From Rhodamnia argentea (taxonomy: Eukaryota > Streptophyta > Magnoliopsida > Myrtales > Myrtaceae): a DNA stretch of 64,000 bases. The notes under the pieces are model-generated. The model did not search any database. It saw nothing but the letters and a program-made list of their open reading frames with translations, and was not told where the DNA came from. The translations under genes were made by a program, and so were the position numbers. The DNA is taken from assembly GCF_020921035.1 (NCBI RefSeq), contig NC_063156.1, forward strand, positions 372,001 through 436,000. Reading direction: 5' to 3'. Shown here piece by piece: positions 1 to 64,000 of this stretch. The first letter of the stretch is position 1. The number at the start of each line of letters is the position of its first letter.

Positions 1-1020
1 AGAAAGAATCAAGGTCTATACACTTGGTTGATGGCAAAATGGGAAATGTAAAGCATCTTCTCTTTGATATTTGGATGCTCATTTTCATGGCATACAGAAA
101 CAAAACAAGAAAGAAAGGGAGAGAAGGTAATTATATCCCACGAATACAAGGCATGGGAGCATGATTTGCGGATATTCCGAATTAAGAAGGGCAAGAATAT
201 GGATATGATTAGGAGGAATCACTGGAATATTGATGTGAGATCAAGGCTCATTGAATAAGCTGGCTGATGGTGAATGAGCGTGGACGCAATCAAGGCAAAA
301 GGGCAAATTACAAGATTGCAAAGAGAGAGCAATAATCCGTCGAGAATCCCGAACTCCCAAAGAGATATGAGAGACTTCTGTTATAAAAGGCAGATGACTT
401 TCATTCACAAAACGAGGGGAGAGCGAAGAAACTCTGAAAATTTTCCAGATCATACGTGAGAAAAAGAAAAAAGAGAGTCTAGAAGCCGAAGTACCATCCC
501 TTCGGTTCTTGCTGCAGTTCTACTTGCTGATCTTTCTTCCCTTGCTGTGCTCTCCGCTTCCGGTGGTGCTGTCCTCCAGCTGTGGCGAAAGGATCAATCG
601 GTGATGTTGCCCTATTGCTTATCGAAGCTGCTTTTTGGTGCCTTTGAAACTGCCTTTTTCACGTTCAAACAGCTGGTCACCGATTTGTTTTCGTCCAACT
701 GAGTCGCCGTTGCAGCCCCAAACCCGTGCAGCCCCGAACTTCCGTACCTCTGAGGCCCAAAAGTCTGCCGTTGTCCTGCCTTGATGAACAAGGCTGCCGT
801 TGTCTTCTCCTATGATGCCAACGAGACAAGTCGATTGTGTTTCGTTATTCTTTTGAAAAAACATAAGCTGTGAACTCAAGAGGTACTTCTTGGGGGTATT
901 CAAAGCAACGCTAGGTGTCCCATTATTGCCGTCCGAAGTTGTCCCAAGGAGTCCCGCACCGTGATCAATTCCTTGCGCGCATATTCCCTCGAGGGATCGA
1001 CCCGAAGAGTTGAAGTTCAA
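1..1020. other. Intergenic sequence, no supported gene
   Basis: Only short open frames are present. The longest, minus strand 619-1020 (133 codons), has no motif I recognise and abuts LTR-like sequence, so it may be a scrap of a retroelement or of a captured gene. I do not call it a gene. Confidence 0.4.
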
Positions 1021-2530
1021 TCCTCGAGATTTGGTGCAAATTCAAATTAGGAAGGCAATATTCAGAAGGTATATTTTCTTATCTTAATAAAATATTACCT
1101 TGCCTAATTTGAATATTCCATATATATTTTGCATGTATTACGTATTGTATAAAAGTGGATATATTTTCAAAATACAGATTAATTAAGAAAATTTTCTTTC
1201 CTAATCCACAACTTGCCATACGATCGAGAATGTCCATCTTTAGGATTATTGATGGAATACTCGATTAGGCAAGAATTTGGGTTCAATCGTTAATCGTAGA
1301 TTACGAATTAAAGATTGACTCAAAGATTCGCGAAATATTTCAAAATTTGATTGATATATCCACTTTCTTGATTGAATTGATTGGCATATTTACTTTCCGT
1401 ATTTGATTTGAGTTGTTTGATTGTCATGTTTTTTTTAGAACATATCTATCGCATGATGTAATCCCGAAAATTCTAAAAGATTTTCATTCTTTCACTTTCC
1501 ATATTTGCAAATTGCATATCTTTTAAAAAAAAAATAGCCTCACGTAGATAATTGCATATCTAATCTTTTTTTTAAAATAATTAGATTAGATTGCATTTTG
1601 GGATAGAAATTGCATGTTTAAATATAATTTTTTGTCTAAAATAATCTCTCGTAATATATTAGGGTTTAGGTCAATTTAAACTCTAAAATATGCAAGATAA
1701 ATATTGTTTTGGCATAGTTCTACTTTAGGAAATTAATTCATCCGAAAATTAAAAAAAAAATCATTCATCCTTGCCAAGCCATACTTGCCACACCATCCAT
1801 GCCACGTCATCTATGCCATGTCATTCTTGCCACGTCATCTATGCCATGTCATATTAGGTTGCATTTTAACTTAAATTGCATATTAGAATTGCATGTTTAG
1901 GTTTTAATTAATTTTCATGTCACGTAGTTAATTTAATTAAACCATGGTCCCACTTGTACATTCATTTAATTTAATTTGCATGTCATCTTGTTTAGTCTTA
2001 CATTTAATTCATGACATTGCATCATTTAGAATAGGTTCATTCATTCATATAAAAGATCGAAAAAAAAAGGGAGAAATAATATCATGTGTGGCGCATGCTC
2101 CTTGGATTATATTGATTTCTGGATATTTAATTAATTGATCGTACACCCGCATGATAACCTTTGTTAGTGACTTAGGTTAAAATCAATTAATGTTGCCTTC
2201 TCAAATATTTTTTTTATGAAATGAAAATGGTACCGAAAGGGCATTAGAATAATATAGCGTAATCAAGTCCTAGGACTCTTAATTTCTAGTTCGTAGAAGT
2301 AATTTAGTTCTTCCGCTAATTTACTTAGGTTTCGATCGACCTACCAAAAAAACGATTAGTGGCGGCTCCGAATTGAAAATATATTGCATATTAATCAATT
2401 GAACCTTAAGTTGCGATTTGATATGGGCTTGGGAGAGTCCGAGCTAGGTTAGTTAAATAATTAATCTGATAATCCATTAACTTCGGAATCTCAATTTTTG
2501 GGTTGCGACAGCTTAACAACTTCGCTGGGA
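1021..2530 (+). mobile_element. Degraded LTR-type fossil (Ty3/gypsy-like, Tat/Ogre flavour)
   Basis: AT-rich sequence with a degenerate short tandem run of 'gccatgtcat / gccacgtcat' units at about 1785-1855. Near 2345 and again near 2515 it has 'tggcggctcc' and 'acttcgctggga' stretches that resemble the LTR/primer-site junction of plant Tat/Ogre-type Ty3 elements. No partner LTR or coding domain is visible, so this is an isolated old fragment. Family assignment is from memory of these junctions and is weak. Confidence 0.3.
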
Positions 2531-3062
2531 ATTGGTTTAAAATTTTGAAATTTGAACCTTAGTGGACTTAAGCCTAAAAATTTCATGAAAAATGATTTTG
2601 ATTGGCAACATGGACTCCAGGTAAATCCCTAACTATGGTGTTAAATGATTTTGCAGGATGGGAGTTATAAGGGAATGAGTATGTGGCTAACTCCTTATTT
2701 TGAACATCGGTGTTTGGAAATTCATTATTTAATTATGCACACTTTAAAGAGGTGATTTGCTTATTAATTATTGTACATGATTAATTGCCTTAGCACTACA
2801 CCACACATTACTTGTGGTGGAACCTGGGCCTTTTAAGATGGTATCGAGATTGGATCCTAACGTTCTCCGTTAGATCACGGTTGAAAGTTAATCCGAATTC
2901 GATCCCGACTCTCTTTTCAAAAATGAGCTTCAAAAGTTAAAATTCGTGCTCGGTAAGATTAGTGAAGCGTGAGTTATAATTTTTAAATCGAGAAGTCAAA
3001 GTGAAATGACCCGACTAATCCTGGTTACGTCGTAAGCCCTCTCTTCATCTCGTATCGACGCT
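2531..3062. other. Upstream intergenic of the glycosyltransferase gene
   Basis: AT-rich sequence with no coding potential; it leads into the TATA box of the next gene. Confidence 0.5.
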
Positions 3063-3070
3063 TATATAAA
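3063..3070 (+). promoter_or_regulatory. TATA box of the glycosyltransferase gene
   Basis: 'tatataaa' lies 46 bp upstream of the proposed start codon at 3116. That leaves a short 5' leader. Confidence 0.5.
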
Positions 3071-3115
3071 TTCCGTGCAGATCCCCTGTGAAATCGCTCA
3101 AATCGCAAATCAGAG

Positions 3116-4864
3116 ATGGAGTGTCTGAAGGATCGCGGCAATCACTTGGTCATCGCATGCCTTCTCTTGGTGGGTCTTCTGTACATTTTCTTCAACTCGG
3201 CTCCTGCAGGCACTCACCTCCTCTTTCAGCTCCAAGGCAAGAACACTCATCCATCCCTCGTTTCGGTATGCGAACTTCCCTTTTCTTCCTTACTTTTCGT
3301 GGGACAAAGTCAGTTACGTTATACATACTCCAGCGCAGCCTGTACAAGACGTGAATCCAAGGGATACTCGTGCACATGGTGTAATTTAGGGTTGTTTTTT
3401 TGTGTTGTTACCTGTGGTCTAGGGATCAAACGCAACCGAGTATAAGGATGAGCTCGAGGAAGCATTGGCTAAGGCGTCAAGGCCAAACAAGACGGTGATC
3501 ATAGCGACGGTGAACAAGGCTTATGTAGAAGGGGATAAGCCGATGCTCGACTTGTTCTTGGACGGGTTTTGGCTGGGCGAGGACACGCGTGGCCTAGTCG
3601 ACAATCTCTTACTGGTGGCGATCGACCGAACGGCCTTCGAGCGATGCTTGTTTCTGAGGCTTCACTGCTACCAGCTCCAAACAGAGAATGATTCAGCTGG
3701 AGAGAAAGTGTACATGTCTCAGGACTTCATCGATATGACGTGGAGGCGAACTCTTTTTTTGGGCGACGTGCTCGAGCGAGGTTACAGCTTCATTTTCACG
3801 GTATGTCTTTCAATTTCGTCCGATCCCCTCCTACGAATGTTTCGCATTTTTCATGGTTTGGAGGAGTACTTTTATTTGTGCAAAATCTTCCAGATACATT
3901 TCGGTAGTGTAAGCTTGATATTTAGACGTAGTGGTAGTATTGCAGTTGAGGGAAAAAGAGAATTTTAGAGTTGACTTCTAAAAGTAGGCAAAACCAAGTA
4001 CCATGGCTGATCCAGGCACCACCGAGGGTCCGTGCTGCTCCATTTGAGACTCTAGTATAGATGACGAGTTATCGTAGTCATGCCTAAAACAATAAGAAGT
4101 TCAACTCTAAGCCAAGAGAATTTTAGAGTTGACTTCTAAAAGTAGGCAAAGCCAAGTACCATGGCTGATCCAGGCACCACCGAGGATCCGTGCTGCTCCA
4201 TTTGAGACTCTAGTATAGATGACGAGTTATCGTAGCCATGCCTAAAACAATAAGAAGTTCAACTCTACGTGATACTTGTTCAAGTTTCCATTATTCTGGC
4301 CGCAACCTGGCTTGCACTGAGTTGAAGTATAGCTAGATAAATTTTCGTGCTCGCCTTTGCTAGGACACGGACGTGATGTGGCTAAGGGACCCATTCCCAA
4401 GGTTGAGCCCTGAAGACACCATCGACCTCCAGATCAGCAACGACCGGTTCGATGGCGACGAGTGGAGCCAAGCCAATCCCATCAACACCGGCTTCTACAT
4501 GGCCCGGTCCAACAACAAGACAGTCGCGCTCTTTCGCGAATGGTATCGGAGAAAGGACACGTCCCTGGGGCTCAAGGAGCAGGACGTGCTGGACCGGATG
4601 ATGCACGAGGGCGTGTTCTCGCGGCTGGGCCTAAGGGTGAGGTTCTTGGAGACGACCCTGTTCAGTGGGTTCTGTGAAGACAGCAGGGACGTGAGGGTCG
4701 TGTCCACGGTTCACGCCAACTGCTGTCGCACCATCAAGGCCAAAGTGGCCGATCTCACCAAGATTGTCCATGACTGGAACAGGTTCAAGAGTAGTCCTCC
4801 GGCAAATGGTACAGCGCCGTTTGCTTGGTCGCGGCACTCGGCTTGCGAAGATTCGTGGCATTAG
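3116..4864 (+). CDS. Nucleotide-diphospho-sugar transferase (DUF271/GT77-like, At4g15970 type), 3 exons
   Basis: Exons 3116-3265, 3423-3800 and 4364-4864 join in frame to 342 residues. Residues about 12-27 form a hydrophobic anchor (VIACLLLVGLLYIFF), the type II topology expected of a Golgi transferase. The middle exon reads NKTVIIATVNKAY and LDLFLDGFW, typical of the nucleotide-diphospho-sugar transferase family (Pfam DUF271). Exon 3 opens with DTDVMWLRDPF (from residue 177), the DxD motif that binds the metal-sugar nucleotide. INTGFY and KEQDVLDRM follow, also family landmarks. Relatives include the pectin xylosyltransferases RGXT, so cell-wall glycan synthesis is plausible; donor and acceptor cannot be read. 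The start is the first in-frame ATG after the TATA box. The large second intron holds two MITE-like units in tandem. The gene looks intact. Confidence 0.85.
3957..4268. repeat. Tandem pair of MITE-like units in intron 2 of the glycosyltransferase gene
   Basis: Two near-identical units with a 158-bp period (3957-4114 and 4115-4268) sit in the intron. Each holds a core of about 144 bp (3966-4109 in copy 1) that starts 'tagagttgacttct' and ends 'agaagttcaactcta', so its ends form an imperfect inverted repeat. The copies differ at only a few positions, which implies recent duplication. No transposase is present; the family is unassigned. Confidence 0.75.
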
Positions 4865-5660
4865 GCAGAGCTTTGGCCTCAGCTCCTGGTTATTAGATTC
4901 ATCTTTGAAGCAATTGATCGGTGATTCTTGACTATTATAACTTTGCTTGACTTGACCAACCGGAGTCGATTCTAATGTATGTGATATAAGCAAATTTTAT
5001 TTACCGACGACTTAAATTTACCTACTGTTATCTGAAATTACAAACCTTCTTATCGCGTGACTTATCGACTAGTTTCTAATAAAGTTACTTACTTGTTTTG
5101 GGTCACCAATATTCGTTAGACTGTTTAGCCATATCTTATTATTTCACCAACATTTCTATTGAGTTATCACTTTTAGTTAAGTTGCTTACCGACATTTTAT
5201 TACAACTATTTTTAGAATTGACAACCTCAATTAGAAAACGGTCTCCTACCAACTTTCAATTTGAGCTGCCGACCAACATTTGTATGGTTTTATTTAACTA
5301 AACCTACGAACAAATTGCCTGAAAAAACTTGATAAGAAGTCAATTTCGAAAAGAAAAAATCAGAATTTTAATTGTGAAAACTAAATAGCGTTTAGCTTAG
5401 TTAACCATATTACTTGTTTCACTGAAAACATTTTGTTGCTGGAAGATTTTTCTAGGAAATTCAATTTCGAAGAATGTAAACCCATTTTCTAATGTTTGTT
5501 TGCGCTGAAAACAAATTTAAAAAAAATTAATGGTATTTGACAATAAGTGAATCCACTAAAATAGCTTCTGTCGTTAAAAAATGACGTGTAAAGCGATGAT
5601 GTAAGGAGTTAATTTAGATATTGGTACGCTAATTATATGAGTGCGAGAGAGACAGAGGCA
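4865..5660. other. Intergenic, 3' flank to pectinesterase promoter
   Basis: AT-rich sequence with no gene visible. It ends in a purine-rich (GA)n run at about 5661-5676. Confidence 0.5.
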
Positions 5661-5790
5661 GAGAGAGAGAGAGAGAAGCCAACTTTCATCCTCAGCTCTT
5701 GGCCACACATGACAAGCAACATGCGTCGACCTCTCTGCACCTCCCAAACTTTTGGATTACTCTTCCCCCATAATCCTCCCTATATATTTC
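5661..5790 (+). promoter_or_regulatory. Pectinesterase promoter: (GA)n run and TATA box
   Basis: A GA microsatellite (about 5661-5676) is followed by 'tatatattt' at 5781, which is 63 bp before the start codon. Its position suits a TATA box. GA runs are common in plant core promoters. Confidence 0.45.
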
Positions 5791-5843
5791 GCCACTCTTC
5801 CTCTTCAATCTCGTAATTCTTACGTAGGTTCAACTCTTAAAAG

Positions 5844-7391
5844 ATGGCGAAGACATTAGAAATGAGACGACTCCCTCCTCTTATGATTGCTATCCTTCCC
5901 CTCCTCCTCGCACTCGCTCAGGTCGCCGTTTCCGACCCGATTCCCGCTGATAGGTCCCAGGTGAACGCCTGGTTCCAACGCAACGTGCAGCCTTACACGG
6001 CTCGAAAGGGCACATTGGACCCGAACCTGGAGGCCGCCGAGGCTGGCTCGAGGGTGATCAGGGTACGCCAAGATGGAAGCGGCGATTTCAAGACGGTGAC
6101 CGACGCCGTCAAAAGCATTCCCGCAGGGAACAACAAGCGCGTGATCGTGTCGATTGGGGCCGGCGAATACAAGGAGAAGATCAGGATCGACAGGACCAAG
6201 CCTTTCGTGACCTTGTACGGATCGCCTAACGCCATGCCGAGGCTCTCCTTTCCAGGGACGGCTGCTCAGTTTGGGACGGTCGACAGTGCCACCCTCATTG
6301 TTGAGTCCGATTATTTCGTGGCTGCCAACATTATTATCGCGGTGCGTTTCAATCGCAATCTTCGTGTTTTTAACTATTCTGAAACCTTAATTTCGTCATT
6401 TCAAGGTTTACAAGCTTTCAGATGCAGCTTGACACTTCTTTTCTTCCGCTTCCTCTTTTTTTTATAGCACGTATCAAATTTTTTTTGTACCGGTTGCATG
6501 CGTCATCGCATGCGTACTGAGTTCTCATGCTGATCGCGACCCGGTTTGTTTCAGAATTCTGCGCCAAGGCCCGATGGGAAGACAGCAGGCGCACAAGCGG
6601 TGGCCGTGAGAGTTTCCGGCGACAAATCTGCCTTCTATAACTGCAGACTGCTAGGGTTTCAGGACACGGTCTGCGACGACAGGGGCTTCCATTTCTTCAA
6701 GGATTGCTACATCGAAGGCACCGTGGATTTCATCTTCGGATCGGGGACTTCTCTCTATTTGGTATGCATACCGTTGCTCCCTACTCATTCTCCAAGATCT
6801 TTAGACTTATCGATCCTTTTTGAAAAACGCTCAATCGCATTGCAGAGCACTCAGTTGCACGTCCTGGGAGACAGTGGATTGACCATGATAACGGCTCAAG
6901 CAAGGGAAAGCAACGCGGAGGACACCGGCTACTCGTTCGTGCATTGCAGCATCACTGGAACCGGCAACAGCACGTACTTGGGAAGAGCGTGGAAGGCCAG
7001 CCCCAGGGTGATCTACTCCTACACGGACATGAGCAGCGTCATCAACCCCCTCGGCTGGTCCAACAACTTCCATCCCGACCGCGACAGGTACGTGACAATA
7101 TCATTCACCACGAGGCTTCATTGCACGCAAATCTAGTTCATGAAATGGATGGTCGGACGTAGTCCCTTGAGCAAGATCATGCAGGGTTTCTTATAGCAAG
7201 TTGTAACAAAAAGGGTCTTCACATTTGGCAGGACGGTGATGTTCGGAGAGTACAAGTGTTCCGGCCCGGGATCGAACCCGGCGGGGCGGGCGAAATTCGG
7301 GAAGCAGCTAGGCGATGCAGAAGTCCAGCCTTACATCTCCTTGACCTATATCGTGGGCTCCAAATGGCTTCTTCCTCCCCCTAGAGTATAG
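5844..7391 (+). CDS. Pectinesterase without PMEI pro-domain (PPME1-like), 4 exons
   Basis: Exons 5844-6341, 6555-6761, 6846-7087 and 7232-7391 give 368 residues. The enzyme removes methyl esters from cell-wall homogalacturonan. Residues about 10-30 form a hydrophobic signal peptide ending near AVSDP. The mature part has [17 protein letters not shown], then QAVAVR (180-185), GFQDTV with catalytic Asp203, VDFIFG with catalytic Asp224, and LGRAW with the substrate Arg282. All signature residues are present. There is no N-terminal inhibitor-like domain, so the protein is the short class, as in pollen-type PPME1. Splice sites are GT-AG and phases match (166 + 69 codons, then a split Arg codon). 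It has no obvious partner among its neighbours. Intact and confidently assigned; the tissue of expression is inference. Confidence 0.92.
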
Positions 7392-8434
7392 AAAGATGTG
7401 TGTACTCCAACTCTTCCCATTTGGATCAACCCAAAACGCGACGACCGCCTGAATGTCGTCTACCGTTTTGAATTATTTAAAGCACGCTCTTGCCGAGTAT
7501 ATCTTTTATGTAGTGAATTGTGATGTGGCGCAATCCCGTCGCACTGTTCATGCCTCCCACATCTCTCTTGTTGCAAACATTGCATTGTTTTCCCGTGAGC
7601 ATACTCGTCTTTGTCTGAATTATTGTACTTGTATTCTTCAAACAAGCACAACGTATGAGGTCATAGCGGCCGAAATTTGAAAATTATCTTGGAACATTTT
7701 AAATTGCTTTCCAGGAACATGATTTTCCCTTATTAGGTTAGAGAGTTTGTTTCCCGAACTTTAAGTGTGCATATTTTTAAATAATAAATTATTTTTCATT
7801 AACTGATCTTTTCAACAACCAAACACATCAAAGTTGAGAAAAGTAATTCACGAATTTTTTTTCACTCAACCAAACACACCCTAAGATTCAAATGCCTAAA
7901 TAGTTGAAGTGCTCATGTTGCTGTCCAGTCCTCAATGAAATCGATAGGTCCGAATCTTTACTATTGTAATCGTAAAAGTGAAATTGGATTACTTTTAGGT
8001 CACAATGAAATTTACCCTTTAATCAAATTTTTCCTAGCCACATTCCAAAGAAAGAAAATTGTAGAAACCCCACAAATATCAAACATTTTTCTAATTAAGT
8101 CAATTTGAATTTTAACACATAAGTGAGTTCTAAAATATAAAGACATGATCCCACGTAAATCCAATCAATTTGAATTTGATGTGTACAATCTCGTTGAACT
8201 TTTTATTTACCACTTAGAATTTAGTTTTCTTTAAATTAATGCATGGAAGTTTAAAAAAAGAAAATACCACGAATGGTGGAATATTGATTGTGTCGGTGAG
8301 TCGAAGAAATCATCCAATTATGGCAAATTCAATATAAACAAAAGAAAGAATGCGGGCTATATATATGTTCACCCACTAGAGAGTTAATATGCTGACTAAA
8401 TTGATATCATATTCTTTTGTTCCCTCCTTTCTTC
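7392..8434. other. Intergenic, no gene seen
   Basis: 3' flank of the pectinesterase gene followed by AT-rich sequence. Only chance-length frames occur. Around 7730-7870 are phrases such as 'caaccaaacac', typical of decayed dispersed plant repeats. Confidence 0.5.
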
Positions 8435-8526
8435 TTTTCCCTTTTAATTATCATTTTCATAAGTCTATATGAACTTTCACTTTTCCCTTTTAATTATCAT
8501 TTTCATAAGTCTATATTAACTTTCAC
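8435..8526. repeat. Two-copy 46-bp tandem repeat
   Basis: The unit starting 'ttttcccttttaattatcat' occurs at 8435-8480 and 8481-8526 with about one difference. A partial third copy begins at 8527. It is noncoding. Confidence 0.85.
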
Positions 8527-8639
8527 TTTTCCCTTTGTTTATTCTCCATTCTGTCCCTCCTTTTAGTTCACCAAATAGTTGCATGATCATAAGCTCACGT
8601 AGCTTATAGCGCATTTACGAATTGTGAAGTTCATAATTT

Positions 8640-8995
8640 AAAAAAAAAATTCTAAAAAGTCATATATCTATTGTATAGATGTAAATTAAGTTCTAAACTT
8701 TTCAATTTGACCAATATAGTCCTAAATATTTGGATAATATGCCATTATATTCCATCCGGATAATTTGGATTGAAAATCATTAATATGGTGGTCCAGGCAG
8801 CTTTAGCTATCCCGCTCGACATGGCCAACGTCTAACATGAATGATCTTAAAAGGTTTAGGACTACATTGGCCAAATTAGAAAGTTTATGACTGAATCGAA
8901 ATTCTTACAACGTGTCTAAGAATTTTTGGCCAAATTGGAAAGTTCAAAGTTTATATTTAGGTTCCTAAATAAAATATTTCACACTTGATTCACAA
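8640..8995. repeat. Dispersed AT-rich repeat copy ('tttaggact...ggccaaatt' family)
   Basis: Phrases such as 'aacttttcaatttgaccaat', 'agtcctaaa' and 'ggtttaggactacattggcc' recur in the copies near 13.4, 25.1, 40.1 and 55.9 kb. No coding capacity and no clear ends; probably a non-autonomous dispersed element. Confidence 0.5.
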
Positions 8996-9859
8996 ATTTG
9001 AAATTTAAATAGTAATGATTGCATGCGATTATGTCTTATACACCATAGGGAGCTCACTATTTTCAAATGAGACAAATATCCTTTTGAATATCTCTAAATC
9101 GCCAAAGGGGTCATCAAAATATTCAGAATTGACATCACAATCGTATCCCTTTGGGTATATTGTGACAAAACATGGATGGCATTAATTAGTTTAATAAGTC
9201 TTCCGACTCAAAATTTGACACGTACTTTTATATACAAAGGTAATGTTGGAGTTATTTTTTCATTAGTTAATAGAAGAGTAGTCGAATATTTTGGTATACT
9301 TCGCTACGGAATTGTACTTAGATCAATTGAGATTTATAGAGAGTGCTACAAATATTGAAAAGTAAAGAGCAGTCAAGTAAGCTACAATATATCAAATTTT
9401 TTAGTTTGAGGAGAATATTGGGAAATGTCGTGATTGTCAAAAATCCTTTTGTCCCTTACGTTAAAGAGAAGTTGCTGCATCCCTTTCCATTCAAAGACGA
9501 AGACCCCGGGTCGTCGCGGTTGACGGGTCTACATAGTCGTGGAATTATTCCCCTCTCTATGGATTTTTTTTTTTTCCCTTTTAACGACTTGACTTCATTT
9601 TAGTTCTTGTTGTTCACGCGCTCTGAACAGGACTCATGCATTCGAACTAAAATATAACTTAAAGGTCATGTCGTAACTTCTTATTCAAACATCCAAATAC
9701 ATATTTTCATCCGCGAAATCGCATTATGATTAAACGAAGGGACAATGGCGTTAGGGTCTATAAGCTTTTCGCTTCTGGCAATGTTGTCTTTTGCATCATC
9801 TTTCATGAAATACTTCTCCGACAGTATTGTCAGGAAACCGTGTAATCTCAATCATAGAC
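8996..9859. other. Intergenic, left flank of the duplicated block
   Basis: No gene visible. It has no counterpart left of the second duplicate copy, so one block boundary lies at its right end. Confidence 0.45.
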
Positions 9860-9864
9860 CCACA

Positions 9865-10299
9865 TGTAAGCTGCATTCATAAACTTTAGCGGGGCCATAA
9901 GATCAACATGATTAGATACACAAATCACAATAAAGGAGTAGAGGAATTTTACGCACCTTATTTCGAATCCATCATTCTTGATGCGGACTTGCGACTATTC
10001 GATGCTCAAGAGCTTCTCCTCTATGAACCCCCTTTATGCACCGGCTTTAACGAGACGGCGCCTTACGTATCACTTGTAACGATTCTTTATATGAGGTTAT
10101 GTGGACATTAGGGTTTAGAGGAAACACTTGAGCTCTATTTATAAAGATTTGAACATATCCCCTCATTATGAGACTTATCTCGACTCACATTATCCAACTC
10201 CATATTAGACTAAATAGGAAATTGTATATTTTTCTTTATTAGACCAATTAATATTTACAATAACAATTAATAAAGTCTATATAATAATATATTCTAACA
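9865..10299 (-). mobile_element. Solo LTR of a Copia-type fossil
   Basis: A 435-bp sequence beginning TGTAAGC and ending CTAACA, flanked by the 5-bp direct repeat CCACA (9860-9864 and 10300-10304), the classic form of a solo LTR. Orientation comes from its sister at 21510-21946, which adjoins a minus-strand primer-binding site. No internal region remains here. Confidence 0.8.
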
Positions 10300-10304
10300 C
10301 CACA

Positions 10305-10831
10305 AACCATTACTGCATATTTTGCATAAAACACTCAACGATGGAAAATCATGTGGTTGGAAATAACCGACGATCTTGTCAGATCGTTAGGCAAGCGACT
10401 TTCTAGATTTTTTGTTCGATTTGTGTAATATTAGTCAATCCTTCAAATGCTTGGACGGAAATGCTGATTTGGTAGTCAAATGGCCGTTAAATGCGCAACC
10501 AAATGGTTCCATTACCTCTCAACTAAGAATTCATCGAATCGCTTTCGGAGAAGAATTCTGCAATAGCAGGTCTTTTTGCGGGTCAACTACGCGTCAACCT
10601 ATCTTCATCAGTTTTGTGGGAAAGTAGTCAGAAGGTGGCAATCGCAATCGCTAGGGCACCACTACTTCAACTTTCAAATTCAACATGTATTGCGAAAGCC
10701 CACAATAGCTGAAGGCGAAACTAGAAAGAGAGCAGTCATAGGTGATTTCCAAAATCACCGCATTCCAGAAGCATGTGTTCCGGAAGACCGGTTTACTTCG
10801 TGGCCGGCCAGATTTATGCGCTCCTGATGTC
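10305..10831. other. Duplicated noncoding flank upstream of LTP gene 1
   Basis: Colinear with 21952-22936 apart from the indel. A short open frame at 10412-10627 has a counterpart at 21998-22273, but neither resembles a known protein. A TATA box ('tataaatt', 10832) follows, 100 bp before the LTP start. Confidence 0.5.
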
Positions 10832-10931
10832 TATAAATTGAAGGGCATTTCTTCGGTCTTAGGCATAAGCCTCGCAGGACTCGAGAGCCCAAGAAAAGAA
10901 AAGGTAAGAGAGAGCAGGCAGAGCATCAAGG

Positions 10932-11253
10932 ATGAGATCAGTGTCACGAGTGACGATGATGCTGGTGGTGGTTGTGACGATAGTGGTGACCATGAGCATC
11001 GAGTCAGTGAGCGGCCAGACGAGCCCGGGCCAGTGCAAGGAAGAGAGGAAGCAGTTGGAGACTAACTGCAGGCTGGTGATGTTCGGGAGACAGCCTACTC
11101 CCCAGTGTTGCGCGAACGTGAGGGCGACCCATCTCGAGTGTGTGTGCCCCTATGTCACCCCCAAACTCGCCGCCCTTCTCGGTGTCGATCGCACCATCAA
11201 GCAGGTCGAGGGCTGTGGAAGGACCGTACCTCACAACTTAAAGTGTGGAAGTA

Positions 11254-11289
<36 letters not shown>

Positions 11290-11459
11290 TCTGTATGTAT
11301 CTACCAACTGGCTGGAAGCTCAATGATGATCAGTTCATCTTCGTCCCCTTTTTGTTTCCATTACTGTAGTTTTATCGTTGATACTGAAGCTTTAGAACCT
11401 GCTGATGACCTAATTCTGAACGTGTCATTTTACTGGGTGCAGGTGTCACCACCCCTTGA
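10932..11459 (+). CDS. 8-cysteine non-specific lipid transfer protein-like, copy 1, 2 exons
   Basis: Exons 10932-11250 and 11443-11459 encode 111 residues. Residues 1-28 form a hydrophobic signal peptide. The mature part has the complete eight-cysteine motif: Cys35, Cys46, Cys59-Cys60, Cys70-x-Cys72, Cys95 and Cys105. This fold makes a four-helix bundle with a lipid-binding tunnel, secreted to the apoplast. The second exon supplies only the tail (SVTTP, stop), an intron position close to the C-terminus that is usual for plant LTPs. The intron begins with a long (CT)n run directly after the donor. A TATA box lies at 10832 and a poly(A) signal 'aataaa' at 11501. Its duplicate at 23037 differs at nine of 111 residues. 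No GPI signal is seen, so it is probably soluble. The ligand is unknown. Confidence 0.85.
11253..11288. repeat. (CT)n microsatellite at the 5' end of the LTP intron
   Basis: A CT dinucleotide run begins about 4 bp after the splice donor. The matching intron in copy 2 carries a run of different length and start context (about 23367-23402). Confidence 0.85.
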
Positions 11460-11506
11460 GCGAGGATCGATCCTGCAGGCGGTTGCACTATAGCTACTAC
11501 AATAAA

Positions 11507-12075
11507 GGGTTTACTTAAGTAAGAGATTATACTCAAGCGCGACGGATTTTGCTGGAGACACTCTGATGTAATGTAGCCATGGCCTGGATCAATAACAATA
11601 TGACGTCTCTCTTGTATTAGCCAATCTTCCCTTTTCTTTTCTTTCCGAAATCTATAATGGAATGCCATCCGGTGTTAAAGATTTCGAGAGAGGTGTCGTC
11701 TCGTAATTATGCTTGCCCTTGAAAATTATTCTGGATCTGTTCCGCTTGATGCATGTGACCTATAATCTTGGACCAGTTGATATAGGCCACTTAATTTCGT
11801 GACAATTTTGCATTGCTCATCAAGTTTTGACCAATTTCAAGCAATAGCAAGTTGTCGGGAAAATGCTCACCCAAGATGCCAAAACGAGCTAGGCTCGTCA
11901 TTTTTACAAGTTAAAAAGAAATGAAATACAACAAAGGTGCTTACAAAATTGTAACTTCTCAAATTTTCTACTTCTCAAAATTTTTTGAACCATCACGCGA
12001 TATCTTACGACAGATATATGTCACTTGTTTTGACCTGTCACGCTACTTTTGCCTAAATATAGAAAGTCGCTATCG
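11507..12075. other. Intergenic between LTP gene 1 and the solo LTR
   Basis: 3' flank, colinear with copy 2 at about 23620-24189. Nothing coding is seen. Confidence 0.5.
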
Positions 12076-12080
12076 AAGGC

Positions 12081-12450
12081 TGTTGGGGCGTGGGACTTAC
12101 GATGTGCGCCCATGCGGGCAATCACCCGCCCACTAGCAATCATCTGTTTTTTCAAACGTGATGAGTCACGTTCCTTTACGGACGTAAAAAGAAACGACTC
12201 CTCTCTCGTTTCTTCTGTTTGCCATTTGTTCAAGAAAACACGACAGAGAAAACGTACGCTCTCTCTCCCAAAATTTACTGTTGATTGACAATCAACATCA
12301 AGGGACTTCCAAGATCGCAAATGGGCTCTTAACCTGTGACAATTAAGGTATGTTCTCGTGATATATCATTCACGATCAATGATTCAAGTGTAACATTGGG
12401 CATGTTTTCGCAATTAGATTTTAGATCTAAATAGGGTTTTGTACCCATCA
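12081..12450. mobile_element. Solo LTR inserted after the segmental duplication
   Basis: A 370-bp sequence starting TGTTGGGGCG and ending CCCATCA. Flanks are AAGGC (12076-12080) and AAGGT (12451-12455), a target-site duplication with one mismatch. Copy 2 has the uninterrupted site AAGGC followed directly by AAATT at 24190-24199, so this LTR arrived after the duplication. It is a solo LTR of unassigned family and relatively young. Confidence 0.8.
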
Positions 12451-12455
12451 AAGGT

Positions 12456-13111
12456 AAATTCCCCCCATGCGAATTGACAACAAGGTTAATACACTGTTCC
12501 AACAATATAACTGTTATACATAGACGAAAACTATACTGTACAAATTTTTGGTAGATTTGTTACGGATAAGAACATTGCTTTCATGTTTAAAACACGCCTC
12601 CTTGATTTGTTTATAGACATATTTTGAGCCCCCAATAAGAATAACTCCAGCTAGATGCGTACATATGGGTCCATGACGGATCTGGTCTACAAGTGAATGA
12701 ATGCGGCCTGCGACTCTTCCACAAGTCCACACTACAGTGTATAATGGGAACCCCGACGTTGACTTTAGCTTTTGACTGACCAAAAACGTAAGTGATTTAG
12801 GATGACATGTTCGGCTGATTTCCACGAAATTAGTGAGAAAATCACAGCAGAAGCATAGAATGGTGGTGATGACTGATGAATGATGATGGTGGTGGTGCTT
12901 GTTGTTGCAACAATTTTGGGATAATTATTTTTTTTATGACATTCATGCAACTTCATTATGTTGGCCTAGGTATCTTCTCTTTTGTCTTTGACAAATACCA
13001 TCGGTTGACTCGGAAAAATTCGCCCGGCGCACAATTTGAGCTCGCCGCCAGGCTAAATCGACGTTGACCAGATTCGTGGAGAAGACAAGACAGCACGACG
13101 AGAAAATATTC
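12456..13111. other. Intergenic, duplicated, upstream of the LTP relict
   Basis: Colinear with about 24195-24850. No gene is visible; it includes a 'gatggtggtggtgcttgttgt' type simple stretch. Confidence 0.45.
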
Positions 13112-13380
13112 TATATAAGCACTCGGCACTGCTTGATCCCGATTGCGGAGTTATTCGCCATCAACCAACTCGATGATTGAATAGAATAATCCGAAAGCTG
13201 GAATATGATGGTGGTGATAGTTGTGCTTTGGTTGGTGATATGGGGTGTTTGGGATGTTGCTACAGTGACTCTGAGCAGTGCAAGGAGGAGAGAAAGGTAT
13301 CAAGGAGGTGTGCCCATGCCGGCCATCACTCCGGTCAGAGTGTGTGTTTGCCCCATCATTCCTCGTTGGAAAATTATCAA
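13112..13380 (+). pseudogene. Broken third LTP gene, copy 1
   Basis: A TATA-like 'tatataag' (13112) precedes ATG at 13205. The first 23 codons give a hydrophobic leader (MMVVIVVLWLVIWGVW), then homology to the LTP genes switches to the frame of 13177 with QCKEERK, identical to the LTP 1 Cys35 block. It switches again to VCVCP, matching the LTP ECVCPY block. At least two frameshifts therefore separate recognisable pieces. Homology then stops where a dispersed repeat begins, removing the last two cysteines. A nonfunctional relict of the same LTP family, older than the segmental duplication because copy 2 has it too (24942). Confidence 0.7.
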
Positions 13381-13830
13381 AAAAAAAATCCTAAATTTAT
13401 TGCATTTATGCCAACTCAATCTTGAATATTTCAATTTGCCCAATTTAATCGTAAATCTTTTGACAATTTATCAATGTAGTTCATTCAGCCAATTTTGATC
13501 GGATATTGAAGAAGAGAACATTAGCCATTTTACATTACATGGCTAACGCTCACATGAAAAATTCTTATATTTTTAATTTCCTATCCTTTCTTTTTTTCTT
13601 TTCTTTTTATTTTTAAGGGCGGAAATCTGCTAGCTACCGAATGAGAGCAACAAGCTCTTGCCAACAGCTAATGAAGTTAGGAGGGCTCGTGACCCTTGCT
13701 CGGATTTGGGTGAGGGCTCGCAACCCCCACTCGGAGTTGGGCGAGGGCTGCGACTCTCTCCGTGGTTGGCGAGGACTTGTGGGTGAGGGCTCGCCGGGCC
13801 TTGATTAGTGGCCAGCGGGAACAATAAAAA
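13381..13830. repeat. Dispersed repeat copy with AT-rich and 'gtgagggctcgc' halves
   Basis: The AT-rich part (13385-13560) shares phrases with 8640-8995 and 55830-56000. It is followed by a GC-rich part (13675-13800) with 'gggtgagggctcgcaaccc' repeated in variants. It interrupts the LTP relict. The duplicate is at 25080-25530. Confidence 0.6.
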
Positions 13831-14295
13831 GGAAACAAAATTATTTTTTCAAAAAATTCAAAACTTTTCCATGTCATCGTCTACTGGTTATATAGAATGG
13901 CCGGCATTCAAGTCATCAATATCCCGTCAAAATTGGCCGGATAGACTACAATGGGAATTGTCAAATACTGATTGGTCTAGCCGTTCAAGTTGTGCTTATA
14001 ATCTGAGATAAATCATCGGCTCTCGGTCACTTTTTTCCTATTATAGATTTGTGGAGGAAGATGGGCCGGCCTTTTTGGCACAACAGAGAAAAATAAAATT
14101 AAAGCAATTTTGCATTTTGCCAAAAAGACCCAGCATTTAAAAAGTTTTTGAAATTCGGCAGCCGAGGAGGGAAAGTCCAGCTCCGGTCTCCAGCAGTTGC
14201 AGTGCAGATGCTCGAAGTCGAAGCCTTCACCTCCGCGCTTAGGCTTGTGCTGCGACTGCGTAAGCGTCTTTTTCGCTCCCGAAAACCTCGAAGAG

Positions 14296-15944
14296 ATGTC
14301 GAGCGAAAATGCCGACGCCTCGTCTCAAGAACAAATCACGGAGACACAAATGGCTCGAATCTCCCAAAAGTTCCGAGCTGCCAAGGCCCTGCTCGCTCGC
14401 AAGCGCCCTTCCCTCTCTCCCTCCTTCCCCGACCCTCTCCGCCGCAGGTACGGTCGATCTCCATATGTCACTCGCTTCGCTCCTCTTGCACCTTCTTCTC
14501 TTGCCGATACTTAGGTTTTATGCAATCGATTCCTTTTGGTGCTCAGTGATTGTATGCATTCGGTCGTGTCGAACTCAGGCTTGAAAATGCGATTACGCGT
14601 TCCCCACTATCGAGCATCCAAAGAGTTCCTCTTTCGGAGATCTCGACGAACACACCATTGTCGAAGGGATTTGAGCCGCTAGATAGCGGTCTAAGTGAGG
14701 TTAAGTCGGTCAACGAGATTCGAGAGGCGAGGATTAGTGGATGGGACGGATGCGAATTGGATTCTTTTAGGACTTCGGTGAAACAAGCTGAATGCTGCAG
14801 CGTTGGGGATTCGTTTTCAAATTGTAGCGTTCTAGACGATGCTTTTTACGATGTCCTCTTGGAAGAGCTTGATGCATTGTCAGAAGGCAAATCTTCGGCA
14901 TGCGGGTCAGGAGGTCACGGTGGCCTCGTTCAAGGGGAATCGTCAGCTCAAGTAAGCTGCCCTGCTGATCTTGACACCGGTGCCGCTTTTGTTGCTGTTG
15001 ACGACAACACTGGGAGTGGTAACCAAGGAAGTCCTAATGATGATGACTTTAGGGTTGTAAAGAGCACGAGCATGCCTGAAGGGTACTCAAAATACTTGGA
15101 TTCTCTAAATGAAAGGCAGCAAGAAGCGGCTTGCACTAATATCTCAGTTCCTTTGATGATTGTTGCTGGTCCAGGCAGTGGAAAGGTCTTCTTCTCTCTT
15201 GTCGTTTTGTTTCTTCCACTCCTCCCAAAAAGGATTTACCATTTCTTCCGCAGCAAAGATGACTCCCTTTCTTTCTTTCTCATTTCAGACTTCAACAATG
15301 GTTGGGCGCATTTTGACATTACTTAATCAGGTACTTCCTACTGCATCATTGGATTGTTCGTCTTTGGCATAAAACAACGAGCTAGCTCTTCTACTTTCTA
15401 TTTGAACTTTTTTTTTGTCCTTTTTATGTTCCAATTAGCAAGTCCTATGTGATTTTTCGCTTCAATTAAAGTTGAAACAGTTCATATCTCCGAGTTCGTG
15501 GAATGTCTCACATCTCAATTAAGTATTCTTTCTTAACCGATACTTTTTCCAGGGTCTTGATCCTTCATACATTCTTGCAATGACTTTCACTACTGCAGCT
15601 GCTTCTGAAATGAGAGACAGAAATGGAGCTATTGCTGGGAAGGAAGCAGCTAAGGACCTTACAATCAGCACATTCCATTCATTTTCTTTGCATATCTGGC
15701 GCAGTCATGCTGAAAAGTACACTTCTTTTATTTTTCCTTTTTCATTCCAAGATCTATACCTTTAAAGAGAACATACTTTTTGCCTCTGGGTTTGTGTATG
15801 AAAGCAGTATATTGGTTGCATGTTCTGTAGTCCCAATGTTGGTTTTTAAATCTCCTCCCAGCATTCACCAGAGCTTCCCATATTTCACAAATATATGATT
15901 CACTTCCAATTTTCATCTTTCCTTCAGGATCGTCTTTGTTCCAA
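14296..15944 (+). pseudogene. Truncated SRS2-like helicase gene, exons 1-4 only
   Basis: Exons 14296-14447, 14579-15185, 15289-15330 and 15553-15716 match exons 1-4 of the full gene at 26001, with the same splice sites and lengths. All four remain open. They encode about 321 residues, including the Q motif (LNERQQ) and Walker A (GPGSGKT), but the block ends at 15944 in intron 4. Motifs II-VI are therefore absent and no unwinding activity is possible. Reading through intron 4 reaches a stop at 15763-15765, for a 337-residue product. In exon 2 I count nine amino-acid differences from the full copy against roughly six silent ones, consistent with relaxed constraint on one or both copies. Whether it is transcribed is unknown; the upstream region is duplicated too. 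Confidence 0.85.
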
Positions 15945-16402
15945 ATCAATACTCCTTTAAATGATCTAGGTTAGATACGAAATAAAATTGAGTTATTTTG
16001 GAGTCCAACTTGTCTAATGTTGGATTATGTAACTTTAGCTTGCTGGAACATCTCAAACCTTAATATGGTTTAAACTATATTAACATCCAGTCTATGACTC
16101 AAAAGAAGTCAGTGGAACAGTTTTGGTAGTAACGCGATTTACAATATAAAGGGCTACTTTCAAAGTTTTTTTTTTTTGGTAAGGAGGGCTACTTTCAAAG
16201 TTTCACCCCACAGAAAATCATATAAGTTGGTTTTATAAATCATAATCTTCTTCATATCCATAAAGGTGCAATTGCGCCTTTCGGCCGCACCTTTTTAATT
16301 CAAGACTCCCACGAATAGCAAACCGAGTTACTATCCCAGAATTTTCTTAAGTATTTGGTAAATGACTCTTTAAGTTATCCAGCATCACCATACCTGCCAA
16401 AA
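15945..16402. other. Junction-side sequence with a tiny retroposon tail
   Basis: Unassigned AT-rich sequence beyond the duplication breakpoint. At 16151-16200 the 15-bp word 'gggctactttcaaag' occurs twice around 'T(12)ggtaagga', the form of an extremely 5'-truncated non-LTR retroposon with its target-site duplication. A phrase 'caattgcgcctttcggccg' near 16270 is unexplained. Confidence 0.5.
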
Positions 16403-16898
16403 TGTGACATCCCGCTATGGTGGTGCACATCTCTTTGTCCCACATCACTTATGGAGGGAGTCATAGGCTAGTTTATAAGGGGTTTAGGGCTCTTTAACTT
16501 GTATGAGGCCTTTTCTGGGCTAGGTGCCCAGAGAAACAAAACCGTGCGGGTTGCAAAGCCCAAAGCGGACAATATCGTGCAAGTGGGATCCCCGGGCCTT
16601 ACAGTTGGTATCAAAGCCAACTCCCGATAGCGTGTGGGACGCAATGGGCACTCGCTAGTGCCACCGAGGGCACAACGAGAACACTATGCCGCTGAAGGGG
16701 GAGAGTATTTGACATCCCGCTAAGGGGGTGCACATCTCTTTGTCCCACATCGCTTAAGGAGGGAGTCATGGGCTAGGTTGGGGGCTCTTTAACTTGCATA
16801 AGGCCTTTTCTGGGTTAGGTGCCCAAAGAAACAAAATCATGCGAGTTGCAAAGCCCAAAGCGGACAATAGTGTGCAAGTGGAACCCTCGGACGTTACA
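16403..16898 (+). mobile_element. TRIM element (miniature LTR retroelement)
   Basis: Two similar terminal repeats (16403-16603 and 16708-16898, both with 'gacatcccgct' and 'tttgtcccacatc') bracket about 100 bp. Immediately after the first repeat is 'ttggtatcaaagcc', a primer-binding site of the tRNA-Met type. A purine-rich 'gaagggggagagta' precedes the second. The element carries no coding region, as expected of TRIMs. Flanks share an AAAA run, so a short target duplication is possible. It looks whole in structure, with modest divergence between the repeats. Confidence 0.85.
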
Positions 16899-19800
16899 AA
16901 AATACTCACTATCTCGGTCAAAACCGATGACCTGTATGTTTTTTTTTTTTTTGAAATGTTTCTTGACTATAGTTGGAAATATCTTGAACTTGTCACGAAA
17001 CCTAAACTTTTCTTTAATCAAGTACAGAAAACCATATAGAGAAAAATCATCATTTAAACGTGATGAAATATATTCCAAAAAAAAATGTGATGAAATAAAA
17101 ATTTCCACACAATATTGCCGTATATGATCCACTTATATCAGTGTGAGTGACCTTCAATAGGTCATAACTGTAGACTGCAATTTGATTCTTTATTTTAGTC
17201 ATCTTACATATACTGCAATCTACTCTTGTGTCTAGGTCATTTTTAAGAGTGGGCAGAATATTTGTCTTTATCAGTCTTTTCACTATTTTCTTAGATATGT
17301 GACCAAGACATTTATACCATAACGAGTAAGACTTTTGCTTAGGTAAGATCTTTTGAAACCAATCTTTCAGCCGTATAAGCGACGTATATGTTATTGGGAA
17401 TTAAACACAATATGTACCATCCATTGGGCATATAGCAGCACCCAACCTTATCTAAGTCAAAGAACATAGAACTACTAGTGTCCTTTATTTCAGCAGAATA
17501 GCTACACAAGTCCAGACTTTATACGGAAACAAAGTCCAGTCTTAAAGAAAAGTGCATAAAAATGTATTTCTTAATGTCAAGTTAAAACCATAATCCAAAA
17601 TGACATTCCCATAAACTCAACATCGAATTTAGTTGTTTCTACAATGAGCTTGATTCAACTTGATTTGGTATCTTTCGGTTTATGGTAAACGCAACATGAT
17701 TTGTTGCGCCGATATTTAGCCACCACGAACAAGATGGGGCTTTTGATATATTAGATTCATAAAGAAATACTAAAGAATCATAATCTTTATGCTCACATTT
17801 AAACAATCAAATTTTATTTTTATTGCAGTATTTCTTTATGTGACCGTTCTTCCTATAAAAGAAGTAACGATCATCATCCCTCTTAAAAAAAAATTTTCAT
17901 GGACCCAAATCGTCAAAATAACCGGCGGTTTATGAGTTCCTTTTTGAATATGATTTCTAAACCTCTTAATATACAAATCTACCATTTTTAAGACGTAATC
18001 TTTAATCTTACCGGAACCATCACACCCGATGTTGAAGAATCATTGCATATGTGTACCGCTCTTAATGTTAGGCAAGACATGGTTCCAGGCCTCCAAGGCT
18101 TTCATCATCTATTTAACAGTACAATCAACTGGCAAAAACACTTTTCAAATGTTCCTTAATGGATTTCTTTATAGCAAAAAATAAGCAGATTCTATTGCTC
18201 TTATCCCTAGCAACATATAGTGCTTTTCAGGATTCCTCACTAATGAGAGTGAGATATGCATATTTATATTTAATAAGAGCAACATCTTTAATATTCGCCA
18301 GTCCATTGTAAACAAAAAATCCCCATTCAGTTCTTAACATTTGAACTAATATGAACCTCAATTTTAACAGAGTTGTCGTTCCCTTAAACGGTGACTGAAA
18401 AAATAATCAATGTTATAATTAGAATAATGTGAAAATTTACCTTCATAGTTACATTCATCATCATACAATCATATTTGGGTAAAAAACATGATATACGGTT
18501 GCACGCTTTCTACATTACAGCAGAAGTGAGAATTTTCTTTAATCTTCATTAATCACCACCTTTTAGGTGTATGAAAACACTTGGACTAGTCAATTCTCAA
18601 TCATGTACTGTACATGTAACCCTTCATACAACAATACCACCTTTGAGAGTATAACTACGCATTAAAACAGGAGACATCCCAAAAATTTATAAACCGTTAT
18701 TTATTAAACCCAATCAAATGTGCCACTTTGGCGGTCACAACCCAATTGATTTTTTTTAATTTGGGATATAAACTTTATATTTCATATTTATTGTATGCAT
18801 GTAATTTTAGAAATTAGGGGTAATTATCCACAAAATCACATGCCGTGCTAATTCACATTGATACACCCAATAATACATGTTAAACCACATACATGTAATA
18901 AATAAATTACACTCCACATATTTGTATATGGTACTTACATGTGAGCTTGCACCTTTATTTTACGAAACTATATAGAAATACATAGAAATACACCAAAAAA
19001 TACCCCAAACAATACACATATTTGGAGTTTCATAGATATTTTTCATTTCATAAAAAGCACAAAGCATGTAAAATAAATATACCACCTGATAAAAACATAA
19101 GCATACGAGCATGCCAATACCTAAAATACCTCGAACGGATCACAAATGCGCCCTCACGCTTGCCTTTCTCTCTCTGCTCGTGGTCCCCACGAACCGACAC
19201 GTGATGTGCGCTTGTTCGGTCTCGGTCAGATGCGAAAATATGTCCAACTGTTTCCCTTGATCGAACCAGCGGACTAGGTCGTGCTAACCGATCTGACCGG
19301 TCAACGATCGGTTCGACCGGGAAGCCCGGGTCAACCGTTAACCGCTTCGGGTCGGGGTCACAGGCCGAGACGAGTCACTTGGATGGGTCGAGTCACCCGG
19401 GCTTGAGTGATGTCAGGTGGCTTTAGCTTGCATGTGCCGTGCACGTGCGGGCCCAGATCTAGCATGCGCGGGACTGTTTGGTGCGTGCTCCATATAATCC
19501 GAACATGTATATATATACATAGCCTTTTTTTTTTATTTAGCGAAACAGTAACAGTACTGATTTTCTTTGAAGGGAATTCAACGATGAGTCGGAGGAAGTT
19601 TGATTTGTACATGCTTGACCCCACAAAAGAAGAACACGCCAACTTAGGCGAATGTGTAGGCACAAAACGCCAAAAAAAGAAGGAAAAAACCCTTTCATGC
19701 ATTTGGATTCTTGATGGACCAGTTTTTGCCCCCTTCTTTTATTATTATTTTTTTGTTTATTTTCCTTCTTTTTGTAGTTCTATTGTTGTAACAAGAAAAG

Positions 19801-20129
19801 ATTTTGACTTCAAACAAATATCCACAGCGTCAAATCCTTCATCGACAGAGCGCGTCAAAATCTATTTAAGGAAAAATTCCAATTAATGGCCTCAAGTGCT
19901 TTGATTTTCTCAAATAAAAGTTTCAAGTAGATTTTGTTTCAAATAAGAACATGAAGTGCTCTCTTTATTTCAAATAAGGGTCTGGCCGAAGAGTATTTCT
20001 ATCTTTCATTCTTTTTTTGCAATTTTCTCTTTTTTTACTACTTTCCCTTTCTTTCCATTTTTTCCTTTCCTTTATTCTTTTTCTTTTCCCCCTCCCCTAC
20101 CAAGCCGCCAAGTAGTATGCCGAATCACC

Positions 20130-20640
20130 CGAGACAGCAGAGGCAACTTCAGAGACTCCCAAGAAGTGCCACTACCGTCGTCGGCACCATCACGAACTTC
20201 CATGCAGCCCAAAATGGATGCAGCCTCTCATTGGGTGCCTCCACCTCCCCTGCCGCCGGAGGTGATGGCTGCTTCCGTCTCGGCATCAGTCCTCGAAGTC
20301 AAATTCGCGGGGTTCAATGGTCCACATCCTCCGATGCCGCTGATGACCAGGACATACACAATGGACTCGTTGGACAACGTCGTCACAGAGCGGTCGTCGT
20401 TCGATCTGGTGGAGAAGATGCACTGCCTCTTCGTCAGGGTGGTCAAAGCCCGGCACTTGCCGACCAACGGAAGTCCCGTCGTGAAGATCGTCCTCTCCGA
20501 CACTCACATCAAGTCCAAGCCCGCGCGCAAGAGCGCATTCACCGCTTTCTTCAGGTGGGACTAGACGTTCGCTTTCGGCCGCGATGCGCCGGAGTCCTCC
20601 TCCATCTTAGAAGTCTCTGTGTAGGACCCGCCGCATGCAC
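20130..20640 (+). pseudogene. Captured MCTP15/16-like fragment: linker end plus second C2 domain start
   Basis: Plus-strand translation reads PPPPLPPE, then ERSSFDLVEKMHCLFVRVVK, ARHLPTNGSPVVKIVLS, SKPARKSAF, FRWD, stop, TFAFGRDAPESSSILEVSV. This follows the C2B domain of plant multiple C2 and transmembrane proteins (MCTP16/QUIRKY type, plasmodesmal ER tethers) in order. In-frame stops fall at 20562-20564 and 20622-20624, the second at the position of a conserved Trp. Only a small part of a roughly 1000-residue protein is present, so it is a transduplicated pseudogene inside the Pack-MULE. Confidence 0.8.
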
Positions 20641-21063
20641 AATGAGAGGCTGCATCCATTTTGGGCCTCATGGAAGTTCGTGATGGTGCCGGCAACGGTG
20701 GCGGCACTTCTTGGGAGTCCTCTGAAGTTGCCTCTGCTGTCTTGGGCGATTTAGTTTCTACAGTAATATCGACGTTTGGAGGAGCATTTTCAGTCGATGG
20801 TGGCACCGGCGGCGGCACATCTTCGTTAGGTGGCTCTTCTTCAGGCTTTTCGCCATCAGCCGGTGGTGTGGCTTGGGATGTGGAACCGGCGGCTGCCGCA
20901 CCATCCGGCGGAGCCAGCAACTGCTCGACAGACTCGGACGGATGGAGAGCGGACAACGTGGGGGGACAGCCTGGACCTGAAGAGGAGGTGCTCATTGTTC
21001 CAGAGAAGACGGTGAGTGCCTTCTTTTTGGGAGGATTGAGCTGTGCCATTCTTTTTTGGAGGA
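20640..21063 (-). pseudogene. Captured MCTP-like proline/glutamate-rich linker, opposite strand
   Basis: The minus strand encodes SGTMSTSSSGPGCPP, KPEEEPPNEDVPPPVPPS and SEDSQEVPPPLPAPSRTS, ending in MRPKMDAASH. That last part also ends the plus-strand linker (MQPKMDAASH near 20211-20240). The two arms thus carry overlapping pieces of one linker in inverted orientation. Low complexity makes the parent assignment depend on the adjoining C2 fragment. Open on this strand, but with no gene structure of its own. Confidence 0.6.
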
Positions 21064-21509
21064 TTGAGCTGCGCAGGTCAGATGTCAATGGTGGACCGTG
21101 GCTGGGGGAAGGGAGGGGAGGGTGAAAAGGAACAGAAAAAAGGAAAGGATAAAATGAAAAGAAAAGGAAAGCAGAAAAAAAATTGCAAAAAAAAGTAAAA
21201 GACAAAAATACCCTTCGGCCAGACCCTTATTTGAAATGAAGAGGGCACTTTAAGCCCTTATTTGAAACAAAGTCCACTTAAAGCTCTTATTTGAAAAAAT
21301 CGGAACAGTTGAGGCCCTTAATTGGAATTTTCCCTCTGTTCAATCATTGAATCGTTGTCAAATTTTTCGCGCAAGAGGGGTGGTTAATTAATACCCCAAA
21401 ACTCCTGAATCAAAGCATCAATGATATATTTTACCGAATAAAATTCTGAAAAAAAAAAATACCCAAAACGTGAATTCGTGACCTAAATCATATCGGCTCT
21501 GATACCACA

Positions 21510-21946
21510 TGTAAGCTGCGATCACAAACTTTAGCAGTGCCACAAGATCACCATGATTAGATACATGAATTATCGTAACGAAGTAGAGAAATTTTACCCA
21601 CCTTATTTCGAATCTATCATTTTTTATGCGGAATTGCGACGATCCAATGCTCAAGAGCTTCTTCTCTATGAACCCCTTTTATGCATTGGCTTCAATGAGA
21701 CGTCCTTTCACGTATCGCTTCCGACCATTCTTTATGTGAGGTTATGTGGACATTAGGATTTAGAGGAAGAACTTGAGCTCTATTTATAGAGATGGAAACC
21801 TATCCCCTCATTATGAGGCTTATCTCAGCTCACACTATCCAACTCCATATTAGACTAAATAGGAAACTTTATATTTTTTCTTTATTAGACCAATTAATAT
21901 TTACAATAATAATTTAATAAAGCCTATATAATAATATATTCTAACA
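21510..21946 (-). mobile_element. Copia LTR, sister of the solo LTR at 9865
   Basis: 437 bp, TGTAAGC to CTAACA. The right flank CCACA matches the target duplication seen in copy 1; on the left it adjoins a primer-binding site. It is therefore the 5' LTR of the minus-strand fossil listed at 17040-21946. Confidence 0.8.
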
Positions 21947-22436
21947 CCACACACCATTACTGCGTATTTTGCATAAAACACTCACCGATGGAAAATCATG
22001 CGATTAGAAATAACCGACGCTACTATTAGATTGTTAGACAAGCAGCTTTCTAGATTTTTCTTTGATTTGCGTAATATTAGTCAGTCCCTCAAATGCTTGG
22101 ACGGAAATGCTGATTTGATAGTCAAATGGCCGTTAAATGCGCAACCAAATGGTTCCATTACCTCTCAAGTAAGAATTCATCGTATCACTTTCGGAGAAGA
22201 ATTCTGCAATAGTAGGTCTTTTGCGGGTCAACTACGCAGTCAACCTATCTTCATCAGTTTTGTGGGAAAGTAGTCAGAAGGTAACTTATGCAATCGCAAT
22301 CGCAATCGCTGGGGCAGCACTACTTCAACTTTCAAATTCAACATGAATCGCGAAAGCCCACAATAGCTGAAGGCCAAACTAGAAAGAGAGCAGTCATATG
22401 TGATTTCCAAAGTCACCGCATTCCAGTAGCTAACCT

Positions 22437-22872
22437 CTACTCTACGTTCAAGAATTACCTTTCAACTTTATTATTGTTCAGTATAGATGTTATTTAAGAA
22501 CGTTCATTTCGACTCTAGAAGAAGTTATTAAATCATGCATTTTGCTGGATATATAACGTAAGTTTTCCTCCATTTGATACTTCACACATTCAAGAGATAA
22601 TATAATTTTCTTGTCTTTGTCCGGTTTTCGCATGAATATGGGTGTTTAGTATGTGTTAGGTCACCGAAATTATTTATGAAGTTTATGCATGACTCCAATA
22701 TGAATGTTGTCTTCTACACATTGTTGTAGTTTTAACTGCGCTTCTATTGAAAAGTCTCGTTACTAACACGATTTTCCTAGGTCTCCCAACGTAACATCAA
22801 CACACTACTGGATCATTTTTTCCATGTCGTAAATTCCTTGGTCTTGGACATCTTTTGCGTAGATGTCAACAT
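22437..22872. other. Segment of about 430 bp present only in duplication copy 2
   Basis: Copy 1 joins 'cgcattccag' directly to 'aagcatgtgttccgg' (about 10770). Copy 2 has about 430 bp between these anchors. I see no terminal repeats or clean target duplication, so a deletion in copy 1 is as likely as an insertion here. It contains no gene. Confidence 0.7.
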
Positions 22873-23036
22873 AAAGCATGTGTTCCGGCGGACCGGTTTA
22901 CTTCGTGGCCGGCCAGATTTCTCCGCTCATGATGTCTATAAATTGAAGGGCATTTCTTCGGTCTTAGGCATAAGCCTCGTACGACTCGAGAGCCCAAGAA
23001 AAGAAAAGGTAAGAGAGAGCAGATAGAGCATCAAGG

Positions 23037-23363
23037 ATGAGATCAGTGTCACGAGTGACGATGATGCTGGTGGTGGTTGTGACGACAGTCGCGACCATGA
23101 GCATCGAGTCAGTGAGCGGCCAGCCGAGCCCGGGCCAGTGCAGGGAAGAGAGGAAGCAATTGGAGACTAACTGCTGGCCGGTGAGGTTCGGGAGACAGCC
23201 CTCTCCCCAGTGTTGCGCGAACGTGAGGGCAACCCATCTCGAGTGCGTGTGCCCCTATGTCACCCCCAAACTCGCTGCCCTTCTCGGTGTTGATCGCACC
23301 ATCAAGCAGGTCGAGGGCTGTGGAAGGCCCGTCCCTCACAACTTAAAATGTGGAAGTACGTCG

Positions 23364-23405
<42 letters not shown>

Positions 23406-23573
23406 GTGTGTGTCTACCAACCGGCCGGAAGCTCAATGATGATCAGTTCATCTCCATCCCCTTTTTTGTTTCCATTACTGTAGTTTTATCGTCGAAACTG
23501 AAGCTTTAGAACCTGCTGATGACTTGACTCTGAACGTGTCAATTTACTGGGTGCAGGTGTCACCACCCCTTGA
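23037..23573 (+). CDS. 8-cysteine non-specific lipid transfer protein-like, copy 2, 2 exons
   Basis: Exons 23037-23355 and 23557-23573 encode 111 residues with the same signal peptide length and all eight cysteines (35, 46, 59, 60, 70, 72, 95, 105). TATA box at 22937 and 3' flank match copy 1. Nine substitutions separate the pair; several are non-conservative (for example R47W, L48P, M50R) and sit in the loop between the second cysteine and the CC pair, away from the cysteine scaffold. Both copies look functional as secreted lipid-binding proteins, and the changed loop may alter ligand preference; that is inference. The intron again starts with a CT run. Confidence 0.85.
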
Positions 23574-24849
23574 GCAAGGATCGATCCCGCAAGCGGTTGC
23601 GCTATAGCTACTACAATAAAGGGTTTACTTGAATAAGAGATTATACTCAAGCGCGACGGATTTCGCTGGAGACACTCTGATGTAATGTAGCTATGGCCTG
23701 GATCAATAAAACTATCACGTCTCTCTTGTATTAGCCAATCTTCCCTTTTCTTTTCTTTCCGAAATCTATTATGAAATGTCGTCCGGTGTTAAAGATTTCG
23801 AGAGAGGTGTCGTCTCGTAATTACGCTTGCCCTTGAAAATTATTCTGAATCCGTTCCGCTTGATGCATGAGACCTATAATCTTGGACCAGTTGATATCGG
23901 CCACTTAATTTCATGAGAATTTTGCATTGTTCATCAAGTTTTGACCAATTTCAAGCAATAGCAAGTTGTCAGGAAAATGCTCACCCAAGATGCCAAAATG
24001 AGCTAGGCCCGTCATTTTTACGAGTTAAAAAGAAACGAAATACAACAAAGGTGCTTACAAAATTGTAACTTCACAAATTTTGTACTTCTCAAAACTTTTC
24101 AAACCATCACGCAATATCTTATGACAGATATATGCCACTTATTTTGACCCGTCACGCTACTTTTGCTTAAATGTAGAAAATCGCTATTGAAGGCAAATTA
24201 CCCCCACGTGAATTGACAACAAGGTTAATACACTGTCCCAACAATATAACTGTTATATATGTATAGACGAAAACTATGCTGTACAAATTTTTGGTAGATT
24301 TGTTACGTACAAGAACATTGCTTTCATGTTTAAAACACGCCTCCTTGATTTGTTTGTCATTATAGACATATTTTGAGCCCCCAATAAGAATAACTCCAGC
24401 TAGATCCGTACATGTGGGTCCATGACGGATCTGGTCTATAAGTGAATGAATGTGGCCTGCGAGTCTTCCACAAGTCCACACTATAGTGTATAATGGGACC
24501 CTCGACGTTGACTTTAGCTTTTGACTGACCAAAAACGTAAGTGACTTAGGATGACATGTTCGGCTGATTTCCATGAAATTAGTGAGAAAATCACAGCAAA
24601 AGCATAGATTGGTGGTGCTGACTGATGAATGATGATGGTGGTGGTGCTTGTTGTTGCAACAATTTTGGGATAATTATTTTTTTTATGACATTCGTGCAAC
24701 TTCATTATGTTGGCCTAAGTATCTTCTCTTTTGTCTTTGACAAATACTATCGGTTGACTCGGAAAAATTCTCCTGGCGCATAATTTGAGCCCGCCGCCAG
24801 GCTAAGTCGATGTTGACCAGATTCATGGAGAACGATGAGAAAATATTCT

Positions 24850-25079
24850 ATATAAGCACTCAGCATCGCTTGATCCTAATTACGGAGTTATTCGCCATCA
24901 ACCAACTCGAGGATTGAATAGAATAATCCGAAAGTTGGAATATGATGGTGGCGATAGCTGTGCTTTGGTTGGTGATATGGGGTGTTTGGGATGTCGTTGC
25001 GGTGACTCTGAGAGGTGCAAGGTGGAGAGAAAGGTATCAAGGAGGTGTGCTCGTGCCGACCGTCACTCCTTGTTGGAAA
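24850..25079 (+). pseudogene. Broken third LTP gene, copy 2
   Basis: Duplicate of the relict at 13112-13380. 'tatataag' near 24850 and the leader MMVAIAVLWLVIWGVW (ATG 24942) are kept, but the cysteine-block remnant is shorter: the stretch matching VCVCP is missing. More decayed than its sister. Confidence 0.65.
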
Positions 25080-25530
25080 ATTATCGAAAAAAATCCTAAA
25101 TTTATTGCATTTATGCCAATTTAATCTTGAATATTTTAATTTGCTCAATTTAATAGTAAATCTTTTGACAATTTGTCAATGCAATTCATTTAGCCGATTT
25201 TGACCGGATATTGATGAAGAGAACGCTAGCCATTTTACGTGACATGATTGACGCTCACATGAAAAATTCTTATTTTTTTAATTTCCTTTCCTTTCTTTTT
25301 TTTTTTTTCTTTTTATTTTTAAGGGCCGGCATTTGCGAGCTACGGGATGAGAGCAACAAGTTCTTGCCAACAGCTAATGAAGTTAGGATGGCTTGTGACC
25401 CTCGCTCAGATTTGGGTGAGGGCTCGCAACCCCGACTCAAAGTTGGGTGAGGGTTGCGACTCTCTCTGTGGTTGGTGAGGACTTGTGGGTGAGGGCTCGC
25501 CGGGCCTTGACCAATGGCCGGCGGGAACAA
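25080..25530. repeat. Dispersed repeat copy, duplicate of 13381-13830
   Basis: Same AT-rich plus 'gtgagggctcgc' arrangement as copy 1, carried along by the segmental duplication. Confidence 0.6.
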
Positions 25531-26000
25531 TAAAAAGGAAACAAAATTATTTTTTCAAAAAATTCAAAAATTTTCCATGTCATCGTCAGGTGGCTATATA
25601 GAGTGGCCGGCGTTCAAGTCATCAATATCCCGTCAAAATTGGCCGCATAGACTACAATGGAAATTGTCAAATAGTGATTGGTCTAGCCCTTCAAGTTGTG
25701 CTTATAATCTGATATAAATCATCCGCTCTCGGTCACTTTTTTCCTATTATAGATTTATGGAGGAAGATGGGCCGGCCTTTTTGTCACAACAGAGAAGAAA
25801 AAAAAAAATTAAAGCAATTTTGCATTTTGCCAAAAAGACCCAGCATTTAAAAAGTTTTTGAAATTCGGCAGCAGAGGGGGGAAAGTCCAGCTCCGGTCTC
25901 CAGCAGTTGCAGATGCTCGAAGTCGAAGCCTTCACCTCCGCGCTTAGGCTTGTGCTGCGACTGCGTAAGCGTCTTTTTCGCTCCCGAAAACCTCGAAGAG

Positions 26001-29000
26001 ATGTCGAGCGACAACGCCGACGCCTCGTCTCAAGAACAAATCACGGAGGCACAAATGGCTCGAATCTCCCAAAAGTTCCGAGCTGCCAAGGCCCTGCTCG
26101 CTCGCAAGCGCCCTTCCCTCTCTCCCTCCTTCCCCGATCCTCTCCGCCGCAGGTACGGTCGATCTCCATATGTCACTCGCTTCGCTCCTCTTCCACCTTC
26201 TTCTCTTGCCGATGCTTGGGTTTTATGCAATCGATTCCTTTTGGTGCTCAGTGATTGTATGCATTCGGTCGTGTCGAACTCAGGCTTGAAAATGCGATTA
26301 CGCGTTCCCCACTATCGAGCATCCGAAGAGTTCCTCTTTCGGAGATCTCGACGAACACACCGTTGTCGAAGGGATTTGAGCCACTAGATAGCGGTCTAAG
26401 TGAGGTTAAGTCAGTCGACGAGATTCGAGAGGCGAGGATTAGTGGACGGGACGGATGCGAATTGGACTCTTTTAGGACTCCGGTGAAACAAGCTGAATGC
26501 TGCAGCGTTGGGGATTCATTTTCAAATTGTAGCATTCTAGACGATGCTTTTGACGATGTCCTCTTGGAAGAGCTTGATGCATTGTCAGAGGGCAAATCTT
26601 CGGCATGCGGGTCAGGAGGTCACGGTGGCCTCGTTCAAGGGGACTCGTCAGCTCAAGTAAGCTGCCCTGCTGATCTTGACACCGGTGCCGCTTTTGTTGC
26701 TGTTGACGACTACACTGGGAGTGGTAACCAAGGAAGTCCTAATGATGATGACTTTAGGGTTGTAAAGAGCACGAGCATGCCTGAAGGGTACTCAAAATAC
26801 TTGGATTCTCTAAATGAAAGGCAACAAGAAGCGGCTTGCACTGATATCTCAGTTCCTTTGATGATTGTTGCTGGTCCAGGCAGTGGAAAGGTCTTCTTCT
26901 CTCTTGTCATTTGTTTCTTCCACTCGTCCCAAAAATGATTTACCATTTCTTCCGCAGCAACGGTGACTCCCTTTCTTTCTCATTTCAGACTTCAACAATG
27001 GTTGGGCGCATTTTGACATTACTTAATCAGGTACTTCCTACTGCATCCTTGGATTGTTCGTCTTTGGCATAAAACAACAAGCTAGCTCTTCTACTTTCTA
27101 TTTGACCTTTTCTTTTGGTCCTTTTTATGTTCCAATTAGCAAGTCCTATGTGATTTTTTTTTTTTTGGTAAAGAAGTCCTATGTGATTTTTTGCTTCAAT
27201 TAAAATTGAAACAGTTCATATCTCCAAGTTCGTGGAATGTCTCACATCTCAATTAAGTATTCTTTCTCAACTGATACTTTTTCCAGGGTCTTGATCCTTC
27301 AAACATTCTAGCAATGACTTTCACTACTGCAGCTGCTTCTGAAATGAGAGACAGAATTGGAGCTATTGCTGGGAAGGAAGCAGTTAAAGACCTTACAATC
27401 AGCACATTCCATTCATTTTCTTTGCAACTCTGCCGTAGTCATGCTGAAAAGTACACTTCTTTTATTTTACCTTTTTCATTCCAAGATCTATACCTTTAAA
27501 GAGAACATACTTTTTGCCTCTGGGTTTGTGTATGAAAGCAGTATATTGGTTGCATGTTCTGTAGTCCCAATATTGGTTTTTAAATCTCCTCCCAGCATTC
27601 ACCGGAGCTTCCCATGTTTCACAAATATATGATTCACTTCCAATTTTCATCTTTCTTTCAGGATCATCTTTGTTCCAATGTTGACATCTCTTTCGCAAAA
27701 TTCTTATCCTAATTATTTCCCTCTCATAATGAAGTATTGACTTATTTAAAGTTTGATTTGATTGTTATATAGGATAGCACGTACAACAGAGTTTCAGATA
27801 TTTGGCCATGGACAACAGAGAAAAGCAGTAATTGAGGCCATAAGATTGTTAGAACAAGAAAATAACAAACACAATAATGATGTGGGTGACCTTTTTGAAG
27901 ATCCCAATGGCTTGACATCTCCTCAGCATTTCAAGGATAGATCAAAGAAGTGGCAGAAGTTTGTTACTCAGGTCAGTGGCCAGCTATGCAGCATTTTGCT
28001 TGAAGTTTAAAAATCATTCTCAGATTCTCAGTTTTGGGCTACAGTAAAATTTATCTTCATATAAGAAAGAAATATCATCTCTCAGTTGATGTCATCTCCT
28101 AGATTTCGCAGATATTCATGCCATGTGATTTGGTTAAAGGTGAAAGGTGCAGATAAAGCATAGGGAAGGGGAACGCTTTTTCACAAGCACAATTTTGGCA
28201 CTCCTAAAACTACTCTTTTTTGGGAAAATTTATTGCTTTTCCAGTGAAAAAAGTACGGGGGCACTGTACATGTCAAGGCACTTGTGCTCTCTCTTTCAGG
28301 CTAAAGTTTTTGGAGGGAGAGAGTGAGAATAGGCCACTTTCTATGTCATGGCACCGTTTTCTCTTTGAGGCTAAAGCTTCTCTTCTCTTTGGTTGTGGGG
28401 GGGGGTGAGAGGGAGGGAGTATGGTTCATGAAGGGTCCATGGCACTTCAAATCATTCATCTTATTTTGTTTGGATTATGTGTATCTTACGGACTATAAAT
28501 GACTCCTAGGTTTGTGTTTGAGTTGGTTTCTAGTACCTTTTCACCTTTCAACGAGCAACAAAGTCCAAGCAAGTACATGTTTGTGGCTTCTTGAATCTAC
28601 TTGTTTTTGTTTGGATATCATCTGTTTGACCTGGGAAAAAGTATAAAGGTACTTTTTCAAAACATTAGGCTCTCTCTTTCAGGCTAAAGCTTCCGGAAAA
28701 ACACCTCGAGATTGCAGTAAGCCGGGCAATGATACTGGAGTAAGCTGATTCTCTTTTAGATATATCTTCAGCTTAAATATTAAAGTTCGCTCCTTTACTT
28801 TCTTTTGTTATTCTGCTGTTGAGTTCTTGTTTTGACCTTAATTAGGCTGCAATTCTTCACAACTACAATGATATATTGAGATCTTGTAATGCTTTGGATT
28901 ACCATGACCTAATTAGCTGTTCCGTGAAGTTGCTCACTGATTTTCCAGAAGGTCAGTACTTCCTATATATGAAGTCCTCAAATTAGTAACTATTGTTCAA

Positions 29001-32000
29001 GTCTAGTTAACATCTATCAATGTCCAATTTCAAGTGCTCAAGGAATGTCAGGATATGTATAAGGCCATCATAATAGACGAGTTCCAAGATACGAGTGCCA
29101 TGCAGTATAATCTCTTGCGGATTCTTGCATCTCATAACCGCATAACTATTGTTGGAGATGATGATCAAGTATGTCCACGCGTTTTTGGTTTCCACATCTT
29201 GACCATTTTTGGCAAGTCACTGCAAAACATTTATGTCTTTACATTTTTTGGAGTTAAACCCCGTACTCGTGCTGCAGTCAATATTCAGTTTTAGTGGAGC
29301 GAATATATCTGGTTTCGATTCTTTTCGTGAAGATTTTCCAATGCATAAAGAGGTCAGCTTCCCTAATCTGCTTTTTCTATGATCCCTTCCCTATCTCTGT
29401 CTTAAAATAGCAGAGCTTGTATTTCATACTAGACTTGACATAGCCTTTATGGTGCAGATTAGATTAGTCAAAAACTATCGTTCCACAAGGTGTATTGTCG
29501 AGGCTGCATCATCACTTATTAAAAATAATGTGAAGAGGCGCCAATTTAAGAATGTTCTCACTGACAATTCCACAGGATCTAAGGTGTCTATTGTCGCTTT
29601 CCTATTGGTAGAAGAATAATTTGGGGCACAAGCAATAAATTTATACTGAATTGATTAAAATATGTAGATTACTGTCAAAGAATGTCGCAATGAGGATGCG
29701 CAGTGTACATTTGTTATTGACAAGATTCTGGAAGCCATGTCTGGTGGTTCCACTGCTAATTGCTCTTATGGAGATATTGCTATCCTTTACCGTAGGCAGG
29801 TCAAGCTTCATTGTTCTTCTATTTTATATAGATGGAAAGAGCCATTTAGCGACTATTTGTTCTGATGATCCTGGTTCTGTAGGTCTCTGGGAAACCATTC
29901 CAAAGTGCCTTTCGAGAAAGAAAAATTCCTTTCAACTTGCATGGTGTGGCCTTTTACAGAAAAAAGGTTCCCCCCCTCAATTCTTCTGGATCGCCATACT
30001 CTCAAGGCTCTGTCATATCCTTATCTTAAATTTCAGTATTAAGTCTCTAACATACGTGGAAACTTAGAACAATTTTCTGTTAATAACAGAGTTAATCTAT
30101 TATTTTGCTGATATTTCCATTGGAGTATGCACGAACTAGTTTTTTTGTAGCCCTTCTTTTCTTCCAAAGCCACTTATTTCTCAAATCTTCTGTGCTGCAT
30201 TCCCAAGCCCATATATATGATTGCTATGCTTGCCCTTATGATAAAAACTGGTGCAATTTATCAACCGGAGTATGTCTCAGAAGCTACCGAGTTTGTGTGC
30301 ATGGACTTCATTTTTGCTTATGACTATATAGGGATCTCTTTATGTAGCAGTCTGCTAGCTGGTTAAGATGTCTCATATGAGCGAACAACTTGTTGAATTG
30401 TCTTTCCTGTTTTACCGCATAGTTATGTTTCATAACAGTTCTTTCATAATACGGTGAAGTTTCCAGTGAAAATGGATTTGAAGTTCCTAATGACTTTTTA
30501 ACTAAATTTGAGCTCTTGTAAAGGACCAAAATGTTGTTTTGACATAACCAAACTTATTTGTAAAGTCTTTACACACAACTCCTTCTCTAATATTGAAATA
30601 GTTGATCTAATTCGCTGGCAAACTGCAGAATTTCATACAAGAATTATGCTTGTTTGTTGACTGAAACCTTCTTCTGCCATAGGTAGTTAGAGCCATAATT
30701 GCTATGCTGAAGTCAGCAGTGCCTGGCTGTGATGATGGTCCATATCGACAAGTCTTGAAGGTTTTGCTTCCTTTTGAGAAAGAGGAAAAGAAGAGGGTAT
30801 GAGTCTTCGAGTGATGGCTGGTTCAATTTATTAGGGCATGCAAGATATTCATGCATGCCTTTTAATTTTTCCAACAAGTGTTGAACTCGTTTTCTCTCTC
30901 TCTCTCTCTGACAGGTAATTAACCATATAGATAAGATATCAACTGTGAGGAAGTGCAGCTTCATGTCCGTTGCCTCTGACATCTTCAGTGCAAAAATTTC
31001 TGGAACATTTAAGAGGTTTATTTTCTCGACTCTAAACACAATATCATGTGATGAGAACAAGAATTTCTTCTTCTTTTTCCTTGAATTACACATCATTTGT
31101 TTACTGTCTGGCAGTATATATAACGACTGTTTTCCCGGCTTTCCTCTTTGATTTTGTTAATTCAGATGTCTATTCTCAAATAGGATTACTTGGTTTTGCA
31201 GCCATGGGATTTGTGAAGCAACCTAGCAGCCCGTTTGATTGCAGTAATGCTATAAGCATGAAATGTATCATGCTTATATGCTGTAAAGTTATAGGGATGG
31301 AACAGTTATTATGCTTTTAGTTTAAGTGATGTGATACCTATTACATTGTTTGATTTCATGAATGTCATTTGTAATAGGGGAGAATAGCATAAGATTTCCC
31401 GTTGAATGACATAGGTACAGATATAAAAACATTGTTTATTAACCCACAATTGACATATGCCCCTATGTGTAACAGCCAGCAGGTATACATGTATTAGGTT
31501 TAACTAGATACTGAAGGGTGTTCTATCATTTGATTCTTTGTCATGGCACTTATTATTAAAGAGTGCAGTAGGAGACTCATGATGATGTAAAAGTTGGGAT
31601 GCTAGGATGTTAAATTGGCCCAATGTATGTTGTCGGTAGCATTTCATTCATATAGCTACCTGAGTTTGTGAACTGCCTCGTGGATCTTATCTCGTGCTAT
31701 TATCTTGCTATTCTGTTCTTTTGACATCTTATTAAGGATCTGATCGGTACTTTTTACAGGAGTCAACTTACGCAAGGACGCAAGGTGTTGTCAACTCTGG
31801 AGATGATATCTAGACTGGTTTGCAGGGTAAATTGCTATTTCTAAGTTCCTCGACCTCTTGTCAGTATGAATAGAGGTTATAGTTGCTTTGAATCGTCTGA
31901 TACCTTCGAGGGAAAATATTATTTCTGAAAATCAGCATTGCAAACCTCTCTTTCTTTGAATTTTACTTTGGTTAAATGAGAATACCAGGCAGTTTTCTTG

Positions 32001-35000
32001 CTTTGGGGCAAAACTTAACTTTTATGTTTCCAAATATGGGTGTTATTCTTTTTTAGCATGGACTTTATAATCTTCTCTGTGAATGTTTTAATTCAAGTAG
32101 GGGTGTTGTTTCCAAACATGGGTAGTTATCTGTGAATGTTTCTTTTTTAGCATGGACTTTATATTCATTCAGAATAGATCTTCGTTATTGTAGTCTTTTT
32201 TCATTGCAGGAGCAATCGATTTCCACTGTGATTGCTTCAGTGGCAAATATGATTCCACAGGTCCGTCTGCATTGCCATTTTAGAATTAATAAATGTATTT
32301 TTTAGTTCTTCAGAACTTCAGGTACAACACAGTCATCATCGCGCACGCACTCGGGCTTGCACAGCCACCATTCCTTTTTCAGTCCACCAGTTGTAGATCA
32401 TGGTGCTGGTCTTTGGTTAATTACAATGACTTCCATCAACCTTAACATGAAGGGGAATGAAACTGTCCCTTCTCTCATATAAAATAAGTCATGAAGATCT
32501 TTAATCAGTTGGTTCAAATAGTATTTCACAAACATTTATCATTTCAGATCATATCCAAAGCAATTTCTATGTTTCTTGCAATAGCTATAGAGGTCTCCAA
32601 TAAATTTGCTAATTGCTTCTCGGATTATGTTTTAGTAATTGTTGTATGATTTTCTCCCATAGAAGTACCTCCTTGAGCAACGAGCAGTTCTAGATGTGGA
32701 TGGAGGAAAGCTGCTGAATGAAGACAATGACCTTAGATCTGTAAGCTTTTTGTCCTTGAGAACCATAATGCAGAATCTTAATCACCTAGTCAGCCACATT
32801 TGTCCATAATGATGTATATTTATCTTTTAGAAACCAAAACGGCATAATTACTGACAGTCCTAGGTGCTTTCTGTCAAAGGTACTGTAGTGTTACCTATAC
32901 GGAATAATCACCTTGACAATTTCATCATCATGTTATGTCAGCCATGTTGATAGAGAAAAATTATACATGAATGTTAGCTCGAGTGTGTTCGATGTATTTA
33001 GAGTCCAATTTGGATGGGGTTCCTCTTCTCTGCAGGTTCTTCAGTACCTACTGGATGATGTCTCAAGCTTCTTATCAACTCGTGCACTTGCTGTAGAAGG
33101 CAATACACACGCAAAGGAAGAAGTAGGAGGCTGTGGCAACGTGCTCAAAGCTTTTCTTGATCATTTATGTGAGAGAGAAGGCAAAAATTTTCGCACTCGG
33201 AGACATGACAATGAAAATTCCATAACATTGACCACAATTCATCAGGTACTTTTCTCAGACATAATAAGTAATCACTAGACTGAAGGAAAAGTTTGTTCTT
33301 ACTGGTTTTGTTTATTGTGCATTCCGGTCTTTCTGGTATGAAACTTCTTATGCTTTCTTTCACTTGCAGTCAAAAGGCTTAGAGTGGGACATTGTTTTCA
33401 TAGTGAAGGTACTTTTTAAGCAGTGTGCCATATTTACTTTACCTAGTCTTTTAAGCTACTGGCCACTTGATATGCCTTTCCTTACTCGATTTCTCATTTC
33501 CTCTACTATATATCGTGATGGTTACTTCTCACCGTGTCAAACTTCCATAGCCTTATTTGTTGTCACTTGTATAACTTTGAGACTTTCAATTTTGGAATTA
33601 TCTGGGTCCACTTTAAGTTATTCTTTAATTATTTTGATTAAATTAAGGAGAAAACACTCTAGATAATGTTATTTATGGGCATTTTATTTCAATTCATACA
33701 TGTAATGTTCGTTCTGCACAAGTATGTTTAAATTGGTGATTGATGTGGCAGAATTTTATGAATGAGTGGGAGAATGTATTGACATCATGCTCTCTGTGTA
33801 TGTTAGATTATCTGTAGTGCTATTTCTCAAGTTTAAGTTACCATCTTATGTGCTATCTTTTTGTTACATAGCTTGAAAAAAAAAACATGCGTTCTGTTCC
33901 TTTATTCAGTACAATGTTTGGGAGTGGCTTCACCAAATTTAGCACTTGCTATTTGCTAATTTGTTTCAGGAATACACTGCATCTATATTCATGCTAAGCT
34001 CCTCCATTGAAGATACTTGGAAATAACAAGAAGCATTGTTAAATAAATGATTAGTTAAATCAGTATGTGAAAGACATACTAGAGAATTGTCTTGATAGTA
34101 AAAACAAGTCACTGGTTTGCATTGGCAGTCCACCGGTAGATGCTGATAAGCACTAGTGATGTGAACGACTCAGCATTGTATCATTGATTATTAACAACAC
34201 AAAGCTGTCTGTTGGATTTGTTTCTTTATCCAAGAAGAGGTCTTCATAAGCAAAAATATGTGAAACTTTGATATCTTCCAATTGTTGCTATAGGCAAATG
34301 AATCTGAGATCCCACTGTTGCATGAATTTGACGGTGCTACTTCGGAGATTGGGACTTCGGTGGAGGTTAGCTAGGTGCATAAATTCTTTAAGAGCCATGA
34401 CCAGCTCCTGAGGAGTATGTACAACTGGCGTGATACTTTTTTTCAATCTTAGGAGGAAAGGCGCCTCTTATATGTGGCAATGACTCGAGCCCGACAGAAA
34501 CTTTTCATTTTGTATGTTATGATGGACTCTAGTTGGCAGGTTTGGCCTATATCAAACTTTATAGTCATTATATTTCTTCGTCAAGTTAGTTATATAATCC
34601 TTTACTCTCCTTTTCAGATGTTGCAACCGTCACGTTTTCTAAGAGAACTCCCGGTTCATCTTCTAGATGTTCAAGTAAGTACCAAAGCGCCACTTAACTA
34701 TACCTTTTCAATTCCTTTTTCAGGTCAGATCATTCTTGTTGCCTGAGGTGATCGAGCATACACTTTATAGCCTTCTCAACAGTGTTGTGAGTTGGATTCA
34801 GGTTGAAACACCAGGGGGACAATTTTTTGTCTTTGTTTTGAAAATGGCACCTGGGAAAGAGATATGTAGCCCAAATAGATAAAATGAAATCGATGAAGGA
34901 CACCATAGTTATTTTGCGGGGGCAGGGGGATGGATTTATGAACTTGCTGATATTAAGTAATTTGAGGAACGCTTTTCTTTGATGAATCATTCTGGAGAAT

Positions 35001-38000
35001 GAATCCAGAAATTATCAGCGACTTTTCCAAATTTGAGTTGCTTTCTATTACATTAAGGTAAGTAATATTGACATGCATTTGCTCTTTGTTCCAGGAGAAA
35101 GTTAGAGGGCCTATTTGTCATAGCTATGGATTGCTTTAGTGTTCTGGTTGTGTGATTTGTTTTTTATTGTTGTCATAAAAAATGCTTGTATGGTAATGTT
35201 GGCTCCATCTCAGTGACGTGCGCTTTTTCCTGTGTTTGGATAAGAAGAACTAATTTTTAGTGAAATCGTGTCTATTGTCTAAAGCAAGAAAAATGAGAAG
35301 AGATAAATTGGTTGCCAAGTATCATCTTCTTCAAGGCAGAGATGGGTTAGTGTTCAGCATTATAATTACATGATCAAATATACCTGTCCCCTTCACTTGT
35401 TCTTTCTGCAAATTACTATCGGTTAGTCCAATCTTTTAGCCTTCACCACCAATTCCCTCATGAATGTGTGGCCACGTGATTTGTAGATTGAAATGAGTTC
35501 AAAAGATTTAAAACCCAACGATGAAGTCATTTCAAAGGACAATGTGGAGTTTCCCATCATTTGTACAAGAGAAATACAATGTCCTGATGGCGGAGTGTTG
35601 CCCTGTGAGCACAGCTATCAGAATGACATGGCTGCCAAGGATTCAGGTGCTATGGTGGACGTCTATAATGGAAATAGTTTCTTGAAAAGGTCACTTCCTT
35701 GTGGACCATTTTTCATGACTTAGAATATTTAATATTGCGTAATGACTGTCAACTGTAACTGGTCTATGTAATCTCTTTCATTACAGATTTAATGTTGAGG
35801 ACAGATCAATTGTTTCTCATCTGTTCCATCAATGGGCCAAAAAGCAAGCATTTAAAGATCCCAAAAGGTTGCTTAATAAGGTGATGTCTTGTCCCCTTGA
35901 ATAGATATTTGATCAGTCTAAAGTAATTACCGGGTTTCATAGTAAATGAAAGGCAACTTTGGCCTGTCTGGCTATCTTTTCGGAATCCATTATTTCGTAC
36001 TGCTTTTAGTTGCCTATCCTTTTGATTGCCACTAAACCAGCTCCTAAAATTGATCTTTCGGTATCTGCTGACTTGTTGATTACTGGTTGTTTTCTTTGGC
36101 TCATCTTATTCATATTGAAAGAAATATTCTAATCTTAATCTCTATATTCAAATTTGAATGAGTGAATAATGCCAGACAACCATTTTTATGCTTGTGCTGG
36201 AGAAAAAGGATGCAAGAATCATAGGTTTTCTCTTCATTGGATTTCATCTGCAAAAAGATAAAAGGAATCTTTCCAGTTACTCTAACATTGCTTTGACATT
36301 ATTGAGCTATAGTTGTTAAGTAAATCAATTAGTCTATTATCTGCAAAATGATTATGTTCACGTCTATCATTTTTCTTTATTTAGTCAACTCAAGTGTGGA
36401 TCTAATTATTTTTAAATTACATCCTTTTTTAATCTTGTGTTCTTCCTTGCAGGTTGGTTTCGTGATCGATGAGCGGCTGAGGATCAATAAGAACAAGCAC
36501 AAGGTCATGCAACTTTATCTGTAGTTACGACACTGAAAATCAGGGCCCTCCATGTCGTTTGTGTATTTCATGAATTGTTGTCCTCAATGGAGACTAGATT
36601 GGATTAAGCATTCTATAGTTAGAGCCACCGCCCCTCTAACAGCTTATGGTCCTTTATCTTTCATCCACGGTAGTAAAAGAATCCTATGAGAAGTTGAAGT
36701 GGGCAATGATCCATATGGCTTTCTATTACTTGACAAGGAGGACATTGTGAACAGCCAAGACAGGGATTGCGTACATAGATGCTCTTATCTACTATCTGAT
36801 ATCTGGGTTAAGATAGAGGAACATCACCATGGAAAGTGCACGAGGAATTTATAGGAACTCATGTGCTATTGGTCTTACCTTGCTCAAGGAAATCTAGGAG
36901 TTATTTTAAGTTAAATTCTAGCTGATTGAACCATAATTGCAATGGTCCTGGAAAATCGACTTTAGTAGATGATGATTTAGCTAGACATTTCAGTAAGCAC
37001 ATTTCTTCAACTTTTTCCGATATTTGTTAAGGCAGCTGGTTCTTACAGGGTGATTTTGTCTTTCGCAATTAACAAGCAAAAATGAAAATCTTTGTTCTTT
37101 CGCTTAATCTGATTAGAGAAGTGTATCCATCGTGTCAATTGAAATGTGGATAGGATACACTTGAACTATGCCTTCCATTTTGTTGCATGTGTAAATTTGG
37201 GTGTGAAGCTTACATCGCAAATTTCCTATATGTAAGTTTGCCCGTCTACTTTCATTTAATTTACTTCCTGTCTCCCTGAATGTTTCATACATGATAATCC
37301 AGGATCTCCTGCATGCATTGAAGTGTTGCTTGAAGTCTGATGATGCAATTCACTATGCACAATACGTGAGTACTTTTATCGTTTCTTTAAATAACATTAA
37401 GATGTCATTGGAAGTTTGTGGACAATAACACAAACTCACTGATTAGTACCGCTAATATTTGCATTAAAAGTTGGGAAGTACTTAAGAATTTTTTTGGTGT
37501 GATATCTGTGTAACACTAGGTTTTGAGGTGGGAAGAAATGCCTGCTGTTGAACGTGCTCATGTGAAGCAGGAGAAACAGGCAATTTTTTTAACTCTTCCT
37601 TTTATCGCTGAATTTCAATATCCTGATCATCTATCTTGTCAATAATCCATAGTATAGGATGTATTTTCATGCAAATGTACTGCAACTTATTTGGGCTACT
37701 ATGTTTTTCTGTTGGTGCTTATCCGCAAACAACAGAGTCTTGAGTGGATGTACCAGTAGAGTCTCGTCTTGGTGGAACTCAGAGCTTACTACCTCGGTTC
37801 CTTTCCTCTTCGCATTGTACTTCCATGCAACTGTTTCCACTCATGTTTACTTTGTGCGGAACTTCGGATGTGAATTGCATATTAGGAAAAGCTATCGACT
37901 CCATTTTTGTCATATGGTTTGATCCGGCCGCCCATCATAAGACCTTTTGTGTTTCACTTTCAGCTTTGGTAACTTAAGACTAGGTCATTATTTCTATCTA

Positions 38001-38903
38001 GGCAGAATAGTTAAAAAAGCTGAACCTTCTTTGTTTTATTTCAATGAAATTTCTACCAAGTGATTAAGCTTACAACAGCCTCTGAAAAGTGCTAGGAATA
38101 TTCAATTTGCACTTGTCTTTTAGTGTTTGATGTCAGAGGAAAAACAAGTAGTTCTGACAATTAAGATTCGTCGCCATCTGATGGGAGCTGCCCAGATGGG
38201 CACGTAAGACTGCTCTGTAAGACACCCATATTCTTCTGACCAAACTATTTAAATTTGTTTAGGCAGATGACCCTTCATGGACTTCTGATCATTGCCCGCA
38301 AACCTTCATGTGTCTAAGCGCTGATTCTTGCCTGCATTCCTAACTTCTTGTATTCCCTCTTGCAGGAGCACTTCCAGAAACTAAGGATAGAGAAGTCCAT
38401 GGGTTCAGCAGTACCCACATCAAAGCAGGTATCCGGCGCTCTAATTATCATGGATAAGTATTTCTGCCTTTTGACAGTGTTTTTGCTTCAGTGACTTTGC
38501 ATGTCATTTAGTGGCTGGTGAGACACACCTAAGGTGGATTTCCATGGTGATATGTTGATAAAAAGTTTCAACGACACCAATGTCCTTTTCCTCCCTACGT
38601 TAATCTTTCAGTACCTTTGCATTTCCATTTCCATCTGCTATTGCAACTGGTATTGCATACCGTCTTTTTGATAGGATGCTGAACCTCAATTAATTAGAAG
38701 GTCTAAATGTGAAGTAGTTTGAATATTGGCCAAGAAAAATGTAGTTTGAATGAACTGTTTCTAAAGTAGACGTGAATGAGCTTTTTCTAATTGCCTCTCC
38801 TGTCCAATAACAGATTTCTTATCTGCAAAAGTTGGGATGTACAATTGCCCCGACATCACGCCTCCATGCTTCAAGACTGATTGAGCAGTACAAATCACTG
38901 TAA
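26001..38903 (+). CDS. SRS2: SRS2-like UvrD/Rep family DNA helicase (At4g25120 type), 29 exons
   Basis: Superfamily 1A 3'-5' DNA helicase, nuclear, expected to limit recombination by clearing intermediates. Exons: 26001-26152, 26284-26890, 26989-27030, 27287-27450, 27773-27971, 28683-28739, 28846-28951, 29035-29168, 29278-29352, 29458-29583, 29668-29799, 29883-29966, 30683-30796, 30915-31015, 31760-31826, 32210-32260, 32663-32740, 33036-33245, 33370-33408, 34294-34365, 34453-34539, 34618-34674, 35487-35689, 35787-35880, 36453-36503, 37303-37365, 37520-37579, 38366-38428, 38814-38903. All phases agree, giving 1125 residues, near the Arabidopsis length as I recall it. Motifs: Q motif LNERQQ (227-232), Walker A GPGSGKT (248-254), DEFQDT (457-462), GDDDQS (483-488), NYRS (518-521), [15 protein letters not shown] (motif V), [14 protein letters not shown] (871-884). 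Intron 27 has a GC donor. The start is the first ATG in the duplicated first exon. Intact; exons 1-4 also exist as a truncated copy at 14296. Confidence 0.93.
27141..27190. mobile_element. Minimal 5'-truncated retroposon tail in helicase intron 3
   Basis: The word 'aagtcctatgtgatttt' occurs at 27141-27157 and 27174-27190 around 'T-run ggtaaag'. Copy 1 has the word once at the matching place (about 15440), so this is a post-duplication insertion of only about 17-20 bp. The same T-run-ggtaa insert occurs at 16151-16200. Confidence 0.7.
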
Positions 38904-39094
38904 ATGAAGTATAGCCTTGAACAAGATGGACTGCTGCCTCCGGATGCAACATCTGATGAAATGTGTGAATTGAGTTGCTGAATTCAGTCAAAAGATTGCA
39001 AGGCGAGGAGCACTGGGAGCGCTAGATGCGTTGATTGGATGATGAGCGACATATCTCATTCAGCTATCTGCTGCAGCAAACGGTAGTTTTAAGG

Positions 39095-39234
39095 ATGCCT
39101 CTTCAGATTCCAGCTGCCACCATTGAAATTACTGGAAGCAGCTTTATCCCTTCATGACTCGGTTATGCCTCTTCAGATTCCAGCTGCCACCATTGAAATT
39201 ACTGGAAGCAGCTTTATCCCTTCATGACTCGGCT
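39095..39234. repeat. 70-bp perfect tandem duplication in the helicase 3' flank
   Basis: The unit starting 'atgcctcttcagattccagc' at 39095 repeats at 39165 with no visible difference. It lies about 190 bp past the helicase stop, probably in the 3' UTR. Confidence 0.9.
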
Positions 39235-39899
39235 ATTTAACGCACATGCGATCTTACGATCATAGCATCTTTGTATGATGGGAAAAATTGGGAGTTGGTT
39301 TGTACAGCAACATGCAAGTTTAGCAGCGACAATCGAATGGTAAATGTTGCGAGTAATGAAAAATTTTGGTCTGAGAATGGACTGATTTAGCCTTTGGGTA
39401 CTTGTCAATTTTCCAATTCGTTTCAGCTTCCGCATTTTAAATTGGATCGGTTAATGCACGACTTGGTAAAAAGATACACCTTGTAGTGGACGAAAGAGAG
39501 GACAGGCAATTGACATTTCTGGTGATCCGTCAATGCATGAAAATACGGAACAATATTCCGTGTCGATAATTTCTCAAAATGCGTTGATAGCTAAAATTTT
39601 AATTGATAACTTGTTTAGTTTTACATGTCGGTGACTGCCCATCTAGTGGAAGTAATAATTATGTAAATTGCCAGTGTTTATTTGCATAGCTTATCGCTGT
39701 ATTAAAACTGCTTATTTTTATAGAAATACCCAATTCTTATTTCAGCCTGCTTGCTGACTTGTATTTGGTTGTTTCAAATGCTAACTTATCAATATCTACA
39801 TGCTAAAGGTCTTGCTAATCATTAGTTTTGATCATATGTGACACACGTGGGTGCACTCGCATTGCTTTTTGCAAATTTTCATCATTCCCTCATCCGCAT
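39235..39899. other. Intergenic, no gene seen
   Basis: AT-rich 3' flank of the helicase gene; nothing supportable. Confidence 0.5.
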
Positions 39900-40180
39900 A
39901 CATCCCTTAGACGTACAATGTAGAAGCAATATAAGGGTTAGCGACGCCCTCACCGGCCACAGCAAGGGTTCGCCAGATCTAGCTCACCTCCAGTTGCTAC
40001 CCTCGGCCCCAGCTGGTGAGGGCTTCGTGGCCCTCACCTAAGGGCCAGCTGCCGGCCCTTTGAACAAATAAAAGGGAAGAAAAAAAGATTTTTGGGCAAA
40101 ATGTGAAAATATTTAGGGTTCAATTGATATAATTAAAAAGTTTAGGGTTAAATTGGTAAGAGTATAGTAGATTTATGACT
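39900..40180. repeat. Dispersed repeat copy, 'gccctcacc' form
   Basis: A GC-rich part with 'gacgccctcaccggcca' and 'ggtgagggcttcgtggccct' is followed by AT-rich 'tagggttcaattgatat... tttagggttaaattgg'. This is the same two-part family as 13381, in inverted order. Confidence 0.55.
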
Positions 40181-40349
40181 TTTTTTATTTTACCCGTCCT
40201 TATCGTGCGGCCTTTGTAACACATGCCTATCTCGCATATTTGGGTCATGGACCCTTTTTATTTATTTTATCTATTTTAAAGATGACAAGCTCCTCACCTC
40301 ATTTTTCACCTTTTGGTTTGTTTCTATCTCACACGGGCTTCTCGATGTC

Positions 40350-40450
40350 AAATGTTGGGCCGGGAAGCCCAAGCCCAAACCCAAAAGAACAAGCCGTTGG
40401 AAATGTGCTCCCCGTTCCGGCGATGCGATTGCGGAGACGATGAACCCTAG
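40350..40450 (+). promoter_or_regulatory. Site II plus telo-box promoter of the snoRNA locus
   Basis: Three TGGGCY site II elements (TGGGCC at 40356; AGCCCA, its reverse form, at 40366 and 40372) are followed by a telo-box core AACCCTAG at 40443-40450. This combination is typical of plant ribosome-biogenesis promoters, including snoRNA clusters. An ATG at 40440 opens a 54-codon frame with no recognisable product; I do not call it a gene. Confidence 0.6.
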
Positions 40451-40636
40451 CGATCGTCTCTTCCCCTGCAGCGGCTGCTCTTTACTATCACTTCTTTCGC
40501 CAAGCGCGGCGATCGGCGAAGCTCTCTCGATCCAGTCGTCGCTACACGGAGGATTCAGATGCTATTTCAATTGCGGAATACTGCGATTGCTTGAAAAGCG
40601 TGGGGGATAATCTAGTTTTGTTTATCATGTCAGGCG

Positions 40637-40719
40637 GAGGCCAGTGATGATCTTCTTATAGTCTTGCCTACATTGCCTGACTATATCTATGATTATGTCA
40701 TTGACTTTTCTGAGGCCTC
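40637..40719 (+). ncRNA. C/D-box snoRNA, copy 1
   Basis: The 83-nt unit has a perfect 6-bp terminal stem (GAGGCC 40637-40642 with GGCCTC 40714-40719), box C GTGATGA (40644-40650), internal D' CTGA (40677-40680), a C'-like ATGATTA (40689-40695) and box D CTGA (40710-40713). All elements are in the order and spacing of methylation guides. The sequence before D', 'cttgcctacattg', is complementary to 'caatgtaggcaag', which I recall from plant 25S rRNA. If right, it would guide 2'-O-methylation at the nucleotide pairing five bases before D', the U of AAUGU. The D-side guide target is unknown. Gene name not assigned. Confidence 0.8.
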
Positions 40720-40936
40720 TTGGCTAAGATATAATGCTTTGGTTTGATTGGCTTAAGAAACTATGAGCTACAGCTTGGTTTAAATCCCTTGCTTTTTTTC
40801 CTCTATAGAGTCGCTAAAGTCTTTTTCTTTTGTAGCACCGAATTCTCTTTCTACGTTGGCTTTGGTTGGTTTTCTTTGGTGTCCTGTCTTGATATGGACA
40901 ATCCCGTTTTGTTTGATTTCTGTTTTTGTGTTAGTG

Positions 40937-41017
40937 GAGGCCTGTGATGATCTTCTTACAGTCTTGCCTACATTGCCTGACTATACGTATGATTATGTCA
41001 TCGACTTTCCGAGGCTC
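40937..41017 (+). ncRNA. C/D-box snoRNA, degenerate copy 2
   Basis: This repeats copy 1 exactly 300 bp downstream. Box C GTGATGA (40944-40950), D' CTGA (40977-40980) and the D' guide are unchanged, but box D reads CCGA and the 3' stem strand is one base short (GGCTC). It is likely impaired or a decaying duplicate, although the conserved D' guide might still be used if the terminal box tolerates the change. Confidence 0.65.
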
Positions 41018-42780
41018 TCTATATTTTGGTTTGATCGCTTGAGGACACTTTTCTGTTTTTTCAACTCGTTTATCGTTCTCGCCCTTTCGTAAAGCTTGAT
41101 TCAATATAGCTTAAGTATAGCTTAAGGACACTTTTCTGAGATGGCCAGGCTGACTTCACAAATATGAATTTCCTTAAGTTGGTATCAAAATTCTTTGTCA
41201 GGACTGTCACTCTGCTGCTGTAGAATCTTATACGACTCTTTAGCTGTTTTGAGCTTTCTCCAGTCTGTTTATTTACTGTTTTGGAGCTTGCGGATTGCCT
41301 TGTGATGGGGACGTGCTTCATGCTTGGGCACTGCCTGTGATGCATTTGGATACAGTACGTGAGTCCAGCAAAGACTGCACAGAGTTCCGAAATTGCGAGT
41401 GCAGAATGCAGAAAAAGATACGAGAATGATGCAACTGGATGAGCCCTACAGAGATTGAATTCTGGGGTTGTGAAGAGCTTGGGAATCAAATGCATTGTTG
41501 GCTTCAACTGAGCATGCTTTTCCAATGAAAATGCCTTTCGGGCATGTGAGGTCTGGCCAGTGGCGTGGACATCAATAAGTCTGGGGGTTCTTTAAATTTG
41601 GGGTCACTCTTAACCATCTTTGTGTAGATTTCTTTGCAGACATCATGTGGTCCATCTACTCTTTTTAACTTCTCAGATGTCCTCTTGGACAAGTCTCTTG
41701 CTGTTGCAGAAATGGGTGGAAACTTTACACGTTAATACGTGCAGCAGTAAGTCAACTTCCATTTTGTTCCGTGTTAAGATCTAAGCGATGGGAATAAGCA
41801 AGCAATAAGCTGATCAAAGTTTCTGATCTTCAGTTATGACATTTTTATGACTGGCATCCAAAAATCATGTTGCTTGACCGGATTGGAATTCGCTGTTCGG
41901 TGTGCAGGCCGACGTCGCCACGTGTGTTGGTGGGTCGGCCGGTGGGAAATTAAGCACCACAAGGAGTGGAGGGTGGACCATTCCTCCATTTCTCCCAAGA
42001 TATTTCTCACGGCGCACTGAAAATTGAATGTTCGCGTTATGATCCCAGTTCTTCTCGCAAGAAATAAGAAAGTACTCCAATAAAACTTCGATCTGAAATA
42101 CGGACACTCGATTGTGAAAATACAAATGTATGTAAACTCGAATGGAAACAAAACTGGTAAAATCTATATATTCAACGGAAATCTTTCGTTCCTTGTTACT
42201 TTAGTTTCTATGCCGACATAGAGGCACATATTCTTTTCATAAATGCAAAGGGCCACTTCTTCCGGAATCAATTTCAGGCCAAGTTCTGGAAAATAAATAT
42301 CCAAGTAAATTTTGCCATATTGCTACTTTACAACTCCTTAGAACAGCAGAAATCCCCACCTGAATAAAAAGAATAGAGTCCGCTGCTCATTGCATAAACT
42401 AAGCTTCAATGGGAGATTATTTGCTTTGGTGGTAACAACGATGGAACGTGTACTACTTGCCAAATTCACACGTTTTCCATTCTTCGACCGTGAGGTCAGC
42501 TCAAACATGACATTGTATTTGGTGATGGCAACCTAGACATGACATCATTCTTAATCGACGTGAGCGCAAAAAAGCGAATGCCCTCAAGCTGAAGACGGTG
42601 AAGTACCAATTTGGTGGGAATAACTTTCATCTTGAAGCAGAAGAGATAACATAGACGTTCAACGTTCGAACTCATTAGCCGTAGGACACGAGCAAATTAA
42701 GAAAAAACGAAAAATCAAAAGGCAAGACTCGAACTGAAATGGGCAGCAATCAAATGGATGTCAATTCTTTAAGTTGAGAG
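41018..42780. other. Intergenic, no supported gene
   Basis: A minus-strand frame of 151 codons (41070-41525) overlaps this region but has no recognisable domain. Further snoRNAs could lie here; I could not find another convincing C/D pair with a terminal stem. Confidence 0.4.
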
Positions 42781-42998
42781 GCGGTGGTGCGTGCAGTGCA
42801 CGGCGTCATTGAAAGCCCCAAATGTTTGTGGGCACACTTATCTGAGATCCCGACAAGTATTGTATCCCACCATTTAAATTTTTCTAAGTGTCAAGTCACG
42901 GGCGTTCCTATCAACATCAACCCACAAAAATGCAGCACTCGGTTACATGCCCCTATATATCTCACAGGTCACACGCCACTAACCGCCTTTTTCCGCTC

Positions 42999-43006
42999 TA
43001 TATAAA
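42999..43006 (+). promoter_or_regulatory. TATA box of the glycine-rich protein gene
   Basis: 'tatataaa' lies 56 bp upstream of the ATG at 43062. Confidence 0.6.
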
Positions 43007-43061
43007 ACTCGCTCCCATCCAAGATAAGCACAAATCTGGAATTGCATTTGCCCCCTCAACT

Positions 43062-43520
43062 ATGTCACAGTTCCTTCTCTTCGCCGTGCTCTTGGCAATA
43101 GCCTTCTCATCGTCGGTGAGTTCTGCGAGGACGTTAGCCGCGGCTGACATGTCCACGGGCCAGGCCGGCGGAACCGAGAGCCCAACAGGTGCCACTGGCT
43201 CAGGCCACGGCCCCAACTGGGACTACAACTGGGGCTGGGGTTCAAGCCCCGGGAGTGGCTGGGGCTTCGGTTCGGGGTCTGGCCGCTCGCCTACTGGATT
43301 CGGCAAGGGATTCGGGTATGGTTCTGGCTCGGGGACAGGATCAGGATCTGGGTTCGGGTATGGTTCGGGTGGAGGTGCTCGCGGCGGAGGCTACGGGTTT
43401 GGAAGCGGCTCTGGCAGATCTGGAGGTGGTGGATCAGGCAGCTGGAGCAGCAGTTCTGGTGAATCCGGCTCCGGCAGTCACTCCCCATCCTACTCTAGAG
43501 ACAGAGACCACCTTGGTTAA
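43062..43520 (+). CDS. Secreted glycine-rich protein, single exon
   Basis: 152 residues. Residues 1-23 form a signal peptide (hydrophobic FLLFAVLLAIAF, cleavage near SSA-RT). After a short Thr/Gly spacer with DYNWGWG, the rest is Gly/Ser-rich with FGYGSGSG and GFGSGSGR repeats, ending in a Ser-rich, charged tail (YSRDRDHLG). Such proteins are wall-structural or defence-associated in plants. I chose this ATG rather than the longer in-frame start at 42888 because it follows the TATA box at leader distance and begins the signal peptide. Low complexity prevents a more exact family call. Confidence 0.8.
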   Translation: MSQFLLFAVLLAIAFSSSVSSARTLAAADMSTGQAGGTESPTGATGSGHGPNWDYNWGWGSSPGSGWGFGSGSGRSPTGFGKGFGYGSGSGTGSGSGFGYGSGGGARGGGYGFGSGSGRSGGGGSGSWSSSSGESGSGSHSPSYSRDRDHLG

Positions 43521-43538
43521 TATGGCAGGCCATATTAA
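43517..43538 (+). terminator. Perfect 10-bp inverted repeat over the GRP stop codon
   Basis: TTAATATGGC and GCCATATTAA are separated by AG, so a compact hairpin would include the stop codon. The role is unknown; it may be chance. Listed as a possible 3'-end structure. Confidence 0.3.
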
Positions 43539-45332
43539 GCTTACGAAAGAGCTTACCTTCTATAGAAAATACAGAGTCCCCATGTACGAGATGATGTTTT
43601 CAGCCTGAGATATAGGTATATATGGGCAGAATAATGTCAGCAGGATAGTACCAATGTCCATCTTTTATACTACTAATACTACCAGAATTAGCAATGTATG
43701 TTCTGGATCACATGCCCGCACATATTAACTGAGAGCAGCCCAATAGCCGTAACCAAACAAAAGTCGGTCGGTCGGTCAGTTCCGGTCCAAATAATCTGTG
43801 TCCTCAACTTCCAAGCAAAACCAACATCAAGTCTCCTTTGTTTTTGGAAGGATAGAATTTCAATAAGGAATCCCATGGAAAGAGGCATTCCTCACACCCT
43901 TAAAGTAAAGAAAATTAAATAAAACTGTGGTCAATGAGACTAACGACTCCATAAACAGATACATCCATCTCAAATCATTAAATTCACTCGATACACCAAA
44001 AGAGAAACACAGCTTACACATGATCGTACAAATTGACCCTACCATGCTCCAGCTACATTTGGAACCGAGTATACTGCAAAATCTCTCGGTCATCATAGAG
44101 CATTTGATCTAAACACAACCATGAGATTCAATCGCTTCTGAATCGTGAGTCCAATCCCAATATTTTGATTGGATCAGTAAAGATAAAAACAAAGGAACGA
44201 GCAACTACTACGCTGAAATATCCGCTCTCCAGCAATAACAAATGCCAAAACAATAACAAGCAATGACAAAGCAAACATAACAAAGACGTGTTGTTGCGCT
44301 TCTGAGCCATGAGCCTTCAGCTTCCACATGGGAATGCATGAACAACTTCAACAAAATAGCCAAGCCAAGCCTAGCCTGGTCCCAAACGATCCTTGGGCAT
44401 AACCATTATTCGATTCACAGGTACGTCCCTGGGTCTAAAAAGGTCAACGACTTGATAACATAGATGAGGGGTAAAACATATTGGTCAAAACTGTAAAGGA
44501 GCACGCTGTCAGAGCCCATTAGCATACCTCATCACCACATTCCTATTAAAAGCTGTGGTCTCGTCAAGCTCAATATGTGTATCTATTCAGATCGAATCAG
44601 CTTCAGTAAAATAAACCAACTAATTACCATCACTGCTGCTGATGTCGAGCACTTCAACCTTGTCCAGGCATATCTGAAGCCTTCATATTAGAAAGCCAAC
44701 TATCTTCACAATGAGATCCATGCGGATAAAACTTCTCTCCTGACCAATTTTAAAAATTGAAAATGCACAGTTTTGTTGAAATTGCTTGCAAAATCTGGAT
44801 GGTGCGGAGCAAAGAGAGATGGATCATAGTTTTTTGCTTTTCCAAAAATTGTAACCATGACTAAGCCAAGATATGATAAAAAGTAGATTAGAAGCATGAT
44901 TTTGCAGCAGCACAGCCCTTCCAAGGGAAAAAAAATTTTGGATCAAAAGTGAGAGCCACGCAAAAGAAGGGTAAGAAACTTAAGCTTTAAACAGCCAAAA
45001 GATAATTCTCCCTCCCTGCAATTCTATAAATAAAACTTTGTCAATACCTCTCTCTTATCCTTTGCAGGTAAAGAAACAACCGCCAGATAAACATGCATAG
45101 CTAAAGTTGAGTAACTTTAAAACCATTTGTACAATCCTTCATCAGCTCTGGGAAGCAGAGTGTCATGCAACTTTCTGTGAAATAGATCCATCAAGACAAA
45201 GTCAATATTCCAGCATGATTGCTGATATTACCGACTGTTCTCCAACAAATTTACAACTGATGAAGTCAGAAAACAAACACTAGATTCCATATAGCAATGT
45301 CAAAAAGGGAAATGTATATTCCAGCATGACCT
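43539..45332. other. Region between GRP and SUVH genes
   Basis: No supportable gene. The right part is probably the 3' UTR or flank of the minus-strand SUVH gene; short frames only. Confidence 0.45.
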
Positions 45333-47153
45333 CTAACGACTTCGTTCTTCATTGGGACGCTTTTCTTTACATGCTACAGTATTACAGTAACATTTCATCC
45401 TTTGCAGGACATCAGCACAACGAACATGGCTAACTGTGTAATCAAAAGTCAACTCTGTTAATGGCAGTATGTCTTTCGAAGCAAAAAACTTTATGTGAGG
45501 CATGCTCTTGTCGTCGTGATCATAGAGCACATTTTGTGCATACAGATTTGGAGAGCAACTGTGGTTGATAAACCTCCCAATGTTTCCATTTGCCTTGGCA
45601 TCAATAGTAAAGTACTCACCATTCTCCTCATGGGTGGCACCAACAACCCCGATATTAAAGAAGTACTGGTGTTTGTTGAACTCCGGCGAGGCTAACACAT
45701 CTGGAAGTACTTTGCCAATGTACTCGCAGACAAAACTTCCTAACGGGATGTGTGACCGTGATCTAACGCCCCACCCCTTTCCTCGAGTTTGAAATATCTC
45801 TAGGTCAAACTTGATGCCGCTTTGGCTCGCTCTGTTTATGCAAGAGTGCGAGCAAGAACAGTATGGGCCACACTCATAAACAAGGGGCTTAAACTTGGAA
45901 ATTCTTCCATCCTGTTTGTATGGCAATTCCCTTCCATTCTTTATTGCACAAGAACATATCATGGAATGACATCCTTCCTCGCAATTGCAACCGATTGGAG
46001 GAGACAGATCCTTTTGCTCTGGATAGATGATATCAACAATGTAATTAAAAGGCGAAGGTCCATCCTTACCAACTGCACCGGAAACTCGAATCGGTACCTT
46101 TTCTCTCCCTCGAGATATATCATCCACACAAACACGTTCAAGAGCTCTTGAAACATTCGAAGTCCCATCATGGCTATTTCTCGTCAAGTCTCTGGTCAAT
46201 CTGAACATGTACATCAGCTTTCCGAAAGGCCCTCTTTCTATCCAATACCGTCGCACGTAGAATATACCTTGGTAAACATACTTGCAGTTAGAAAGTCTCT
46301 CGTGGTTGGCATGCCTAGGGCCAGAACCACACTTCGTAAGCTTATATCTGCGAACAAAGCGCACGGGATGATTGGAATGCATGCTATTCCTCAGGGCAAG
46401 ATTACCCCCACTAAGCTTTTGATCCTTGAGGCAACCCCTTCCCCCGAATACACGGTTTCCACCTTCGCCACAGTAAATTACCTCATCTTTGGACTTCATG
46501 CAATTTGAGTATTGGCCAGACTCAACAATACTCGTGGCATAAGGTTTCCCGTCCTTCGATACCCAATCTATGCCTTTCACAATTTGACCGTGAACGCCAG
46601 TCACAACCAGCTCGGCCCTACAACAGAACTCCTGCCCTATTTCAACACCAGGCACAGGGCCTCGCAATTTCCCAGGATTAACACACTTCTTTGACATTTT
46701 CATTCGCTCCAAAGCCTCGCTAAAAACTGAAATTCCAGAGTCTTTTTCAAACACATGCTTTGACTTCCGCGCACCTTTAACCTCTTCAAAAATCTTGTGA
46801 AACGCGCGAACCGCCTCCTTCACCTTCATCTGATCACTAACACCTTCCTTGCCTTGAGCAGCAGAAGTTCTCAAGTCTCTCCTCCCAACACCACCGCAAG
46901 CATCAACGTAGGGCACTTTGGCAGAATTTACCTCAGTAGGACGCGTCTTCGAGCGCACTGGAACGGCGACCGCGGCTTCATCGTCCGGTTTGGAGTAAGA
47001 AGCACCGGCTCCGTCCAAACGACTCTTGGATGAACAGCCACCTTTGCCTCCTCCATTCTCTGCGGACTCGGTGCGTTCGTCTGGTTTACGACATCCTCCG
47101 GGGCTGTCAACTCTCAGTCGCTTTCCCAGGGAGTGAAACCTCCTATCTCCCAT
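45333..47153 (-). CDS. SUVH-type histone H3K9 methyltransferase (SUVH5/6-like), intronless CDS
   Basis: 606 residues in one exon. The N-terminal ~105 residues are low-complexity and basic. VKEAVRAFHKIFEEV (111-125) is the helix preceding the SRA/YDG domain (about 163-320; GPVPGVEIGQEF, then YATSIVESG), which binds methylated cytosine. Pre-SET cysteines run from GCNCEEGC (388-395) to about 438. The SET domain has GWGVRS (460-465), FINHSCSPN (528-536) and ELTFDY (567-572), covering the cofactor and catalytic signatures. The post-SET is CYCNTVAC (588-595). The pathway is H3K9 dimethylation coupled to DNA methylation in chromatin. The N-terminus is shorter than in typical SUVH5/6 proteins. All catalytic motifs are present, so it should be active. 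SUVH5/6 versus other SUVH subclasses is judged from the SRA and pre-SRA text only. Confidence 0.92.
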   Translation of the reverse strand: MGDRRFHSLGKRLRVDSPGGCRKPDERTESAENGGGKGGCSSKSRLDGAGASYSKPDDEAAVAVPVRSKTRPTEVNSAKVPYVDACGGVGRRDLRTSAAQGKEGVSDQMKVKEAVRAFHKIFEEVKGARKSKHVFEKDSGISVFSEALERMKMSKKCVNPGKLRGPVPGVEIGQEFCCRAELVVTGVHGQIVKGIDWVSKDGKPYATSIVESGQYSNCMKSKDEVIYCGEGGNRVFGGRGCLKDQKLSGGNLALRNSMHSNHPVRFVRRYKLTKCGSGPRHANHERLSNCKYVYQGIFYVRRYWIERGPFGKLMYMFRLTRDLTRNSHDGTSNVSRALERVCVDDISRGREKVPIRVSGAVGKDGPSPFNYIVDIIYPEQKDLSPPIGCNCEEGCHSMICSCAIKNGRELPYKQDGRISKFKPLVYECGPYCSCSHSCINRASQSGIKFDLEIFQTRGKGWGVRSRSHIPLGSFVCEYIGKVLPDVLASPEFNKHQYFFNIGVVGATHEENGEYFTIDAKANGNIGRFINHSCSPNLYAQNVLYDHDDKSMPHIKFFASKDILPLTELTFDYTVSHVRCADVLQRMKCYCNTVACKEKRPNEERSR

Positions 47154-47700
47154 TTCTGAAGCCGCAGGTCACGAAAAGCGAAGCACTCTGGTCGCTATCA
47201 GGACCGGCAAGAACCGTGCAAAACAGAAAATTATCAGAAGCGAACAGCAGAGTAGGGGGAACAGAAGGCTAGAAAGCGACAATGCAAGATGCGCGAAGCA
47301 TGAAGCCGGAAACCGAAAACGAGGAGAAAGAAAAGATCCCTAGGTTTACACGATACATGAGTTCAACTATAGAAGAAGTGAAGTAGTAATGGCGCGAGCA
47401 AGAAGAGAGAAAGGCTGAGTCAAAGAGTGACGTAGAGGAAGGCGAAGAGGAAGAAGAAGAAGAAGAAGAAGAGAACCTGATGTAAAGCCTCGAGACGGGA
47501 GCGAAGAACGAGAGGAAAGCCCGTTCTGAACGACGAAGAAGGAGAAGAAGAGGAAGAAGAGAGAGAGAGAGAGAGAGAGTGTGTGTGTGTGTGTGTTTTT
47601 TGAAAACCGCCTCGGAACAACAAAATGAAATGAGTAGACTAGACGTAAAGCTGCTGAAGCTGCGAACAGGGGCCAAAACGGCCTGCGTTTTGGGAAGCTA
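47154..47700 (-). promoter_or_regulatory. SUVH 5' leader/promoter region with microsatellites
   Basis: Upstream of the SUVH start, a (GAA)n-like stretch (about 47450-47475) and a (GA)n(GT)n run (about 47560-47597) occur, read as pyrimidine-rich on the coding strand, typical of plant 5' leaders. The overlapping frames of up to 135 codons are low-complexity translations of these runs, not genes. Confidence 0.45.
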
Positions 47701-48104
47701 GTGTGGAATAACAAAACGCGGGTTCGTAATTTGGGATAAGTCGGTTCATTAAAAATTTAAAACGCGGGATTAATACCATCAAAAACTTCAAATCGGTAAA
47801 TATGTAACAAATTCATGACATATTTTTTTACCGTAAAGAACTCCGGAGTGATAAAATTTTAATAAATTTATCTCAAATTAATTTTTAATCATAATTAATC
47901 TTAAATCGGTACAGTCATGACAAATTCACTACCAAATTTCGTCAAAACCAAATAATTTCATTTCACTTTGTCTTAGTCATTGCGCCTCCGACTATTCTAA
48001 AGACCCTTAGGCTTAGCTCCCCTTCTCCGCCTCTCTCTCCTTTCTCTCTTTCCCCCTGTAATATTTGTCTGCTCGTCTCGCCTCCCACCTCTCTTTTAAG
48101 TTTT

Positions 48105-48376
48105 ATGCCATCATTCTCCGGGCATTTGAGCTCCCCAGACGGCATCGTCGATGGCCACAACCGCACCTCGTGAGTCGTGATCTCAAATCTACTAAGGCAT
48201 AAATGTACGCAAGAATCCAATATGGATTAAGATTGGTAACCACTAAAGTTTCGATTATTTTCTTTTCCCCGCTTTTCGGATCGAAAGTCGTTAATGCTGA
48301 CACAACCTCTATTTTCGTTACTTGCAGAGTTGAGGGGCTTGAAAATATACTCGATGAAGCTTTGAGGTCTGGATGA
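48105..48376 (+). CDS. Possible two-exon micro-gene of 37 residues, unassigned
   Basis: ATG at 48105 with exon 48105-48169, donor GTGAGT, acceptor TTGCAG, and exon 48328-48376 ending TGA. Joined, it ends VEGLENILDEALRSG. Splice signals and phase fit, and a pyrimidine-rich stretch precedes it. I recognise no family, and a frame this short can arise by chance. It could also be the end of a longer gene or a noncoding transcript. Confidence 0.25.
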
Positions 48377-49880
48377 GAAGACGGCAATTTTAGAAAGTAA
48401 ACTTAAGTGCTATCGTTCTTCGGTTCTCGTTCTTTAGTAAAAAATTAAGTGCTCTCGTTCTTGCGATAGCATAGTGCAAGTGCAAATCTCCTCGTCTCAC
48501 ATTGAATTGTATTTAATCATTGTTTTTAGATAACTGGAGTGCGAAAGCTTGAAAGTGAAACTGGCGATCCGCAACGTCCCTCACTGGTTCAAGAGTGGTT
48601 TAGAATAATTTAACGAGCTTGGCTCTTAATTATCTGATTGTCCTTGAAAATAATGTTATTTTTTGAGCTTGGTGATGGAATTTTTTTTTGGCTTATTTGC
48701 TGATTTATGGAGCTGGTGGTGATGCAGCTACGGAAGCCGCACCAAGGCAAGACGTAGCACCAGCTTATGCTTAATTGTTATGATTGTTTTGAGACGTAAT
48801 CATGTAATTTCGAAGGATTTAGTTTTCGCAATGAACTTTTGGCATATGTAGTTGCCCTTTAAATATGCTTCCTCTTTTTTGTTTCATCTATTGTGGCATT
48901 ATTTGCAATTTTGAATGAGCAGAAATTAAGCCCTTTCTCAATGTTTGGTACGTAGCGAGGTGTTGTACTTAAACACAATCGACATTTTTGCTAGTAAGGT
49001 GTTGTTGCATGCCAATAAGAGGTCGTAAGGGCGCTAAATTGATCATTTCATAGGCATCGCCTAGATTCATAACTCGTGGTTGAGCTCTGGTATGATTTTT
49101 ACCACTAAATGTTGACTAGGGGATTAATAGAAACTCATCACATGTAGAAGGAAATGATGACGCTCCATGGAAGCTAACCTTGTAAAATCCCAAATCTCCT
49201 TACAACAAGATCACAATGGCAAAATAGAATCATCGTGAGGACGTAAACCCTCTCGCAGAAATAGCTCAACCGACACAACGAGCTATGACAGAATCAAGAA
49301 CGAAGCAACGGATCTAGCACGAAATCGCAAGCTATCGGAGCTAGCAGGTGATAATGCATCCCAACACGCGAAGATCGTGGATTACAAGATCGAGATCTAG
49401 AGAGCCACGACCAGCAGGACTAGACTTGGAGGTTGTGGGAACCATAAGCTACGACCGGCAGGACTCTTGGGGAAGGCGGTGCCAGAGGCATATCGGAGCT
49501 CGGAGTGACCAACGGGGCTCTCTGGAGAGGCGGAGGGGGTGGGATGGACCGAAGAAAGAGAGAGGGTAGGGTGTTTTGGTTGTTTTTCAGTAAAGAAGCC
49601 GCTCAAAATTGAAAAGAGGAGAGAGAAGTTTAAGCGCAATTTTTCAACTTAAGCATGTTTCATTTTCAGTCTGTCAAACCAGAAAAGAGAAAAAAGAAAC
49701 CCTTTCATTTTCATTTTTTATTTTCCAATTAGACATGTCTTAAGACAAGTGTCGCATTTTATGTGGATCCGCTCGCCACGTAAGGCGATGACGTGATGAA
49801 TTCTAACCACTGAATAATTTCTTCGTCAAAAAAGTGAAATTGGGCCCAGTCATAAATAATTCGTTTCAAATCGACTCATT
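48377..49880. other. Intergenic, no gene seen
   Basis: Only short frames. Sequence around 49340-49560 is GC-richer and repeat-like ('gaccagcaggact', 'gaccggcaggact') but carries no recognisable protein. Confidence 0.45.
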
Positions 49881-49899
49881 TAATCTGTTCTATTTACAA

Positions 49900-50326
49900 T
49901 ACCATATATCTCGCCTAAGGTCCGGCCAAGGGCAACGACCCTTGCCTCTAGATCTAGGAGAGGGATGGCCATCTCTCGACTGTGGCAAGCGCCAAAGGCC
50001 CTCGCTTTAGCTTGGCGGGGTCGCCGACCTCTACCGCCCCACCGGCCGAAGGGAATTGACTTTGTGCCCGTGTTTTTTTTTTTTAAGAAAATAGAAAAAG
50101 GAAATAATAAAGAAAAAAATGACGAAAATACGCCTAATCAATTGGTGAGCGATCCTTTTTTAAAACTGATATGGTCATTTTGGGCATTTATTTGAAATAA
50201 TATCTACTTTTATACCCTTATTTGAAACAATGAGGGCACTTCATGCTCTTATTTAAAAACAAAGTTCATTTCAAGTCCTTAATTGAGAAAATGACGGCAC
50301 TCGAGGCCCTTATTTGAAATTTTCCC
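49900..50326. mobile_element. Repeat cluster ending in a MULE-type terminal repeat
   Basis: A GC-rich dispersed-repeat part (49910-50060) is followed, at about 50180-50326, by a version of the Pack-MULE right end: 'cttatttgaaacaatgaggg', 'cttaattgagaaaatgac', 'gaggcccttatttgaaat', 'tttccc'. I find no matching left end, so only one terminus is supported. Confidence 0.5.
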
Positions 50327-52127
50327 TAAAATGAATGGCTCCATGAACTGGCTCGTCAAGTTAGTGAGGAAGATCAAGGGTCGCCTTATGGACGGGGTCA
50401 AGTATCCCCAAATCATGAAATGAATTTGGGCTTTGATTTTGGATTAAATGTAAACGAGTTGCGAGCCGCCCTTTAATTATGAAATGGATTTCGAATTTTA
50501 ATTTCGTATTGTTAAATCGCATTTAAATTCAAGACATTAATCTCGGTTGTTTGTTCGAGAAATGTATATCTTATCACTAATATATGGTTCTTATTTTATA
50601 GACGCTTGCGAAGCTTAATCCATATATATCGAGATCAAGCATTTTTCATCACTTGACATATATACATCAAAATGGAAAGATTTTGAAATGCAACTACATG
50701 AAAAAAGAAAATTCGAGAATATCACATCGCGGACGTAACAAAATCTATCAATGGACGTAATTGATCACAAGGACTCGAGTGACTATGTATTCGACCCAAA
50801 AAGGTGAATATGTAGAGATAAAACTAAAAAATAAAAAGTAAAATGATAATTCGGATATGTCTAATTGAATGTCTTTGTCGACCTTTTTGCAAGCGTTTAA
50901 ATTAAAATTTATATAATGTAATACAACCACCGCAGCTTCACTGGGCCACTATGACGGCTCCATACTATCAAGGAGTACCAATTCAATAGTCGGTTGTACG
51001 CGTAGACGTTGACATTTGATTTTTAATTATTTTTTATTTTGAAAAATTAATTGAAGATCAAGAAAAATTCATAAAATTCAAAATATTTTCCATATTTTTT
51101 TATAGAATTTTTGGAATTTATTTTAATTTGAAAATAGTCAAAATTTGAGAAAAATGCTAAATGTGGTCAGAAAAATAGTAAAAAAATATTCACTAATTCG
51201 AATAAAAAAAATTTTGATTGGGGTCATAGTTTTCTCAAGCTCGTGAGATTTCACGCCTTAATCGAACAAAAAAAATTGAACCTTTTGTAGTTATTTTCTT
51301 ATTTTGATTCAGTTATGACATTTGATTTAGAGATTTTTTTTAATTTCTTTTTGGTCGAATTAATTTCACAATTCGGGCACATTCGAATGTTTGACCTAAT
51401 TTAAAGATATTTTAGACTCATTTTGGAGTTTTCATTTACAATCCATAAAAAAAACGTACTCTAGGCATGTCAAGACAAAAAGTATGAGCTGGCCTAAAGA
51501 GGACGCAGCTGTGAAAAGAGGAGTCGGGGGTCTCTTGGCTAGTTTTAAGGGAGGAAAACAAAAAAGAAGAAAAAAGAAAAAGAGGCGGCGTCATCTCCCT
51601 TCGTAAGAATAGGACAGAATAGGCATCGACGTAAGACGCCGGACCATATCCATATACGTCAGGAGGTCCTTTGAATTTGATCCTCCGGCTGTGCCCCAGG
51701 TTACGAAATGGAAACATGGGAGAGCTCCAGGGAGGTTTTGACCGAGAAGGCAGAGGAGACCAACGCCATTTTTTGGGCTGGTCGTCGGACTTTCCCTTCG
51801 AGGAGACAGGAAGTTGGGATGGCCCTGCTAATCCCGACAGGCAACAGGCCTCCAGGCTACAAAAGGAAAGGGAAGACAGCGCTCATGGAGGGCTTTTTCA
51901 TGGGAACTTGTGAGGACAGAGGGCTTGACACCCAGAAAACTTGTGAGCACACCACCGAAGGGGACGAACGTTCACTGAACTGAGAGGATTTTTGGGGGGG
52001 GACACCGAGAGGAAAACGTTAAAAAGAAGGGGGAGTTAAAAGAGCAGAGAGCTTGAAAAAGAAATTGCTCCTGCGGCTCTTTGAACGGAGGCTGGGTAAT
52101 GGGGCAATTGGATCCCGGGTGACATGA
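50327..52127. other. Intergenic, no supported gene
   Basis: AT-rich to 51430, then GC-richer. The overlapping frames at 51671-51983 (80 and 91 codons) have no domain I recognise; they may be remnants of a captured or retroelement sequence. Confidence 0.4.
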
Positions 52128-52130
52128 TTA

Positions 52131-52282
52131 ATCCGGACTGTCCAAATAAAAAATGAATGGTCCAAATTGATTCACACCACTTTTTTTAAAATTTTGAAAT
52201 TTTTCATAAATTTTTTTTCCTCTCTTATAAAAGGTGATGTGGATAAATTTGGACCGTCCATTTTGAAATGGACGGCCCGGAT
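52131..52282. mobile_element. Foldback/MITE-like inverted repeat
   Basis: Arms at 52131-52180 and 52233-52282 are roughly 80% inverted copies (left 'aatggtccaaattgattcac'; right, read in reverse, 'gacggtccaaatttatccac') around an AT-rich spacer. No coding sequence. Ends and target duplication are uncertain. Confidence 0.55.
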
Positions 52283-52939
52283 CCCTCAATGTCTCACCCC
52301 TACCTTTATTATGGTAGGGGATCCGGATCCGGGTAATGAGAGTTACACTTTCACATGCACAACCAAGGCTCCATTTGTTCCAGCATTACAAATAGGTTTT
52401 GGTGCCCTAAAGTTCTTTTGTCAAATACAAATGGCTTGTGATCTGTTTTTTGCTCAACTTTAAAGATATGCAATTGCATCTCCAAATACCTCTTTAGGAC
52501 CTCAGCCCAAAATAGATCTAGAAATACTTTGGGATGTTGCATTTTCGAAATGTAAATAGATATATTTTTATATAAACATGATAAATTAATTTATTTACCG
52601 TATCATTCATTATTTTGGAATTTACAAATTCAATTATATTTGATTCCAACTTCATTTCAATAATTCATGAAACAAAGAGAGTAAAAAAATAAAAATAAAA
52701 AAAAGGAGTAAACGGGTCCCACTGTCAAGAATTTTGAACGGACAGGCTTCTCTCTCTGTCTCTCTCTCCATTAATTTTCCATCCCTCCATTAATGAAATG
52801 TTTCTGACACACCGTCTCTTCCTCCTGCCCTCTCCCTCTTCACTGACGCGACTCTTCACTGACGTGACGCAACGCGACCCGTTGCCTCTCTCCTCTCCGC
52901 CTCCCTCTTCGCCTCTCGAGCCAAAGCTTCCTCTTCTCA
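52283..52939. other. Intergenic, no gene seen
   Basis: AT-rich, then a CT-rich stretch (about 52740-52920) resembling a 5' leader, interrupted by the short MULE at 52950. Confidence 0.4.
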
Positions 52940-52949
52940 TTTTCAATCC

Positions 52950-53286
52950 GGAAAATTTTCAAGACAAAGACCTAATTACCCTCATTTTCTCAAATAAATC
53001 CCCCGCCTGTGTTCTTCCTTTTTTTAAATTTTTAAATTTTTTTTAAAAACAGAAAAAGAAAAAGAAAAAATAAAATAGTAAATGACCAAAATATTCCAAG
53101 CTAAAATGACTCGAGCCCTTTTTTGAGATTAATATAATCACTTTAGGCCTTTACTTGAAACAATATGCACTTTAGGCCCTTTTGACACAATCGGGGCTAT
53201 TCATGCCCTTATTTAAAATAAGATTTATTTCATATCCTTATTTGAGAAAATAAGGATGCTTGATGTCCTTTTTTTAGAATTTTCCC
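52950..53286. mobile_element. Short non-autonomous MULE, same family as the Pack-MULE
   Basis: The 337-bp element begins 'ggaaaattttcaagacaaag' and ends 'ttttagaattttccc', with 'cttacttgaaacaat' and 'atgcccttatttaaaat' phrases shared with the Pack-MULE right end. It is flanked by a perfect 10-bp direct repeat TTTTCAATCC (52940-52949 and 53287-53296). Size, terminal sequence and target-duplication length all fit a Mutator-like element. It holds no transposase and no captured gene. Confidence 0.75.
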
Positions 53287-53296
53287 TTTTCAATCC

Positions 53297-53730
53297 CTAG
53301 TTTCTTCTCTCCCAAATTTTGCTCTCTCTCGAGAATGACCTGCCCCTCCCATTTTCTTAGAAATTTCAAGAACGAAGCTGCCTTCGCCGTCCCCTTCAAG
53401 AGCCCATCGACGGCTCCGGCTCATTTTCTACTTCCGACGAGTGAAGCATACATCTAATCTGCTGGTGGTTGGCAAACACTAGCGCTTATATTCGTGAAGC
53501 GAACATCCGCCGACGGTGGATTCTCAGCGCTCCGCCGTCCCCGACGCCTACCTCGCCTTCTTCGACCTCGCGCACCACCTCTCCTCCACCTCCTTTGCCA
53601 ACTCGCGTGTCGCCGGCGTATTCGCCTCGTTGACCGCGAATCCGGATGTGTTCGATACGCGACACGTGTTCGACACCAACACACAGTACTTCATAGGATG
53701 TGCCCACTGGGTAGCCTCTTTTTAGAGCAA
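53297..53730 (+). other. GC-rich stretch with an unassigned 69-codon frame
   Basis: The frame at 53516-53725 (MDSQRSAVPDAYLAFFDLAH...) and the C-rich text before it look more gene-like than their surroundings. No domain is recognisable and no splice extension was convincing. It may be a first exon, a captured fragment or the 3' part of a region split by the MULE at 52950. Confidence 0.3.
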
Positions 53731-54151
53731 GAAGATGGTGTTTACTGTTTAGATCGAGACTTTGTAGGGAAATTACTAAAAAAAAGAGTTTTTAATTTAT
53801 TGTAATTATATTAATTGAGCTTTAAATTTTTTTATATCTGTGTCATTTTAATTTATTCGATCAATTTTGTAATATTTAATTTAGGATGTTTTTGATAATT
53901 TTTCCGAACTTCCTAAGATCTTAGGTGATTATCACACAAGCTGCAGTAAAAAGCACGCAATTTTGTCATTTTGAGTGCATAAATAATGTTTCAATAATTC
54001 CGTCCTATAAAATTTCGACCAAAAAAAAAAAAAAACTCCATCCCATAAAATGAGGAAAAAAAAAAAACAGAAACAACAATACCCTCAAATAAGACAAACA
54101 AGTACTTCTCTGAATACATGAACGTATTTGATTTCGTAAATGATAAAACAA
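53731..54151. other. Intergenic, 3' flank of the phytocyanin gene
   Basis: AT-rich sequence with A-runs; nothing coding. Confidence 0.5.
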
Positions 54152-54958
54152 TCATACATGGGCCACCCACAGGACAGTGGCTACAAGGCCTATCAAACCC
54201 GAGACCACCTTATGACTTCGACCATGGACAAGCCCATCTGAAGAAGAAGAAGTAGATGGGGTGTTGCTCTTTGAACCGGGTTTGGTCAGAGCACCCGGCC
54301 CGGGAGCCGCTTGCGGTGCGCCGCCGGGCGAAGCGGCCTGCACCACGTCGACCTGGAGCTTCATCCCTCCAAGGCAATATAACCGGTTACCGGAAATGAA
54401 GTACCACGCGCCGGATCTGGTGAGCGGGACGGACGTGTTGCCGTTCGAGTATGTTTGGAGAGCGTTGGTTGTGCTACAGTTGTCGTAGCTCTCTTTGCTC
54501 ACTTCTTCCACGGTCTCCGACGATTGGTACTGAAACGCTTCACCAACGATATGGCAAGCACACAAAGAGAACCTTTCACGGTTAAACCTCCATGGTTTTC
54601 ACGACATTTATGTTCCAAATGCTAAATCTTGTGATATACGCCTTGGTTTTTACTCATGAAGATTGTGATTTACAAAGTATCGACTACTTCCATCTACTAA
54701 AGTGTCGGTAGAGACATGGAACGGGATCGTGATCTGTGCAATTGCATAGAAATTATGACTACTTCACGGGGCGATATTTAGCATGAGAAACTTACATAAA
54801 ACGTCGCCAACGGCGAAGGTCTTGTCCTTGGCCCAAGTGTTGAGATCGGTACTAATATCCCAGCCGGAGGAGTCCCCTACCGTGTAAGTGGTGGCCTTGC
54901 ACGTCGAAGCTACGGCGCCGAGGATGAGGACGATGCAAATCGGAAGCAGCTTTGCCAT
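54152..54958 (-). CDS. Early nodulin-like phytocyanin (GPI-anchored arabinogalactan type), 2 exons
   Basis: On the minus strand, exon 1 is 54958-54796 and exon 2 is 54537-54152, giving 182 residues. Signal peptide residues 1-22. The plastocyanin-like domain starts TTYTVGDSSGWD and runs to LQVDVV (about 119). The family disulfide pair is kept (Cys75, Cys109), but the copper-ligand positions are not: the usual His of 'HN' is replaced in SETVEEV, the FIC cysteine is Ser103, and the second His is Tyr108; only Met113 remains. It is therefore early-nodulin-like (ENODL), not a redox blue copper protein. Then follow a Pro/Ala/Ser-rich stretch (AP repeats for arabinogalactan) and a C-terminal hydrophobic segment (GLIGLVATVLWVAHV) signalling a GPI anchor. 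Exon 1 uses the inner MAKLLP ATG because it starts the signal peptide. Confidence 0.88.
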
Positions 54959-55829
54959 TTCGAGTTCGAGGATCGACCACCCCACACGGAGTAAGAAAGA
55001 GATTGGAGCAGCTGGGTTTGATCTTGATGATATATATGTGGGAGTGTGCATGGCCTACTGATACGATTAGATTACCTAACTTCTAAAGAAAGTGTTGAGC
55101 TAACTTGTCCCGGGTTGAGAATTCAATACTTACTTTAATGGGATGGAGTACCCAAATATTCACATCAGCGCAGTTTTAATTGCCTAATAATCAGCAAGAT
55201 AATTATTAGTATAAGTTCCCGTGTTTGAAGAAATTAGTACTAACTACTTATATTCCTTCCATGTGAGATGAGCTAGTTTTCTTTAAGCGGTCTTAGGTTT
55301 CTCTCATCTCGAAAATTAGCTCAAACGATGAGGTTTTTCCTCACACTCATAAACCGACCACCACCCTCTTCCACAATCGATGTGAGATATTTCTGACATA
55401 TTTTAAGAAAGAGTAGTGTCTTAAATCGATTCTTGTGAACAAGCTTTGACAAAACATGCGTGATGTTTTCAAACTGGCCATCTATTCTCTTTTTCAAAAG
55501 ATAACAAGTATATGATAAGGTCAATTGGGTGATAATTAGTTGTAAAAAAGATTAGGAGTTTGTTTATGTAATTGAAGAACGAATTAGAAAAAATACGAGG
55601 GAATGCCCGATACGGCTCAAATGTAAGGGAAGAAAATCTAGGAATCAGAGAGTTGGTTGGAGTCGGTGGAGGGTGGGCTTTGTCCGTTGAAGGCAGTTAA
55701 ACACCTCCCAACGCCTCTGCTTTCATGTTTGACCCTATGCAAAGAGACTCTGAAAATTGGTTCTTGTTTCGTAAATGTAACAAATTAGATTACGGAGAGG
55801 GGCATGTATTTCCCTTGTGAAAATTGTCT
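54959..55829. other. Phytocyanin promoter side and intergenic sequence
   Basis: A 'atatatat' stretch near 55030 may serve as a TATA element for the minus-strand gene. No other gene is seen. Confidence 0.4.
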
Positions 55830-56205
55830 AGAAAATCAAACTCAATGCTAAACCTTTTAATTGTGCCAATCCGATCATGAACCTTTTGACGATTTGTCAA
55901 TTTAGTCATTCCGTCCAAACCGCTTATGTAACCGTCTAGTCAACGTTAATCGTACTATGCGACATGGTTAGTACTGATGTAAATAATTTTATTCTTCCAA
56001 TTTATCAGAATACCAAGCAAATTAGATTGATTTTTTCTTTCTTTCTTTTCTTACCTTTTCCCCCTTCTTTCTCCTCCTCCTGTCGTAGGTCTAGCCACAA
56101 GTGAGGGCCGGTGAAATTGAATTGCGCCTCGCCGGCCTCGGGTGAGGGTCAAGCCTCGCACAGCCACTAAGGAACTAGTCTGGTGGTGGTAGGTCCACTC
56201 CTAAG
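55830..56205. repeat. Dispersed two-part repeat copy
   Basis: AT-rich half ('caatgctaaaccttttaatt', 'acgatttgtcaatttagtca') then GC-rich half with 'gtgagggccggtg' and 'ggtgagggtcaagcc'. This is the same order as 13381-13830. Confidence 0.6.
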
Positions 56206-56307
56206 GAATAAATGTATCTTCAAAGGAGAAACAAAATTGCCTATATCTTCATTTCCTTTCTCTTACGATCTCTTCTATCCAACCATACAAAATTGGGTAT
56301 AAGAATA

Positions 56308-56900
56308 GGGGTGAGCAAAGTGGACCACCCGAATAGGAAACCGCTAGGACCGCACTGGACCGACGGGTTTGGTCTGGTTCTCGAGGTCATCGGTTCGGTC
56401 CCCGATTCCTCAAAGTGGAACCGGTGTTCGGGCGGTCCGGTTCTCGATTCTATGATGGAACCGAATCGCTCGGACCGACTAATTTTTATTTTTATTTTTT
56501 AAATAAATAAGTTAATTAAAAAAATAAATCAATTTTGATTCTCTAAAAAAAGATAGAAGGAAACCTAATAGTCATTTTTTGGGTCACTGGTGTGGCCCAA
56601 TTACAATATTCTTCTATTGAGCTTTGGTTTTCTCTATCTCATTTTCACGCATGCATCTTTCCAGGTTTTCTTGCATGCCCAAACTGTTATGTGGGTTTCA
56701 TATTTTTGTTTTCATTTTATTTTTTATTTTTATTTTACCGATTCCATTGGACCGACCAGGAACCGGACTAGACCGGTGGTCCGGTCGGTCCATGGTTCCA
56801 TGGACATTCGGTTCGGTCCACTGTTCTTGAAATTGAGAATTGGTACCACCGGTCTGGTCCACGGTTCTCGAGGGAAACGGACCATGCCGACCGTTATATA
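56308..56900. mobile_element. Dispersed element with 'ggtccggt'-rich inverted arms
   Basis: Left part (56308-56490) is rich in 'ggttcggtcc', 'ccggttctcga'; the right part (56740-56895) has the opposite-strand forms ('ggaccgaccagg', 'ggtccacggttctcgaggg'). An AT-rich middle separates them. It resembles a non-autonomous foldback element common in plant genomes; ends and target duplication were not resolved. The 96- and 103-codon frames across it are not genes. Confidence 0.5.
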
Positions 56901-57708
56901 AGAATTACCATCACATGAAATTTCACTAAAGACCCAAGCCAATCTAAAGGTTTTAGATAAAGGCAAGGGCAGAAAAAACTTTCAAATTCTTGTAAGAGCT
57001 GTAGAAACTTGTCCCTCTGTTGACATAAAAAAAAAAAAATTTCCAAATCTTGATCGTCAACTCGGTGGACAGAGTTAGAATATGGGCGTGAATGATAACC
57101 ATTATATTTATCTGTTTTTCTATTTTTCTGTTTCCGAAAACATATTTGGAACATAAATCCGTTCGGTAAAGTGGTTTCATTTTTCTATTTCCTAGATAAA
57201 TTTTTAGCTCAAAAATAGATTTAGAGCAAAAATGAGAAGTAGAAATTTTTTGCTTTTCTATTTTTGAAATGGAAAAAGAAACAAAATTATTCTCATCTCT
57301 CACTCCCTCTCTCTCGCGTCCTTGGTCGCCGATTAGCGTCTGCCGGTGCCAATTGCCGTCGCCCAATCCCCGGTCTTCGATGGTCGTCTACCGATCTTCG
57401 GTCGGTAACAGTAGAAATTTTATTCTATTATCAAATTAATATTTCTTTTCCAGGAACAAGAATTTTATGTCACTATCAAACGTGTTTCAATACCATAGAA
57501 CAAGCCAAGCGTTTAGGCCTAAAACCCTAAGGCAACACCCTTTATGTCCGAAAGTTTTCTTCACAATAATTATAGTTTGGCCAAGGGCTTCCTTTCTTAG
57601 GCCCAGATACGTTGCCATTTGGCATTGCATTGCGGTGTTACTCAAAGAGCAAAATGAAGCATTGCTAAATTTCTACTATATGAGAACTCTTCTCACTACA
57701 GAGAGAAG
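56901..57708. other. Intergenic, no gene seen
   Basis: AT-rich; the minus-strand frame 56953-57366 has no recognisable domain. Confidence 0.4.
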
Positions 57709-58186
57709 ATGGGAAAGCAGTTTGCACGGTTAAGAGTTGCAATAGAGCTCCCGGAAGCCATTACAGAGAGCCTGGGCATTGGATCAGCGGATCTCACCCC
57801 CAGACTGTTCCATGGCATGCAAGTGATGGCTGTGAATTGTTGTCCACCGTGGCCCCAACCCGGACCTTGCACTAGGGCTCCCCGCACACTGACTACAGTT
57901 GCCCAACAGTTCTGCTACTGGGCTCGCCGGGCCTCCAGAGGAATGCCGAGGACGGCGGCACGTGGAAACCAGTACCCAACATCGACGGTGCGCTGCAGGT
58001 TCACATTGGAGACCATATCGAAGTGCTGACGAATGGCTTGTACACAAGTTTGGTCCACAGGGGACTAGTTTGAACATTTATGTTCCATGGATGGCTAATG
58101 CTAGCCTCCACAGTTTGGGCATGGATGAGAAGATGCGGACTGCACAAGAGCTGGTGATCACGAGAGTAGTTCCTGGGATTTCCTGA
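57709..58186 (+). pseudogene. Relict of a 2-oxoglutarate-dependent dioxygenase
   Basis: The translation begins mid-protein: ITESLGIG, then GMQVMAVNCCPPWPQPG, matching the MQVMAVNCYPPCPQPD block of DOXC-type 2-oxoglutarate/Fe(II) dioxygenases. A frameshift follows inside the segment that should hold the HxD iron ligands (recognisable as LGLP.H). The next blocks (PGLQ, DGALQVHIGDHIEVL, NGLYTSLVH) are spread over different frames. LHSLGMDEKMRTAQELV closes it. No introns are visible across the piece and no N-terminal domain precedes it. So it is a truncated, frameshifted gene remnant, probably of a flavonoid-type or general 2-ODD. Confidence 0.75.
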
Positions 58187-58510
58187 ATATCTTTGGCTGC
58201 CAGTGATTTTGCAGATCTTAGCTTAGTTTGAAGAACAAATGGTCGTGGTAGTTTCAACTCTTTTCAGTGTGAATGGATTGGAAAAACAAGTCAATTTGTA
58301 GCAATGATTGATACAGCTCATTAAACAGTACAAACTATAACACCAAAAAAATTCTCAGCCTAAGAGTTCCTCTAGCCTGTGCACGAATTAACTTATTGGA
58401 TCAACCAGAACCAGGTGATGCAAAAATGTTGAGTCTACTGCATTCTGTCGCTGAAAGATATGCACACTCATTCTCCGAGTTGCTTTCGGATAAAAAGGGG
58501 ATTCGTCATG
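58187..58510. other. Intergenic, 3' flank of the MYB gene
   Basis: No coding sequence; it likely includes the MYB 3' UTR on the minus strand. Confidence 0.45.
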
Positions 58511-60514
58511 TCATTTCACTTGTATGGACGCCACGGATTTGGAAGATTGTCGATTCGCTTCTTTAGGGGATTGCGGTCCTCCGAGCTGAAGTTCCGTGGG
58601 ATCGCGAAGTGTCGGCGACAACATTGGAAGATCCATCCGAGCTTGAGATGGGACGTTCAAAGGTAAAGGAATATAAGGGCGATGCACTTGAGGGTTCAAA
58701 TAAGTGTGAAAGCTTCCGGGCACAAAACTCTGGAAATTTCCCATCTGATAATAGGATGACAAGGGAAAACTCCAATCAGGTGGTGGGAAGTTTGGTTGTA
58801 TCATCTGCATTCCTACCTGCACAACTTAGTATGGTTAATACTGCCGGATATCAATGAGAAATCATATCATTTGCTCAAAAGAAGAAGAATGATACATGAC
58901 TAATCTTTTCTCTTTGAGACAATCAAAACACCATACTTCAACCAGTCAATACAGAGTATTTTCTAGCTTTCCCGCCTTTGCATGAGTGAAAACTCAACTT
59001 GATGTCATGTAATTGCAACATTCTATGAGTATTGAGCGTTTAAAATCTATGGCAATCAAGAATGACGGTATCAAGGTAGTTATGATGAAGAATCAGCGCC
59101 GAGAACATTGAAGTTTTGGCAAGGAAAGTTCATAAGGTCATCCATAAACGTTTAAAGTAAGCATTGAATTTTACATTATGTAAACCAATTACACACAAGA
59201 TGGAGTATGGAATAAGTTGTTCTTACCGGGCATGGTCCGACAGGAGGATTATCCAAGCAAAGAGCTGGAAACTGTTCCACCACTTGCAGAGCATTCTGCT
59301 TCTAATGATTGACAAAAGAGGTCGTCAGTGACGGATATTACGATTCTTGCATGTTCATTTAAAATGACAAAGAAAAGCTACTAGCAACGCTCACCTGTGC
59401 TGCGACATCTAGAGATTTTGATGAAGTAACTGCCTGGAACAATAAAGATAAGACTGTAAGCCTTGAACAATGAAAATCCAGGACAAAGCATGTTCTTATG
59501 AGTTCAGAGAGACATGCCTGTGAATGTGATGTTGGGGCTTCCGTTGCCACATTTGGACGCATGACCGGAGAATCTGGAGAGGCATCATCCTGCATTGGAA
59601 GTCAAGAAATGAGATCGAATCGTCCTTCCGACTCACGATACAGCATATTGGTCTAGTTTTGGAAATGTTCTAAAGAGACAGAGAGACAGGAAGAAAGAGA
59701 TTACATGGTCGTGGTCTTGAGAATGCAAATCAAACATGCTTGTCCGGCGCTTCTTCTTGTCGTTGATCACCTGTCGCAGAAAGTATTTCTGGGCATGGCT
59801 CGCGACCTGAGTTGGCGTCCTGGTGGGCACGAAGTTCTTGCTGATCCCTCTCCAATCCCCTTTCCCAAGCTTCTTCAGACCCTCCAAAAACGTCACGTGC
59901 TCCTCCATAGTCCATGGTTTTCCTGAGAAACTTTCAAAAGCACAAAGTGAACAATTTTCTCCACATTTGCTCGTTCCGAACATGACTTGTCGGGGACCAG
60001 AACCGCTTTGGTCAATCTTTAGAAAGTGACATAAGCGATCCCTGAACTCGACATCGTTTGGGGCATCATGATGAAGATCATACGTACAGGATATCTGTAA
60101 TGTAATAAAGAATCCATCGTTGCTCCATTTCTTGTTCTTTCGTTTCCGGAACACCATCAGGAAAAAAAGAAGCGAGCAGAATCACATTTTCCTTTTTGTT
60201 CTTGGAGAAAAGAAGAAGAAGCACACACCTTTCTTCCTTTCACGAGCAGCTTTGGCTTCCGGAGAATGGTGATTGGGGTCGTCAGAGAGATAACCAAGCA
60301 GATCGACCCCGGCCAATTCCGAGCTCTTGTTGCACGACGGAGATCTCATGTTCTCGGCGCTGGAGCTCTTCTTCATTGACGCTCGCGAGTTCTCCGACAC
60401 GTACACGCCGAACAGCTTCACACACCCCTTCCCGTTGCACGTCCTCGCATTGTGACCATTGTGCCCGCAATGCGAACACTTTCGACCCCCGCACGGGGTC
60501 GCTTCTTTCACCAT
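58511..60514 (-). CDS. CCHC zinc-knuckle plus SHAQKYF MYB transcription factor (MYBS3/KUA1-like), 6 exons
   Basis: Exons on minus: 60514-60229, 59922-59705, 59589-59518, 59433-59395, 59301-59227, 58816-58511; phases fit and give 331 residues. An N-terminal zinc knuckle CSHCGHNGHNARTC (13-26, CX2CX4HX4C) is followed by KLFGV (33-37), the R/KLFGV repression motif, and DLLGYLSDD. The single MYB repeat (about 96-148) has Trp99 and Trp119 and the SHAQKYF signature (137-143), which recognises GATAA/TATCCA-type elements. Basic KKKRRTS follows, then a Pro-rich C-terminus. It is expected to be nuclear and to repress growth or sugar-responsive genes, as MYBS3/KUA1 do; the specific targets are inference. 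Exon 3 appears to end in a GC donor (CAG-GCATGT), which alone keeps the frame with exon 4. It overlaps no neighbour. Confidence 0.88.
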
Positions 60515-61517
60515 CTGTTCCTTCGACTCTTTTTACAGCTCGAGGAACAGAGAGCTCCAAGCCCTTCTCTTCAGTTTCCGGAACCGAAATCGAACAAAAC
60601 CCAATTGCACCATGCAGATATTTATGGCCCTGCGAGGGTTTATGGTCGGATCCGATTAACAGACGGAGAGGATGATGGCGGTTTTGGTCAGGATTCTGGC
60701 ACGATCTTTATCTCTTTCTCTAATGAAACAATCAAGGTGTTTGATATCCGACGCCTGCTCTCTCTCCTGTAAAAATAACTTAGTCATTGCTGGCTTTCGC
60801 TATCTTTAAGTGGCTTAACAAATTTCAATGAATCAGATAATAAGCTGGATCCTCTAAATTCGGTGGAGGAGACTTTCGCAGCCCAACTAGGTAAAGCCTA
60901 GCTGGTTTTGGACAACTTTTCCATGATAAAAGGTTCGAGGAGGTTTAGAGAGAGAGAGAAAAAAAAAAAACCTGGGACAGTATATAACGGGGGAGATTAA
61001 GTAAGCTAATTGTTGATTGTCTCTATCTAGATCATTTGAAATTCATCGTACTTATGCTGTGTAATCATTAATCATCACTAATCACTTCTGTCGTTTTTAT
61101 TTTTTGAACAGAAAATCCTGATTCAACGAGGTGATTTAGACCGCTTTCCGTGTCTTACAAATTATGGATAAAGAAATCACAAACATCATAATTTGATGAG
61201 TAATATAAAACATCAAGAAGACATTAAAATGTAATAATCTCTCAAAAATATCAAAAATGAAATCCATCTAACCATAAAGCTAACGAAATTGAAAATAAAA
61301 TCCCTGTTTTCCTTGTTCGGATCAAATTTCTCGGCCTGACTAACTGTTTCCATACAAAGATAGAACGAAATTAAAAGGGGCGCGATTGACTCGTACATGG
61401 AAATCTGAACAACCTAGGACTTCTCCAGACTACAGCCTATATCAATAAGTTTCCACTTCTCAAATCAGAAGATTACGTTCTTCGTCACAGGTTTAATCTA
61501 ATCTTCTTAAAACTTAA
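60515..61517. other. Intergenic between the MYB and CCCH genes
   Basis: Contains the MYB promoter side and the 3' flank of the CCCH gene. Frames on plus (60452-60772) are shadows and have no domains. Confidence 0.5.
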
Positions 61518-62228
61518 CTAATTATCCACTAAATCGGAGATCCAACCAAGATGTGATAAATCCAAAACCGAGGCATCCCACCCAGATTTCGCTTTTTCCG
61601 ATTCACCATCGCCGTCCTCGTCGTCGCCGCCTCTTATGCTCAATCTCTTCAGGCTCCTCAAAAGATCCGACACTCCATCACCCACGTCCACTTCAGACCC
61701 CACGTTTCCTCTGGCCGACCGGGGCGTCCTCGCCGGCGTGGCACTCCGCGATCCGTCCATCTCCGCCACGCGCGTCCGGTGCGCGCGGGTGCACTTGTAC
61801 TTGGTCTCGGGGCGGAGCTGGTCGGGCGAGTGGGCGAAGAAGCAGACCTTGCGCTGGCAGAACTCGCCGGCGTTGCACGCTCGCGTGCGGTACCGGGCGG
61901 GATGGAGCCAGTACTCGAAGACCCCGTGGGCGAGCTCGCAAGAGCCGCCCTTGAGGCAGGTGCCCACGCGGAAGGCGGGACAGGCGACGGCGGCGTAGCT
62001 GACTTTGCGGGGGTCGCGACGCTGAGCCTTCTCGCCGCGGTGGGCGTAGGGGCACTCCGTCCAGTCGTGGCTTCGCGTCCGGGGACAGCGCTTCACTTTG
62101 TACGCGTACATGCGAAACTCGTCGGAGCCGTAAATCTCGTCAAACTTGTCGGAGAAACGCTGCACGTTGCACGCGGGGTCATCCAGGGAATCCCAGCCAC
62201 CTTTCCGATTCTTGATTCCTTTCAACAT
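61518..62228 (-). CDS. RR-TZF tandem CCCH zinc finger protein (TZF1/2/3-like), intronless
   Basis: 236 residues. An arginine-rich pseudo-finger C-x5-H-x4-C-x3-H (Cys48, His54, Cys59, His63, within [17 protein letters not shown]) is followed by two CCCH fingers: Cys83, Cys91, Cys97, His101 (C-x7-C-x5-C-x3-H) and Cys118, Cys124, Cys129, His133 (C-x5-C-x4-C-x3-H). The YAYKVKRC and [13 protein letters not shown] text is diagnostic of the plant TZF1/2/3 group, which binds AU-rich RNA and acts in cytoplasmic granules in stress and hormone responses. The start at 62228 gives the conserved length; a longer in-frame start at 62513 would add about 95 residues lacking similarity and is more likely the 5' leader. 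A C-terminal [10 protein letters not shown] tail is present. Intact. Confidence 0.92.
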
Positions 62229-62735
62229 GTTACGCGGCCTCCTCTGAGGTGGGCGTCGAAATACTTCTTCCCCTTCGATTTCTCTCTTGTCTCCGAAGAA
62301 AGATGAAAGCGACCAATGTGTGCATGCAGGCGACGAATCCTTCAAAAAGACGGTATCGTCTGGAGAGGTTGGAGGATGGCTGTTACATATGTGCCTGAAG
62401 ATGAAACGAGCGACCCCAACTCTACCGAAGAGAGCGCGAAGGAGGAGTATTCTGTAACAGAAGGGGAAGGAGGAAGACGATAGAACTGGTGCAAAGAAAT
62501 TTAAGGGGCCCACGTGAAATGCGTATAGTCTTGAATTGAATGTTACTGGATAATTATGGCGTAATTGACAAAGGAGAGAGAGAGAGAGAGAGAGATCAAC
62601 GAGACCGATAATGGTGAAGAAACTACTAAAAAGACGCCAACACCCTGAATTACACAGAGTGAGATGGGGATGAGTTTGGAAGCAGAGGGAAAGAGGAGAT
62701 TCATTTATAGGAAAATGTGTCGGGTCGGGTCGGGT
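62229..62735 (-). promoter_or_regulatory. CCCH gene leader/promoter with (GA)n run
   Basis: Upstream of the start, the sequence stays open in frame for about 95 codons but is not protein-like. A (GA)11 run at about 62574-62596 probably belongs to the promoter or leader. No TATA box is clear. Confidence 0.45.
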
Positions 62736-63439
62736 TAGGAGGGACTAAGGTAGTCCAGTCTTAACCAATGTGAGGTTACAAGTGAACTCGACGTTTGTTG
62801 GTTTGTCGGTTTTGGGCCATTGAGCTGACCTGACCGTAACGGACAACGTTTCCCCAATGGGACAGTCAAGTGAGTGAGGTCAGAAACCAAAGGAAGAACG
62901 AGAGAGAGAGAGAGAGTTAAGGTAAGAGCGACAAGAGGTGAACATGAGTGGGCGCAGCGAGACAGTTGTGAGGTGATCCCGAAGAAAATCGGACAGCGTT
63001 TGAGCACCCCCACCGATCCGACTCGACTTGTGTCCCGCATGCCCACTCCCTCACTTTGTTGGCCCTTCTTCTGTCGTCGCGCAATGCTACGTGTACGTGT
63101 ATGTGCACATCCAAGGCTCCCTACGAAATTGGTGCATTAATCAGGTGACGTGGCAGAATTTCATTGGACTCGACCTTTAGATTATATGATGCGACGTAAT
63201 CATTATCCATCGAGAACCAGAAAAAAAAATGTTTTGATCAACCTTCGATTATTATGGACAAGCGACGCTCTTTAGTAGATAAGAGTAGAATTTGATGAAA
63301 AGCAGAAGTCAGCCAATAAACATCGAAGGGAATTGACATCTGATTGATAAAATAGGATGGAAGAGTTGAAAACATGAACGGACGACGCCTTGTCAATGAA
63401 GTCGTCGACTACGTAATGTGAAATTTATCGACGAGGGCT
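62736..63439. other. Intergenic, no gene seen
   Basis: Contains a second GA run (about 62901-62917) and short frames on both strands. Nothing supportable. Confidence 0.45.
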
Positions 63440-63454
63440 TTCATTAAGGTTTCG

Positions 63455-63640
63455 TTTACTTCACGGAAAATATTTTTCTGGAAAATATTTTCCTCAATTT
63501 CTGGTGTTTGGGGGGCGGAAAATGAGCGGTCAACGGAAAATATTTTCCGGTCAACAAAAAAAACATTCTAAAACTAAGGAAAATGATTTCCTTATTTTGA
63601 GAAAAGGAAAACATTTTCCACACTTTTCATTCCTCCTCTC
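63455..63640. repeat. Dispersed 'ggaaaatattttcc' palindromic repeat
   Basis: Several near-palindromic words ('ggaaaatattttcc', 'ttttccggtcaa', 'ggaaaacattttcc') with 'tctggtgtttggggggcgga'. The form is that of a decayed non-autonomous element common in plant DNA. Confidence 0.45.
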
Positions 63641-63866
63641 TTTCAACTATTTTTTCTTTTGAATTATTTTTTTGCTTTCTTTTCGTTTTTTTATTTATTT
63701 TTTCAAAATTTGAAATTTTTATTTTTTATTTTTGTGATAAAATTTACTTTTTAATTACTTTCTCTATTTTTTTTTTCCTTTTTCGCTTTTTTTTTTTTTT
63801 TAGTATTCCTTCTTCTCCCTCGGCTCTACTGGTCACCGGCCATGACTGCAATCGGTGGCTCCGGCT

Positions 63867-64000
63867 TCAAGCAAGGAAAGCTATAGCGAGGAACAAAGTC
63901 GTGATGTTCGTCCCGAATTCCTTGTGCTCCATGCGGAGCTCGGCGGTGGACTCGACGTGCGGGACGACGTTGGCCTTCTTGGTCTTGAGGCTCATCGCCC
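63867..64000 (-). CDS. Unassigned partial frame running off the right edge
   Basis: On the minus strand an open frame enters from beyond 64000 and stops at 63867. From the ATG at 63995 it reads MSLKTKKANVVPHVESTAEL and on to AIAFLA. GC content is higher than its AT-rich surroundings, which suggests a terminal gene piece or captured exon. I do not recognise the family. Confidence 0.3.
   Translation of the reverse strand, partial: AMSLKTKKANVVPHVESTAELRMEHKEFGTNITTLFLAIAFLA

Follow-up and report, generated by a model that had tools for sequence, protein, structure and literature searches.

The analysed window, a stretch of 64,000 nucleotides from Rhodamnia argentea, carries on its forward strand a tandem pair of box C/D snoRNA genes of the U34/SNORD34 family, preceded by short motifs that probably belong to their promoter (Table 1). 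When the whole window was compared with all 4227 Rfam families, only two gathering-level matches were obtained, and these are the two members of the pair (39.9 and 38.6 bits, with E-values of 0.00033 and 0.0007, respectively), both scoring above the gathering cut-off of 38 bits for the SNORD34 model (RF00147). A genome-wide search with this model, covering 347 Mb in 74 contigs, scored 68 of 48494 candidates and so gives a lower bound; it returned at least three matches, all above the cut-off, namely both window copies and C7:2890726-2890810.

Table 1. Features of the U34/SNORD34 locus, in window coordinates
Feature	Position	Strand	Remarks
Site II motifs (three: TGGGCC, AGCCCA, AGCCCA)	40356..40377	+	Last two kept in the paralogous locus, first not
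Near telo-box GAACCCTA, 7/8 letters of AAACCCTA	40442..40449	+	Kept in the paralogous locus
U34/SNORD34 box C/D snoRNA, copy 1	40637..40719	+	Rfam RF00147, 39.9 bits; C, D' and D boxes, 6-bp terminal stem
D' guide of copy 1, CTTGCCTACATTG, complementary to 25S CAATGTAGGCAAG	40663..40675	+	Identical in 4/4 genomic copies found
U34/SNORD34 box C/D snoRNA, copy 2	40937..41018	+	Rfam RF00147, 38.6 bits; D box CCGA
D' guide of copy 2	40963..40975	+	Sequence identical to the guide of copy 1

Everything required of a box C/D snoRNA, that is the C, D' and D boxes as well as the terminal stem, is present in copy 1. The C box GTGATGA occupies 40644-40650, the D' box CTGA 40677-40680 and the D box CTGA 40710-40713, and the stem is formed by GAGGCC (40637-40642) and GGCCTC (40714-40719) with six out of six Watson-Crick pairs; the C' box, read by eye as TATGATT, is degenerate. 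A preliminary description of this DNA had taken copy 1 for a full C/D guide with a perfect 6-bp stem, and the boxes, the pairing and the Rfam score bear this out. A rule combining RTGATGA, CTGA and a Watson-Crick stem of at least 5 bp yielded a mean of 0.05 sites per 64 kb on first-order Markov sequence and none when the stem was set to 6 bp (40 simulated windows each). Applied to the real window, it recovers copy 1, with its 6-bp stem, and two matches with 5-bp stems (C boxes at 11323 and 23436) that fall in two ORFs which are tandem duplicates of each other; copy 2 escapes the rule because its D box is CCGA.

Copy 2 has its C box at 40944, its D' box at 40977 and the non-canonical D box at 41009-41012, where copy 1 has CTGA. 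Its position exactly 300 bp beyond copy 1 and its altered D box had both been pointed out earlier, and both are confirmed. Neither a canonical CTGA in the D position nor a full terminal stem is found in this copy, the six stem positions being G-T, A-C, G-T, G-C, C-G and C-G, which amounts to three Watson-Crick pairs, two G-U pairs and one mismatch. With such a D box and a weak stem, the function of copy 2 is doubtful.

The D' guide of copy 1 forms 13 nt of pairing with CAATGTAGGCAAG, a stretch present in published plant sequences, for example from okra, which we take to be fragments of 25S rRNA; on this identification, the 13-nt match to 25S put forward in the preliminary description holds. 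On examination of the pairing, the A at 40672, fifth base before the D' box, is seen to face the U of CAAU in the target. As a separate observation, published entries named miR2118, miR160 and miR408 presumably are also fragments of 25S rRNA. These entries include the U34 target stretch (PMC5147431, PMC5770470, PMC5831935). The okra sequence GGTCGATGGAACAATGTAGGCAAGGGAAGTCGGCAAAATG contains the 13-mer (PMC5831935), which occurs within longer published stretches as well (PMC3333172, PMC5770470, PMC5147431), and in these four papers the sequences bearing it are listed as small RNAs, miRNAs or precursors.

In Arabidopsis, 25S U1892 has been assigned to the guide U34 by RiboMeth-seq (PMC8053127), and the predicted target U of the window, the same base that had been named earlier as the methylated one, fits this position. 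Older assignments link AtU34 to Um1882, human U34 to Um2824 and yeast snR62 to Um1886 or Um1888, and the site is given as common to Arabidopsis, human and yeast (PMC3511168, PMC8817022); a U34 gene is therefore expected in a plant. The rRNA references were revised in PMC8053127 and no longer agree with earlier ones; we infer that U1892 and Um1882 denote one site. Within the searchable genome the CAATGTAGGCAAG 13-mer occurs ten times, four times in snoRNA copies and six times elsewhere, and the 3-kb loci around these six other sites gave no gathering-level Rfam match. In five rDNA regions, 2500-3901 of the 6401-6501 bases are N where 18S and 25S would be expected, and four 25S probes were unmatched. 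For the D-side guide, a search for a second target in a 180-nt piece containing 5.8S found no match reaching 6 nt.

A DNA search revealed one other place in the genome related to the pair, C7:2890410-2890821, situated 2.5 Mb away on the opposite strand with 90 % identity. This paralogous locus holds the same two snoRNAs, 294 bp apart, of which copy 1 scores 40.4 bits and copy 2 scores 36.2 bits, the latter below the 38-bit cut-off. The similarity between the loci extends in pieces from about 40119 to 43616 and so takes in the promoter region as well as the part where a glycine-rich ORF lies (42888-43520). An alignment of the four copies from both loci showed the stretch of guide and D' box to be identical throughout. 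In the same alignment, copy 1 is nearer to copy 1 of the other locus than to its own neighbour and the two copies 2 share several bases, so that the tandem pair is most likely older than the duplication of the locus.

With gap columns set aside (0 in copy 1, 6 in the spacer and 1 in copy 2), identity between the loci is 81 of 83 columns for copy 1, 188 of 211 for the spacer and 74 of 82 for copy 2. Conservation in copy 1 exceeds that in the spacer (Fisher p 0.019), whereas copy 2 shows no such excess (p 0.84). Only two differences separate the copies 1, one private to each locus, and none of them affects the C, D' or D box. A chance resemblance, or a pair of functionless pseudogenes derived from U34, would be in keeping with the non-canonical D box of copy 2; the Rfam scores, the second locus with the same pair, the identity of all four guides and the conservation of copy 1 argue so strongly against such an origin, however, that we consider it very improbable.

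Differences between the two loci are found both in copy 2 and upstream of the pair. The D box of copy 2 is CTGA in the paralogue, and it is the window's copy 2 that has the most private columns in the four-copy alignment (five, as against four for copy 2 of the paralogue, two for copy 1 of the window and one for copy 1 of the paralogue, where one of those of window copy 1 is a gap at the alignment end and one of those of paralogue copy 2 lies outside the snoRNA). A TATAAA is seen in the paralogue shortly past the telo-like motif, within a stretch of about 36 bp that is missing from the window between similar short flanks and may have been deleted there. These features would be expected if the window locus were a decaying duplicate that has lost its TATA and the D box of copy 2, with most U34 RNA made from the locus at C7:2.89 Mb. 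Copy 1 of the window is, however, intact and conserved, its few differences from the paralogue being evenly divided between the loci, and the window's copy 2 even outscores that of the paralogue; on balance, we regard decay of the whole locus as unlikely. A divergence in output after duplication, which we put forward tentatively as a possibility of low probability, would make the window a weaker, TATA-less unit producing copy 1 only and leave full expression to the other locus, with copy 2 on its way to a D'-only guide or a pseudogene.

Polycistronic snoRNA genes of plants usually have a promoter that combines site II elements with a telo-box, and permutations of AAACCCTA are counted as well (PMC4660826). 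Upstream of copy 1, at 194-281 bp, the window has three site II motifs (starting at 40356, 40366 and 40372) together with GAACCCTA. Of the window's 49 site II sites, no other three lie within 40 bp. No AAACCCTA itself occurs near the pair. The preliminary description had placed promoter motifs typical of such genes 190-290 bp upstream; the site II elements are indeed there, but the telo-box is one letter off. Telo-box permutations (AACCCTAA, ACCCTAAA and CCCTAAAC) are present at 40112-40120 and 40140-40149, which in a literal reading brings them under a rule of telo-box and site II within 1 kb, and they have no counterpart at the corresponding position of the paralogue. A site II within 1 kb accompanies 15 of the window's 16 telo clusters, so this rule has little force here, and it is chiefly the close spacing and the conservation of the site II triplet that speak for a promoter. 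The combination of AACCCTA with a site II within 150 bp recurs twice elsewhere in the window, at 12.4 and 57.5 kb. None of the eight TATA-like hexamers taken from PMC4660826 occurs in 40300-40640 on the forward strand, and another study gives 24 of 26 promoter-predicted snoRNA genes as being without expression (PMC8053127). On this evidence, a promoter upstream of the pair is probable.

The ORFs of at least 60 aa in the 36-46 kb interval include none that was recognised as a protein host for the snoRNAs; three of them, at 41070, 43062 and 45333, were compared with Pfam. Downstream of the pair, the two loci agree in 178 of 189 ungapped columns of 41300-41500, and the paralogue carries several hundred extra bases between its promoter region and copy 1, of which about 500 bp (L026 4842-5342, reverse strand) are absent from the window locus. 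A leader thus need not be short, and both observations would suit a longer non-coding host transcript, reaching the downstream block (about 41130-41860) and bearing the pair in its intron(s) or exons, instead of a short dicistronic precursor. The block does not significantly exceed the spacer in conservation (p 0.075), however, four downstream stretches fold no more stably than their shuffles (z -0.17 to 0.77), and a search for further snoRNAs over 41020-42700 with relaxed Rfam thresholds gave only two matches, both at chance level. Taken with the lack of a recognised protein host, these results render a long host transcript rather improbable. A protein encoded in the conserved block was considered and rejected, as the ORF 41070-41525 on the reverse strand has no Pfam match and the loci differ in it by an 11-bp indel among other changes. 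A transposon origin of the extra bases in the paralogue was likewise not upheld, since searching the genome with a 501-bp stretch of them gave no match elsewhere.

Two further observations concern the wider surroundings. Some 6 kb are duplicated in tandem (9860-15944 and 21505-27678), the copies lying about 12 kb apart with 88-93 % identity in three pieces, and the ORFs of this duplication include lipid-transfer-like ones with the LTP_2 domain at 10932 and 23037, along with those at 14550 and 26255, which have no Pfam match. On the reverse strand, 45333-47153 is an ORF of 606 aa with SRA, Pre-SET and SET domains, presumably a SUVH-like histone methyltransferase.

Clusters are the norm for plant snoRNA genes (PMC4660826, PMC5122169). 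Because of this norm, the absence of a recognised protein host and the promoter motifs common to the paralogue, an independent dicistronic unit would be the likeliest arrangement for the window pair. The preliminary description had likewise called the locus independent and dicistronic rather than intronic, a view that gains from the missing host and the shared motifs and is weakened by the imperfect telo-box and the lack of a TATA-like hexamer. We thus consider it highly probable that the window pair forms an independent transcription unit of the plant snoRNA type, in which U34 (SNORD34; yeast snR62) is present twice in tandem and copy 1 would guide methylation of 25S rRNA.

The family, the guide and the boxes are directly observed; that the promoter is used and that the RNA is transcribed, processed and active in methylation in this species is inferred. 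RNA polymerase II would transcribe the unit from a promoter within about 40350-40560, and cleavage and trimming of the precursor would then release snoRNAs of about 83 nt. C/D snoRNAs assemble with fibrillarin and other C/D core proteins, and copy 1 is expected to join these. Through pairing of its D' guide with 25S rRNA, the U in CAAUGUAGG would then become 2'-O-methylated (Arabidopsis U1892, older Um1882). Copy 2 has the same guide and a mutated D box, and its contribution is therefore probably small.

For annotation, the gain consists of two U34 genes, or four with the paralogue, and a probable ribosome-biogenesis promoter, and the duplicated dicistrons offer a small natural case on the decay of redundant snoRNA copies. 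No description of a U34 tandem pair was found in the open-licence literature searched, a non-exhaustive set from which its absence is not claimed. With the plant polycistronic snoRNA genes described in PMC4660826, the locus shares upstream site II and telo-like motifs, tandem snoRNAs and the lack of a recognised protein host; it differs from them in that its proximal telo-box is one letter off, a TATA-like hexamer is lacking and both snoRNAs belong to one family. Compared with SNORD34/U34 itself (RF00147; Arabidopsis AtU34, yeast snR62), the copies are alike in box layout, D' guide, the target U in large-subunit rRNA and size, and no substantive difference was noticed, although the D-side half departs in parts from the Rfam consensus and copy 2 carries CCGA. 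The observed pair thus combines a known family, a known target and the usual plant organisation, and is unremarkable among snoRNA genes of plants.
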